Assembly: GCA_964019135.1 (NCBI GenBank)
Contig: OZ025257.1
Span: 42,549,798 to 42,613,797, forward strand
DNA: 64,000 bases
Direction of reading: 5' to 3'
From: Arenicola marina
Taxonomy: Eukaryota > Annelida > Polychaeta > Arenicolidae
This document shows positions 1 to 64,000 of the stretch, piece after piece; within the stretch, counting starts at the first letter, position 1; every line of letters starts with the position of its first letter. The notes under the pieces were generated by a model that worked only from the letters and a program-made list of their open reading frames with translations, did no database searches and was not told where the DNA came from. The position numbers were made by a program, and so were the translations under genes.

Positions 1-452
1 CGGGATTATGCACGTGTACAAGGTACAGATGCTAAGACGGTGTTGGTATACATGTCACTATCAATAAAGAGGTGACTTTCCGAGTATTCGTAACCAGACT
101 AAAGTCACGCTTTTTCATTTATTTTTTATTTAAACGTCTGATAACATACTTGATATCACTCTGTGTAAGTGCGCAAGCTACTGAAACCTATTTTGAGATT
201 AAATGAGAAACGGCTGTTGATATATAACGGTACTTTGTCAATCTCGTTACGAGCAGCGTATTGATCAGGTTGAGTAACGGAGTTGACAGTAACGGATTGG
301 ACAGTAACGGAGTTGACAAAGAACACGTTTTTTCGCATAGCGTTCATTTATACTTTGCTCGATATTTGCCTGACGAAATATATTCTCAATTGCGTCTTAT
401 AAGCGGAATTGGATAGAGGGAGGCCTTAACAACAAATGACTGTTCTGTGTGT
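1..452. other. No gene recognised
   Basis: AT-rich unique sequence. A GTAACGGAGTTGACA-like motif occurs three times at 270-320. A 63-codon frame has no recognisable content. Confidence 0.6.
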
Positions 453-2066
453 ATATGCGGTGACCGACGGGACAGGTTATATGCGGTGACCGAGGGGACA
501 GGTTATATGCGGTGACCGAGGGGACAGGTTATATGCGGTAACCGAGGGGACAGGTTATATGCGGTGACCGAGGGGACAGGTTATATGCGGTGACCTAGGG
601 GACAGGTTATATGCGGTGACCGAGGGGACAGGTTATATGCGGTGACCGAGGGGACAGGTTATATGCGGTGACCGAGGGGACAGGTTATATGCGGTGACCG
701 AGGGGACAGGTTATATGCGGTAACCGAGGGGACAGGTTATATGCGGTGACCGAGGGGACAGGTTATATGCGGTGACCGAAGGGACAGGTTATATGCGGTG
801 ACCGAGGGGACAGGTTATATACGGTGACCGAGGGGACAGGTTATATGCGGTGACCGAAGGGACAGGTTATATGCGGTGACCGAGGGGACAGGTTATATGC
901 GGTGACCGAGGGGACAAGTTATGTGCGGTGACCGAGGGGACAAGTTATATGCGGTGACTGAGGAGACAAGTTATATGCGGTGACCGAGGGGACAGGTTAT
1001 ATGCGGTGACCGAGGGGACAAGTTTTATGCGGTGACCGAGGGGACAAGTTATATGCGGTGACCGAGGGGACAAGTTATATGCGGTGACCGAGGGGACAGG
1101 TTATATGCGGTGACCGAGGGGACAGGTTATATGCGGTGACCGAGGGGACAGGTTATATGCGGTGACCGAGGGGACAGGTTATATGCGGTGACCGAGGGGA
1201 CAGGTTATATGCGGTGACCGAGGGGACAGGTTATATGCGGTGACCGAGGGGACAGGTTATATGCGGTGACCGAGGGGACAGGTTATATGCGGTGACCGAA
1301 GGGACAAGTTATATGCGGTGACCGAGGGGACAAGTTATATGCGGTGACGGAGGGGACAAGTTATATGCGGTGACCGAGGGGACAGGTTATATGCGGTGAC
1401 CGAGGGAACAGGTTATATGCGGTGACCGAGGGGAAAGGTTATATGCGGTGACCGAGGGGACAGGTTATATGCGGTGACCGAGGAGACAAGTTATATGCGG
1501 TGACCGAGGGGACAGGTTATATGCGGTGACCGAGGGGACAAGTTATATGCGGTGACCGAGGGGACAGGTTATATGCGGTGACCGAGGGGACAGGTTATAT
1601 GCGGTGACCGAGGGGACAGGTTATATGCGGTGACCGAGGGGACAGGTTATATGCGGTGACCGAGGGGACAAGTTATATGCGGTGACCGAGGAGGGGACAG
1701 GTTATATGCGGTGACCGAGGGGACAGGTTATATGCGGTGACCGAGGGGACAGGTTATATGCGGTGACCGAGGGGACAGGTTATATGCGGTGACCGAGGGG
1801 ACAGGTTATATGCGGTGACCGAGGGGACAAGTTATATGCGGTGACCGAGGGGACACGTTATATGCGGTGACCGAGGGGACAAGTTATATGCGGTGACCGA
1901 GGGGACAGGTTATATGCGGTGACCGAGGGGACAAGTTATATGCGGTGACCGAGGGGACACGTTATATGCGGTGACCGAGGGGACAGGTTATATGCGGTGA
2001 CCGAGGGGACAAGTTATATGCGGTGACCGAGGGGACACGTTACATGCGGTGACCGAGGAGACAAGT
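453..2066. repeat. 26-bp minisatellite, ~62 copies
   Basis: The unit is 26 bp with core GGTGACCGAGGGGACAGG followed by TTATATGC. Copies differ mainly at single positions (CAGG/CAAG/CACG, GACC/AACC). One copy near 1690 carries an extra GAG triplet. It probably lies in or beyond the last CNGB intron. Confidence 0.97.
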
Positions 2067-2556
2067 TAAAACACTGCGGCTGGGACAAGGATTTCTCGTT
2101 AGAGTAGTTTTTTTCAGTCGCATGTTATTTGGAAAATAGAAACGGATATATATCTTTATTGTCTACAGACGGAAACTACGTCACTCACGCATGTTATAGA
2201 TATGCTTGTTATATCGCTAAAAACGTTAAAACATTAGGGAGGCTCAAGACCATGAAAATGCCCTTTTATCTGATATATCTGGGCCCCACATATCTTTTTA
2301 TATTTCCAAACAGAAAACAACAAAAAAGCAGGCAGATTAGAAGGCTTACTAGGTCAATTCACAATCGTGAAATGATACAATTATTACCATACATTATTTA
2401 ACTATAAGCGCCGAAATGCGTTATAGTGCATGATATGATGTGTACCATCTAAGGAATCAGTGTTTATCTCCAGGCTAGTGTTGAGAAGTACATTACATAT
2501 GTATTGTGTGTGTGTCCAGGCAATGTCCTGGTATAGACTGCGATGTGTCCACTCAC
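2067..2556. other. Start of the intron after the last CNGB exon seen
   Basis: AT-rich sequence between the 26-bp array and the donor at 2556. I found no acceptor with a CNGB-like C-terminal continuation on the minus strand. A 90-codon plus-strand frame (2129-2401) has no recognisable family. Confidence 0.5.
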
Positions 2557-2703
2557 TTGGCACGTCGCTTGAGTATCTTCTGGGCTTCTGGGTAGTCGTT
2601 CATCGCTCCCTCGAAGTCCACCTTAGAGAGGATGAAGAGCTGCGAGAACCCCTTGGCGCGGACGTCCGCTGTCCGCCGGTTGCCCCCGGCCAGGGCCAGC
2701 AGG
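2557..2703 (-). CDS. CNGB: CNGB exon: CNBD phosphate-binding cassette and helices
   Basis: Forty-eight codons. [18 protein letters not shown] carries the conserved Arg-Thr pair of the cyclic-nucleotide pocket, and the frame continues [25 protein letters not shown] into the C-helix start. The acceptor GTGCTGCCAG at 2704 and the first 16 exon bases are reiterated in the adjacent array. A strong donor GTGAGT follows at 2556. An in-frame TGA lies two bases past it, so termination here is an alternative reading, but relatives continue further. Confidence 0.92.
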
Positions 2704-5700
2704 CTGGCAGCACAGACAGACAGCGTTAATAACAGGGGCGGCCAGGGCCAGCAGGCTGGCAGCACAGACAGACAGCGTTAATAACAGGGGCGGACAGGGC
2801 CAGCAGGCTGGCAGCACAGACAGACAGCGTTAATAACAGGGGCGGCCAGGGCCAGCAGGCTGGCAGCACAGACAGACAGCGTTAATAACAGGGGCGGACA
2901 GGGCCATCAGGCTGGCAGCACAGACAGACAGCGTTAATAACAGGGGCGGCCAGGGCCAGCAGGCTGGCAGCACAAACAGACAGCGTTAATAACAGGGGCG
3001 GCCAGGGCCAGCAAGCTGGCAGCACAGACAGACAGCGTTAACAACAGGGGTGGCCAGGGCCAGCAGGCTGGCAGCACAGACAGACAGCGTTAATAACAGG
3101 GGCGGCCAGGGCCGGCAGGCTGGCAACACAGACAGACAGCGTTAATAACAGGGGCGGCCAGGGCCAGCAGGCTGGCAACACAGACAGACAGCGTTAATAA
3201 CAGGGGCGGCCAGGGCCAGCAGGCTGGCAGCACAGACAGACAGCGTTAATAACAGGGGCGGCCAGGGCCGGCAGGCTGGCAACACAGACAGACAGCGTTA
3301 ATAACAGGGGCGGCCAGGGCCAGCAGGCTGGCAGCACAGACAGACAATGTTAATAACAGCGGCGGACAGGGCAAGCAGGCTGGCAGCAAAGACAGTCAGC
3401 GTTAATAACAGGGACGGCCAGGGCCGGCAGGCTGGCAGCACAGACAGACAGCGTTAATAACAGAGGCGGCCAGGGCCAGCAGGCTGGCAGCACAGACAGA
3501 CAGCGTTAATAACAGGGGCGGCCAGGGCCAGCAGGCTGGCAGCACAGACAGACAGCGTTAATAACAGGGGCGGCCAGGGCCAGCAGGCTGGCAACACAGA
3601 CAGACAGCGTTAATAACAGGGGCGGCCAGGGCCGGCAGGCTGGCAGCACAGACAGACAGCGTTAATAACAGGGGCGGCCAGGGCCGGCAGGCTGGCAACA
3701 CAGACAGACAGCGTTAATAACAGGGGCGGCCAGGGCCAGCAGGCTGGCAACACAGACAGACAGCGTTAATAACAGGGGCGGCCAGGGCCGGCAGGCTGGC
3801 AGCACAGACAGACAGCGTTAATAACAGGGGCGGCCAGGGCCGGCAGGCTGGCAGCACAGACAGACAGCGTTAATAACAGGGGCGGCCAGGGCCAGCAGGC
3901 TGGCAACACAGACAGACAGCGTTAATAACAGGGGCGGCCAGGGCCGGCAGGCTGGCAGCACAGACAGACAGCGTTAATAACAGGGGCGGCCAGGGCCAGC
4001 AGGCTAGCAGCACAGACAGACAGCGTTAATAACAGGGGCGGCCAGGGCCAGCAGGCTGGCAGCACAGACAAACAGCGTTAATAACAGGGGCGGACAGGGC
4101 CAGCAGGCTGGCAGCACAGACAGACAGCGTTAATAACAGGGGCGGCCAGGGCCAGCAGGCTGGCAGCACAGACAGACAGCGTTAATAACAGGGGCGGCCA
4201 GGGCCAGCAGGCTGGCAACACAGACAGATAGCGTTAATAACAGGGGCGGCCAGGGCCGGCAGGTGGGCAGAACAGACAGACAGCGTTAATAACAGGGGCG
4301 GCCAGGGCCAGCAGGCTGGCAACACAGACAGATAGCGTTAATAACAGGGGTGGCCAGGGCCAGCAGGCTGGCAGCACAGACAGACAGCGTTAATAACAGG
4401 GGTGACCAGGGCCAGCAGGCTGGCAGCACAGACAGACAGCGTTAATAACAGGGGCGGCCAGGGCCGGCAGGCTGGCAGCACAGACAGACAGCGTTAATAA
4501 CAGGGGCGGCCAGGGCCGGCAGGCTGGCAGCACAGACAGACAGCGTTAATAACAGGGGCGGCCAGGGCCAGCAGGCTGGCAGCACAGACAGACAGCGTTA
4601 ATAACAGGGGCGGCCAGGGCCAGCAGGCTGGCAGCACAGACAGACAGCGTTAATAACAGGGGCGGCCAGGGCCAGCAGGCTGGCAGCACAGACAGACAGC
4701 GTTAATAACAGGGGCGGCCAGGGCCAGCAGGCTGGCAGCACAGACAGACAGCGTTAATAACAGGGGCGGCCAGGGCCAGCAGGCTGGCAACACAGACAGA
4801 TAGCGTTAATAACAGGGGCGGCCAGGGCCAGCAGGCTGGCAGCACAGACAGACAGCGTTAATAACAGGGGTGGCCAGGGCCAGCAGGCTGGCAGCACAGA
4901 CAGATAGCGTTAATAACAGGGGCGGCCAGTGCCAGTAGGCTGGCAGCACAGACAGACAGCGTTAATAACAGGGGCGGCCAGGACCAGCAGGCTGGCAACA
5001 CAGACAGATAGCGTTAATAACAGGGGTGGCCAGGGCCAGCAGGCTGGCAGCACAGACAGATAGCGTTAATAACAGGGGTGGCCAGGGCCAGCAGGCTGGC
5101 AACACAGACAGACAGCGTTAATAACAGGGGTGACCACACCGCGTCAAAGGCTCTCTCCGGACAGTTAAACAACCGACCCTACTACAAATGGCAAAATTAG
5201 ACGCATATTCTGTAGAAACGAGAAAGAAGACATGATAAACCAAGCCTCATTATACGGAGTGACACACAGAGACAGGTGGTACTGACAACTAAACGAAGCC
5301 TCACTGTAGGGGGTGACACGCAGAGAGAGGTGGTACTGACAACTAAACGAAGCCTCACTGTAGGGGGTGACACGCAGAGAGAGGTGGTACTGACAACTAA
5401 ACGAAGCCTCACTGTAGGGGGTGACACGCAGAGAGAGGTGGTACTGACAAGCTAAACGAAGCCTCACTGTAGGGGGTGACACGCAGAGAGAGGTGGTACT
5501 GACAACTAAACGAAGCCTCACTGTAGGGGGTGACACGCAGAGAGAGGTGGTACTGACAACTAAACGAAGCCTCACTGTAGGGGGTGACACGCAGAGAGAG
5601 GTGGTACTGACAAGCTAAACGAAGCCTCACTGTAGGGGGTGACACGCAGAGAGAGGTGGTACTGACAACTAAACGAAGCCTCACTGTAGGGGGTGACACG

Positions 5701-8700
5701 CAGAGAGAGGTGGTACTGACAACTAAACGAAGCCTCACTGTAGGGGGTGACACGCAGAGAGAGGTGGTACTGACAAGCTAAACGAAGCCTCACTGTAGGG
5801 GGTGACACGCAGAGAGAGGTGGTACTGACAACTAAACGAAGCCTCACTGTAGGGGGTGACACGCAGAGAGAGGTGGTACTGACAACTAAACGAAGCCTCA
5901 CTGTAGGGGGTGACACGCAGAGAGAGGTGGTACTGACAACTAAACGAAGCCTCACTGTAGGGGGTGACACGCAGAGAGAGGTGGTACTGACAACTAAACG
6001 AAGCCTCACTGTAGGGGGTGACACACAGAGAGAGGTGGTACTGACAACTAAACGAAGCCTCACTGTAGGGGGTGACACGCAGAGAGAGGTGGTACTGACA
6101 ACTAAACGAAGCCTCACTGTAGGGGGTGACACGCAGAGAGAGGTGGTACTGACAACTAAACGAAGCCTCACTGTAGGGGGTGACACGCAGAGAGAGGTGG
6201 TACTGACAACTAAACGAAGCCTCACTGTAGGGGGTGACACGCAGAGAGAGGTGGTACTGACAACTAAACGAAGCCTCACTGTAGGGGGTGACACGCAGAG
6301 AGAGGTGGTACTGACAACTAAACGAAGCCTCACTGTAGGGGGTGACACGCAGAGAGAGGTGGTACTGACAACTAAACGAAGCCTCACTGTAGGGGGTGAC
6401 ACGCAGAGAGAGGTGGTACTGACAACTAAACGAAGCCTCACTGTAGGGGGTGACACGCAGAGAGAGGTGGTACTGACAAGCTAAACGAAGCCTCACTGTA
6501 GGGGGTGACACGCAGAGAGAGGTGGTACTGACAACTAAACGAAGCCTCACTGTAGGGGGTGACACGCAGAGAGAGGTGGTACTGACAACTAAACGAAGCC
6601 TCACTGTAGGGGGTGACACGCAGAGAGAGGTGGTACTGACAACTAAACGAAGCCTCACTGTAGGGGGTGACACGCAGAGAGAGGTGGTACCAAGCCTCAC
6701 TGTAGGGGGTGACACACAGAGAGAGGTGGTACGAAGCCTCACTGTAGGCGGTGACACGCAGAGAGAGGTGGTACGAAGCCTCACTGTAGGGGGTGACACG
6801 CAGAGAGAGGTGGTACTGACAACTAAACGAAGCCTCACTGTAGGGGGTGACACGCAGAGAGAGGTGGTACCAAGCCTCACTGTAGGGGGTGACACGCAGA
6901 GAGAGGTGGTACCAAGCCTCACTGTAGGGGGTGACACGCAGAGAGAGGTGGTACGAAGCCTCACTGTAGGCGGTGACACGCAGAGAGAGGTGGTACGAAG
7001 CCTCACTGTAGGGGGTGACACGCAGAGAGAGGTGGTACCAAGCCTCACTGTAGGGGGTGACACACAGAGAGAGGTGGTACGAAGCCTCACTGTAGGCGGT
7101 GACACGCAGAGAGAGGTGGTACGAAGCCTCACTGTAGGGGGTGACACGCAGAGAGAGGTGGTACTGACAACTAAACGAAGCCTCACTGTAGGGGGTGACA
7201 CGCAGAGAGAGGTGGTACCAAGCCTCACTGTAGGGGGTGACACGCAGAGAGAGGTGGTACCAAGCCTCACTGTAGGGGGTGACACGCAGAGAGAGGTGGT
7301 ACGAAGCCTCACTGTAGGCGGTGACACGCAGAGAGAGGTGGTACGAAGCCTCACTGTAGGGGGTGACACGCAGAGAGAGGTGGTACTGACAACTAAACGA
7401 AGCCTCACTGTAGGGGGTGACACGCAGAGAGAGGTGGTACGAAGCCTCACTGTAGGGGGTGACACGCAGAGAGAGGTGGTACCAAGCCTCACTGTAGGGG
7501 GTGACACGCAGAGAGAGGTGGTACCAAGCCTCACTGTAGGGGGTGACACGCAGAGAGAGGTGGTACTGACCTAATTTCGCCGAAGACGCTTCCTTCATAA
7601 AGTGTCGCAAAAACAACGCTGTTGTTTTCGCCACCTACGACCTCTACTTGACCTTGCATGACGATGTACATTTCCGTACCAACCTCGCCCTGTCATTTTC
7701 GAGAAAGACAAATGGAGAAACACTCATGAAGCAGGGCTACGTTGTACCACTTTAGATTATTTATTTAGTGATATAGTTAATATTTGATTATATTTGATTC
7801 GATGTCCCTTCTTGTTTAAGTACGGTATATACTATATAAATTACCTTATTTACTCCCCCACATGGATGCAATTGATGATTTATATATGTGAAGAATTCTT
7901 GTACAATTGCATTGGAATTACGACATTACCTTTCTGCATATGTAGTCCAGGGGCAAATATAGGGCAGGTTTCAGCTTGAGCACCAAATCGAACAACAGGT
8001 TTTTGTCACAATCCTGGAAGATACAATAAAACAGAACATGAGTAACCCACAGCGTGACATATGACGTCACTAGTATCGAATGACGTCACTAGTATTAAAT
8101 GACGTCACAACTATCGAATGACGTCACTACTCTCGAATGACGTCACCCCTATCGAATGACGTCACTCGCATCGCGTGATGTCACTCTTATCGAATGACGT
8201 CACTACTATCGAATGACGTCACTACTATCGAATGACGTCACTACTATCGAATGACGTCACTACTATCGAATGACGTCACTGGTATGGTGTGAAATGATGG
8301 AACACGACAAGGACCGGGGACAGATTCTGTCGTGCTATCCCAACGTGATTTCGAGAGGTAAGTTTGGTGAGGTGGCGGAGACTCGCCTGGAAGAGCTGCA
8401 CTTTGCTCAGGGTGTTGAAGTGGACGTGGATAGCCAGGTCAGCCTTCATCTTCTGCGGCAGAGCCTCCAGCAGCTCGTTCTCATCTGTAACCAATCACCG
8501 CGCGCCTCGTCTTAGCATCTAACAAGCCTTGGCTTTCAAACAGATGTACAAATAATAATACTCACAGGTCGTTAGGCGACATTAACACCAATCTTTAGCA
8601 GCCGCCATATACCATGTCCCATCGATACTCAAGGTGACAAGTCGCTAGAAGTTGATGGACATCAATATAAGACTTACGCCTTGCTAACTCGCGGCATTAC

Positions 8701-11700
8701 TGCATTCTTATTAGTGCTCGACAAGCTGTGCGATGCGAGAACTCTCTCCTGATTGGTCCACGCGTTAATTATTCATTTGTCTGAGCGGCGCGTTATAGTA
8801 TTATGGGTAACATTTTTTCATAAAAAAATATCACAATGGAAAGAAAGAAGCCTTGTGCGTGAGATACTCCTGGGGGTAATTTACTTCGTAGTTACCCCAA
8901 CTTCGTTTTCATATTGATAGTTTTATTCCGCACTTAGTAAATCGTTGCAGCGAGGCAAGTGAAGTGTCGACATTATTTCCAGTCATACTTGGCAGTGATC
9001 GTTGGCCAATCACCGCGCAAGCCCTTGTCGCTATAACAACCACGTTGACCAATCACCAGGCAAGCCCTTGTCGCTATAAGAACCACGTTGACCAATCACC
9101 ACGCAAGCCCTTGTCGCTATAACAACCACGTTGACCAATCACCAGGCAAGCCCTTGTCGCTATAAGAACCACGTTGACCAATCACCACGCAAGCCCTTGT
9201 CGCTATAACAACCACGTTGACCGTTCCCAAGCAGCCAGGGAGAGGCACTGTAAGTGTTTACTTACAGCCAGGGAGAGGCACGGTCAGAGTTTACTTACAG
9301 CCAGGGAGAGGCACGGTCAGAGTTTACTTACAGCCAGGGAGAGGCACGGTAAGTGTTTACTTACAGCCAGGGAGAGGCACGGTCAGAGTTTACTTACACC
9401 CAGGGAGAGGCACGGTAAGTGTTTACTTACAGCCAGGGAGAGGCACGGTCAGAGTTTACTTACACCCAGGGAGAGGCACGGTAAGTGTTTACTTACAGCC
9501 AGGGAGAGGCACGGTCAGAGTTTACTTACACCCAGGGAGAGGCACGGTAAGTGTTTACTTACAGCCAGGGAGAGGCACGGTCAGAGTTTACTTACACCCA
9601 GGGAGAGGCACGGTAAGTGTTTACTTACAGCCAGGGAGAGGCACGGTCAGAGTTTACTTACACCCAGGGAGAGGCACGGTAAGTGTTTACTTACAGCCAG
9701 GGAGAGGCACGGTCAGAGTTTACTTACACCCAGGGAGAGGCACGGTAAGTGTTTACTTACAGCCAGGGAGAGGCACGGTGAGTGTTTACTTACACTCAGG
9801 GAGAGGCACGGTAAGTGTTTACTTACACCCAGGGAGAGGCACGGTCAGTGTTTACTTACAGTCAGGGAGAGGCACGGTAAGTGTTTACTTACAGCCAGGG
9901 AGAGGCACGGTCAGTGTTTACTTACAGCCAGGAAGAGGCACGGTCAGTGTTTACTTACAGCCAGGGAGAGGCACGGTCAGAGTTTACTTACACCCAGGGA
10001 GAGGCACGGTGAGTGTTTACTTACAGCCAGGGAGAGGCACGGTCAGAGTTTACTTACAGCCAGGGAGAGGCACGGTGAGTGTTTACTTACAGCCAGGGAG
10101 AGGCACGGTGAGTGTTTACTTACAGCCAGGGAGAGGCACGGTAAGTGTTTACTTACAGCCAGGGTGAGGCACGGTAAGTGTTTACTTACAGCCAGGGAGA
10201 GGCACGGTGAGTGTTTACTTACAGCCAGGGAGAGGCACGGTGAGTGTTTACTTACAGCCAGGGAGAGGCACGGTGAGTGTTTACTTACAGCCAGGGAGAG
10301 GCACGGTGAGTGTTTACTTACAGCCAGGGAGAGGCACGGTGAGTGTTTACTTACAGCCAGGGAGAGGCACGGTGAGTGTTTACTTACAGCCAGGGAGAGG
10401 CACGGTAAGTGTTTACTTACACCCAGGGAGAGGCACGGTCAGTGTTTACTTACAGCCAGGGAGAGGCACGGTGAGTGTTTACTTATACACCCAGGGAGAG
10501 GCACGGTCAGTGTTTACTTACAGCCAGGGAGAGATACGGTCAGTGTTTACTTAAAACCAGGGAGAGGCACGGTCAGTGTTTACTTACTAATGGTCTTAGA
10601 ATGCTCCCAGTTGTAGTTGAACCAGGTGCGGACTCGAACCTGCAACTCCTTGGGCAGGTTAAGTGACTTCATGTAGTAGAGCGTCTGGTCCATAGTCTTG
10701 CGGTAGTGTTCCTGGGCCACTCCGGCCATCTGGAATATGTCCCGGATCTGCAAGACAAATCAGGATCGTCAATTCCAGAATCACTCTTTGGTCCATACAT
10801 GCAAAACGCCGCTTAAATTGATTTCGCCAAAAGACAACATATTTACATTCCATCGTGTCTGGATAAATAGTTCTTTCTCTCATATAAAGAAGGAACGAGC
10901 AGAAGATGGGTGAGACGCTCTGTCGAGTACAATAGACTTAGTGGTGAAGCCTAAGATGAATCACACTTTCTACTAATATGTAACCCGTACGATGATGAAA
11001 GGAAAAGTTATTTAATGCCGAAAAAGTATCTTTGATAAATTTCCTTCTTATTCCAATCAGGAGAAAATCGCATTGCTGTTACCGAACGTCCAAACAATTC
11101 GCAATACATCAAAACGATCTTTGTTAAGTGACGAAACATCTAATACCAGTAATTTGATGTTTAAATCTTGAAACTCAATTGCATGTATATTAATAACGAT
11201 GCATAATACAATAGTGAACCGATATATTCCAATGTTTTAAGCAAGTGACAGTGACTCGTAAGCTGCTCAGACTGGTGGGCATATATTACTCCACAGTTGA
11301 AGGTTACACGTTTAAAGGATTTTATATTTCTTGTCAAATGTCACTTGAATAAATTATTCTACTGCTAATAGAACAAGGCCATGTATTTCAGTTATTGTTT
11401 ACTAATGGCAAATGTGTATCCTAACAATTGACCAGTCTAATGTAATTGCATTAATAAGATACCATGTTGTATTAATGTAATATGCTACTAAGATTCTGTG
11501 TGCTATTTATATTGAATTAAGTTTATAAAGTGCAGATGCAAATATAACTGTTATTACGATGCTGCTGTACTTGTAACTATGTTAATAAGGTACTGCTGTA
11601 CTTGTAACTATGTTAATAAGGTACTGCTGTACTTGTAACTATGTTAATAAGGTACTGCTGTACTTGTAACTATGTTAATAAGGTACTGCTGTACTTGTAA

Positions 11701-14700
11701 CTATGTTAATAAGGTACTGCTGTACCTGTAACTATGTTAATAAGGTACTGCTGTACTTGTAACTATGTTAATAAGGTACTGCTGTACCTGTAACTATGTT
11801 AATAAGGTACTGTTGTACTTGTAACTATGTTAATAAGGTACTGTTGTACTTGTAACTATGTTAATAAGGTACTGTTGTACTTGTAACTATGTTAATAAGG
11901 TACTGTTGTACTTGTAACTATGTTAATGAGGTACTGTTGTACTTGTAACTATGTTAATAAGGTACTTCTGTACCTGTAACTATGTTAATAAGGTACTGTT
12001 GTACTTGTAACTATGTTAATAAGGTACTGTTGTACTTGTAACTATGTTAATAAGGTACTGTTGTACTTGTAACTATGTTAATAAGGTACTGCTGTACTTG
12101 TAACTATGTTAATAAGGTACTGCTGTACTTGTAACTATGTCAATAAGGTACTGTTGTACTTGTAACTATGTTAATAAGGTACTGTTGTACTTGTAACTAT
12201 GTTAATAAGGTACTGTTGTACTTGTAACTATGTTAATAAGGTACTGTTGTACCTGTAACTATGTTAATAAGGTACTGTTGTACTTGTAACTATGTTAATA
12301 AGGTACTGTTGTACCTGTAACTATGTTAATAAGGTACTGCTGTACTTGTAACTATGTTAATAAGGTACTGTTGTACCTGTAACTATGTTAATAAGGTACT
12401 GCTGTACTTGTAACTATGTTAATAAGGTACTGTTGTACCTGTAACTATGTTAATAAGGTACTGCTGTACTTGTAACTATGTTAATAAGGTACTGTTGTAC
12501 CTGTAACTATGTTAATAAGGTACTGCTGTACCTGTAACTATGTTAATAAGGTACTGTTGTACTTGTAACTATGTTAATAAGGTACTGTTGTACTTGTAAC
12601 TATGTTAATAAGGTACTGTTGTACTTGTAACTATGTTAATAAGGTACTGTTGTACCTGTAACTATGTTAATAAGGTACTGTTGTACTTGTACCTATGTTA
12701 ATAAGGTACTGTTGTACTTGTAACTATGTTACTAAGGTACTGTTGTACCTGTAACTATGTTAATAAGGTACTGCTGTACTTGTAACTATGTTAATAAGGT
12801 ACTGTTGTACCTGTAACTATGTTAATAAGGTACTACTGTACCTGTAACTATGTTAATAAGGTACTGCTGTACCTGTAACTATGTTAATGAGGTACTGTTG
12901 TACTTGTAACTATGTTAATAAGGTACTGCTGTACTTGTAACTATGTTAATAAGGTACTGTTGTACCTGTAACTATGTTAATAAGGTACTGCTGTACCTGT
13001 AACTATGTTAATAAGGTACTGTTGTACCTGTAACTATGTTAATGAGGTACTGTTGTACTTGTAACTATGTTAATAAGGTACTTCTGTACCTGTAACTATG
13101 TTAATGAGGTACTGTTGTACCTGTAACTATGTTAATAAGGTACTGTTGTACCTGTAACTATGTTGATGAGGTACTGTTTTACCTGTAACTATGTTAATAA
13201 GGTACTGCTGTACTTGTAACAATGTTAATAAGGTACTGCTGTACTTGTAACTATGTCAATAAGGTACTGTTGTACCTGTAACTATGTTAATAAGGTACTG
13301 TTGTACCTGTAACTATGTTGATAAGGTACTGTTGTATCTGTAACTATGTTAATAAGGTACTGTTGTACCTGTAACTATGTTGATGAGGTACTGTTTTACC
13401 TGTAACTATGTTAATAAGGTACTGTTGTACCTGTAACTATGTTAATAAGGTACTGTTGTACCTGTAACTATGTTAATAAGGTACTGCTGTACCTGTAACT
13501 TTAAAACGCCCCTTTCCTGACATATCATCAAAGAGATACACCCGCGGCACGCTACAATTTTTTGTGACAGCGATACGATTTGGCCACACACACACTCGGC
13601 ACGCTACACCTGTAACTATGTTAATGAGGTACTGCTGTACCTGTAACTATATTAATAAGGTACTGCTGTACCTGTAACTATGTTAATAAGGTACAGATGT
13701 ACATATAACTATGTTAATAAGGTACTGATGTAACTGTAACTATGTTAATAAGGTACTGATGTACCTGTAACTATGTTAATAAGGTACTGTTGTACCTGTA
13801 ACTATGTTAATAAGGTACTGATGTACATGTAATGATGTTAATAGGGTATTAAGCAGGTTATGACCTGTCCAATGAGCATGGCGAAGACGAAGACCCCAGA
13901 CAGCCAGTAGACCGTCATGAAGGAATACTCCAGGGTGTTCTCCGGGGTCGGGTTGTTGCCGATAGAGGTCGCGGTCTTCGTTGCCAGGTACATACAACGA
14001 ATGTAACTGAGGAAGTGGGCCCACAATGTATAATTAGAAATAACGACAAATCGATTTCAAATATTTGAATATGTCATTTAAACAAGATAAACAAGATACG
14101 TTTTTTTTTATAATTTACAATTGAATTTATAATTAGAAATAACCGACAAATATTTAGATTTAAAATATTTAATATCTCATTTAAACGAGATAAACTTTTT
14201 TTTAATAATTCACAATTGAATGTTTAATTTTGAACTTTGAAAGTTAGGATACTTATTTGTTTATATTTTCATGACAATATTTAGAGTTTAAATATATTTT
14301 AAAATCTGCAAGATTTAAACTTAAAATATCCTAAAATCTGTAATATTAAAATTTTAAATATCCTAAAATCATTAATATTAAAATTTAAAATATTATATCT
14401 GTAATATTTTTATGTAGTTAATATCTAATACTGCGAGTTACTCACGCGATTCCCTCTCCGTTGTACACCCAGTCGTTCTTGCGGAGTCCCTCGTAGGCCG
14501 ACATGGCGTAGTACCCACAGGCCTCCAGGTGAATCAGGTAGATCATGTACGTCAGAGTCCTCATCACCCTACAACCAGCCGGCCACGAGTCGGGATTCAT
14601 ACTTAAAGTTACTTATCGAGCTCTTTCCCGCCAAAAATAGAGGTCAAAATGCAAATAAGAATCAGTCTTTGAATCATCCCAAATTTCTGTTGTCCATATT

Positions 14701-17700
14701 CCACGCATAATAATAATAATTATTATTAATATTATCATTATTATAATAGTCATAAAATAAACAATATCGGTACTGTATCACACCAACACGTATCCATAGC
14801 AACTCTGAAAGATCCAATACGTGGGGACTGTGTTGTTATATGTCATGGATGTATTGTGATTGGGGTCGATTTGCCTTGTCAGTTAAACAGGATGCCCCCC
14901 CCTCCCCCTCCACACCCGTCCCTGCTCATAGCGTGGTCACACGGTACATAACGACAGGCGTTACAAAGCCTACACTTACCTGACAATATGAGCGGAGCGC
15001 ACGAGCTGATCCAACCTATCGTAAAACTCCCAGAACGTCTGGATCTGCAGCGATCAAAACATGGGCATTCACAGCGTTAGTTGTGCCGCGGAGCACTTCA
15101 GAGATGCCTTGGGGTAACATGTGGTTAATATCATTAATATGGGTGGGGGGGGGGGGGTCGCATGTGAATCCCCATTGCCCAAGAATTAGGGACAGCAATA
15201 TCGAATCTCTAAGATGAGGACTGCTCAAGACTGGGCGCAAAACAAAGCTCCTTTATGATATCGCAAATATCGAGGAATTCGCGGACTGCTATAACGGATC
15301 GCGGTAAATAGGGAAAGGGTCTTCGCGTTGAACCAGAAATTGTACGGATAACGATCCCCAAAAATTGCCAACAGCTAATCGCGAATCTCCAAGAATTCCT
15401 GGATGCCGATCGCGGAGATCGGATAAGGTATTCCCTGCCCTCGAAATTATATTTTGGCGTTAGCGTTGGTTCAAAGCGTGAAGTAGTTAGGACTCACGGA
15501 ACAGTGCCATAAATGACGTTATTTAGGTTATCTTATTGCTAATAAACACACTGACATGGTTCTACCGGATACCCAGCTCAGCTGTGGGGGTAATGCATGG
15601 CGGGACTTACCTTGAGCAGGCGCGGCAGGCGGACGAGCGTGTTGAAGTGTAAGGCGGGGATGAAGTAAAGCAGATCTAGCGGCGCCAAACACGCCACGTC
15701 TAACTGGAAGATACATCCGGACATACAGCTAACGTTGGAGTGACGTTAGTGAGAGCCTATCGTAGGCTTACCTCTGCCTCATATATGTATATCTAACATT
15801 ACCTACAGAGATGTGAACCAGAAGGCAGCTATCGCGTACCAAAATTTTACATAATGATCACGCATATGGTAGTGGGACTTCTTGCACTTCGTAAACTGCA
15901 CATAATTGTCCGTAACCTACAGAACATACAGAATTGCAATCATCATGCAACTTCTCTAGCAACGGCAACGCAAAAGAACGTGGAAAAGACTAAATCGTTA
16001 TTGTTTAAGTTAACTGGTATGGTAATTACTGCATTATTGTTCTTGAACATCTTGTGTTGAGTTTTCCGTGAAGACTGTGGCTGACAATAACGGGCAACCA
16101 TTGAGGACGGTTCCATGGGGCTGACTGACACACAGTGGGGCGATGGGAGGGCGGAGGAGGAGGAGGTGGGACAGCGTATTAGCATCAAACGGTGACAGTG
16201 TATCATGATTAGAACCACATTGTGAAGGGAGCCGTGACGTGACGTCACAGAAGCTTAGATGAGAGGCGCCCCCTGGCGGGGACCCCGAGAAAGGGGTCAC
16301 GTGACCCAGCGAGTAACATGGGTGAGAAAAGTGGAGTGAGAACGGTGCCACAGAGAGGGTGTGTGTGCGGGTGGGGGAGGGGGGCAGTAAAGGGTGGTGC
16401 GAAAGGAGTGCTGATCAGTTACACATTGAATTTAAGTATTAATATATTTACGTAATCATTTTACTGTAAGATACTTAGCATGCAACGCCTTTTGAACCGT
16501 TGGTTGGTCAAGGATCCAGAGTGGGGAGAGATATAAGGTGCACCATTAAACACAACTAGATCCTGAAACCCAGACAGAGACACAGCGGGTAATAACCCAT
16601 TGGACTATGTATAAAGGTCGGAGAGACGGGCATCCGAAATATAGATCAGTACAGATATGTACAGATGTGTACAGATATGTACAGATAGGTACAGATATGT
16701 ACAGATTAGTACAGATATGTACCGGTAGGTACAGATATGTACAGATATGTACAGAATGTACAGCCATGTGCAGATAGATACAGCAATGTACAGATAAGTT
16801 CAGATATGTACAGTTATGTACAGGCAGGTACATATATGTACAGCTATGTACAGGCAGGTACATATATGTACAGTTATGTACAGGCAGGTACATATATGTA
16901 CAGCTATGTACAGGCAGGTACATATATGTACAGTTATGTACAGGCAGGTACATATATGTACAGTTATGTACAGGCAGGTACATATATTGACAGCTATGTA
17001 CAGGCAGGTACATATATGTACAGTTATTACAGGCAGGTACATATATGTACAGTTATGTACAGGCAGGTACATATATGTACAGCTATGTACAGGCAGGTAC
17101 ATATATGTACAGCTAGACTATGTGCAGTGGTTGATACGGACACGTAGACCGACACCGTAAATACATCGTTCTTACCTTGAAGTTTGACTTTTTAAGATAA
17201 TGTTTTAATGTCTCCGTTCTATCAATCTGGAAAATGACGCAGTTGCCAGCGCAAGGCGAAAGGTTACTGTGTGATGGCGGCCATTGCTCTGAACACGTGA
17301 CACGCGACATGCGGCGCACCGAGGCGTCCAGCGGTCTCGCTGAACCACCTGACTGTAGCTTAGTTTAAGAAGTCGTTATAGGGCGCAGGTCTGACTCCCT
17401 AACGCACGCCACTATAGCCAACATGGCGTACATGTTGTCTCACAAATCATAAGAATCCGACCACGTGGTCTGGTCGGATATTAGCGCACCGAAAACGAGT
17501 CACTAAGCTTGAACAATGGTGAATTTACAAGAGTACAATCGCTACAGTGAGCGCGCGGAGTCGCCCATGGTCAGTGTTAAAGGTAGCCAATCCAAGCGCA
17601 GCCCGACCCACGCCCACCCACACAGCCCGACCCACGCCCACCCACACAGCCCCACCCACGCCCACCCACACAGCCCGACCCACGCCCACCCACACAGTAT

Positions 17701-20700
17701 GCCTACAGTGAAAGAGAACGACATAACACCAGCCTTGGTTTGCATGAACAGTAGGCCTAATAACTTACAGCAAGTAATGAACATATGTCTGTGCATCTAT
17801 AGGTCAGTCACTTCGTACATTACAGCAGCCTATACAATAAATAGAATATATTTATATATAATATACAAATTATATATACGCATCTTCTATGAGAATGAGG
17901 ATGCCTTACAGGAAATGACTTTAGTAATACAGTTCCATAATAATCTATATGTATATATGTATATATATGATGGATGACGAGCTACCGTCGCGGCGCGGCC
18001 CTCAGCTCACCTCAAACAGTCCGTTCTTGATAAACTTGAGTCGTGACTTGACGAGCAGAATGTCCACCAAGTAGATGAAGTCGCACGTGTAGTCGGCTAG
18101 CCACCAGTACACCCGGTTCTCGTCCGTCTCGTAACCTTCGTAATAATGCTTCACCAACAGCGTCTCCACGTGCGTCTCATTGGTGCAAGTGATCGCTGAC
18201 GTCACCTCCGGACCGGAAGTGACGTTGTCGCTGCGGCACACGGTGATGTTTTGCTCCTGCGCCACCTCCAACGGGTGGAAGTACGGCGCGCTGTAAAAGG
18301 CGGCTCGAAGCAAGATGGCAGCGGCGTTGTAGATGAAGGCCATGGTGACCAGGAACAGCCAGATGATGTAGAACGTACCTGGGCAGTGACGTACCATCAA
18401 ATTACAAGTTCAGTTAATGGAGCGAAAATCATTGCTGTTAACATTGACACTGGAAGAAAGAAGACTAAGACGAAAAAGACCTCGACAAAAATGATGATAA
18501 ATTCGAAGAAGTCTATTCAGTTAATCAAATCACTGGAAGAAACATCATCTTCGTGCTGTTACCAGTTATTATGCAGTTGACCATCACATGGATTACTCCA
18601 CATCTTCACAAACAGAATCATATATCCGTGGAACCTGAACTGAGAGGGTGCCTTTGTGCTATATCGTTGCGACACTTTTCAAAGCGTAAAAAATTAAGTC
18701 TAATTGCCAATAAAAATACGTTTAAACTAAAACTTAAAAATAATACATAGATAACCCAAATACACGAGGTTTCACCGCTGAATGACTTGGACCGCTGTGA
18801 ACTCTCGCGCAGTTCAAGGCCGTAATTCCAAGATGGCACCGGGGTCACTCACCTGTCGGGTCCACTGTGGTGGGCAGCCGTACCCTGTTCAGGAAGCCGG
18901 GGACCTTGACCTTGCAGCGTCCATATCCGATGTAGCGCTCCTCCTTGTAGTCCGGCTCGGCGCCGCTGGCCCTGGACGCCATCGGGATGAAGGAATCGAG
19001 GCGGTGCTGGCGCGCCGGGGGCTCCAGCTCCATACCGGACACCGCCGAGAAAGCTGCCGGTAATGACGTCATTACGGCGGTAAGCAATCATCCGAGTTCG
19101 TTCTTTTTAATATTTTTACTTTTTAATGGCTTTAATTAATAACGGAAATTAGAACCGTATCTCCTAATATGTATTTCAACGCCCTTGTAGTTGTCCTAAC
19201 GTGTATCTGTCATTTTGATAAAGAGTATTGCAATACTTATAGACTTGCAGGGGGAGGTACGGTTTGGAGACTTGCAGAGGGAGGTACGGCTTGGAGACTT
19301 GCAGAGGGAGGTACGGTTTGGAGACTTGCAGAGGGAGGTACGGCTTAGAGACTTGCAGGGGGAGGTACAGTTTGGAGACTTGCAAGGGGAGGTACGGCTT
19401 AGAGACTTGCAGGGAGAGGTACAGTTTGGAGACTTGCAGGGGGAGGTACGGCTTGGAGACTTGCAGAGGGAGGTACGGCTTGGAGACTTGCAGAGGGAGG
19501 TACGGTTTGGAGACTTGCAGAGTGAGGTACGGCTTGGAGACTTGAGGGAAGTACGGTTTGGAGACTTGAAGGAGGTACGGTTTGGAGACTTGCAGAGGGA
19601 GGTACGGCTTGGAGACTTGCAGGGGGAGGTACGGTTTGGAGACTTGAGGGAGGTACGGTTTGGAGACTTGCAGAGTGAGGTACGGCTTGGAGACTTGAGG
19701 GAGGTACGGTTTGGAGACTTGAGGGAGGTACGGTTTGGGGACTTGCAGAGGGAGGTACGGCTTGGAGACTTGCAGAGGGAGGTACGGCTTGGAGACTTGA
19801 GGGAGGTACGGTTTGGAGACTTGCAGAGGGAGGTACGGCTCGGAGACTTGCAGGGGGAGGTACGGTTTGGAAACTTGCAGAGGGAGGTACGGCTTGGAGA
19901 CTTGCAGAGGGAGGTACGGCTTGGAGACTTGCAGAGGGAGGTACGGCTTGGAGACTTGAGGGAGGTACGGTTTGGAGACTTGCAGAGGGAGGTACGGCTT
20001 GGAGACATGCAGGGGGAGGTACGGTTTGGAAACTTGCAGAGGGAGGTACGGCTTGGAGACTTGCAGAGGGAGGTACGGCTTGGAGACTTGCATGGGGGAG
20101 GTACGGTTTGGAGACTTGCAGAGGGAGGTACGGCTTGGAGACTTGCAGGGCGAGGTACGGCTTGGAGACTTGCAGAGGGAGGTACGGCTTGGAGACTTGC
20201 AGAGGGAGGTACGGCTTGGCTGATGGAGGAGGGGGTGCCCGGATCACCTAGGGGCGGGGGGGGGGGCATCACGGGACTCACCGGATCTGACGTCCAGGCT
20301 GGTGGAGGATGGGGTTGCCGGGTCACCTAGTGGGGGGGGCACTCACCGGATCTGGCGTCCAGGCTGGTGGAGGGGGTGGGCGGATCACCTAGGGGGGGGG
20401 GCACTCACCGGATCTGGCGTCCAGGCTGGTGGAGGGGGTGGGCGGATCACCTAGTGGGGGGGGCACTCACCGGATCTGGCGTCCAGGCTGGTGGAGGGGG
20501 TGGGCGGATCACCTAGGGGGGGGGGCACTCACCGGATCTGGCGTCCAGGCTGGTGGAGGAGGGGGTGGGTGGGTCACCTAGGGGGGGGCGCACTCAGCGG
20601 ATCTGGCGTCCAGGCTGGTGGAGGAGGGGTTGGGCGGATCACCTAGGGGGGGGGGCACTCACCGGATCTGGCGTCCATGCTGGTGGAGGAGGGGGTGGGT

Positions 20701-23700
20701 GGGTCACCTAGGGGGGGGCACTCACCGGATCTGGCGTCCATGCTGGTGGAAGAGGGGATGGGTGGGTCACCTAGGGGGGGGGGGGCACTCAGCGGATCTG
20801 GCGTCCAGGCTGGTGGAGGAGGGGGTGGGCGGGTCACCTAGGGGGGGGGGCACTCACCGGATCTGGCGTCCATGCTGGTGGAAGAGGGGATGGGTGGGTC
20901 ACCTAGGGGGGGGGGGCACTCAGCGGGTCTGGCGTCCAGGCTGGTGGAGGAGGGGGTGGGCGGGTCACCTAGGGGGGAGGGCACTCACCGGATCTGGCGT
21001 CCAGGCTGGTGGAGGAGGGAGTGGGTGGGTCACCTAGGGGGGGGGGGGGGGGGGCACTCAGCGGATCTGGCGTCCAGGCTGGTGGAGGAGGGGGTGGGCG
21101 GGTTACCTAGGGGGGGGGGGGCACTCACCGGATCTGGCGTCCAGGCTGGTGGAGGAGGGGGTGGGCGGGTTACCTAGGGGGGGGGCACTCACCGGATCTG
21201 GCGTCCATGCTGGTGGAGGAGGGGGTGGGCGGGTTACCTAGGGGGGGGGGCACTCACCGGATCTGGCGTCCAGGCTGGTGGAGGAGGGGGTGGGCGGGTT
21301 ACCTAGGGGGGGGGGCACTCACCGGATCTGGCGTCCATGCTGGTGGAGGAGGGGGTGGGCGGGTTACCTAGGGGGGGGGGCACTCACCGGATCTGGCGTC
21401 CAGGCTGGTGGAGGAGGGGGTGGGTGGGTCACCTAGGGGGGGGCACTCACCGGATCTGGCGTCCATGCTGGTGGAGGAGGGGGTGGGCGGCTGGATGGCG
21501 CGCTCCTTGAAGCGCTCTGTCCGGCTGTTAAAGCGCTTCACCAGCTCCTTCATCTTCATGCTCATCTCACTGCTGACACCGGAAAAACTCTCGAAGGGAC
21601 CGGGCCTGGTGGGCGGGAGTGTTGGGGTGGGGAGGGGGGGGGACGATGGGTCAGTTTCAGTTTCGGCTACACATGCTATTGTCCAGCAGTAAATAGTATA
21701 ATACGTTCCCAATCTATTGACCCCTTAAGGGCAATAAGTATCACGCGTAGTTTCATATAATATTAGACAGTGAAAACCGAGGTCAGAACATACTGGAATC
21801 GTGATTAAGCCGATAAATTCTTCTTCCGGTTAATAACAATAAAGATATAATGGAAGACACGCAAATATACAATAATCAGGTGTCGCCACGTAGCAGCCTG
21901 TCCACTATGACGTCACCACCAGCCAATAAGGTGCCGCCACGTGGCAATCCACTATGACGTCACCACCAGCGAATCAGGCGCTGCCACGTGGCATCCTGTC
22001 CTCTATGACGTCACCACCAGTAAATCAGGCGCCGCCACGTGGCAATCCACTATGACGTCACCACCAGCGAATCAGGCGCCGCCACGTGGCAGCCTGTCCT
22101 CTATGACGTCACTCACGTTGGGGAGTCGTCCATGCTGTGGAAGGACCCGATGGAGTCCTCCCGGGTCAGCCGGACCAGCTCGCTCCAGTTGGACTGGATG
22201 CTCCGTCCCCCGGGGCTGCGGGGGGTCTGCAGAGGCGTCAGGTGGTCCACCCCCAGGTGCGAAACGTTGAGGGTGAGCGGCTTGGGGGGTCCCTTTCGGC
22301 CGCCCCCCGCCCGACCCTCTCCGAGCTCGGTCCCAAGGCTCTGGCGACGACGCACTGCAGGTGAAGATAAGATATCAGTCATGTAATAATTCACCTTTGA
22401 ACATAAGGGGTCTGGCCTAGCAAGCCTAAGGGCCAGCAATGGTCCTTATGGAGACCTGCAAGCCAGCCAGCCGGATCCTAGCCCACGGTGTGGCTGCACG
22501 CGCGGACACGACCAACGTATTCAGCAGCCAAGGAAATTAATTAATAATTGGTTCGTTGGACATCAACAGAGAGCCTTCGTTCTTCTATATGCCGCCCCCC
22601 CCCCCCCTCCAGCTCCCTACCCCATTCCTCCCGTTTATAACAATCAACCAAGTGAACGATTGTTAGAACCCAAAACGTCATAGTGACCAAAACGTTATAC
22701 CTTGCTAGAATGAAATATACAGTTAAAAGTATAATTTCAACCATCCCGGTTATCGCTCACACAACCCTGCGTGGCGTTTCTGAAGGAGACAGGGCGGGGC
22801 CACTCGGGGCTAAAGGATTGATTGATTGACAATTAGAGACCTCTTGCAGGCCGAACTTTGTGAATTAAGGCGCAGGAAAATAAGGAAATCTAAGGTTTCT
22901 TAGAATAGAAGGTTCCAAGGGATGGACCCGGAGGGAGCGGGGTGGGTGGGGGGGGGGGGGGGCGATACCCATATTCCATCGTTTATGAAAGCATTTAAAT
23001 ATATCTGAAACTGAAAAGTTACTGTCTCATATATTCATAGCCCCCGTCAACAGACACTGCGATCGAGGCACGATGTGAAACTGTACATTTGCTCCTAGAT
23101 GGCTCAGACCGTGTGGTCTGACGTTTTCGTCACTATGACGTTTTGGGCCCTAACAAACGATAACGATTTTGTTATCGTTAGATTACAGTTTGTGACGTAT
23201 TTTTGGATTCATCAGGATTGTAATATCTGTTTAAAAACCAGAGGTGCCGACCAACGACTAATGGACGTACCCACACCCCGACACTAAGCTCCGCCCACGC
23301 TTGAGTCCTTTTTCTTTAATCATGAGTGAATGAAAATGACAATCATAGCTGATGGTAGGTACAAGTGAGAAGTAGTCATCTCTGAAACTGACAGCAAAGT
23401 GACATGTTGCTTTGTTTGTCCGACTTGTTTGTCCGACATAACGCACATGGGAGACGTTTTTCACCACATGATTGGATAAAAGCAACAGTGACGTCATTGA
23501 GTGATTCCTGAATGACTTTCTGAATCGGGCCATTAACAGCTAGAAGCGCACGTTGTATTGCTAGTATATACCACACGGGTCTACGTAATAGAGGACAGTA
23601 CACAACACAGCATTATGTCTGTCACTGGCTCAGACACACGCGACATCTCCCCGAACACGACACGGCTGATGTTAACGCTCAATTAGGCATAACATTTGCG

Positions 23701-26700
23701 TTTCAAACGTGTATATTTCCGTATGTAGCGTTGCTCTGTTGCCGCGTTCCACCTGCCCTGGGTAATTGTGTTGCTGCGGACTGCTACCTCAGGGATTGTG
23801 TTAGTGCCGAGGCACGGTGGCCCGATACCCCACAATACAGGGCGTGTCGCTGAATGACGCTGAGGCACATTGTAAATGTCCCTAGCTAACGAGCAGACTA
23901 AAGACAGTTATTACGACGCACCTAGTCATACAGTGCGGTGCAGGCGTCATACCCGCCTCCCCCCACGCCATGCCCCTTTGCCCCCCCCCCACCCCGCCAT
24001 CCCCCCCCCTCCCTCCTTCCCCTCCCGCCCCCCATCGTTCACAGTTACCGGAAGTCTCTTATATTGTCACCATGGTATCCAATCACAACAACAAGCTGCG
24101 CGTTAATGAGGAACGGTGTTGTCAGAAGTCGACGTCCAGGACAGTGAGCGTCACTCAGTGAGCATCACTCAGTGCACGTCACTCAGTGTGCGTCACCGTG
24201 AGCATCATTCAGTGAGCCTCATACAGTGAGCGTCAGACCGGCCATTGGTGTGTGACAGGCTCATACAATCTCCTTTATATCCGCACGAGGAACGGTTTTA
24301 GAAGGCTCTTTGATTACACGCTCGTAATCGTGCGCTTTACATACTAAAATCATGATTGTTTCCAACATTACGAGCAGACAAAATGTTATGCAACACATTT
24401 GTTTCTGGGCAAGAATGTATAAATCACATTGACATTCATCAATGATTAAAATCACATTGTTTGGTTCCTTCTTCGACCTTGCCATGCAATGGTTCAATTT
24501 GTGACATTTGAACTTTTGCGCGTCATATTTTATAGGGACAACCACTATCCAACTTGCAACTGACACCTCACTAGTTTCAGTGTAAGTGAAAGGCCCCTAG
24601 AACCCTACAAGTAGTAGAGATAAAGTGGTGACTTATAAATGGTTGATAAAACACCGGAATACAGCTAACGAAACAGGCTCTTGATTGGAAAATACTATGG
24701 GAAACCATGCATGCGTAGCTACGAGTAAACGAAGCTTGGAGACATAAAGTATTCACTTTTTCGCATCGGTCGTCTGCGATGCCATGATTACACATTACCT
24801 TCATGCCGGGGCCAGCGTCACACTTACTGTCTATGAGTGGAATAACCACGTCCCCACTGTGACCGTCCCAGCGGTCGGCCATGGTGCTGCGGCAGGAGGA
24901 GGGGTGTCCCTGGCAGTGGTCTCCCTGACTGTTCAGTGGAGGGTGCAGCCGCATGGCGCCAGTACCCTGCCGCCCGCCTACTCCAGGCCCTGGGTCGGGC
25001 GGCCGCCGCGTCACCACCCTGCCGCCCGCCTACTCCAGGCCCCGGGTCTGGCGGGCGCCCTGTCACCACCCTGCCGCCCGCCTACTCCAGGCCCCGGGTC
25101 TGGCGGCCGCCCTGTCACCACCCTGCCGCCCGCCTACTCCAGGCCCCGGGTCTGGCGGGCGCCCTGTCACCACCCTGCCGCCCGCCTACTCCAGGCCCTG
25201 GGTCGGGCGGCCGCCGCGTCACCACCCTGCCGCCCGCCTACTCCAGGCCCCGGGTCTGGCGGGCGCCCTGTCACCACCCTGCCGCCCGCCTACTCCAGGC
25301 CCCGGGTCTGGCGGGCGCCCTGTCACCACCCTGCCGCCCGCCTACTCCAGGCCCCGGGTCTGGCGGGCGCCCTGTCACCACCCTGCCGCCCGCCTACTCC
25401 AGGCCCTGGGTCGGGCGGCCGCCGCGTCACCACCCTGCCGCCCGCCTACTCCAGGCCCCGGGTCTGGCGGGCGCCCTGTCACCACCCTGCCGCCCGCCTA
25501 CTCCAGGCCCCGGGTCTGGCGGGCGCCCTGTCACCACCCTGCCGCCCGCCTACTCCAGGCCCCGGGTCTGGCGGGCGCCCTGTCACCACCCTGCCGCCCG
25601 CCTACTCCAGGCCCCGGGTCTGGCGGGCGCCCTGTCACCACCCTGCCGCCCGCCTACTCCAGGCCCCGGGTCTGGCGGCCGCCCTGTCACCACCCTGCCG
25701 CCCGCCTACTCCAGGCGTCACGCTGATTCCGAGGCTCGCGGCCACGACACAAGGCCGCAATGGCCGTTCATATCGACTTTAAGACCGACTGTAACCGGAT
25801 AGGACGATGAAGTCCGATGGGAGGCGGTTGACCTTATTGAGAGGCCGTGATAGAGTGCTAGAGTGAGGTGGGCCGGTCTGTCGGGGCCGCACGCCCGCGA
25901 TGTCCCACCCGTCACTGTCCGCGTCCGCTTCTCGCACTGCCCAGCGCTGGCTCGTCGCGTGTGTCCTCCACAGACAGAGGCGATGTAGCCTCTATCAGAC
26001 AGTGGCTCCAGCCACAGCTACATCATTGGCCACTGCTACATCATTGGCCACTGCTCCAAAAGCCTTTCTTCTGGTTATAACCCACAGCGGCAAAGACAAT
26101 TCCATCGCAATCGATGGCAGTATTGCTAGGACTGCTAGCTATGACAGCAGAGCAGACCCTGGAGCGGAGTCCGCTCGCTGTGGGCATACTAGGGCGCCGC
26201 ATGAGGCGAGTATCGTCCAACAGGCGCCCCATACAAACACAATTGTGACTCTCCCAGATCCCGTCCCGCCTCCCCGTGCTGGCTGCAGTCGCTCGGTTGT
26301 CCTTATCCAGCCATCTGTAATCCCCGCCCCAGCCTCGGCGCTTCATACGACCGGCCGCCCCCCGTCCTTCTGCTCCTATACGGCCGTATATCCCGGCATT
26401 CTCCGCGACCAAACACCGGAAGTGGAACAGCCGAGAGCGCCTTCGGGAGTGCAATTATACAGTGTGTCTGCCACGCCGCCCACCACCAGCCACCGCCCTC
26501 CCACTGGCCGCCCACCGCCCCGCTGCCCTCCCACCGCGCCACCCCCGCCGTCTTATCGATTCACAAACTGATGGACTTCTCGTCGCTGGCAGTTCCAGCT
26601 TCCTCGCAGATCATATCACGAGAAATCCGGCCATAATGGGCGGGGAAGCGCCACCTGGCGGCCGGAGATCGTCAGCCATATTTGTTTGCTGCCGCACGCC

Positions 26701-29700
26701 GGGGTTCACACCGCTGCGGTCTGCCCCACCAACTCACTGCACTATTTACCCCCGTCACCCCCTCACAGTGTATGGTATGAGCCACCAATTGCTGGTCTGT
26801 CTAAATGTCAATGGCCGGACCTCTGGCTTCCGGTGACCGCGTGTGTGTGAAGGCCGCGCAGGAGGGCCGCGATCAGCAAACACCGGCCAGCTGGCAGCTG
26901 GGTCGGCAGCAGTCGTGATGGGGGGAGGGGGGTCGGCAGTCGTGATGGGGGGAGGGGGGTCGGCAGTCGTAATGGGGGGAGGGGGGGTCGGCAGTCGTGA
27001 TGGGGGGAGGGGGGGTCGGCAGTCGTGATGGGGGGAAGGGGGTCGGCAGTCGTGATGGGGGGAGGGGGGGTCGGCAGTCGTGATGGGGGGAGGGGGGTCG
27101 GCAGTCGTGATGGGGGGAGGGGGGGTCGGCAGTCGTGATGGGGGGAGGGGGGTCGGCAGTCGTGATGGGGGGAGGGGGGGTCGGCAGTCGTGATGGGGGT
27201 AGGGGGGGTCGGCAGTCGTGATGGGGGGAGAGGGGGTCGGCAGTCGTAATGGGGGGAGGGGGGTCGGCAGTCGTGATGGGGGGAGGGAGGTCGGCAGTCG
27301 TAATGGGGGGAGGGGGGTCGGCAGTCGGGATGGGGGGAGGCGGGGGGCTGGTCGGGAGTCGGGATGGGGGTCGGGGGGTTGGGTCGGGATTCGCGGGCGG
27401 GCGGGCTGGGCGTGGGGGGGCATGGGGGGGTGGCGTGGGGGGCGTGGCGTGGGGGGCGTGGGGGGCGTGGCGTGGGGGGCGTGGCGTGGGGGGCGTGGCG
27501 TGGGGGGGGGCGTGACATGCGTATACCGACAAACGGAAGCAGCGGGCCGCTAGATGGCGCTCACTCACTCACCCCTCCGGGTAGCGCCCCCTCACAGTGG
27601 AGACACCGTTGTGGGGGACTACGTGACACTTGTTTGTATGAGAACCCCATCAATTTGTGACTCATATTTGTACGAGCACCTTATCAATTGTGACACCTGT
27701 TTGTATGAGCACCATATCACGTGTGACACCTGTTTGTATGAACACCCTATCATTTGTGACACCTGTTTGTATGAGCTCCCTATCAATTGTGACACATATT
27801 TGTACGAGCACCTTATCAATTGTGACACATGTTTGTATGAGCACCATATCAATTGTGACACCTGTTTGTATGAGTACAATATCACGTGTGACACCTGTTT
27901 GTATGAACATCCTATCAATTGTGACATCTGTTTGTATGAGCACCCTATCAATTGGGACACTTGTTTGTATGAGCACCCTATCTATTGTGACACATGTTTG
28001 TATGAGCACCATATAAATTGTGACACATGTTTGTATGAGCACCATATAAATTGTGACACATGTTTGTATGAGCACCCTATCAATTGTGACACCTGTTTAT
28101 ATGAGCACCCTATCAATTGTGACACCTGTTTGTATGAGCACCATATCAATGATGACTGCGACAGCTCATAAAAAAACACAGCCGATGTCTTAAATTGCAA
28201 TATATGGAAAAATCTTCTGTGTGGCGTCTAGCGCACTGTCACATGACAAGCCCAGTTACCTGAAGCCAATCGCCCAATCACTGCAGGCAATGTGTGGAGA
28301 CAAAGCGGTGGTCGCCGAGACGGCAGGCCACACCCTAGGCATCGGATACCCTAGATGCGTCCTTAATTGACACGTGCGCGGAAATCGTGGAAGCGGTTTT
28401 TTCGATCGGTTGAATGCCTCTCACTTCCGGCGCCACCTGGCGGTCGATGGGCGAGCCAAAGGAATGACTCTTGTGATCTTACTAACAAGTCTTAAAAGTT
28501 GGTGACGTACATATTGGCGTTCACAGTGGACTGTCACGTGACCTTGTCGCCTGGTTTGCTCCCGCGAAGGAGATGAAGTGGACGGGCGACAGCGCCTCCT
28601 GTCGGCCGTCCACGGCCACACGGGCCGCAGAAGAACCCGGATGTACCGCCGGTCAACGTTAATATTCAGGTCACTTATTCAGCGATTTAAAGCTATAAAT
28701 GTGTTTCCGGTTCGCCATAAAGGCGTGGGACGGTGTGTGGGGCGATGTGTGGGGCGGTGCGTGGGGCGATGTGTGGGGCGATGTGTGGGGCGGTGCGTGG
28801 GGCGGTGTGTGGGGCGGTGTGTGGGGCGGTGTGTGGGTGGGGCGGTGTGTGGGACGGTGTGTGGGGCGGTGTGTGGGGCGCTGTGTGGGGCGGTGTGTGG
28901 GGCGGTGTGTGGGGCGGTGTGTGGGGCGGTGTGTGGGGCGGTGCGTGGGGCGGTGTGTGGGGCGGTGTGTGGGGCGGTGTGTGGGTTGGGCGGTGTGTGG
29001 GGCGGTGTGTGGGGCGGTGTGTGGGGCGGTGTGTGGGTGGGGCGGTGTGTGGGACGGTGTGTGGGGCGGTGTGTGGGGCGCTGTGTGGGGCGGTGTGTGG
29101 GGCGGTGTGTGGGGCGGTGTGTGGGGCGTTGTTTGGAACGGTGTGTGGGGCGGGGTGTGGGGCGGGGTGTGGGGCGGTGTGTGGGGCGGTGTGTGGGGCG
29201 GTGTGCGCGGCGGTGTGTGGGGCGGTGTGTGAGGCGGTGTGTGGGGCGGTGTGTGGGGCGGTGTTTTGGGGCGGTGTGTGGGGCGGTGTGTGGGGCGGTG
29301 TGTGGGGCGGTGTGTGGGGCGGTGTGTGGGGCGGTGTGTGGGGCGGTGTGTGAGGCGGCGTGTGGGGCGGTGTGTGGGGCGGGGTGTGGGGCGGTGTGTG
29401 GGGCGGTGTGTGGGGCGGTGTGTGGGGCGGTGTGTGGGCAGTGTGTGGGGCAGTGTGTGGCGCGCTGTGTGGGGCGGTGTGGGACGCGCGTTGTGTGGGG
29501 CGGTGTGTGGGGCGGTGTGTGGGGCGGTGTGTGGGGCGGTGCGTGGCGCGCTGTGTGGGGCGGGGCGTTGGGCGGGGTGTGGGACGGGGCGTGGGGCGGT
29601 GCGTGGGGCGGTGCGAGGGGCGGTGCGTGCGCCGTTCTGGTTAGTGTTGCCATGGCGACCGATGCAGGGTAAGCGGAAAAGGTCAGCCACCCACTGTCTG

Positions 29701-32700
29701 AGAGAGGCAGACAGCCGGCCAGGCGTCGTGGGCCGGTCACACGGTCACGTGACACAGTCCCAGCGTCGCTACGTTACCGGGCAGCGTGCCGTTGGCCACC
29801 AGATGGCGCTATCAGGTGCTGTCGCCCTTCCGTTGTACCGGCTAAACGGGCCGTGCAGCCTGCGGGCTGCGGCCTTGTAATGTCAAGCTCATGTTGTGGC
29901 TGGGAGTACGGTGGCGGGAGGACTAGGCTCGAGAACTGGGTTTGAGGACTGGTTTGAGGACAAGGGTTTGATTGCTGAGTTTGGCTGCTGTGTTTGGTGG
30001 CTGGGTTTGAAGACTGGGTTTGAGGACTGGTTTGAGGACTGGGTTCGATTGCTGAGTTTGGCTGCTGTGTTTGGTGGCTGGGTTTGAAGACTGGGTTTGT
30101 GGGCTCAATTAGTTGGCCGAACTTGGAGAGCTCGGAGGCTAGGTTTGGTGGCTAGGTATGGGGGCTGGGTCTGGTAACTGGATGTGGGGGCTGAGTTTGA
30201 GGACTGGCTTTGATAGCTGGGTTTGAGGGCTGTGTTTGGGGACTGGACGTAGATGCTGGACATATAGGCGTAGTTTGCGGACTAGGTTTAGAGGCTAGAC
30301 GTGGGGGCTAGGCGTGGGGACTAGGCGTGGGAACTAGGCGTGGGGACTAGGCGTGTAGACTAGGTATAGGGGCTAGGTGTAGGGACTAGGTGTGGAGACT
30401 AGGCGTGGGAACTAAGCGTGGAGGCTAGGTGTGGGGGCTAGGTGTCGGGACTAAGTGTGGGGACTAGGCGTGGGGACTAGGCGTGGGGACTAGGTGTGAG
30501 GGCTAGGCGTGGGGACTAGGCGAGGGGCTAGGTGTGGGGACTAGCGCGGGGATTAGGTGTGGGGGCTAGGTGTAGGGACTAGGTGTGGAGACTAGGCGTG
30601 GGAACTAAGCGTGGAGGCTAGGTGTGGGGGCTAGGTGTCGGGACTAAGTGTGGGGACTAGGCGTGGGGACTAGGCGTGGGGACTAGGTGTGAGGGCTAGG
30701 CGTGGGGACTAGGCGAGGGGCTAGGTGTGGGGACTAGCGCGGGGATTAGGTGTGGGGGCTAGGTGTAGGGACTAGGCGTGGGGACTAGGTGCGGAGATTA
30801 GGCGTGGGGACTAAGTGTGGGGACTAGGCGTGGGGACTAGGCGAGGGGGCTAGGTGTGGGGACTAGCGCGGAGACTAGGTGTGGGGGCTAGTTGTAGGGA
30901 CTAGGCGTGGGGACTAGGTGCGGAGATTAGGCGTGGGGACTATGTGTGGGGACTAGGCGTGGGTACTAGGCGAGGGGGCTAGGTATGGGCACTAGCGCGG
31001 GGACTAGGTGTGGGGGCTAGGTGTAGAGACTAGGCTTGCGGACTACGTGCGGAGATTAGGCGTGGGGACTAAGTGTGGGGACTAGCGCGGGGACTAAGTG
31101 TGGGGACTAGGCGTGGGGACTAGGCGAGGGGGCTAGGTGTGGGGACTAGGCGTGGGTACTAGGCGAGGGGGCTAGGTGTGGGGACTAGCGCGGGGATTAG
31201 GTGTGGGGGCTAGTTGTAGGGACTAGGCGTGGGGACTAGGTGCGGAGATTAGGCGTGGGGACTAAGTGTGGGGACTAGGCGAGGGGGCTAGGTGTGGGGA
31301 CTAGCGCGGGGATTAGGTGTGGGGGCTAGTTGTAGGGACTAGGCGTGGGGACTAGGTGCGGAGATTAGGCGTGGGGACTAAGTGTGGGGACTAGGCGTGG
31401 GTACTAGGCGAGGGGGCTAGGTGTGGGGACTAGCGCGGGGACTAGGTGTGGGGGCTAGGTGTAGGGACTAGGCGTGGGGACTAGGTGCGGGGATTAGGCG
31501 TGGGGACTAAGTGTGGGGACTAGGCGTGGGTACTAGGCGAGGGGGCTAGGTGTGGGGACTAGGCGTGGGTACTAGGCGAGGGGGCTAGGTGTGGGGACTA
31601 GCGCGGGGATTAGGTGTGGGGGCTAGTTGTAGGGACTAGGCGTGGGGACTAGGTGCGGAGATTAGGCGTGGGGACTAAGTGTGGGGACTAGGCGTGGGTA
31701 CTAGGCGAGGGGGCTAGGTGTGGGGACTAGGCGTGGGTACTAGGCGATCGAACTAGGTGTGGGGACTAGCGCGGAGATTAGGTGTGGGGACTAAGCGTGG
31801 GGACTAGGCGTGGGTACTAGGCCTCCCCACGCCGCACCCAGTGCCACGACACAGGCGGTGGGGAAGGTGGGGTGTAGGGAGGGAGGGGGGGGGGAGCGTA
31901 GGCACCACACCCTACATGACGTAGACTATGACGTGGAGTAAAGAGTACAATATGACGTAGACTATGACGTGGAGTAAAGAGAATATGACGAAGACTATGA
32001 CGTGGAGTAAAGAGTAGAATATGACGTAGACTATGACGTGGAGTAAAGAGTAGAATATGACCTAGACTACGACGTGGAGTAAACAGTAGAATATGACGTA
32101 GACTATGACGTGGAGTAAAGGATGATATGACGAAAACTATGACGTGGAGTAAGTAGTAGAATATGACGTAGACTATGACGTTTAGTTGTTTACATCTGAA
32201 GTAGTAAGATTAGTTTCGCGGCCTTTGCGCTTAAGATTAAATAAGCCTATCTGTGACTGACAGAGCTTACCGCAGTCGTCGCTTTGATGACCTGATGTTA
32301 GGTTAAGGTTTAAACTCACTGGGTGCCTAGACTGGCGTTTTAAATCCAGTTTCTCACCCCAGAGCCCGTCATGGTGGACCATTCCGTTTCGCACGACACG
32401 TACCCATCCCCTCTTTTGGGATGCTAGATCCTCCCTAGAATTCGAATCGATGCCGAAAGCCTTCACGTCACGCTTGCCAACATCCTTAAACCTGAGCTTT
32501 GGCCGTCCACTTGACCTTTTGCCCGGCGGCAAAGTCGCCGGGGAGCACATCATTAGAAATGCGTTCATCTTGCATACGATGAACGTTCCCAAGCCAACAC
32601 AGACGTCTTTGTTTCAGCAGAGCAAGAATGCTTGGTAGGTTGGCCCTCCCTAACACTTCTGCATCCGTTACTTTGTCGTGCCAAGATATGCCTAAAATGT

Positions 32701-35700
32701 TTCGCAGGCAGCGAAAATGGAAGTTGTTCAATTTCCTTCTTTGGCCAAACTATGTGGCCCACGTTTCACTGCCATACAGCAGGCTACTTAGATCGCACGC
32801 CCTGTAGGTTAGCATTTTGGTGCCAATGGTTAGTGTTGAATTTTGCCAAGCACGTTTGTTTAACCTACCAAATATGGTGGATGCCTTCCCAATGCAAGTG
32901 TTTATTTCCTCGTCCAGGGATACATTATCCGTGACGGTACTTCCCAGGTAACAAAACTTATTTATCTAAAGACATATCATTAAGAGTAATGACTGGCGGG
33001 GTGATGGCCCCTTGGCGGAAAGTAAGGAGTAGAATATGACGTAGACTGTGACGTGGAGTAAAGCGTAGAATATGACGTAGACTGTGACGTGGAGTAAAGC
33101 GTAGAATATGACGTAGACTGTGACGTAGAGTAAAGCGTAGAATATGACGTAGACTGTGACATGAAGTGAGGAGTAGAATCTCAAGTAGATTATGACGAGG
33201 CGTAAGGAGTAGCATGCAATGAAGGTTAGACATTTATGCCCTGTATATGGTAGGCGGTGGGGGGTGGGGTTGGGCGCAGGGGGGGGGTCGCGGGGCGGCT
33301 GGGGAGGGGGGGGGGGGGAGGGAAATGACCCACCCCTGGCGCTCTGTGTCAACAATCAATGGGGGCCTCCTATATTGCACACAGGGCCCTCTGCGCGTAG
33401 ATGACGGCGCTGGTTGAGAATGGCACGGATGGGCGCTGGCGGATAATAAAGCAGCTTGCTCTGGCGGAGATTGCCGGGTTGATGAAGAGGGATGGCTGGC
33501 CGGGGTAAAGGGGTGGGAGGAGGGGGAGGGGGGCGATGATAGGGAGAGGAGGAGGGGAGGGGGCGGGAAGGGGAAGAGGAGGGGGGGGGCGGGAAGGAGG
33601 AAGGGAAGGGGCAGTGGGTACATTCCACACAAGCGGCCCGCTGGCTAAATGGAAAGAGACGTATGTTTTACCCGGCGACCGGCGGATCATATTGCCAATA
33701 GAGAGACTGGCAACGTCTACACAGGACGCCATGACTGGTCTATACACAGGACGCCATGACTGGTCTATACACAGGACGCCATGACTGGTCTATACACAGG
33801 ACGCCATGACTGGTCTATACACAGGACGCCATGACTGGTCTATACACAGGACGCCATGACTGGTCTATACACAGGACGCCATGACTGGTCTATACGCAGG
33901 CCGCCATGACTGGTCTATACACAGGACGCCATGACTGGTCTATACACAGGACGCCATGACTGGTCTATACACAGGACGCCATGACTGGTCTATACACAGG
34001 ACGCCATGACTGGTCTATACGCAGGACGCCGTGACTGGTCTATACACAGGACGCCATGACTGGCCTATACACAGGACGCCGTGACTGGTCTATACACAGG
34101 ACGCCATGACTGGTCTATACACAGGCCGCCATGACTGGTCTATACACAGGCCGCCATGACTGGTCTATACACAGGCCGCCATGACTGGTCTATACACAGG
34201 ACGCCATGACTGGCCTATACACAGGACGCCATGACTGGTCTATACACAGGACGCCATGACTGGTCTATACACAGGCCGCCATGACTGGTCTATACACAGG
34301 CCGCCATGACTGGTCTATACACAGGACGCCATGACTGGTCTATACACAGGACGCCATGACTGGTCTATACACAGGACGCCATGACTGGTCTATACACAGG
34401 ACGCCATGACTGGTCTATGCGCAGGACGCCGTGACTGGTCTATACACAGGCCGCCATGACTGGTCTATACACAGGACGCCATGACTGGTCTATACACAGG
34501 ACGTCATGACTGGTCTATACACAGGACGCCATGACTGGTCTATACACATGACGCCATGACTGGTCTATACACAGGACGCCATGGCTGGTCTATACACAGG
34601 ACGCCATGACTGGTCTATACACAGGACGCCATGACTGGTCTATACACAGGACGCCATGACTGGCCTATACACAGGACGCCGTGACTGGTCTATACACAGG
34701 ACGCCATGACTGGTCTATACACAGGACGCCATGACTAGTCTATACACAGGCCGCCATGACTGGTCTATACACAGAACGCCATGACTGGTCTATACACAGG
34801 ACGCCATGACTGGTCTATACACAGGACGTGACTGGCCTATTCACAGGACGCCATGACTGGTCTATACACAGGACGCCATGACTGGTCTATACACAGGACA
34901 CCATGACTAGTCTATACACAGGACACCATGACTGGTCTATACACAGGACGCCATGACTGGTCTATACACAGGACGCCATGACCTGTCTATACACATGACG
35001 CCATGACTGGTCTATGCACAGGACGCCATGGCTGGTCTATACACAGGACGCCATGACTGGTCTATACACAGGACGCCATGACTGGTCTATACACAGGACG
35101 CCATGACTGGCCTATACACAGGACGCCGTGACTGGTCTATACACAGGACGCCATGACTGGTCTATACACAGGACGCCATGACTAGTCTATACACAGGCCG
35201 CCATGACTGGTCTATACACAGAACGCCATGACTGGTCTATACACAGGACGCCATGACTGGTCTATACACAGGACGTGACTGGCCTATTCACAGGACGCCA
35301 TGACTGGTCTATACACAGGACGCCATGACTGGTCTATACACAGGACACCATGACTAGTCTATACACAGGACACCATGACTGGTCTATACACAGGACGCCA
35401 TGACTGGCCTATATACAGAACGCCATGACTGATCTATACACAGGACGCCGTGACTGGTCTATACACATGACGCCATGACTGGTCTATACACAGGACACCA
35501 TGACTGGTCTATACACAGGACGCCAAGACAGGTCTATACGCAGGACGCCGTGACTGGTCTATACACAGGACGCCATGACTGGCCTATACACAGGATGCCA
35601 TGACTGGTCTATACACAGGACGCCGTGACTGGTCTATACACAGGACGCCATGACTGGTCTATACACAGGACGCCGTGACTGGTCTATACACAGGACGCCA

Positions 35701-38700
35701 TGACTGGCCTATACACAGGACGCCATGACTGGTCTATACACAGGACGCCATGACTGGTCTATACACAGGACGCCATGACTGGTCTATACACAGGACGCCG
35801 TGACTGGTCTATACACAGGACGCCATGACTGGTCTATACACAGGACGCCATGACTGGTCTATACACAGGACGCCATGACTGGCCTATACGCAGGATGCCA
35901 TGACTGGTCTATACACAGGACGCCGTGACTGGTCTATACACAGGACGCCGTGACTGGTCTATACACAGGACGCCATGACTGGCCTATACGCAGGATGCCA
36001 TGACTGGTCTATACACAGGACGCCGTGACTGGTCTATACACAGGACGCCGTGACTGGTCTATACACAGGACGCCGTGACTGGTCTATACACAGGACGCCG
36101 TGACTGGTCTATACACAGGACGCCATGACTGGCCTATACGCAGGATGCCATGACTGGCCGATACACAGGACGCCGTGACTGGCCTATACGCAGGATGCCA
36201 TGACTGGTCTATACACAGGACGCCGTGACTGGTCTATACACAGGACGCCATGACTGGTCTATACACAGGACACCATGACTGGTCTATACACAGGACGCCA
36301 TGACTGGTCTATACACAGGACGCCGTGACTGGTCTATACACAGGACGCCATGACTGGCCTATACACAGGATGCCATGACTGGTCTATACACAGGACGCCA
36401 TGACTGGTCTATACACAGGACGCCGTGACTGGTCTATACACAGGACGCCGTGACTGGTCTATACACAGGACGCCGTGACTGGTCTATACACAGGACGCCA
36501 TGACTGGTCTATACACAGGACGCCATGACTGGTCTATACACAGGACGCCATGACTGGTCTATACACAGGACGCCATGACTGGTCTATACACAGGACGCCA
36601 TGACTGGTCTATACACAGGATGCCATGACTGGTCTATACACAGGACGCCATGACTGGTCTATACACAGGACGCCATGACTGGTCTATACACAGGACGCCA
36701 TGACTGGTCTATACACAGAACGCCATGACTGGTCTATACACAGGACGCCGTGACTGGTCTATACACAGGACGCCATGACTGGTCTATACACAGGACGCCA
36801 TGACTGGTCTATACACAGGACGCCATGACTAGTCCATACACAGGACGCCATGACTGGTCTATACACAGGACGCCATGACTGGTCTATACACAGGACGCCG
36901 TGACTGGTCTATACACAGGACGCCGTGACTGGTCCATACACAGGACGCCATGACTGGTCTATACACAGGACGCCGTGACTGGTCCATACACAGGACGCCG
37001 TGACTGGTCTATACACAGGACGCCGTGACTGGTCCATACACAGGACGCCATGACTGGTCTATACACAGGACGCCATGACTGGTCCATACACAGGACGCCA
37101 TGACTGGTCTATACACAGGACGCCGTGACTGGTCTATACACAGGACGCCGTGACTGGTCTATACACAGGACGCCATGACTGGTCTATACACAGGACGTCA
37201 TGACTGGTCTATACACAGGACGCCGTGACTGGTCTATACACAGGCCGCCATGACTGGTCTATACGCAGGACGCCGTGACTGGTCTACACACAGGCCGCCA
37301 TGACTGGTCTATACACAGGCCGCCATGACTGGTCTATACACAGGACGCCATGACTGGTCTATACACAGGACGCCATGACTGGTCTATACACAGGACGCTA
37401 TGACTGGTCTATACACAGGACGCCGTGACTGGCCTATACACAGGACGCCATGACTGGTCTATACACAGGACGCCATGACTGGTCTATACACAGGACGCCA
37501 TGACTGGTCTATACACAGGACGCCATGACTGGTCTATACACAGGACGCCATGACTGGTCTATACACAGGACGCCATGACTGGTCTATACACAGGACGCCG
37601 TGACTGGTCTATACACAGGACGCCATGACTGGCCTATACACAGGACGCCGTGACTGGTCTATACACAGGACGTGACTGGCCTATACACAGGACGCCATGA
37701 CTGGTCTATACACAGGACGCCGTGACTGGTCTATACACAGGACGCCATGACTGGTCTATACACAGGACGCCATGACTGGCCCAGGAGTGGGAATTGAGGG
37801 AAAGGTGGTGGAGACAGAGGGGGAGGATTCGGGACCGAGGAAGCGGGGTGGGGACTGACGGAGACGGGTGGGGACTGACGGAGAGGGGTGGGGACTGATG
37901 GAGAGGGGTGGGGACTGATGGAGAGGGGTGGGGACTGATGGAGAGGGGTGGGGACTGATGGAGAGAGATGTGGACTGATGGAGAGGGGTGGGGACTGATG
38001 GAGAGGGGTAGGGACTGATGGAGAGGGGTGGGGACTGATGGAGAGGGGTAGGGACTGATGGAGAGGGGTGGGGACTGATGGAGAGAGATGTGGACTGATG
38101 GAGAGGGGTGGGGACTGATGGAGAGGGGTGGGGACTGATGGAGAGGGGTGGGGACTGATGGAGAGGGGTGGGGACTGATGGAGAGGGGTGGGGACTGATG
38201 GAGAGGGGTGGGGACTGACGGAGACGGGTGGGGACTGATGGAGAGGGGTGGGGACTGATGGAGAGGGGTGGGGACTGATGGAGAGGGGTGGGGACTGATG
38301 GAGAGGGGTGGGGACTGACGGAGACGGGTGGGGACTGATGGAGAGGGGTGGGGACTGATGGAGAGGGGTAGGGACTGATGGAGAGGGGTGGGGACTGATG
38401 GAGAGGGGTGGGGACTGATGGAGAGAGATGTGGACTGATGGAGAGGGGTGGGGACTGATGGAGAGGGGTGCAGACTGATGGAGAGGGGTGGGGACTGGTG
38501 GAGAGGGGTGGGGACTGATGGAGAGGGGTGGGGACTGATGGAGAGGGGTGGGGACATGTCCTCTGCGTGTGCAGTCTGCTAGAGGCCACGGCAGTAAGTG
38601 GAGACATGCCGCTGGTGCGATGGGGCGCGCGGACCAGGGGTGGGGGCGGAGTAGGGGGAGCACTTGTAGTTCTGAGGCCGTCTGGGGGAGGCATTCTGAT

Positions 38701-41159
38701 TAACAAGACCCTTCATTCTACGCTAAGAGCTGTATTCCTCAGAGACTAACCTTCCACATCTTGTGGCCAGGACACTCAACCAATGCCCTCTCTTACCTCC
38801 CCCCCCACCCCTCAACCCGCGCAGTCAAACAGCGGCAGTTCCAAGGACTGCAATCAGGTCAAATGGAGCCGGAACCTTGTTTATGGTGACTTGATGGTAG
38901 CGCCTCCCAGCGGCCACAGTTTCAATTCAACCGGAGATTGCGAAGGCGACCTGTGAGCAGCGATGTTCCTCGGTTGGATGCGCGTCTCTATTTCCCTTGT
39001 TCTGCGAATACCTCGCGCCTGAGGGAAGTCCACATCCCATTAAATGTGCTCACGTGGTTGTCACATGCCATAGTGCAAAAGATTAACGACATCACAAGAC
39101 ATAATTTGTCAAATATGTGTGTTACGTCACAAACTGTGTGCGTTATGGGTAAACGTGTGTGTTACGTCACAAACTGTGGGCGTTATTGGTAAACGTGTGT
39201 GTTACGTCACAAACTGTGTGCGTTATTGGTAAACGTGTGTGTTACGTCACAAACTGTGGGCGTTATTGGTAAACGTGTGTGCTACGTCACAAACTGTGGG
39301 CATTATTGGTAAACGTGTGTGTTACGTCACACACTGTGGGCGTTATTGGTAAACGTGTGTGGTGCGTCACAAACTGTGGGCGTTATTGGTAAACGTGTGT
39401 GTTACGTCACAAACTGTGGGCGTTATTGGTAAACGTGTGTGTTACGTCACAAACTGTGGGCGTTATTGGTAAACGTGTGTGCTACGTCACAAACTGTGGG
39501 CGTTATTGGTAAACGTGTGTGTTACGTCACAAACTGTAGGCGTTATTGGTAAACGTTTGTGTTACGTCACAAACTGTGGGCGTCATTGGTAAACGTGTGT
39601 GCTACGTCACAAACTGTGGGCGTTATTGGTAAACGTTTATGTTACGTCACAAACTGTGGGCGTTATTGGTAAACGTGTGTGGTACGTCACAAACTGTGGG
39701 CGTTATTGGTAAACGTGTGTGTTACGTCACAAACTGTGGGCGTTATTGGTAAACGTGTGTGTTACGTCACAAACTGTGGTCGTTATTGCTAAACGTGTGT
39801 GTTACGTCACAAACTGTGGGCGTTATTGGTAAATGTGTGTGGTACGTCACAAACTGTGGGCGTTATTGATAAACGTGTGTGTTACGTCACAAACTGTGGG
39901 CGTTATTGGTAAACGTGTGTGTTACGTCACAAACTGTGGGCGTTATTGGTAAACGTGTGTGTTATGTCTCGGGGTTTACGTTGTTGCCGATGTGATACCC
40001 CCCGTTGCCATGTAAACCCGACTGCATAGCAACATGTTGGATGTGCACCAAACATTAAGCGACGAGAGCCGAGCTGAAGGGTAAGGACAAGGTGGCGCCC
40101 CTTCCCACCCTACCCGCACCCCTCCTAAGTCACCCCTCCCAAGTCACGCTGCTCTTAATCAACCCTTCGCTGCAAATCGAATATCTGGTCAGTCAAGCAA
40201 AGAAAAGTCGTCATTATATTGTTTTGTGGCATTATTACTTGCGACTTGTGGGGCTGTAACTCACCTGCTATCTCCGGCACTGCCAGGCTGCTGGGGCCGA
40301 CGGGGTGGGTGGTGGGGGCCCGCTGACCCACCCCCAACACGGTGGTGGCTGTCGCGGGGGTGGGGGCGGCCCCGGGAGCCGCGTAGCTGCCTCGTCGGGC
40401 TTTGATCAGGGCTCTGGACGCAGGGAGGGCATGCCCCGCCGACCCATGTCGGGAGAAGGGGGGACCTTGGCTGGAGACGGGGTGTCCCGGGGTGGGGGCG
40501 AGAGGGCCCTGCGTGGAGGTCGGGGGCCCCGAGGTGGGGGCGGGAGGTCCCGGGGGAGCGGCGGAGACCCCCGCGGTTTCAGGGGCTTTTGCTGTCTCTG
40601 GGCTAAAGCCCCGGGGGTCCGGGCCCACCGCCCCCTGGGGGGTGGTGGTCCCGTTCACCCCCTCAATCATAGCGTCCCCCTCGGTAGCCATGGTGACCGC
40701 CTCCTCGCCATCATGGTCAAAGGCGGGGTTGTCCAGGCCCCCCCTCCTACCACCCTCAGCATCCTGCCCCACTGGTATGTGGAGGACATGGGGGAGGGAG
40801 ATGTGGATCAGTGGCGCCCCGGGCCCAACCCCGGCCACCGCCCCCACATCTACCCCCACCTCTACCCCAACCCCCGCCTCAACCCCCTCTCCACCCCGCA
40901 CCTCCATACTTGGCGGCAGGGCCCCCGGCGTGGGGGTGAGCGGGCGGTCCGCTTCCAGGGTCAGCTGACAGGTCGTCAGCAGTCCGCTGTCCACAGGAAC
41001 CGAGCCGGGGGGAGTGGGGGTGGGCACCCTGCGGGGGTCTCCCTCAGGGTCGGAGCTTGAGGTTGGCACCCTGGGCGGTTTTTTCTCGGGGCAGGCGTCG
41101 TCTGTCTGCTGAACGCCAACATTTTTCAGAACCTCCACACGGGACGATCTTCTAAACAT
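2557..41159 (-). CDS. CNGB: CNG channel beta subunit, spliced gene model (16 exons recognised)
   Basis: This is a cyclic-nucleotide-gated cation channel, modulatory beta type, a membrane channel opened by cGMP or cAMP, typically in sensory cilia. Coding segments from 5' to 3' on the minus strand: 40265-41159, 24828-24966 (acceptor uncertain), 22117-22354, 21451-21605, 18853-19053, 18011-18378, 17176-17226, 15611-15703, 14980-15044, 14446-14568, 13865-14006, 10588-10747, 8387-8484, 7930-8013, 7571-7689, 2557-2703. From 24828 to 2557 every junction agrees in phase, all acceptors end in AG, and all donors are GT except one GC. Beta-type hallmarks are the helix [18 protein letters not shown], a filter without the alpha-type glutamate, LIGQIRDIF after S6, and FGEISLLA followed by GGNRRTA. 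The final exon ends in a good donor, so the end of the C-terminus is missing. The first two exons do not join in phase, so at least one N-terminal exon is unresolved. CNGB1 and CNGB3 cannot be told apart here. Confidence 0.9.
2690..5140. repeat. 52-bp minisatellite carrying the CNGB 3' splice site, ~47 copies
   Basis: The unit is 52 bp. On the minus strand each unit contains a branch-point-like TTATTAAC, a pyrimidine-rich CTGTCTGTCTGTGCTGCCAG and the first 16 bases of the exon (CCTGCTGGCCCTGGCC). The leftmost copy is the real exon start at 2703. Confidence 0.97.
5243..7570. repeat. 54/39-bp minisatellite abutting a CNGB donor, ~48 copies
   Basis: The unit is 54 bp (55 in a few copies). A 39-bp variant lacking 15 bases is interspersed right of 6690. 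On the minus strand the units contain GTCAGTACC, identical to the first nine intron bases at 7570, and an acceptor-like pyrimidine tract ending CCCCCTACAG. Unit lengths of 54 and 39 are multiples of three, which creates long spurious open frames on both strands. Confidence 0.97.
7571..7689 (-). CDS. CNGB: CNGB exon: CNBD beta-roll
   Basis: Thirty-nine codons plus [22 protein letters not shown] then [14 protein letters not shown] matches the CNBD beta-roll and the start of the phosphate-binding cassette (FGEIS). Acceptor AAAATGACAG, donor GTCAGT at 7570. The last base of the large minisatellite to the left is the first base of this intron. The trailing AG plus C of the next exon gives the Ser of FGEIS. 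Confidence 0.92.
7930..8013 (-). CDS. CNGB: CNGB exon: start of the CNBD
   Basis: Exactly 28 codons in phase 0-0: [16 protein letters not shown] followed by [10 protein letters not shown]. This matches the beginning of the cyclic-nucleotide-binding domain (GCDRQMIFDML, YLPNDYVCKK). Acceptor GTATCTTCCAG, donor GTAATG. Confidence 0.92.
8058..8280. repeat. 19-bp array of CRE palindromes, 12 copies
   Basis: The unit is 19 bp with core ATGACGTCACTACTATCGA. Eleven of twelve copies keep a perfect TGACGTCA, the CREB/ATF consensus. It fills most of the 373-bp intron between the CNGB exons at 8387 and 8013. Confidence 0.95.
8387..8484 (-). CDS. CNGB: CNGB exon: C-linker end, followed by a GC donor
   Basis: Thirty-two codons, [18 protein letters not shown] to SKVQLFQ, matching the vertebrate stretch around LDLAIDVN and SKVALFQ. 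Acceptor GATTGGTTACAG. The donor reads CAG then GCGAGT: a GC-AG intron. The nearest GT would leave phase 1, but the next exon starts in phase 0, so the GC donor is preferred. Confidence 0.88.
8485..9007. other. CNGB intron sequence
   Basis: Unique sequence upstream (in gene sense) of the acceptor at 8485. No coding or RNA feature seen. Confidence 0.6.
9008..9225. repeat. ~43-bp tandem repeat, ~5 copies
   Basis: Units share GACCAATCACC, GCAAGCCCTTGTCGCTATAA and CCACGTT. A similar ACCAATCACCGCG lies at the CNGB acceptor near 8488, so the array may have been seeded by the other end of the same intron (inference). Confidence 0.9.
9228..10587. repeat. 33-bp minisatellite carrying the CNGB 5' splice site, ~41 copies
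   Basis: The unit is 33 bp with core AGCCAGGGAGAGGCACGG followed by TAAGTGTTTACTTAC. On the minus strand each unit contains GTAAGTAAACAC, which is also the first 12 bases of the intron at 10587. One position varies as A, C or G (GGTAAG/GGTCAG/GGTGAG), partly in alternation. The unit is a multiple of three, so the long open frames here are artefacts. Confidence 0.97.
10588..10747 (-). CDS. CNGB: CNGB exon: C-linker
   Basis: Fifty-three codons from [17 protein letters not shown] to [13 protein letters not shown], matching the CNG C-linker A'-B' helices (IGQMRDV, VKTWYEYTW). It follows S6 directly in phase 0. Acceptor GTCTTGCAG, donor GTAAGT at 10587, which is also the first base of the 33-bp donor-bearing array. 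Confidence 0.92.
10748..11544. other. CNGB intron sequence
   Basis: AT-rich unique sequence between the C-linker exon and the 31-bp array. Nothing recognised. Confidence 0.6.
11545..13850. repeat. 31-bp minisatellite, ~70 copies, interrupted once
   Basis: The unit is 31 bp with core AACTATGTTAATAAGGTACT then GTTGTACTT. A C/T dimorphism at two sites (CTGCTG/CTGTTG, TACTTG/TACCTG) forms mixed haplotypes. An unrelated insert of about 105 bp lies at 13503-13607. The array ends about 15 bases inside the donor of the pore exon. Confidence 0.97.
13865..14006 (-). CDS. CNGB: CNGB exon: pore helix, selectivity filter and S6
   Basis: Forty-seven codons. [18 protein letters not shown] is the pore helix and filter, with Asn where alpha subunits carry the pore glutamate (TIGE) and vertebrate beta subunits carry Gly (TIGG). 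[13 protein letters not shown] is S6. Acceptor CACTTCCTCAG, donor GTCATA (a weak match after +2). The 31-bp minisatellite begins about 15 bases beyond the donor. Confidence 0.93.
14007..14445. other. CNGB intron, AT-rich, no array
   Basis: Very AT-rich, with loosely repeated AATATTTAAAAT and ATCTGTAATATT motifs. It is one of the few CNGB introns without a minisatellite. Confidence 0.7.
14446..14568 (-). CDS. CNGB: CNGB exon: S5 and turret
   Basis: Forty complete codons. [20 protein letters not shown] is S5, and [18 protein letters not shown] matches the outer-pore region (vertebrate YEGIGTTRWVYDGEG). Acceptor GGTTGTAG, donor GTGAGT. The GC left over joins T of the pore exon to form Ala. Confidence 0.92.
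14569..15610. other. Two CNGB introns flanking the 14980-15044 exon
   Basis: Unique intronic sequence without long arrays. The larger intron has a G-run near 15139-15157. No other feature seen. Confidence 0.6.
14980..15044 (-). CDS. CNGB: CNGB exon: S4-S5 region
   Basis: Twenty-one codons plus two bases: [21 protein letters not shown], matching the conserved CNG stretch with FFEFNSRLESILSKAYVY. Acceptor GATCGCTGCAG, donor GTAAGT. The trailing AG pairs with the G that opens the next exon to give Arg (RVMRT; vertebrate RVIRT). Confidence 0.9.
15611..15703 (-). CDS. CNGB: CNGB exon: S3 and S4 start
   Basis: Thirty-one codons in phase 0-0. [14 protein letters not shown] is the S3 segment (vertebrate MDLLSLLPLDFLY). 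[11 protein letters not shown] is the arginine-bearing start of S4 (vertebrate NPLLRLPRCLK). Acceptor TATCTTCCAG, donor GTAAGT. Confidence 0.92.
15704..16629. other. CNGB intron sequence
   Basis: Unique sequence with a GGAGGAGG run near 16150, a CTCF-like motif at 16265 and G-runs near 16370. No coding potential. Confidence 0.6.
16265..16279 (-). promoter_or_regulatory. CTCF-like motif
   Basis: Minus strand CCGCCAGGGGGCGCC fits the vertebrate CTCF core (CCRSYAGRKGGCRSY) at every position. It lies in a CNGB intron. Confidence 0.5.
16630..17115. repeat. GTACAG-rich repeat: ~11-bp degenerate part, then 30-bp units
   Basis: The left part (16630-16810) is irregular ACAGATATGT-type repeat. The right part consists of about ten 30-bp units with TATGTACAGGCAGGTACATA and either CAGCTA or CAGTTA, many alternating. 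It lies in the intron, 60 bases from the donor at 17175. Confidence 0.93.
17176..17226 (-). CDS. CNGB: CNGB small exon (S2-S3 linker)
   Basis: Seventeen codons, [17 protein letters not shown], are bounded by CATTTTCCAG and GTAAGA in phase 0-0. They match the position and character of the CNG linker DKKDMRNNYLKSRRFK. It joins NGLFE upstream and [13 protein letters not shown] downstream without a frame change. Confidence 0.88.
17598..17700. repeat. 24-bp tandem repeat, 4 copies
   Basis: Four copies of GACCCACGCCCACCCACACA followed by GCCC, in the CNGB intron between 17227 and 18010. Confidence 0.9.
18011..18378 (-). CDS. CNGB: CNGB exon: S1, long S1-S2 loop, S2 and start of S3
   Basis: One hundred and twenty-two codons. 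S1 is [18 protein letters not shown]2 is [19 protein letters not shown], followed by [12 protein letters not shown], which matches the CNG consensus (RLQFVRGGD). Between them is an extracellular loop much longer than in vertebrate CNG subunits, with three N-glycosylation sequons (NIT, NVT, NET) and two cysteines. Acceptor CTGCCCAG, donor GTGAGC. The exon is well separated from arrays. Confidence 0.92.
18853..19053 (-). CDS. CNGB: CNGB exon preceding S1
   Basis: The exon encodes about 66 residues, [16 protein letters not shown] to [11 protein letters not shown]. The end ([16 protein letters not shown]) corresponds to the basic pre-S1 segment of CNG channels, for example IRFPTSIDP. Acceptor CCGGCAG lies at 19054 and donor GTGAGT at 18852. 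Its start phase matches the end of the exon at 21451, whose final G joins CT to give Ala. This means the large repeat-filled intron 19054-21450 can be removed cleanly. Confidence 0.88.
19235..20220. repeat. 27/24-bp minisatellite, ~37 copies
   Basis: The unit is GGAGACTTGCAGAGGGAGG followed by TACGGCTT (27 bp). Variants lacking three bases are 24 bp. Every length is a multiple of three, giving long spurious open frames on both strands. It lies in the same intron as the micro-exon-like array. Confidence 0.95.
20225..21450 (-). repeat. CNGB: ~62-bp minisatellite with exon end, donor and acceptor, 18 copies
   Basis: On the minus strand each unit is a C-run ending CCTAG, a 42-45 nt segment nearly identical to the last 40 bases of the CNGB exon at 21451-21605, and then GTGAGTGCCC. 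I count 18 units besides the true exon end. Four of them (near 20594, 20788, 20919 and 21058) have CTGAGT in place of the GT donor. The segments have no stop in the gene's frame and encode variants of [15 protein letters not shown]. Confidence 0.93.
21451..21605 (-). CDS. CNGB: CNGB exon with beta-specific N-terminal helix
   Basis: Fifty-one codons include [19 protein letters not shown], which closely matches the helix before S1 in vertebrate CNGB proteins (ELVKLFKERTEKVKEK, from memory) and is absent from alpha subunits. The last codons, [13 protein letters not shown], are reiterated in the array just downstream. The acceptor is CCCACCAG and the donor TCCG then GTGAGT. It starts by completing a codon split 2+1 and ends in phase 1, agreeing with both neighbouring exons. 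Confidence 0.9.
21606..21884. other. CNGB intron sequence
   Basis: Begins with a CT/C-rich acceptor tract, then AT-rich unique sequence. Nothing else seen. Confidence 0.6.
21885..22110. repeat. ~47-bp tandem repeat abutting a CNGB donor, ~5 copies
   Basis: Units contain CTATGACGTCACCACCAG, AATCAGGCGCCGCC and ACGTGGCA. Each carries a CRE palindrome (TGACGTCA) and a CCACGTGG palindrome. The array ends at the GTGAGTGACGTCATAG donor of the exon at 22117. Confidence 0.9.
22117..22354 (-). CDS. CNGB: CNGB N-terminal exon with basic phospho-site-like motif
   Basis: This exon holds 78 complete codons between acceptor CACCTGCAG and donor GTGAGT (22116), in phases 1 to 2. The protein begins (M)[13 protein letters not shown], is rich in Gly, Pro and Ser, and ends [22 protein letters not shown] fits a basophilic kinase consensus (inference). 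It joins in phase to the exon at 21605, giving DDSPTPGPF. A short minisatellite begins immediately beyond the donor. Confidence 0.8.
22355..24827. other. Large CNGB intron
   Basis: Mostly unique. It includes the inverted-repeat pair at 22653-23165, a C-rich tract at 23955-24035, and short GTGAGCGTCACTCA repeats at 24140-24235. No exon was recognised. Confidence 0.6.
22653..23165. repeat. Pair of ~33-bp inverted repeats ~450 bp apart
   Basis: CCCAAAACGTCATAGTGAC at 22669-22687 occurs in inverse orientation at about 23129-23149 as GTCACTATGACGTTTTGGG, with similarity extending to TTGTTAG on the outer side and AAAACGT on the inner side. This could be the terminal repeats of a non-autonomous DNA element. 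No target duplication was identified. Confidence 0.5.
24828..24966 (-). CDS. CNGB: CNGB N-terminal exon (5' end uncertain)
   Basis: The donor GTAAGTG at 24827 follows codons reading DVVIPLID and a single A. That A completes ATG with the TG that starts the exon at 22354, so the downstream junction is well supported. The 5' end is ambiguous. An acceptor at 24967 (GGCGGCAG) is part of a motif repeated in the adjoining 52-bp array. Acceptors with better pyrimidine tracts occur inside, at 24887 (CTGCCGCAG) and 24929. None gives phase 1 to match the exon at 40265, so an intervening exon is likely. The encoded residues ([22 protein letters not shown]) show no known domain. Confidence 0.6.
24955..25716. 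repeat. 52-bp GC-rich minisatellite, ~14.5 copies
   Basis: The unit is 52 bp with CCGCCCGCCTACTCCAGGCC, GGGTCTGGCGGGCGCC and CTGTCACCACCCTG. On the minus strand every unit contains GGCGGGCGGCAG followed by GGT, the same bases as one candidate acceptor of the exon at 24966. Three copies carry the variant CTGGGTCGGGCGGCCGCCGC. Confidence 0.95.
25717..26904. other. GC-rich unique island in the CNGB N-terminal intron
   Basis: CpG-rich sequence. CACTGCTACATCATTGGC is duplicated near 26030. A CTCF-like site is at 26647. Short minus-strand frames exist, but none resembles CNGB and splice phases could not be matched. Confidence 0.5.
26647..26661 (-). promoter_or_regulatory. CTCF-like motif
   Basis: Minus strand CCGCCAGGTGGCGCT fits the CTCF core throughout. 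It is the first of a cluster within 3.2 kb. Confidence 0.5.
26905..27345. repeat. 28-29-bp G-rich minisatellite, ~15 copies
   Basis: The unit is TCGGCAGTCGTGATGGGGGG followed by AGGGGGG. Length varies in the G-runs. A decayed G-rich and GTGGCGTGGGGGGC-type continuation runs to about 27515. It has G-quadruplex potential on the plus strand. Confidence 0.93.
27547..27561 (+). promoter_or_regulatory. CTCF-like motif
   Basis: Plus strand CCGCTAGATGGCGCT fits the CTCF core throughout. A partial inverted match (GAGGGGGCGCTA, minus strand) lies 25 bases to the right. Confidence 0.5.
27625..28160. repeat. 33-bp minisatellite, ~16 copies
   Basis: The unit is TGTGACACCTGTTTGTATGA followed by GCACCATATCAAT. 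The two open frames across it are multiple-of-three artefacts. Confidence 0.95.
28161..28727. other. Unique island between arrays
   Basis: Non-repetitive, with a CTCF-like site at 28429. No exon supported. Confidence 0.55.
28429..28443 (-). promoter_or_regulatory. CTCF-like motif
   Basis: Minus strand CCGCCAGGTGGCGCC fits the CTCF core throughout. It lies in the unique island between two arrays. Confidence 0.5.
28728..29632. repeat. 12-bp GCGGTGTGTGGG array, ~75 copies
   Basis: Short 12-bp units with occasional GGTGGG or TTGGG insertions and some decay to the right. A block containing GTGGGTGGGGCGGTG recurs near 28830 and 29033, suggesting a ~200-bp block duplication. The 12-bp period keeps all six frames open for long distances. 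Confidence 0.95.
29633..29929. other. Unique island between arrays
   Basis: CpG-rich unique sequence with CCATGGCGACCGATGCAGG followed by GTAAGC on the plus strand, and a CTCF-like site at 29796. The ATG-plus-donor pattern alone does not support an exon. Confidence 0.5.
29796..29810 (+). promoter_or_regulatory. CTCF-like motif
   Basis: Plus strand CCACCAGATGGCGCT fits the CTCF core throughout. It lies in the unique island between the 12-bp and 14-bp arrays. Confidence 0.5.
29930..31822. repeat. GGGGACTAGGCGTG array, ~14-bp unit with higher-order blocks
   Basis: The left 180 bases are GACTGGGTTTGAG-type repeats. From about 30290 the unit is about 14 bp (GGGGACTAGGCGTG and variants such as GCGCGGGGATTAGG). 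Variant units recur in fixed order, forming higher-order blocks: about 195 bp at 30365-30760 and shorter blocks to 31800. Confidence 0.94.
31918..33195. repeat. 36-bp TGACGT-bearing minisatellite, split by a LINE fragment
   Basis: The unit is AGAATATGACGTAGACTATG followed by ACGTGGAGTAAAGAGT. About seven copies lie at 31918-32182 and five at 33020-33195. Between them is the reverse-transcriptase fragment described separately. Both halves keep the same phase of unit type, so the array predates the insertion. Confidence 0.92.
32183..33018 (-). mobile_element. LINE fragment: RT C-terminal region, frameshifted
   Basis: Minus-strand segments in several frames show the standard LINE order: [84 protein letters not shown], and a terminal zinc-finger-like [12 protein letters not shown]. 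It is 5'-truncated, with about three frame changes. It ends at the last codons with almost no 3' UTR and lies inside the 36-bp array. The clade is not assigned (RTE- or CR1-like). Confidence 0.88.
33196..33721. other. Poly-purine and G-rich intron segment
   Basis: G-runs at 33240-33325 and a GGAGGGG-type purine tract at 33505-33612, able to form quadruplex or triplex structures. No gene. Confidence 0.7.
33722..37785. repeat. 25-bp minisatellite, ~162 copies (4 kb)
   Basis: The unit is ACGCCATGACTGGTCTATAC followed by ACAGG. Recurrent variants are CCATGAC/CCGTGAC, GGTC/GGCC and ACGCC/CCGCC. A 22-bp unit (GACGTGACTGG) appears at 34825 and again at 35272, within a larger block duplication. Confidence 0.97.
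37836..38556. repeat. 20-bp minisatellite, ~36 copies
   Basis: The unit is GGGGTGGGGACTGATGGAGA, very uniform, with sporadic GACGGAGACG and GAGAGATGTG variants. It is G-rich on the plus strand. The three-frame proline/serine-rich open frames on the minus strand are repeat artefacts. Confidence 0.96.
38557..39107. other. Unique sequence between two arrays
   Basis: A proline-rich minus-strand frame (38575-38700: [18 protein letters not shown]) resembles the composition of the N-terminal CNGB exon. A possible acceptor lies near 38702 but there is no convincing donor, so it is not called. Confidence 0.4.
39108..39965. repeat. 40-bp minisatellite with CRE-like TTACGTCAC, ~21 copies
   Basis: The unit is GTGTTACGTCACAAACTGTG followed by GGCGTTATTGGTAAACGTGT. 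It lies about 300 bases beyond the donor of the N-terminal CNGB exon. Confidence 0.96.
39966..40264. other. Intron next to the N-terminal CNGB exon
   Basis: Unique sequence following the donor at 40264. Nothing further recognised. Confidence 0.6.
40265..41159 (-). CDS. CNGB: CNGB N-terminal coding exon, low complexity
   Basis: About 298 open codons rich in Pro, Gly, Ala, Thr and Ser run from an ATG at 41159 (protein begins [13 protein letters not shown]) to a strong donor, GATAGCAG then GTGAGT, at 40264. A good acceptor (CTTGCTTTCAG) ends at 41177, 18 bases before the ATG, so a 5' UTR exon probably lies further right. The frame is open through the acceptor, so an upstream coding start cannot be excluded. 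The start resembles that of vertebrate CNGB3 (MFKSLTKV, from memory). The exon ends in phase 1. Its composition suits the disordered N-termini of CNGB proteins, and no domain is recognisable. The opposite strand is also open but looks like a GC-rich shadow. Confidence 0.7.
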
Positions 41160-41189
41160 GGCCGTTGTCGCTGGCACTGAAAGCAAGGT

Positions 41190-41560
41190 CAATAAATGTC
41201 AATCATAACGAGGTCACACCCATCATGTACCAATCATAACGAGGTCACTTCAATCATATATCAATCATAACAAGGTCACACCCATCATGTACCAATCATA
41301 ACGAGGTCACTTCAATCATATATCAATCATAACGAGGTCACATCAATCATGTATCAATCATAACGAGGTCACATCAATCATGTATCAATCACAACGAAGT
41401 CACGTCAATCATGTATCAGTCATAACGAGGTCACACCAATTATATATCAATCATAACGAGGTCACATCAATCATGTATCAATCATAACAAGGTCACACCA
41501 ATCATATATCAATCATAACGAGGTCACATCAATCATGTATCAATCATTAAAATATGCCAC
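41190..41560. repeat. ~31-bp tandem repeat, ~12 copies
   Basis: The unit is AATCATAACGAGGTCACATC followed by AATCATGTATC. It starts about a dozen bases upstream (in gene sense) of the acceptor of the N-terminal CNGB exon. It holds repeated AGGTCA half-sites, the nuclear-receptor-type hexamer (sequence observation only). Confidence 0.93.
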
Positions 41561-41839
41561 AGATCAATACCTAGAAGTATATTTAGTCCCCTTCCCAGGG
41601 GCCAGGATCCTTGGAGGTGACACCGTGTGCCTCCAGCACCACCAGGAGGCGCCCCGTGCAAGGTTTCAGCCAGTGTGCAGGGAATCATAACGTACCCGTG
41701 GCGCCACCCGGCGGCCCATGCTGACCTTTTACAGCTTACGTCAGGTTAAGAGATTGATTACATTTGTTTTAATTAACCACTGTCGAAGAGTGGAAGGGGG
41801 AGAGGGGGTGAGGGCAGGTGACACATGAGCTTCACCCAG
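41561..41839. other. Unique sequence upstream of the CNGB N-terminal exon
   Basis: Contains a one-mismatch CTCF-like motif at 41639 and a related GTGGCGCCACCCGGCGG at 41699. It may hold 5' UTR sequence, but no splice site or promoter element was identified. Confidence 0.5.
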
Positions 41840-44800
41840 AGCTGATGAGCCTTGCTGTACACCATGTCAGGAGGTCCCCCCAGAGCCTTGCTGTACACCA
41901 TGTCAGAAGGTCCCCCCAGAGCTGATGAGTCTTGCAGCACATCATGTCAGGAGGTCCCCCCAGAGCTGATGAGTCTTGCTGTACACCATGTCAGGAGGTC
42001 CCCCCAGAGCTGATGAGTCTTGCTGTACACCATGTCAGGAGGTCCCCCCAGAGCTGATGAGCCTTGCTGTACACCATGTCAGGAGGTCCCCCCAGAGCCT
42101 TGCTGTACACCATGTCAGGAGGTCCCCCCAGAGCTGATGAGTCTTGCTGTACACCATGTCAGGAGGTCCCCCCAGAGCTGATGAGTCTTGCTGTACACCA
42201 TGTCAGGAGGTCCCCCCAGAGCTGATGAGCCTTGCTGTACACCATGTCAGGAGGTCCCCCCAGAGCCTTGCTGTACACCATGTCAGGAAGTCCCCCCAGA
42301 GCTGATGAGTCTTGCTGTACACCATGTCAGGAGGTCCCCCCAGAGCTGATGAGTCTTGCTGTACACCATGTCAGGAGGTCCCCCCAGAGCTGATGAGCCT
42401 TGCTGTACACCATGTCAGGAGGTCCCCCCAGAGCCTTGCTGTACACCATGTCAGGAAGTCCCCCCAGAGCTGATGAGCCTTGCTGTACACCATGTCAGGA
42501 GGTCCCCCCAGAGCTGATGAGCCTTGCTGTACATCATGTCAGGAGGTCCCCCCAGAGCTGATGAGTCTTGCTGTACACCATGTCAGGAGGTCCCCCCAGA
42601 GCTGATGAGTCTTGCTGTACACCATGTCAGGAGGTCCCCCCAGAGCTGATAAGTCCTGCTGTACACCATGTCAGGAGGTCCCCCCAGAGCTGATAAGTCC
42701 TGCTGTACACCATGTCAGGAGGTCCCCCCAGAGCCTTGCTGTACACCATGTCAGGAAGTCCCCCCAGAGCTGATGAGCCTTGCTGTACACCATGTCAGGA
42801 GGTCCCCCCAGAGCTGATGAGCCTTGCTGTACACCATGTCAGGAGGTCCCCCCAGAGCTGATGAGCCTTGCTGTACACCATGTCAGGAGGTCCCCCCAGA
42901 GCTGATGGGTCTTGCTGTACACCATGTCAGGAGGTCCCCCCAGAGCTGATGAGCCTTGCTGTACACCATGTCAGGAGGTCCCCCCAGAGCTGATGAGCCT
43001 TGCTGTACACCATGTCAGAAGGTCCCCCCAGAGCTGATGATCCTTGCTGTACACCATGTCAGTAGGTCCCCCCAGAGCTGATGAGCCTTGCTGTACACCA
43101 TGTCAGGAGGTCCCCCCAGAGCTGATGAGCCTTGCTGTACACCAAGTCAGGAGGTCCCCCCAGAGTTGATGAGTCCTGCTGTACACCATGTCAGGAGGTC
43201 CCCCCAGAGCTGATGAGCCTTGCTGTACACCATGTCAGGAGGTCCCCCCAGAGCTGATGAGCTTTGCTGTACACCATGTCAGGAGGTCCCCCCAGAGCTG
43301 ATGAGCCTTGCTGTACACCATGTCAGGAGGTCCCCCCAGAGCTGATGAGTCTTGCTGTACACCATGTCAGGAGGTCCCCCCAGAGCTGATGAGCCTTGCT
43401 GTACACCATGTCAGGAGGTCCCCCCAGAGCTGATGAGTCTTGCTGTACACCATGTCAGGAGGTCCCCCCAGAGCTGATGAGCCTTGCTGTACACCATGTC
43501 AGGAGGTCCCCCCAGAGCTGATGAGTCCTGCTGTACACCATGTCAGGAGGTCCCCCCAGAGCTGATGAGCCTTGCTGTACACCATGTCAGGAGGTCCCCC
43601 CAGAGCTGATGAGTCTTGCTGTACACCATGTCAGGAGGTCCCCCCAGAGCTGATGAGCCTTGCTGTACACCATGTCAGGAGGTCCCCCCAGAGCTGATGA
43701 GCCTTGCTGTACACCATGTCAGGAGGTCCCCCCAGAGCTGATGAGCCTTGCTGCACACCATGTCAGGAGGTCCCCCCAGAGCTGATGAGCCTTGCTGTAC
43801 ACCATGTCAGGAGGTCCCCCCAGAGCTGATGAGTCTTGCTGTACACCATGTCAGGAGGTCCCCCCAGAGCCTTGCTGTACACCATGTCAGGAGGTCCCCC
43901 CAGAGCTGATGAGCCTTGCTGTACGACATGTCAGGAGGTCCCCCCAGAGCTGATGAGCCTTGCTGTACACCATGTTAGGAGGTCCTCCCAGAGCTGATGA
44001 GTCTTGCTGTACACCATGTCAGGAGGTCCCCCCAGAGCCTTGCTGTACACCATGTCAGGAGGTCCCCCCAGAGCTGATGAGCCTTGCTGTACACCATGTC
44101 AGGAGGTCCCCCCAGAGCTGATGAGCCTTGCTGTACACCATGTCAGGAGGTCCCCCCAGAGCTGATGAGCCTTGCTGTACACCATGTCAGGAGGTCCCCC
44201 CAGAGCTGATGAGTCTTGCTGTACACCATGTCAGGAGGTCCCCCCAGAGCTGATGAGCCTTGCTGTACACCATGTCAGGAGGTCCCCCCAGAGCTGATGA
44301 GCCTTGCTGTACACTATGTCAGGAGGTCCCCCCAGAGCCTTGCTGTACACCATGTCACGAGGTCCCCCCAGAGCTGATGAGCCTTGCTGTACACCATGTC
44401 AGGAGGTCCCCCCAGAGCTGATGAGCCTTGCTGTACACCATGTCAGGAGGTCCCCCCAGAGCTGATGAGCCTTGCTGTACACCAAGTCAGGAGGTCCCCC
44501 CAGAGTTGATGAGTCCTGCTGTACACCATGTCAGGAGGTCCCCCCAGAGCTGATAAGTCCTGCTGTACACCATGTCAGGAGGTCCCCCCAGAGCTGATGA
44601 GCCTTGCTGTACACCATGTCAGGAGGTCCCCCCAGAGCTGATGAGCCTTGCTGTACACCATGTCAGGAGGTCCCCCCAGAGCTGATGAGCCTTGCTGTAC
44701 ACCATGTCAGGAGGTCCCCCCAGAGCTGATGAGCCTTGCTGTACACCATGTCAGGAGGTCCCCCCAGAGCTGATGAGTCTTGCTGTACACCATGTCAGGA

Positions 44801-45675
44801 GGTCCCCCCAGAGCTGATGAGCCTTGCTGTACACCATGTCAGGAGGTCCCCCCAGAGCTGATGAGTCCTGCTGTACACCATGTCAGGAGGTCCCCCCAGA
44901 GCTGATGAGCCTTGCTGTACACCATGTCAGGAGGTCCCCCCAGAGCTGATGAGCCTTGCTGTACACCATGTCAGGAGGTCCCCCCAGAGCTGATGAGCCT
45001 TGCTGTACACCATGTCAGGAGGTCCCCCCAGAGCTGATGAGTCTTGCTGTACACCATGTCAGGAGGTCCCCCCAGAGCTGATGAGCCTTGCTGTACACCA
45101 TGTCAGGAGGTCCCCCCAGAGCTGATGAGTCTTGCTGTACACCATGTCAGGAGGTCCCCCCAGAGCTGATGAGCCTTGCTGTACACCATGTCAGGAGGTC
45201 CCCCCAGAGCCTTGCTGTACACCATGTCAGGAGGTCCCCCCAGAGCTGATGAGCCTTGCTGTACACCATGTCAGGAGGTCCCCCCAGAGCTGATGAGCCT
45301 TGCTGTACACCATGTCAGGAGGTCCCCCCAGAGCTGATGAGCCTTGCTGTACACCATGTCAGGAGGTCCCCCCAGAGCTGATGAGCCTTGCTGTACACCA
45401 TGTCAGGAGGTCCCCCCAGAGCTGATGAGTCTTGCTGTACATCAAGTCAGGAGGTCCCCCCAGAGCTGATGAGTCTTGCTGTACACCATGTCAGGAGGTC
45501 CCCCCAGAGCTGATGAGCCTTGCTGTACACCATGTCAGGAGGTCCCCCCAGAGCTGATGAGCCTTGCTGTACACCATGTCAGGAGGTCCCCACAGAGCTG
45601 ATGAGTCTTGCTGTACACCATGTCAGGAGGTCCCCCCAGAGCTGATGAGCCTTGCTGTACACCATGTCAGGAGGT
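41840..45675. repeat. 44-bp minisatellite, ~88 copies (left part)
   Basis: The unit is CTTGCTGTACACCATGTCAG followed by GAGGTCCCCCCAGAGCTGATGAGC split over 44 bp. A 36-bp variant lacks CTGATGAG. The run is interrupted by the LINE at 45676 and resumes at 49887. Confidence 0.97.
45664..45675. repeat. Target-site duplication, left copy
   Basis: ATGTCAGGAGGT, part of the normal 44-bp unit, immediately before the first non-array base. The same twelve bases recur after the A-tail; the first A is ambiguous with the tail. Confidence 0.9.
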
Positions 45676-45997
45676 GCCGTACTGTATTAGTCAACTGATC
45701 AACTTAGCATCAATCACGGGAATTCGCCGGTTAAAAATGAGTGTCTTGGGATGCATACGCAACGCCAACTTTTAAAACTCGTGGTTTGAATGAAGGGAGA
45801 CGGGGGCGGTTTGGGTTTCTGGTGATGGTGCGTTATTTAAACATGATTTGCTGTATTCAAACACTTTGAATTGTGGTACAATCAGGGTACTCGTACACGC
45901 GGGTTGGGTGGTATTACATTTAATGACCAAAATACAGAGAGCGCGGTTCGTGAAAATGAACCACATCCCTGTCCTGAGTATTACTTAGTAGCACACC

Positions 45998-48900
45998 ATG
46001 ACGTTTCAGCTTGAAATAATCTCTATAAATGTGAGAGGGATGAGAGCGAAAATGAAGCGATTGTGTCTCTTTAGGCACTTCACCACCTTTTACAAAAATG
46101 CCATTGTATTCATTCAGGAAACACACAGCTGTGAAATAGTTGAAAGCATATGGAAAAATGAATGGGAAGGTGACATTGAATTTTGCCATTATAGCACGGA
46201 GAGTGAAGGAGTATGTATTCTTTCTCCAAAGGACATTGAATATAAACCAATTAACGTAGTCAAGGACACAGGTGGGCGCGCTCTTTTTTTGCAAGTGGTG
46301 CTTAATGATTGTGAGTTTGTACTGGGTAATGTATATGCTCCGACAAAGAATAATGTCAAAGAACAGTGCCAGTTTCTTGACAGGCTCTGGGACATAAGCC
46401 GAAATTTTGTGGGCAACTCCTTAATTATTGGGGGCGATTTCAATATTACCCTTGTCCCACTCGTAGATAAGAAAGGGGGGAAAATGGAATCTAGCTCTAA
46501 GTATCGAGATCATTTGCATGAGTTTATTGACGACCAAGAATTATCAGATATCTGGCGGGCTAAAAACCCTGGGGTTAAGCAGTACACCTGGTCTTCACCA
46601 GATGGTTCTATTAAAAGTAGACTTGATTTTTTTCTCGTATCAGAATTCATTTCTCCCCTTGTAAAGATGGTCCGTATAGAAGCCTCCATTAGATCTGATC
46701 ATAGTTTAGTTTACCTGCGACTCCAAGGTGATTCGTTTCAAGAACGAGGCCCTGGCTTTTGGAAATTTAACTCTGGCCTGCTGGAGGATGAATTCTACGT
46801 AAATGAAGTAAACGAGCTCTTTCAAAGTGCATTGCATAAGTATGTCGATATAGAAGATAAAGGCCTCAAATGGGATATCATCAAATGTGATGTAAGAAGC
46901 CATACAATACGGTTTTCAAAGCATAAATCTAAAGCTAAGAGAACTAGAGAAGCCGACTTATTAAGTAAACTAATGGAGTTGGAATCAACTTTGGGGGACG
47001 TTGATAATAACCTAAATTTAACTATTTCCCAAATACGAGCAGAATTGGAGGAGATATCCAAGGAGACAACAAAGGGGGCACTAGTTTTGTCTAAAGCCAA
47101 CTGGGCTGAACACGGAGAGAAATCCTCCAAATACTTCTTGGGTCTAGGAAAGAGAAATTATAAAAATAAATGCCTCATGAAACTAAACACACCCGATAGA
47201 GGTTTAACCACAAACTCTGCACATATTTTACAGGAAGTCCAATGCTTCTTTAAATCATTGTATGAATCTAAACACCCTAATCTATGCTCTAAAAAATATC
47301 GCGAGTTTAAGCAAATTTTTTTTGAAAACCCTGATGTCCCAAAACTTTCCAACGAAGCCAAGGAGTCTCTAGAAGGAAAGTTATTAGTCGGTGAATGTGC
47401 CAAAGCCCTTGAGGAGTGCAAGAACAACAAAAGCCCTGGCACTGACGGGCTGACTTATGAGTTCTACAAATTTTTCTGGCGATTTATTTCCAAGTTTGTA
47501 ACTGATAGCCTAAATTATGCATTCGAACAAAATAAACTCTCCACGGAGCAAAAACGAGGCTTAATCTCGCTTCTGCCTAAGAAATCAAAAGATCGTATAC
47601 TCATTAAAAACTGGAGACCACTCTCTCTATTAAATTCCGATTACAAGATCGGCGCTAAGGCAATAGCCAAACGGCTACAACCACATCTTCCCATCCTTGT
47701 CAACTCTGACCAAACCGGATACATAAAGGGTAGATATATTGGGGAAAATATTAGGCAAATTTTGGATATAATGAATATGACTAATGCTAAGAAGATCCCA
47801 GGCTTGCTCCTTCTGATCGACTTTGAGAAAGCTTTCGATTCTATTGAATGGAGTTATATGGACGAGGCACTGAAGGCCTTTAATTCCGGTCCGGATTTCC
47901 GCAGATGGGTTTCAACTTTCTATTGCGGCAGCGTCAGCAGCGTTCTTAATAACGGTTATTCTTCTGACTGGTTTCAATTAGAACGGAGCGTAAGGCAGGG
48001 TTGCCCGTTAGCGCCCTTCCTCTTTGTGTTAGTTATAGAACATCTAGCGGTCGCCATCAGGGGGGATAAGGGTATCAGAGGCATAAAATATCAGAATGTA
48101 TCATCTAAACTATCTCAGCTGGCAGACGATATGACATGCTTCCTCGCCGATGAGACATCAGGGCACAGGCTATTGAAGCTGTTGGACAAATTTGCTACCT
48201 TCTCAGGTCTGAAATGCAACTTAAACAAAACTGAGGCCATTTGGATAGGCTCAAATGCAGGACGATCGTCAGGTTCTTTACCTGTTAAATGGGCTTCCCA
48301 AAACTTTTCTACCCTTGGCATAAAATTTAGTCCAGATGAGATTGAAATGGCTTATTTAAACTTAGGGTCCAAATTAGAAAGCCTGAAGAAATGCCTTAAT
48401 TTGTGGAAAATGCGAAACTTAACTCTTATTGGTAGGATTCTCATTGTTAAAACGCTAGCCCTTTCACAACTTACATATATTGTCACAAATATACACATTC
48501 CTACGCCCTTGACTAAACAGATTCACAACCTAATTACCTCATTCATATGGAAAGACTCTAGGCCCAATGTTAAGTTGCAGGTCATTTCTCAACCAATTGA
48601 TAAGGGAGGTCTAAAGTTTCCACTGTTTGATAAGCAGGTGCAGTCTCCTCAGATTAGTTATGTGAAAAGAATATACAACGGTGAAAATAAAGTATGGAAG
48701 GTTTGTCTTCAGGCCTACTTTCCACATATCTCCATAGAAGACCTATTTCACACCAGATGTTGCTTGAATATGTCCGATATAAAGCAGTTACCGCTCTTTT
48801 ACAAGGATGTAATATCTTCATGGAGTGAACTTAGATCGAAATTTACCGTTGAACATGCAACCGATATATTGGAAGAATGGTTGTGGTTTAATCCACTCAT

Positions 48901-49363
48901 TCAAATTGGTGGTGACCCAGTATTTCACTATAACTGGTACTTGAAGGGAATAAATAAAGTTAAAGATCTTATCGGTGCGCAATGTCAGTTTTTAACTGCA
49001 TCTGATTGTTGTGTTAAATATGGTTTAAAATGTTACTTTCTGAAATATTACAGCCTATGTCATGCCATACCGTATGCGCGGAAAAGATCATTGTTAATTC
49101 AAGGCTGCAGTCAAGATATTACAGTGTCAGATCTGATATCTTTACCCAGCAAAGCGACATATTTGTATCTTATCCCACCCACCACAACTGTAAGTCAAAG
49201 GGAAAAATGGATGGAAATCTTTCAGTTTGATGAATCTACTTGGAATCTCATCTGTGTTTTACCTTTTAAATCTGCTGATATCAGGCTTCACTCCCTGCAG
49301 TTCTCCATTCTGTATAGATTTGTTCCTTACAAAAAAACGTTTGAACCTGATGGATATCGTTGA
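45998..49363 (+). CDS. LINE ORF2: APE endonuclease and reverse transcriptase
   Basis: A 1121-codon frame. Endonuclease motifs: INVRG near residue 10, IQETH near 40, NVYAP near 110, IGGDFN near 145, SRLDFFLVS near 210, RSDHS near 231. Reverse-transcriptase motifs: KSPGTDGL near 480, NWRPLSLLN near 540, LLIDFEKAFDS near 605, RQGCPLAPFLF near 665, and LADDM near 708 (catalytic Asp pair; Leu replaces the usual Tyr-Ala start). The frame leaves the family pattern at an A7 run near 49331, after which the conserved C-terminus continues in the next frame, consistent with one extra A. The element is therefore probably no longer autonomous, unless the A-run allows slippage. Confidence 0.93.
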   Translation: MTFQLEIISINVRGMRAKMKRLCLFRHFTTFYKNAIVFIQETHSCEIVESIWKNEWEGDIEFCHYSTESEGVCILSPKDIEYKPINVVKDTGGRALFLQVVLNDCEFVLGNVYAPTKNNVKEQCQFLDRLWDISRNFVGNSLIIGGDFNITLVPLVDKKGGKMESSSKYRDHLHEFIDDQELSDIWRAKNPGVKQYTWSSPDGSIKSRLDFFLVSEFISPLVKMVRIEASIRSDHSLVYLRLQGDSFQERGPGFWKFNSGLLEDEFYVNEVNELFQSALHKYVDIEDKGLKWDIIKCDVRSHTIRFSKHKSKAKRTREADLLSKLMELESTLGDVDNNLNLTISQIRAELEEISKETTKGALVLSKANWAEHGEKSSKYFLGLGKRNYKNKCLMKLNTPDRGLTTNSAHILQEVQCFFKSLYESKHPNLCSKKYREFKQIFFENPDVPKLSNEAKESLEGKLLVGECAKALEECKNNKSPGTDGLTYEFYKFFWRFISKFVTDSLNYAFEQNKLSTEQKRGLISLLPKKSKDRILIKNWRPLSLLNSDYKIGAKAIAKRLQPHLPILVNSDQTGYIKGRYIGENIRQILDIMNMTNAKKIPGLLLLIDFEKAFDSIEWSYMDEALKAFNSGPDFRRWVSTFYCGSVSSVLNNGYSSDWFQLERSVRQGCPLAPFLFVLVIEHLAVAIRGDKGIRGIKYQNVSSKLSQLADDMTCFLADETSGHRLLKLLDKFATFSGLKCNLNKTEAIWIGSNAGRSSGSLPVKWASQNFSTLGIKFSPDEIEMAYLNLGSKLESLKKCLNLWKMRNLTLIGRILIVKTLALSQLTYIVTNIHIPTPLTKQIHNLITSFIWKDSRPNVKLQVISQPIDKGGLKFPLFDKQVQSPQISYVKRIYNGENKVWKVCLQAYFPHISIEDLFHTRCCLNMSDIKQLPLFYKDVISSWSELRSKFTVEHATDILEEWLWFNPLIQIGGDPVFHYNWYLKGINKVKDLIGAQCQFLTASDCCVKYGLKCYFLKYYSLCHAIPYARKRSLLIQGCSQDITVSDLISLPSKATYLYLIPPTTTVSQREKWMEIFQFDESTWNLICVLPFKSADIRLHSLQFSILYRFVPYKKTFEPDGYR

Positions 49364-49733
49364 TAGTGCTAATTGTGATAAATGTGATATGGTTGATACC
49401 ATAGTACACAGATTTGTTGATTGCAGTGAGGTTAAGACATTTTGGAATGAATTTGAAAGCTTTTGGCAGCAGGCAACTGACTCTGTATTGACGCTGAATT
49501 CAGAAAATATTTTAATGGGGATATATGATCAACCGCATTACACTCTAAATAATTGTCTTTTGTTAGCAAAACATTTTATTCATAGTCAGAAATGTAAATC
49601 GATCTCGATCAAATTCACAGCATTTCGGATTAAGCTCAGGTACCATATCATAACTCAAAAGCACATTTTACTTAGAAACAATCAAACTGACTTGTATGTA
49701 AACAGGTGGCATAAACTTTTCGCCAACTTGTGA
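49337..49733 (+). pseudogene. LINE ORF2 C-terminal segment in the shifted frame
   Basis: It reads LNLMDIVDSANCDKCD, then a CCHC-like pattern (Cys-x2-Cys-x8-His-x4-Cys) typical of the C-terminus of L1/Tx1 ORF2, ending HKLFANL and a stop. It belongs to the preceding frame by family pattern and has no start of its own. Confidence 0.8.
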
Positions 49734-49886
49734 ATTTGCCCACTTATGTTGTATTTGTATGCTGCATTTCTTTTGCATTTTCTTAGCATCTGTTTCATTT
49801 GTATTTGTGTGTAGCTAGTACCCACCGCCTCGTACGTGCCTGTAACTGATGTACCCACTTTTTTCAAAGCAATAAAAAAAAAAAAA

Positions 49887-49898
49887 ATGTCAGGAGGT
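49887..49898. repeat. Target-site duplication, right copy
   Basis: ATGTCAGGAGGT follows the A-run directly and continues as the array unit (CCCCCCAGAG). Confidence 0.9.
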
Positions 49899-50240
49899 CC
49901 CCCCAGAGCTGATGAGCCTTGCTGTACACCATGTCAGGAGGTCCCCCCAGAGCTGATGACCCTTGCTGTACACCATGTCAGTAGGTCCCCCCGGAGCTGA
50001 TGACCCTTGCTGTACACCATGTCAGGAGGTCCCCCCAAAGCTGATGACCCTTGCTGTACACCATGTCAGTAGGTCCCCCCAGAGCTGATGACCCTTGCTG
50101 TACACTATGTCAGGAGGTCCCCCCAGAGCTGATGACCCTTGCTGTACACCATGTCAGGAGGTCCCCCCCCAGAGCTGATGAGCCTTGCTGTACACCATGT
50201 CAGGAGGTCCCCCCCTGAGCTGATGAGCCTTGCTGTACAC
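49887..50240. repeat. 44-bp minisatellite continued (right part), ~8 copies
   Basis: The same 44-bp unit resumes directly after the poly-A of the LINE. These copies are enriched in private variants (GATGACCCTTGC, GTCAGTAGG) that are rare on the left, as expected of an array edge. Confidence 0.95.
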
Positions 50241-50844
50241 ATTGGCCAGACCATATACCCACCCAATGCATCCACCAGGGCTTAAAATCCTCCAGAAGTT
50301 TCGAAATCTCACGTCATCTGAATTACCTGAGCAGAGCTATCATGTAATGTTAGCTCCGGGGTTGTCCATCATCTGATCAGAAAATAAAGTGCCATAGTTA
50401 TGTTTGCTGACGATCACTTGCTTCTTGCAATGTAAATATGTCTCAACCCGGTGTCATTTACATAATGTAAACATGAGGCAAATGCGGCTGATTGTTGTAT
50501 ACGTTAGTGTACCCCAGGCTTGTTGTCATGCCTGATCTGTACGATTAGCTAAGTTGGATTCTGATGAATGATGAACAACACCCTCAGCTTAGAATAACTC
50601 CCACTGTGCTTATTGAAAGCGTCTCCTTGTTGATACTGTCAAATCTCTCAGCTTGTATAAGTATAATATTATTCTGTTTTGCAGATTAATTTTTAAATTT
50701 TTATGTAAAACATTACTACACGCGGTACATTATGTTCTAGAAAAAAGACAAACCCATTCGGACAGATATGGCATTAGGACATAACTGGAGTACACACACG
50801 TGCCAAGCCTGAGACTGGCAGCGTGATGACAGGGGTCACCGAGA
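50241..50844. other. Intergenic unique sequence
   Basis: AT-rich, no coding or RNA feature seen. Confidence 0.6.
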
Positions 50845-51117
50845 CGAGACTGATGGTTGGTTGGTTGTATATTCAGGACGCTTTAACCACTTTTGGTTAT
50901 ATCGCGTCAATGGGAGAAGGGGGGGAGAGTGGAGCCATGTCCCCGGGGGTAACCCTCCTACACTTTGCAAAGAAGAACATAGTATCTTTATCCCGTGACC
51001 ACATAGACATGGGCACAGCGGGGCTCGAACCATCGACCCACGTGCCGTTAGGCTCTCAGGTGACCAGAGCACTCAATGCGAGCGCTCTAGCCCACTGAGC
51101 TACCGGGCCGGCCCCGG
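50845..51117 (-). mobile_element. tRNA-derived SINE
   Basis: On the minus strand an A-box TAGCTCAGTGGGCTAGAGC (51083-51102) and a B-box GGTTCGAGCCC (51021-51031) lie about 50 bases apart. An unrelated body follows, with a tail of AACC repeats near 50850-50862. A tRNA-like head plus body plus simple tail is the layout of a SINE. The long interval and lack of a paired acceptor stem argue against a functional tRNA. Confidence 0.65.
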
Positions 51118-52089
51118 CTGGGACAGAGCACCAGAAAAAGAGGTGTCAAACAGTAAATCATTTGATAGCATACTGAAAAAAGGGATTTATTGCTACCGTG
51201 GGGGACAGACTGGATTCCCCATTACACACAGCACACGTAATGAGACAAGGGGACAACTTCCACAATTTATTATGGACGATATATTGATCTACACACCGGA
51301 ATACTCCAACCAAGCGATGACCCATGTCAACATTAGAGGCCCTTGGCGCGTCGGGTAACTGGTCAATACGCTTGGCCATCAAACATTAATACCGGTACAC
51401 CACTCTATTGTTCTCATTGACCTGCCATTCATCAGGGGATTGGATTGTTCGTGGAATATGTCTGAGTGCACAAGCTTCCCATCCCTTACTCCCCACATCC
51501 TGCACCCACCCCTGCCGGCGAGGGTCGAAGGTTCTGGCAGGGTAAACAAACCATGGCAACGCCAGTCTCAACGTCATCGTGACGTACATTGTGACATCCT
51601 TTCAAGTTTGTGTTTAATGGTCCATGGCTATTCTGTCAAATAACGCTTCGTCTAAACACATGTAACAGTTCGCTAATACTGAGGAATCAGTGATATCAGT
51701 CAAATAGGTCAGTAAGAGCTGTGCAATATGACCTCGTGTAACCTGGCAACGGTATGTGTTGATGTTTGTGTCAGTTACCATAACAACATAACAGCCCAGC
51801 AGCTACCATTAAATGACAATTCCGCTTAACATTAATTCGGCTGATTTATCTGACGAAGGCCTATATATATATATATATGTATATACATACACAACCCAAG
51901 GTTGGGGTACGGCGCGCACCTTATTATGAAGCGTTGAATCTTGGGCGCACCAATAGCCTGGGGATGATGAGTGATGGAGGATGAGGCGGTGGCGGCTCGG
52001 GGGGGGGGGGGGGAGGGGGGGTCGAGGGGGACCTGCTGTGTGTCATTGCTCGGGTCCATTGGTCCGTACTTAAAGCAATTGCACCGCAA
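51118..52089. other. Intergenic unique sequence
   Basis: Short TA run near 51860-51890 and a G-run at 51998-52020. Frames under 80 codons have no recognisable content. Confidence 0.6.
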
Positions 52090-54075
52090 ACATAAAGCCC
52101 AAGCGTCACGTCATCACAATACAGTCACCAATATGCCCAAGCGTCACGTCATGACAATACAGTCACCAATATGCCCAAGCGTCACGTCATGACAATACAG
52201 TCACCAATATGCCCAAGCGTCACGTCATGACAATACAGTCACCAATATGTCCAAGCGTCACGTCATCACAATACAGTCACCAATATGCCCAAGCGTCACG
52301 TCATGACAATACAGTCACCAATATGCCCAAGCGTCACGTCATGACAATACAGTCACCAATATGTCCAAGCGTCACGTCATGACAATACAGTCACCAATAT
52401 GTCCAAGCGTCACGTCATCACAATACAGTCACCAATATGCCCAAGCGTCACGTCATGACAATACAGTCACCAATATGCCCAAGCGTCACGTCATGACAAT
52501 ACAGTCACCAATATGCCCAAGCGTCACGTCATGACAATACAGTCACCAATATGCCCAAGCGTCACGTCATGACAATACAGTCACCAATATGTCCAAGCGT
52601 CACGTCATCACAATACAGTCACCAATATGTCCAAGCGTCACGTCATCACAATACAGTCACCAATATGCCCAAGCGTCACGTCATGACAATACAGTCACCA
52701 ATATGCCCAAGCGTCACGTCATGACAATACAGTCACCAATATGTCCAAGCGTCACGTCATCACAATACAGTCACCAATATGCCCAAGCGTCACGTCATCA
52801 CAATACAGTCACTAATATGTCCAAGCGTCACGTCATGACAATACAGTCACCAATATGCCCAAGCGTCACGTCATCACAATACAGTCACCAATATGCCCAA
52901 GCGTCACGTCATGACAATACAGTCACTAATATGTCCAAGCGTCACGTCATGACAATACAGTCACCAATATGTCCAAGCGTCACGTCATCACAATACAGTC
53001 ACCAATATGCCCAAGCGTCACGTCATGACAATACAGTCACTAATATGTCCAAGCGTCACGTCATGACAATACAGTCACCAATATGCCCAAGCGTCACGTC
53101 ATCACAATACAGTCACCAATATGCCCAAGCGTCACGTCATCACAATACAGTCACCAATATGCCCAAGCGTCACGTCATGACAATACAGTCACTAATATGT
53201 CCAAGCGTCACGTCATGACAATACAGTCACCAATATGCCCAAGCGTCACGTCATCACAATACAGTCACCAATATGCCCAAGCGTCACGTCATGACAATAC
53301 AGTCACTAATATGTCCAAGCGTCACGTCATGACAATACAGTCACCAATATGCCCAAGCGTCACGTCATCACAATACAGTCACCAATATGTCCAAGCGTCA
53401 CGTCATGACAATACAGTCACCAATATGCCCAAGCGTCACGTCATGACAATACAGTCACCAATATGTCCAAGCGTCACGTCATGACAATACAGTCACCAAT
53501 ATGTCCAAGCGTCACGTCATGACAATACAGTCACCAATATGTCCAAGCGTCACGTCATGACAATACAGTCACCAATATGTCCAAGCGTCACGTCATGACA
53601 ATACAGTCACCAATATGTCCAAGCGTCACGTCATGACAATACAGTCACCAATATGTCCAAGCGTCACGTCATGACAATACAGTCACCAATATGTCCAAGC
53701 GTCACGTCATGACAATACAGTCACCAATATGTCCAAGCGTCACGTCATGACAATACAGTCACCAATATGCCCAAGCGTCACGTCATGACAATACAGTCAC
53801 CAATATGTCCAAGCGTCACGTCATGACAATACAGTCACCAATATGCCCAAGCGTCACGTCATGACAATACAGTCACCAATATGTCCAAGCGTCACGTCAT
53901 GACAATACAGTCACCAATATGTCCAAGCGTCACGTCATGACAATACAGTCACCAATATGTCCAAGCGTCACGTCATGACAATACAGTCACCAATATGTCC
54001 AAGCGTCACGTCATGACAATACAGTCACCAATATGCCCAAGCGTCACGTCATGACAATACAGTCACCAATATGTC
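52090..54075. repeat. 38-bp minisatellite with TCACGTCATGAC, ~52 copies
   Basis: The unit is CCCAAGCGTCACGTCATGAC followed by AATACAGTCACCAATATG. Three diallelic positions (CCC/TCC, ATGAC/ATCAC, CACC/CACT) define haplotypes in patterned order on the left. The right third is almost uniform TCC/ATGAC, indicating recent expansion. Confidence 0.97.
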
Positions 54076-55773
54076 AGGTTCCCGTCAACATGGAGAATAT
54101 TCACGCATGGCAGAAGTAAAATGGTAGCGCTGTAAGATGTCTACGTGTAACTAGTGGGAGAGTGGAGACAAACGATGACGTCATACCTAATGCTGCAGCT
54201 TACATCCAACCTTCATCCGTCGCTTTTCAAGGCAGAATTCTAGTTCCCTAAGGAATCGGAGACGCTTCCTTTGACGTCTCTCCATACATCCTCACGCTCC
54301 GCGTACACTATTGATGTAACACTGGGCAGTCCACACCGACCTGACAGGGGGTATATTAGCATATACAACTGTGACCCTGAACGCCTTTGAAAGCCGCTGC
54401 TGACTTTAACATGGCGGCTCCCGATGGTGGCGTCAGTGGTATCCACTCTCTCTCTCTCTCTCTCTCTCGCTGTCTATGCCTCTGTCTCTGCCTCACCCCC
54501 GCCACCACTAGCGGTCACCCAGTGGCGTATAGGATGCTTTCGTGACGGTGCCACAGGTAGGACGCCAGATGAATACGTTCATTGATTGCGCCAGGCCCCA
54601 CCGTCTGACTGGTGGGGGGTGCATTGCCTGCCTCATCCAAGCACCGCGGGGGGAGAGGAGACACACCTGTATTTTCGTAGATACTGTGCCGTTACCATGG
54701 CAACAGGCATCTGAGCGACAATCGCCGGTAGCCTGGCGGCCACGCGGGGATGACGAGTGGTAGCGCGGGAGAGGAATGGAGTGGGGGGGTGGGGGGGGGG
54801 GGGTGCAAAATCCTCTGGGTGTCATCCTCTGCTAGTGGCGAGGGAGAACGGAAAGCTAAGACCCACGCTGGGCGCGGTCGGGGGTGGAGTGGAGGGTGGT
54901 GGGGGGGGGGAGGGGGTAGCTCGGGGGAGCAACTGATAGAGGTGGACAAAGCGGTGGGGTCGGGCTGGAGTGTGGGGTGGGGTCGCGGTGGGGGTAGTAG
55001 GTCGGGGAGCGACTGGTAGAGGTCGACAGACCTCGCGGGCGTCGTTTGGCCGGACCGACTGATGACGTCAGAGGCGTCAGACGACAGCCAGCCATTAGAG
55101 GCGGAGCTGAGTGGGGGGAGGGGGAGGGGCGGGGGTGAAGGGGGCAGACCCTCTTCGCTGATTAATGGCACAAAGCCACGCTAACCAGGGTGTGGGTCGC
55201 GCGGTGATAGGCCTACCTGTCACCAGTCACGGTGACAGGCGACCCCGGTCTGCCAGGGACCGGCCACACTGCTTCAATGCAATAATAAAACAGGCAAACA
55301 TTTAAGATGTAAGTTAAAATGAAAACGTTGAAAACTATAGCTTTGTTGTTTATAGCGAGCGCAAGCGAGCTCTTTAGGTAACATGCATGCGCATTCAAAG
55401 TCCATTTTAAGCATAGGCTTAGGACTTTCATTTCGCGTAACAGCCCCCATGAGACGTTTTCGGATTCGGAGTAAATATCAGCTGTACATAAATATATTCA
55501 AGCAAAGAGAGGTCGAAGCCTGTTATGTCATGTCTTTAATAATTATATCAGCTGCCCCACAAAATTAACGAATACATTTTTCGATGTTAACACTGGATTC
55601 TACTAAACGGACTTCCTGTTACGCACACTTCGTTCGACAGATGGCGCGCGGGTGGCGCAGGGGAAAACAAACGCACGTGCGCCGACCGATAGGCTTGAGC
55701 GAGCAGGCTACTTTCGGTCTGTCAACGATCTCTTGCCATATAAGGTGTTTCAAAGCGCATTTATTGGCTATGA
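54076..55773. other. Intergenic sequence with a GC-rich island
   Basis: 54500-55190 is GC- and CpG-rich with G-runs, and could be a promoter-type island for CNGB, whose start lies to the left on the minus strand (speculative). The rest is unremarkable. Confidence 0.4.
54442..54480. repeat. CT microsatellite
   Basis: About 12 CT dinucleotides near 54450-54476, followed by GTCT-rich sequence. Confidence 0.9.
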
Positions 55774-55906
55774 CTAAGAGGTGCAGGGTCTGGGGGTGTA
55801 CGAATCACAACCGAGCTCTAAAGGCGCTGTCATTTTTTTAATTTCCAGTGAATAACGAGCGATTACAGCGTTGGCTCGCAGCCCTACAGCTCCACCATCT
55901 CCGCCG
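55774..55906 (+). pseudogene. THAP zinc-finger domain relic
   Basis: MTKRCRVWGCTNHNRALKAL SFF resembles the start of a THAP domain (Cys-x4-Cys). After an in-frame TAA at 55839 the frame goes on FPVNNERLQRWLAAL, matching the THAP FP and RW motifs. The later C2CH residues and AVPTIF box are not recognisable. It could be a dead host THAP gene or a P-element-like DNA transposon relic. Confidence 0.5.
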
Positions 55907-56169
55907 TCCCCACCATCCCCTCCTTCCCCACTATCTCCGCCAACGCATGTATTGTGACAGGCAATTCTTTTGCATTGGGCTCTGCCGGCAATTAAGCGTC
56001 TGTTTGGTATCAAGCTCGTTACAAATGAATATGATATTTTGATTGTATATGTTCTGGCATATCTACCCATTAGGCAAGCATACGCAGCGTGGCATCTGGA
56101 TGCATCGGGTCGTCAGTTATAAATTTCTTTTCAAGTTTATGCCGAATACTACGGTGCCCGATTTAGGAC

Positions 56170-57005
56170 ATCTTGATATTATTTTTATTAAAAAAAAAAA
56201 TCGTTCCAAATTCTCTTGGAACACGACTTATTATTTTAAAAAAAAAATAACTCGTTCCAAGCTCAGTTCGATTCCCGAGTTATTATTTTTCCGCATGCCC
56301 CGTTGTCGTAGCGTTATCGACTTTATAAAAGTACGTTGCATGTGCAACCCCCAGCTGTCTTTGGTGTTGTTTGGCGCGGTTTATCCCATGTGTGCACTAA
56401 GGTGGTCTAAACAACAAACCATATATAAAAAAAAATCGTTCCAAAATTGGTTGCGGAACGAGTAATTTTTTTTCAACAAATAAATAAGTCACTCCAAACT
56501 TTGTCCAAAAAAATTAAATCGTTCCAAATTCTCTTGGAGCACGACTTATTTTTTCTCAACAAAAAATAAAGTCGTTCTAAATTCTCTTTCAACAAAAATA
56601 AACTCGTTTCAAACTTCGACGCGGAACGAGTTATTTTTTTTCTAAAAAAAAACCTTATTCCAAAATTCTCCACGCTATGACCGGATGACTGTGTAGACAC
56701 TCTCCCGTTGTTTTGGCGGCGGTCGGGTTGACTTTAAAGGTAGCCATGACCGCACGTGTCCAGCGATTTCATAGCTGGTTAACAATCGCATGCAACAGTT
56801 ACCTAATTACCGAGCCTTCCCCATGGAATTGGGGAGAGGAGACACTACCTTACTGCAGTGGTGTGGGTGTGCCTCCCATGGCATATGGAGAGTGAGAGAA
56901 AAGTACGCGATTTGTGGTAAGGGAAAGACCATATTTTTGTGAAAAAAATAAGTCTGGCTCGAAGAGAATTTGGAACGACTTGGTTTTGTTGTAAAAAAAA
57001 TATCG
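56170..57005. repeat. Cluster of hairpin-forming CGTTCCAA/TTGGAACG repeats
   Basis: At least seven segments share an A-run, TCGTTCCAAATTCTCTTGG, then AACACGACTTATT and a T-run, in both orientations (for example 56192-56232, 56436-56470, 56517-56552, 56945-56985). Each is nearly self-complementary. The local AT content is high. The family is not recognised; foldback or MITE-like elements are possible. Confidence 0.7.
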
Positions 57006-59110
57006 CCTAAAACTAAGACCGTAGAATACTTTATTAGTACTGTATACTGTTTTCCTTAAGAGTCGAGTCCAATGAATCAACATTTTGTGAGAATGTCTAC
57101 CAGTTGCGGCATGGTATTATACATCTACGGCCCCTGCAGACGGCTTTACACTTAAAAGTCGGGTAATTTCGATCAGCGCATAACTTCGATCACATGATAT
57201 TTCCTCTCCTTTCGCTGCCGCCTAATTACATTTGAAATTTGTACTATTGTGAAGGCCAAACGTTTATTATTTATGAGCTTTATGACGTACGTGTCGGGAG
57301 AGTTGGCGGAATCAGTACTGTAACCTGATTTGTCTAATCCGTCGCACCCGCGAAACTATAAAGTTGGCGCGCTCTCTTTTTTGGCTGGGACGTTCCCCAC
57401 CGAAGATACACCCACATAGCCACCTATAAACCGAAGTTATGATCGGCTTACAGCAGCACTTATTTATCGAAGTAATACAAGTATATGAAGTTTAAAGGAC
57501 AGAGAACTTGTTTAATGTGTTTAATAGTAAAGGAACATCTATTTTTATGCGATATTAAGGAAATAAGATGATCGAGTTCAGCCTCCAAGAATTTTGCGCT
57601 TGGTGGAAAATTCGATCAGTTGGTCCTGCTATTTCGCTCAGCCACATGACCTAGCCTGGATCTACATATGTGCGTGTGGTAGCACAGCTATACGGACAGC
57701 GCAGGGCGGGGTTGAGGGACCATGGTTAGGCCTGGTGGAGGATACAGGGGGCTCAGACCAACTCCGTCCCTCGCATTTTCGGCGGTGTGGACTCTCCCGT
57801 AAGTTTCCTAATAAAAGAGACTTTTCTTGATAGACCTACACCAAAAATGTGGAATTAGTTTTTAAAATTACCAAGTGATCGATTTTACCCGCCCATAATC
57901 GAATTTAGCCAGATTGGCATTGGCCTTTTAAAAGCGTCACTGTCTTTAACATTTACGACATCTTGGCTGGAGGGCGGCACTAAACAGAAGGCGACTCCGT
58001 ATCGAAATATGTACTGCTTAGTTTGTAGTGATGCGTTGCTGCAGTCCTCGCAGAGAGACAGTCACAAAATGATCGAAATATGCCAACCTACCTTACTTTT
58101 CTAGCGACACTCGACATGAACCTCTTCTTAAAATCGACATGCGACATGGCTAGCCCCCCCCCCCACCCCTGCCCCTCCTCGGGGCCCCTAAACATCAGCT
58201 CCCTGTCCAAAATGGTGGAAGTCTCTAGAACGACAAAATTAAAACTGTCAAATTTAAACAAAGCCCAATTAACGGAAGAATTGCGTAGATGGAATCTTCC
58301 ATATTGTAACAAGCAAGATTGGGACAAGTCTTTGGTGTGAGAACATCTGCAGTCATTAATTCATTTCGGGTGTTTTGGCTGCATTTGACTTCAATTTGCT
58401 GAGTATACATATAATTAGGCTTATAATGCCAGGAAAATTTCGTTCGCTCTTGGTGACCGCCCATCGGCTGCTGTCATAGTGAGTAGTTGTGACGTCACAA
58501 TGGGAGTTCCTAAGCAACCGAATGATATGCCACAAGCACGCGCATGGTATATCATCCCGCCAAAGATATTCTTTATGGCAAGCCAAAGTGAGATTTGAAT
58601 ATTAATCTAGATGTATCCCCTCGGAATATCTGAATTAATAAATATAGGCTCGCATTTTTTAGGTAGCACCTATCCATATTACTGCTACAATACTTGTATT
58701 GTCAATTTCTACTGCTCCGCGCACGCTGAATGTGATATTAATCACACTTACAGGCGAACATTTACGTTTTTATTTTTTTGAGCTGTGTTTTAATTTACCC
58801 GGGTGTATTAGTCTCAAACTTGGCGTGCTATCAACTGAGTTACAGGAGGCACGCGGCATTGACCCCCAAATTCCGACACGGAAGATCTGACATTGACAAA
58901 GATTTTTTGAAAAAACGATACTGAACTTAGCCTAAAAGCGACACGGAACGTCGTGAAAATTCGACACTGGACAGCCCCCTATTTGTCGAGTGAACCTAGT
59001 GGTACATGCAGGAGAAAAACGTCTGGCTGGAGGAAGTAGATTAAAAGTCCAATGAAATTAAGCGAAGTTAAGGGCAAATAGATGGGTGGGGGGGGGGGGG
59101 GGGGAGTTAG
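57006..59110. other. Intergenic unique sequence
   Basis: No supported gene. A plus-strand frame at 58210-58340 (KLSNLNKAQLTEELRRWNLP) faintly resembles a SAP-like helix pair but is isolated. Confidence 0.5.
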
Positions 59111-59165
59111 AAGGCATTAGAATTCCCTTATTGTATTTATTACAATAAGTGAATTCTAATGCCTT
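59111..59165. repeat. 55-bp inverted repeat (hairpin)
   Basis: Arms AAGGCATTAGAATTC plus CCTTATTGTA and their near-perfect complement TACAATAAGTGAATTC, TAATGCCTT flank a 5-base loop. One mismatch per arm is visible. It sits just after a long G-run. Confidence 0.85.
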
Positions 59166-59287
59166 TTTGAGCAGTCGGGGTGTATTCTACTGGTGTGAGA
59201 ATGGTCCGCATGTCAGGCGTTATGTGTGCGGATATCGTAGGCAGGGTTATGGGAATCTACGAGAAATACGCGAAAAGATTATTATTC

Positions 59288-59510
59288 TTTAATTTATGAT
59301 AAAACTTTACTTTTGCAAACGATGAATATCATATTCAGTAGGATTAGTTGTTGGTAAAGGGGTTCACTATGATCTTTTAATTTACTTATTATTCTTACTG
59401 CTCTATTCTGTAACTTATACATTCGCTGCCTACAGTCTCCCCAGGTCGGTATACCATAGTCTACATGCGGGAGGATGTGGGTATTACACATCGTTAGGTG
59501 GGCATATTAT
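59288..59510 (-). mobile_element. LINE fragment (CR1/Jockey-like RT tail)
   Basis: The minus-strand frame reads HILPHVDYGIPTWGD, then MYKLQNRAVRIISKLKDHSE, PLYQQLILLNM. These are the usual motifs just downstream of the RT in CR1/L2/Jockey-like LINEs (YGIxxWG, LQNKAIR, PLxxxLxLL). Only about 65 codons remain. It abuts the 32-bp array at 59518. Confidence 0.8.
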
Positions 59511-59517
59511 GGCCGAG

Positions 59518-60392
59518 AATATATAAACAAGAGGCACGTGGTCATTGGTGACGGGAAAACAAGAGGCACGTGGTCAGTGGTGACGAGAAAACAAGAGGCA
59601 CGTGGTCAGTGGTGACGGGAAAACAAGAGGCACGTGGTCAGTGGTGACGGGAAAACAAGACGCAAGTGGTCAGTGGTGACGGGAAAACAAGGGGCACGTG
59701 GTCAGTGGTGACGGGAAAACAAGAGGCACGTGGTCAGTGGTGACGGGAAAACAAGAGGCACGTGGTCAGTGGTGACGGGAAAACAAGAGGCACGTGGTCA
59801 GTGGTGACGGGAAAACAAGACGCAAGTGGTCAGTGGTGACGGGAAAACAAGGGGCACGTGGTCAGTGGTGACGGGAAAACAAGAGGCACGTGGTCAGTGG
59901 TGACGGGAAAACAAGAGGCACGTGGTCAGTGGTGACGGGAAAACAAGAGGCAAGTGGTCAGTGGTGACGGGAAAACAAGAGGCACGTGGTCAGTGGTGAC
60001 GGGAAAACAAGAGGCAAGTGGTCAGTGGTGACGGGAAAACAAGAGGCACGTGGTCAGTGGTGACGGGAAAACAAGAGGCACGTGGTCAGTGGTGACGGGA
60101 AAACAAGAGGCACGTGGTCAGTGGTGACGGGAAAACAAGAGGCACGTGGTCAGTGGTGACGGGAAAACAAGAGGCACGTGGTCAGTGGTGACGGGAAAAC
60201 AAGAGGCACGTGGTCAGTGGTGACGGGAAAACAAGAGGCACGTGGTCAGTGGTGACGGGAAAACAAGAGGCACGTGGTCAGTGGTGACGGGAAAACAAGA
60301 GGCACGTGGTCAGTGGTGACGGGAAAACAAGAGGCACGTGGTCAGTGCTGACGGGAAAACAAGAGGCACGTGGTCAGTGCTGACGGGAAAAC
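59518..60392. repeat. 32-bp minisatellite with CACGTG, ~27 copies
   Basis: The unit is AAAACAAGAGGCACGTGGTC followed by AGTGGTGACGGG. Most copies hold the E-box palindrome CACGTG; a few have CAAGTG. Confidence 0.96.
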
Positions 60393-61339
60393 AATGAGTC
60401 AGAATGCAGTAGTTCATTCACTTGATAATTGTCGACTAATTCAAAGAAAAGAAAACACTTCCGTACACGAATACAAATTTTATCACAGTTACATATTCGA
60501 CAATAAATATAACAGCAAAAATGAAAGCTGCGCTGTTTGCTTTGAGCTGCAGTGACGTTAGAACATAATCCCCCATCGGAAAGACACTCGAAACTGCAGT
60601 AAAAGTGTCTGTTGGACCATCTTTCACGCTCTAAAACCTCAACTGGACAAACTGAAACCCATCGCGACCGAAATGCCCAAGTCTGACAACTGACAAGAGA
60701 AGATGTCTTTGACGAACCTTTCCAACACAGTAGTTATATTATTTTTCCTGGGGGACATATACCATATTTGGAGGTACTGATGCTTGCGAACCCCAATCTA
60801 AGACCCCCTGTTTTGCCTAACGTCCCCTGTATCGGGTGGTTGCTGCTGCTTTCTGATTGGCCACCAGATGGCGCACACAACTGTACACTCCAGTCGTCAC
60901 TCTACCGCAATATACTTAGTCAAGGTCACTCAAGGTCGAGCCCTGTCAGATCGTTCGCCACGGAATGTCATCCGGAAATAAAAAGTTGGCGTGGCTTGAG
61001 TTATTGTTAACGGAGCGAGAGAGACGACCTTCTAAATATAGGTCAGAACAAACCAGGAGAATGGCATTTGGACGGAAAGACTCGAACAGATATCAATAAT
61101 ACGCGAATACATAACCTACACAGTAAAATAAATAGTTGGGTTACGATTATTAAGTTAAAGAGCAATGTAGAATTCACGACATCTACACAAAAAATTATAA
61201 ACTACAAAGTATTCATTTAGCGTTGTAGTGTATAACTGTGTGTTCCCATGTAACATCGCGATCAACTTTTAACTTCCAAGATACAGTACATCGTAGTTTT
61301 CCTAACTAATCGACCGAGCGAGTAATATGGTCACGATGA
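60393..61339. other. Intergenic sequence downstream of RPGRIP1L
   Basis: Would include the RPGRIP1L 3' UTR end. I saw no clear minus-strand AATAAA. A CTCF-like site lies at 60861. Confidence 0.5.
60861..60875 (+). promoter_or_regulatory. CTCF-like motif, one mismatch
   Basis: Plus strand CCACCAGATGGCGCA, one mismatch at the last core position, in the intergenic region between the two genes. A further one-mismatch site, CCACCAGGAGGCGCC, is at 41639-41653. Confidence 0.35.
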
Positions 61340-61440
61340 CGTCACGGCAGCGTCACGCCACGGTTGACGTGACGCTGACGTGACGCTGACGTGACGTAGA
61401 CGTGACGTTAACGTGACGTTAACGTGACGCTGACGTGACG
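61340..61440. repeat. 12-bp TGACG repeats in the RPGRIP1L 3' UTR
   Basis: About eight copies of GACGTGACGCTG-type sequence, with GTAGACGTGACG and GTTAACGTGACG variants. It begins within 20 bases after the stop codon on the minus strand, so it would be transcribed in the 3' UTR. Confidence 0.85.
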
Positions 61441-61455
61441 ATGACATCAGAGGAG

Positions 61456-61568
61456 TCAGGGATCGGGTCGCTCGCCGATCTCCCTCTGGACGGCTCGGAT
61501 GGCGGCCAGACACTTGACGGTCACACACAGCGTCCCAATCTCCACACTCTCATCATTGACGTCATAGA
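61456..61568 (-). CDS. RPGRIP1L: RPGRIP1L homologue, last coding exon
   Basis: Thirty-six codons and TGA. After acceptor GTGTTTCAG the protein reads (I)YDVNDESVEIGTLCVTVKCL, then AAIRAVQREI. This corresponds to the final beta-strand region of the RPGR-interacting domain in RPGRIP1/RPGRIP1L (IGRLKVSLQA, from memory). RPGRIP1L scaffolds the ciliary transition zone. It joins the exon at 61874 in phase (A plus TC). A TGACG-rich short repeat begins about five bases after the stop. Confidence 0.82.
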
Positions 61569-61873
61569 CTGAAACACACAACAAGTTATCATTGCCAATT
61601 CATTTTCATGTTACACTTAAAACTACACAAAGGAAAGTTCATGTTTTATGACTTCTAAATGGAAAAGCCACTGTTATAAAAAAATGTAAACAAAATTCTA
61701 CGACATTAATGCTATCAAAGTTCCCAATCAATGTCAAAACTTCAAATATACGGACACCAATTCCCTATGAAATGTAGCTGAGAGCATGATTACGGGGCGG
61801 TGACGGGGGGTGGGGGGAGCCCCGTGGGTTGCGGGGGGGGGGGAGGGAGGGGGTGTCACGTGGGGTCACTCAC
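61569..61873. other. RPGRIP1L last intron
   Basis: About 305 bp, GT-AG, with G-runs at 61800-61855 next to the donor. No array. Confidence 0.8.
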
Positions 61874-62007
61874 TGGGGATGTCGGCGTCCTCCAGGTCCT
61901 CGCCACGTGACAGAATGTCCCGGATGTCGGCGTAGGCCACGCCCACATCCTCGCAGTCCTCCTCCCCGTCCTCCTCCTCCGGCTCGCTGATCACCGAGAA
62001 CACGATC
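61874..62007 (-). CDS. RPGRIP1L: RPGRIP1L homologue, penultimate coding exon
   Basis: Forty-four codons: IVFSVISEPEEEDGEEDCED, then VGVAYADIRDILSRGEDLED. This matches the family pattern of RPGRIP1 (KFTVVSDP, acidic run, [20 protein letters not shown]; from memory). Acceptor TTCGCCAG at 62008, donor GTGAGT at 61873. Its opening G completes the Arg begun by the AG at the end of the exon copies near the right edge (DPDQGR then IVFSV). Confidence 0.87.
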
Positions 62008-63310
62008 CTGGCGAACAGAAACACGTGGTGCAGGGTGACTACCGACCGGTAACTCAAAGACATGTCAACAACAGAAACACGTGGTGCAGGGTGACTACCG
62101 ACCGGTAACTCAAAGACATGTCAACAACAGAAACACATGGTGCAGGGTGACTACCGACCGGTAACTCAAAGACATGTCAACAACAGAAACACGTGGTGCA
62201 GGGTGACTACCGACCGGTAACTCAAGGACATGTCAACAACAGAAACACGTGGTGCGGAGTGACTACCGACCGGTAACTCAAGGACATGTCAACAACAGAA
62301 ACACGTGGTGCGGAGTGACTACCGACCGGTAACTCAAGGACATGTCAACAACAGAAACACGTGGTGCGGAGTGACTATCGACCGGTAACTCAAGGACATG
62401 TCAACAACAGAAACACGTGGTGCGGAGTGACTACCGACCGGTAACTCAAGGACATGTCAACAACAGAAACACGTGGTGCAGGGTGACTACCGACCGGTAA
62501 CTCAAGGACATGTCAACAACAGAAACACGTGGTGCAGGGTGACTACCGACCGGTAACTCAAGAACATGTCAACAATAGAAACACGTGGTGCAGAGTGACT
62601 ACCGACCGGTAACTCAAGGACATGTCAACAACAGAAACACGTGGCGCAGGGTGACTACCGACCGGTAACTCAAGGACATGTCAACAACAGAAACCCGTGG
62701 TGCAGAGTGACTACCGACCGGTAACTCAAGGACATGTCAACAACAGAAACACGTGGCGCAGGGTGACTACCGACCGGTAACTCAAAGACATGTCAACAAA
62801 AGAAACACGTGGTGCAGGGTGACTACCGACCGGTAACTCAAAGACATGTCAACAACAGAAACACGTGGTGCAGGGTGACTACCGACCGGTAACTCAAAGA
62901 CATGTCAACAACAGAAACACGTGGTGCAGGGTGACTACCGACCGGTAACACAAGGACATGTCAACAACAGAAACACGTGGTGCGGAGTGACTACCGACCG
63001 GTAACTCAAGGACATGTCAACAACAGAAACACGTGGTGCGGAGTGACTACCGACCGGTAACTCAAGGACATGTCAACAACAGAAACACGTGGTGCAGGGT
63101 GACTACCGACCGGTAACTCAAGGACATGTCAACAACAGAAACACGTGGTGCAGAGTGACTACCGACCGGTAACTCAAGGACATGTCAACAACAGAAACAC
63201 GTGGCGCCGGGTGACTACCGAACGGTAACTCAAGGACATGTCAACAACAGAAACACGTGGTGCAGAGTGACTACCGACCGGTAACTCAAGGACATGTCAA
63301 CAACAGAAAT
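62008..63310. repeat. 56-bp minisatellite abutting the RPGRIP1L acceptor, ~23 copies
   Basis: The unit is GACATGTCAACAACAGAAAC, ACGTGGTGCAGGGTGACTAC, CGACCGGTAACTCAAG (56 bp). On the minus strand the first copy runs CACCACGTGTTTCTGTTCGC into the splice acceptor at 62008, so array units supply the pyrimidine tract while later copies end GTTGTTGACATG and lack the AG. Confidence 0.96.
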
Positions 63311-63337
63311 ATGACCGTCAGGAGATACTATTAGCCG

Positions 63338-63482
63338 ACAATTATTAAGCTGTAATGCCACTAACCTCCCAGGAAAATGAAATGGGATTGGATAAAACTT
63401 GCCCTAGATGCATGCGCCACCAGGGTTCGATCCCTCGACCTGCTGATCTCCAGTTCAGCCTGCTTACCAACTGCTGTGGGGA
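63338..63482 (-). mobile_element. tRNA-derived SINE fragment
   Basis: On the minus strand the A-box-like CAGTTGGTAAGCAGG (near 63460-63477) and B-box GGGATCGAACCC (near 63423-63434) are correctly spaced for a tRNA head. A ~75-bp body follows (GGGCAAGTTTTATCC, CCTGGGAGGTTAGTGG). No acceptor-stem pairing is seen. It lies between two RPGRIP1L arrays. Confidence 0.6.
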
Positions 63483-63544
63483 GGCGTCATTAGTGGTTAC
63501 ATACGGTACAGGCCTTATGCTGTCTCTGTGGTGCGGTGGATACT

Positions 63545-63658
63545 GATGGCGGACAACAATAGGCTGGAATGGTGGAGTTACAAATGGCTGACAACCATAG
63601 GCTGGAATGGTAGAGTTACAAATGGCTGACAACCATAGGCTGGAATGGTGGAGTTACA
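63545..63658. repeat. 37-bp tandem repeat, 3 copies
   Basis: Three imperfect copies of AATAGGCTGGAATGGTGGAG followed by TTACAAATGGCTGACAA. It sits between a SINE and the RPGRIP1L exon-end array. Confidence 0.88.
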
Positions 63659-63686
63659 AAGGCATGCCCCCCCCCCTCCACCCACC

Positions 63687-64000
63687 CGCCCTGGTCAGGG
63701 TCGTTAGGTAGCAGCATGCTGGCCAGGTATACCCCTCCCTTCCCCCTCCCTACCCACCTACCCTGGTCAGGGTCGTTAGGTAGCAGCATGCTGGCCAGGT
63801 ATACCCCTCCCCCCTCCCTACCCACCTGCCCTGGTCGGGGTTGTTGGGTGGCAGCATGCTGGCCAGGTATACCCCTCCACCCTCCCCTCCCTACCCACCT
63901 GCCCTGGTCGGGGTCGTTGGGTGGCAGCATGCTGGCCAGTTATACCCCTCCCCTCCCCCTCCCTACCCACCTGCCCTGGTCGGGGTCGTTGGGTAGCAGC
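63687..64000 (-). repeat. RPGRIP1L: RPGRIP1L exon-end array (exon 3' end plus donor, ~4.5 copies)
   Basis: Units of about 66-72 bp contain, on the minus strand, codons YLASMLLPNDPDQG plus AG, then donor GTGGGT (the first copy reads GG then GTGGGT) and a G-rich spacer. The coding part matches the RPGRIP1 stretch MLNGQDPDQG and joins the exon at 62007 in frame. Copies start near 63687, 63757, 63826 and 63897, and the last is cut by the window edge. The bona fide exon presumably lies just outside, so these are repeated exon ends, not separate exons. Confidence 0.75.

Follow-up and report, generated by a model that had tools for sequence, protein, structure and literature searches.

A splice-junction minisatellite, probably of mirage type, in a CNGB1-like gene of the annelid Arenicola marina

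In amphioxus, minisatellites termed mirages are described from Adh3, troponin C and the globin genes BflGb6 and BflGb9, with similar repeats in PGBD5; their units of 10 to ~160 bp span an exon–intron boundary on the donor or acceptor side, AG/GT signals are kept in many repeats, and the arrays are homogenised but differ in their number of copies (PMC3087553, PMC3902484). Amphioxus Adh3 data and globin RT-PCR suggested that mirages leave regular splicing undisturbed (PMC3087553). The human IFI6 (6-16) minisatellite contains multiple donors, of which two downstream ones are used (Turri 1995, cited in PMC4526556), and in human UBC dual-specific AGGT splice sites recur in frame at 228-nt intervals within the coding ubiquitin monomer repeats (PMC10809524). 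Intron gain by tandem duplication is the subject of the Rogers model and has been described for potato RdRp (PMC4974935). Minisatellite arrays also lie in an intron of the earthworm metallothionein gene, the only report found in the literature that bears on annelid intronic minisatellites at splice sites (PMC12783039). In the passages of these sources that treat such arrays, the reports proceed gene by gene and mostly concern amphioxus, with IFI6 as a related human case; in these sources the term mirage is applied to amphioxus only. A study of intronic minisatellites and splicing reportedly exists for C. elegans (PMC4039745).

Here we describe a junction-spanning array in a channel gene on the minus strand of a 64,000-nt window, the whole stretch of A. 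marina DNA that was analysed. Amphioxus was rejected as the source on the strength of mitochondrial contig C762, whose genes, named from their translations, run nad3-nad2-cox1-cox2-atp8-cox3, the order of annelids. As the sequence-only reading had proposed, the gene is a CNG channel, and by its homology it is of the beta type and CNGB1-like: the best PDB match is CNGB1 (E 2.6e-109), CNGB3 and alpha subunits rank behind, and PF00520 (transmembrane/pore region) and PF00027 (cNMP domain) are both present. The first four modelled exons (Ea–Ed) form one open frame across their splices, as do the last nine (Ef–En) with the parental junctions used. The Ee–Ef junction is unsettled, so that both its ends enter the junction counts below as guesses; zero arrays lie between these two exons. 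The array occupies the Eb end of the Eb–Ec intron, across which the parental frame is open:

22117..22354, minus strand: exon Ea, with its donor at 22116
21451..21605, minus strand: exon Eb, encoding the N-terminal helix, ending TCCG in phase 1
20276..21490, minus strand: minisatellite across the junction, as delimited by TRF, with 18 complete units (62-73 nt each)
20220..20247, minus strand: 19th unit, truncated to 28 nt of exon-tail copy and lacking a donor
19241..20219, minus strand: 27-bp minisatellite, 37 copies, within the remainder of the same intron
18853..19053, minus strand: exon Ec, the next exon, frame-continuous with Eb

Each unit comprises a spacer (GT or CT, GAGTG, a C-run and TAG) and a copy of the exon tail, whose parent sequence is the last 40 nt of exon Eb. 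The copies of the 18 complete units start from 21432 down to 20326, and the truncated unit adjoins the 27-bp minisatellite starting at 20219. TRF scores of 1703 and 1935 mark tandem repeats beyond chance, and the full exon Eb has a single location in the one assembly searched. Much of the anatomy in the sequence-only reading is confirmed: 18 complete units, to which we add the truncated one, copy the exon 3′ end in lengths of 45 nt (15/18) or 42 nt (3/18), all multiples of three in phase 1 on both sides and none with a stop (0/18). GTGAGT donors follow 14 copies, each identical to the parental 9-mer, and the reported loss in four units corresponds to CTGAGT in units 6, 8, 10 and 13. The proposed C-run plus CCTAG acceptor is present in 16/18 units, the other two having ACTAG; every unit has TAGGT at its acceptor-like end. 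Gaps between units range from 18 to 28 nt, which corrects the earlier figure of about 18 nt. Unspliced read-through of an in-frame spacer does not hold in general: only three of the 18 spacers (before units 1, 9 and 12) are divisible by three, so that read-through is not generally in frame, and the second spacer contains a TAG stop. The array does lie, as suggested, in the linker that separates the N-terminal helix from S1; this linker is poorly conserved relative to CNGB1.

Like the amphioxus mirages, each unit combines sequence from the exon and the intron side of a single junction (the donor and intron start together with 40 nt of exon tail), with splice signals in many but not all units (GTGAGT in 14/18, CTGAGT in 4/18, TAG in 18/18). 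Unlike them, the host is an annelid, such arrays occur within one genome in several of its genes, reaching 83 junction-spanning copies at the myosin locus L014, and the units of the CNGB1-like array and of one L022 array are bounded like whole small exons. The minisatellite offers several donors to one exon, as in IFI6; downstream donor use is reported there, whereas the donors of the CNGB1-like array are predicted from sequence only. The two also differ in copy number and unit length. With UBC the array shares a regular series of AGGT sites, one at every unit boundary, but its copies lie inside an intron, whole units (62-73 nt) do not preserve the reading frame, and by eye the donor context that follows TAG, GTGACC or GTAACC, is weak. 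As in the Rogers model and potato RdRp, the tandem duplication includes splice signals, but here there is no sign of a fixed new intron or exon. The earthworm metallothionein gene is likewise an annelid gene with intronic minisatellite arrays, although its arrays are not described as exon-end copies in the available portion of that report (PMC12783039).

We consider it probable, with good though incomplete confidence, that the 18-unit array is a mirage-type minisatellite born by tandem duplication across the splice junction. The founding duplication would have comprised the donor with ~40 nt of exon 3′ end before it and ~20 nt of intron after it, so that every unit copies these together with the C-run and TAG. 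The C-run ending in TAG would be an accident of the duplication breakpoint in a C-rich intron start. Amplification in place would then have given 18 units, and unequal exchange would later homogenise and resize the array. Such a duplication may have been tolerated because it leaves the parental exon end undamaged and places the copies within the intron. What was observed is the anatomy, the open parental frame, the lack of detectable selection on the copies and the recurrence at other CNGB1-like and at myosin junctions; the duplication history is a reconstruction. To judge from their sequence, the copies resemble by-products of an expanding repeat more than functional mini-exons, and we infer that normal splicing joins 21451 to 19053, with the array copies used at most to a minor extent.

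Similar arrays lie at splice sites of other genes in this annelid genome, and this recurrence is the wider result. The CNGB1-like gene itself contains a second junction-spanning array, of 47 acceptor units, and three arrays that start 0-4 nt from donors, besides one that starts 16 nt away:

2687..5130, minus strand: array spanning the acceptor junction of exon 2703-2557, with a 52-bp unit in 47.0 copies
5236..7570, minus strand: array with 54-bp units that begins right at the exon 7689-7571 donor (GTCAGTACC)
9232..10587, minus strand: 41.0 copies of a 33-bp unit, the first beginning right at the exon 10747-10588 donor
11562..13848, minus strand: 31-bp array starting 16 nt past the donor of exon 14006-13865
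22112-21874, minus strand: array after exon Ea, starting 4 nt past the donor at 22116

The 52-bp unit contains TTATTAAC, a run of pyrimidines, CCAG and the initial ~16 nt of exon 2703-2557; use of the nearest four copies would leave the protein frameshifted or stopped. The 33-bp-unit array contains 41 matches to NTAAGTAAAC.

Arrays seeded at random in short introns must sometimes touch a junction, and the recurrence might thus be coincidence, with no link to splice sites; this would be compatible with a mirage origin of the 18-unit array. The CNGB1-like gene alone shows no excess, with 2 spanning arrays against a random expectation of 1.47 (p 0.44). In 104 array units, scanned without exon annotation, donor-like motifs likewise show no clear excess over shuffles (27 vs 27.9 at a cut-off of 6, 8 vs 3.4 at 9, and 2 vs 1.4 at 10), and the kinesin sample is weak, its lower rate amounting to one clear spanning array in 40 junctions. 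Against coincidence, 9 spanning and 6 abutting arrays were counted over a total of 130 junctions (90 arrays), compared with 4.84 expected for both (p 5e-5), under a null model, shared with the single-gene and myosin comparisons, in which each array is collapsed to one unit and only listed exons are known. The myosin sample, picked without regard to arrays and counted from 51 of 77 matches (the rest lie outside the sequence stretches analysed), alone has 7 spanning and 3 abutting arrays at 102 predicted junctions (78 arrays) against 2.98 expected (p 0.0007), or 2.06 if an array may cover only 20 nt of exon; unlisted myosin exons would shift both observed and expected counts. Myosin and kinesin splice sites were predicted with a weight matrix, and the L014 donor, which the matrix put on a later copy, was set by hand to the first copy before counting. 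L034 was rejected as a spanning array, its gap being ~10 nt by eye. Array edges, moreover, pile up at junctions: the 8-nt bin centred there holds 6 (0.75 per nt), whereas the 200 nt at distances of 101 to 300 hold 10 (0.05 per nt). Coincidence is unlikely, though not far-fetched.

A second possibility is that near-identical sites compete. Intact GTGAGT in 14/18 units and TAGGT in 18/18, with AGGT able to serve as either end of an intron, may be drawn on stochastically to give unregulated minor isoforms, by analogy with the two downstream repeat units used as donors in IFI6 (PMC4526556) and the stochastic splicing of tandem AGGT sites in UBC (PMC10809524). The only in-frame extension through a downstream donor, however, is that of unit 1 (+63 nt, 21 residues); donors from unit 2 onward introduce a stop codon, which would probably lead to degradation of the isoforms that use them. 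Nor are splice columns better conserved than others: in 12 arrays, the 24 columns of splice dinucleotides are as variable as the remaining positions (mean rank 0.49, Wilcoxon p 0.71), one acceptor having been scored one base off (rank 0.71 at the correct position). As an account of the array, such competition appears improbable.

The origin by duplication also bears on the properties that the sequence-only reading offered as signs of function, which are not supported as such and follow from copying one exon tail. Divisibility by three would be a founder property plus one putative 3-nt deletion, common to the neighbouring units 15-17 and located in a CTC-rich tract. Random substitutions create a stop in a 45-nt copy in only ~0.6% of cases, so none is expected among the 13 distinct substitutions (P of none 0.93). 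Replacement and synonymous changes stand at 7:6 against expected fractions of 0.68:0.31 (p = 0.19), which is not distinguishable from neutral at the low power that 13 substitutions afford. At that same power, better-than-neighbour retention of frame, freedom from stops or splice sites was not found in the copies. Unit lengths of arrays at other junctions fall into every class modulo three. Among the points that weigh against the minisatellite explanation, a coding role would likewise leave all 18 copies free of stops and with lengths divisible by three, and the 7:6 ratio tilts, non-significantly, to the synonymous side. A functional cassette, in which splicing would include non-adjacent units, each adding 14 or 15 residues in frame and so varying the length of the linker before S1, would draw on these copies (phase 1-1, 14/18 flanked by GT, with as many donors equal to the parental 9-mer), on the introns of ~83 nt left by skipping one unit and on a linker whose poor conservation means that inserts could be borne, but it is highly improbable given that all its supporting features follow from copying, frame, stops and splice dinucleotides carry no sign of selection, introns of 18-28 nt between adjacent units are too short, four donors are lost, and other arrays of the same kind do not keep frame.

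More speculatively, and in our view rather doubtfully, splice junctions in this annelid lineage may be preferred birthplaces of minisatellites, leaving many genes with near-identical splice sites that compete in their tens to hundreds; a few of these sites, CNGB1 array units among them, would be live at a low level, yielding stochastic in-frame linker variants and a nursery for new exons and introns. If the junction excess holds genome-wide, this annelid would provide a large natural experiment on the choice that the spliceosome makes among many near-identical sites, and on the long-standing idea that new exons and introns arise by tandem duplication across splice signals.

The channel gene was modelled from minus-strand frames as a partial gene of 14 exons. 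A single open frame crosses every junction within exons 1–4 and again within the last nine exons; the join of the fifth and sixth exons is not settled. The translation contains ion-transport and cNMP-binding domains, and its best structure match is CNGB1 (E 2.6e-109), with CNGB3 and the alpha subunits ranking behind. Because the alignment of its N-terminal half to CNGB1 extends from the helix preceding the array through S1, this comparison supports the position between N-terminal helix and S1 proposed in the sequence-only reading, and places the array intron in a linker of low conservation. Elsewhere in the gene, exon 8484–8387 (minus strand) appears to have a GC donor, CCAG/GCGAGT, at 8387.

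Exon 21605–21451 (minus strand) ends in TCCG/GTGAGT; behind it lie 18 complete units and a truncated one. A complete unit comprises a spacer (GTGAGTG or CTGAGTG, a mostly-C run and TAG), then a copy of the exon's end that measures 45 nt in 15 of them and 42 nt in the other three. The C-run ends in CCTAG in 16/18 units and ACTAG in 2/18, and the donor 3′ of the copy is GTGAGT in 14/18 and CTGAGT in units 6, 8, 10 and 13, counted from the exon. In the frame of the exon none of the 18 copies contains a stop, and both of their ends are in phase 1. The unit count and layout, the stop-free phase 1–1 copies of 45 or 42 nt and the four lost GT donors thus stand as first described. The spacing of about 18 nt and the "in-frame spacer" do not: the spacers before the 18 copies measure 18–28 nt, and since only three are divisible by three, the latter is generally wrong. 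Translation continued past the exon end would run through unit 1 and meet a TAG stop in the second spacer.

In the sequence-only reading each unit looks like an in-frame micro-exon, and use of the copies could give a length-variable linker. The copies carry 13 distinct substitutions relative to their consensus, of which 7 are replacement and 6 synonymous changes; the expected fractions are 0.68 and 0.31 (transition weight 2), and the replacement deficit has p = 0.19. The absence of stops is expected (P = 0.93 for none in 13), because 0.6% of possible changes create one. The sole length change is a 3-nt loss in a CTC-rich tract, common to adjacent units 15–17, which is treated here as a single event. 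In a comparison of 12 junction arrays, splice-signal columns (24 in total) were no less variable than others (mean rank 0.49, p = 0.71; one acceptor, recomputed, ranked 0.71), and unit lengths of these arrays include all three classes modulo 3. So few changes are also compatible with weak selection on the channel-array copies.

Further features of the window:
5130–2687, minus strand: 52-bp array, 47 copies, spanning the exon acceptor at 2703
From 10587, minus strand: 33-bp array, 41 copies, beginning exactly at a donor
From 7570, minus strand: 54-bp array, beginning exactly at a donor
From 4 nt beyond the donor at 22116, minus strand: 47-bp array, starting near that donor
63667–64000, minus strand: 72-bp unit, 4.7 copies, coding-looking stretch mostly ending GGGCAG/GTGGGT
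45992–49363, plus strand: 1123-aa open reading frame that encodes endonuclease and reverse transcriptase domains

The 52-bp unit combines TTATTAAC, a stretch of pyrimidines, CCAG and roughly 16 nt from the exon at 2703; using acceptor copies one to four units upstream would give a frameshift or stop in 4/4 cases examined. The array at 63667–64000 is probably a further junction-spanning array whose parent exon is cut by the window end. The 1123-aa frame is flanked by two blocks of one and the same minisatellite with 44-bp units (41883–45675 and 49887–50240) and is apparently a non-LTR retrotransposon inserted into that array.

The window belongs to a genome of 867 Mb, and the gene order on its mitochondrial contig is that of annelids. 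Further junction arrays were sought in a myosin and a kinesin sample of this genome. The myosin sample, which was chosen independently of arrays, consists of 20 stretches that contain myosin-head exons and total 171.5 kb, of which tandem arrays make up 38%; they include 51 of 77 myosin-head matches, with splice sites predicted.

Myosin arrays at predicted junctions, by stretch:
Spanning (seven): L014, L018, L021, L022 (two), L029 (two)
Abutting (three): L016, L017, L020

At L029:1–2980, one myosin exon is flanked by two spanning arrays, with 51-bp units (32.9 copies) on the acceptor side and 26/52-bp units on the donor side. One L022 array shares the layout of the channel array (C-run, ACAG, exon-tail copy, GTAC donor); it does not keep frame, because the copies are 12 nt long in five cases and 10 nt in one. 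A coding-looking array at L027:69–380 (minus strand, 24-bp units, 13.1 copies) has a donor inside the unit, GTCAAGTACAACATCAAG/GTGAGC. Separately, the myosin gene at L012/L013 (contig C4, 366500–386499) has four tandem exon versions at profile positions ~590–640 and four at ~110–154, and the 20 kb examined yielded a single short array. These sets look like the mutually exclusive exons reportedly present in fly Mhc.

For a null expectation, arrays were each reduced to a single unit and given random positions, and spanning and abutting cases were counted. In the myosin sample 10/78 arrays span or abut a junction versus 2.98 expected (p = 0.0007), or 2.06 expected if exon cover is limited to ≤20 nt. 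The channel gene, which was chosen for its array, gives 5/12 versus 1.87 (p = 0.026), with no excess of spanning arrays alone (2 versus 1.47, p = 0.44); the two sets together give 15/90 versus 4.84 (p = 5e-5). In the kinesin sample, drawn from 133 matches, each of 20 places contributed its best stop-free exon with 700-nt flanks, and 39/40 junctions were predictable. The junction effect is weaker here than in myosin, since the sample holds one clear spanning array (L040, which crosses a donor and covers ~54 nt of the exon's tail; 92-bp unit, 8.2 copies). In L046 a weak array of three copies sits 5 nt away from a poor donor, and arrays lie ~10–25 nt from a junction in L034 (by eye), L043 and L050. 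Repeat content is 13%, lower than in the myosin stretches. Five contigs outside the large numbered ones (C390, C504 and C536 for kinesin; C465 and C321 for cNMP) bear long matches with in-frame TAG/TAA; these may be pseudogenes or come from a contaminant or symbiont that has reassigned stop codons.

Array edges cluster at junctions, for which three explanations may be offered. Arrays may be born preferentially there, at C- or G-rich intron starts or transcription-linked breaks; unique intron sequence may have been lost down to a functional limit, bringing array edges to junctions; or junction arrays may be the survivors among duplications, those that leave splicing intact. The data do not favour any one of these three inferred explanations.

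The observed facts fit tandem duplications that would have crossed a splice junction and then been amplified in place. Such a duplication would leave the protein unharmed, because the parental splice site is kept and the duplicated copies become intron. Passages of two amphioxus reports (PMC3087553; PMC3902484) describe junction-spanning minisatellites of the same kind, termed mirages, suggest, on the basis of Adh3 data and RT-PCR of globins, that normal splicing persists despite them, and propose a part for them in new-intron creation. Passages on IFI6 (PMC4526556) and UBC (PMC10809524) indicate that repeat copies can be used in splicing. Within the channel array, only the unit-1 donor would extend the exon in frame, by 21 residues, because donors from unit 2 on bring in the stop, and inclusion of micro-exons would need non-adjacent units; both are possible as minor events.
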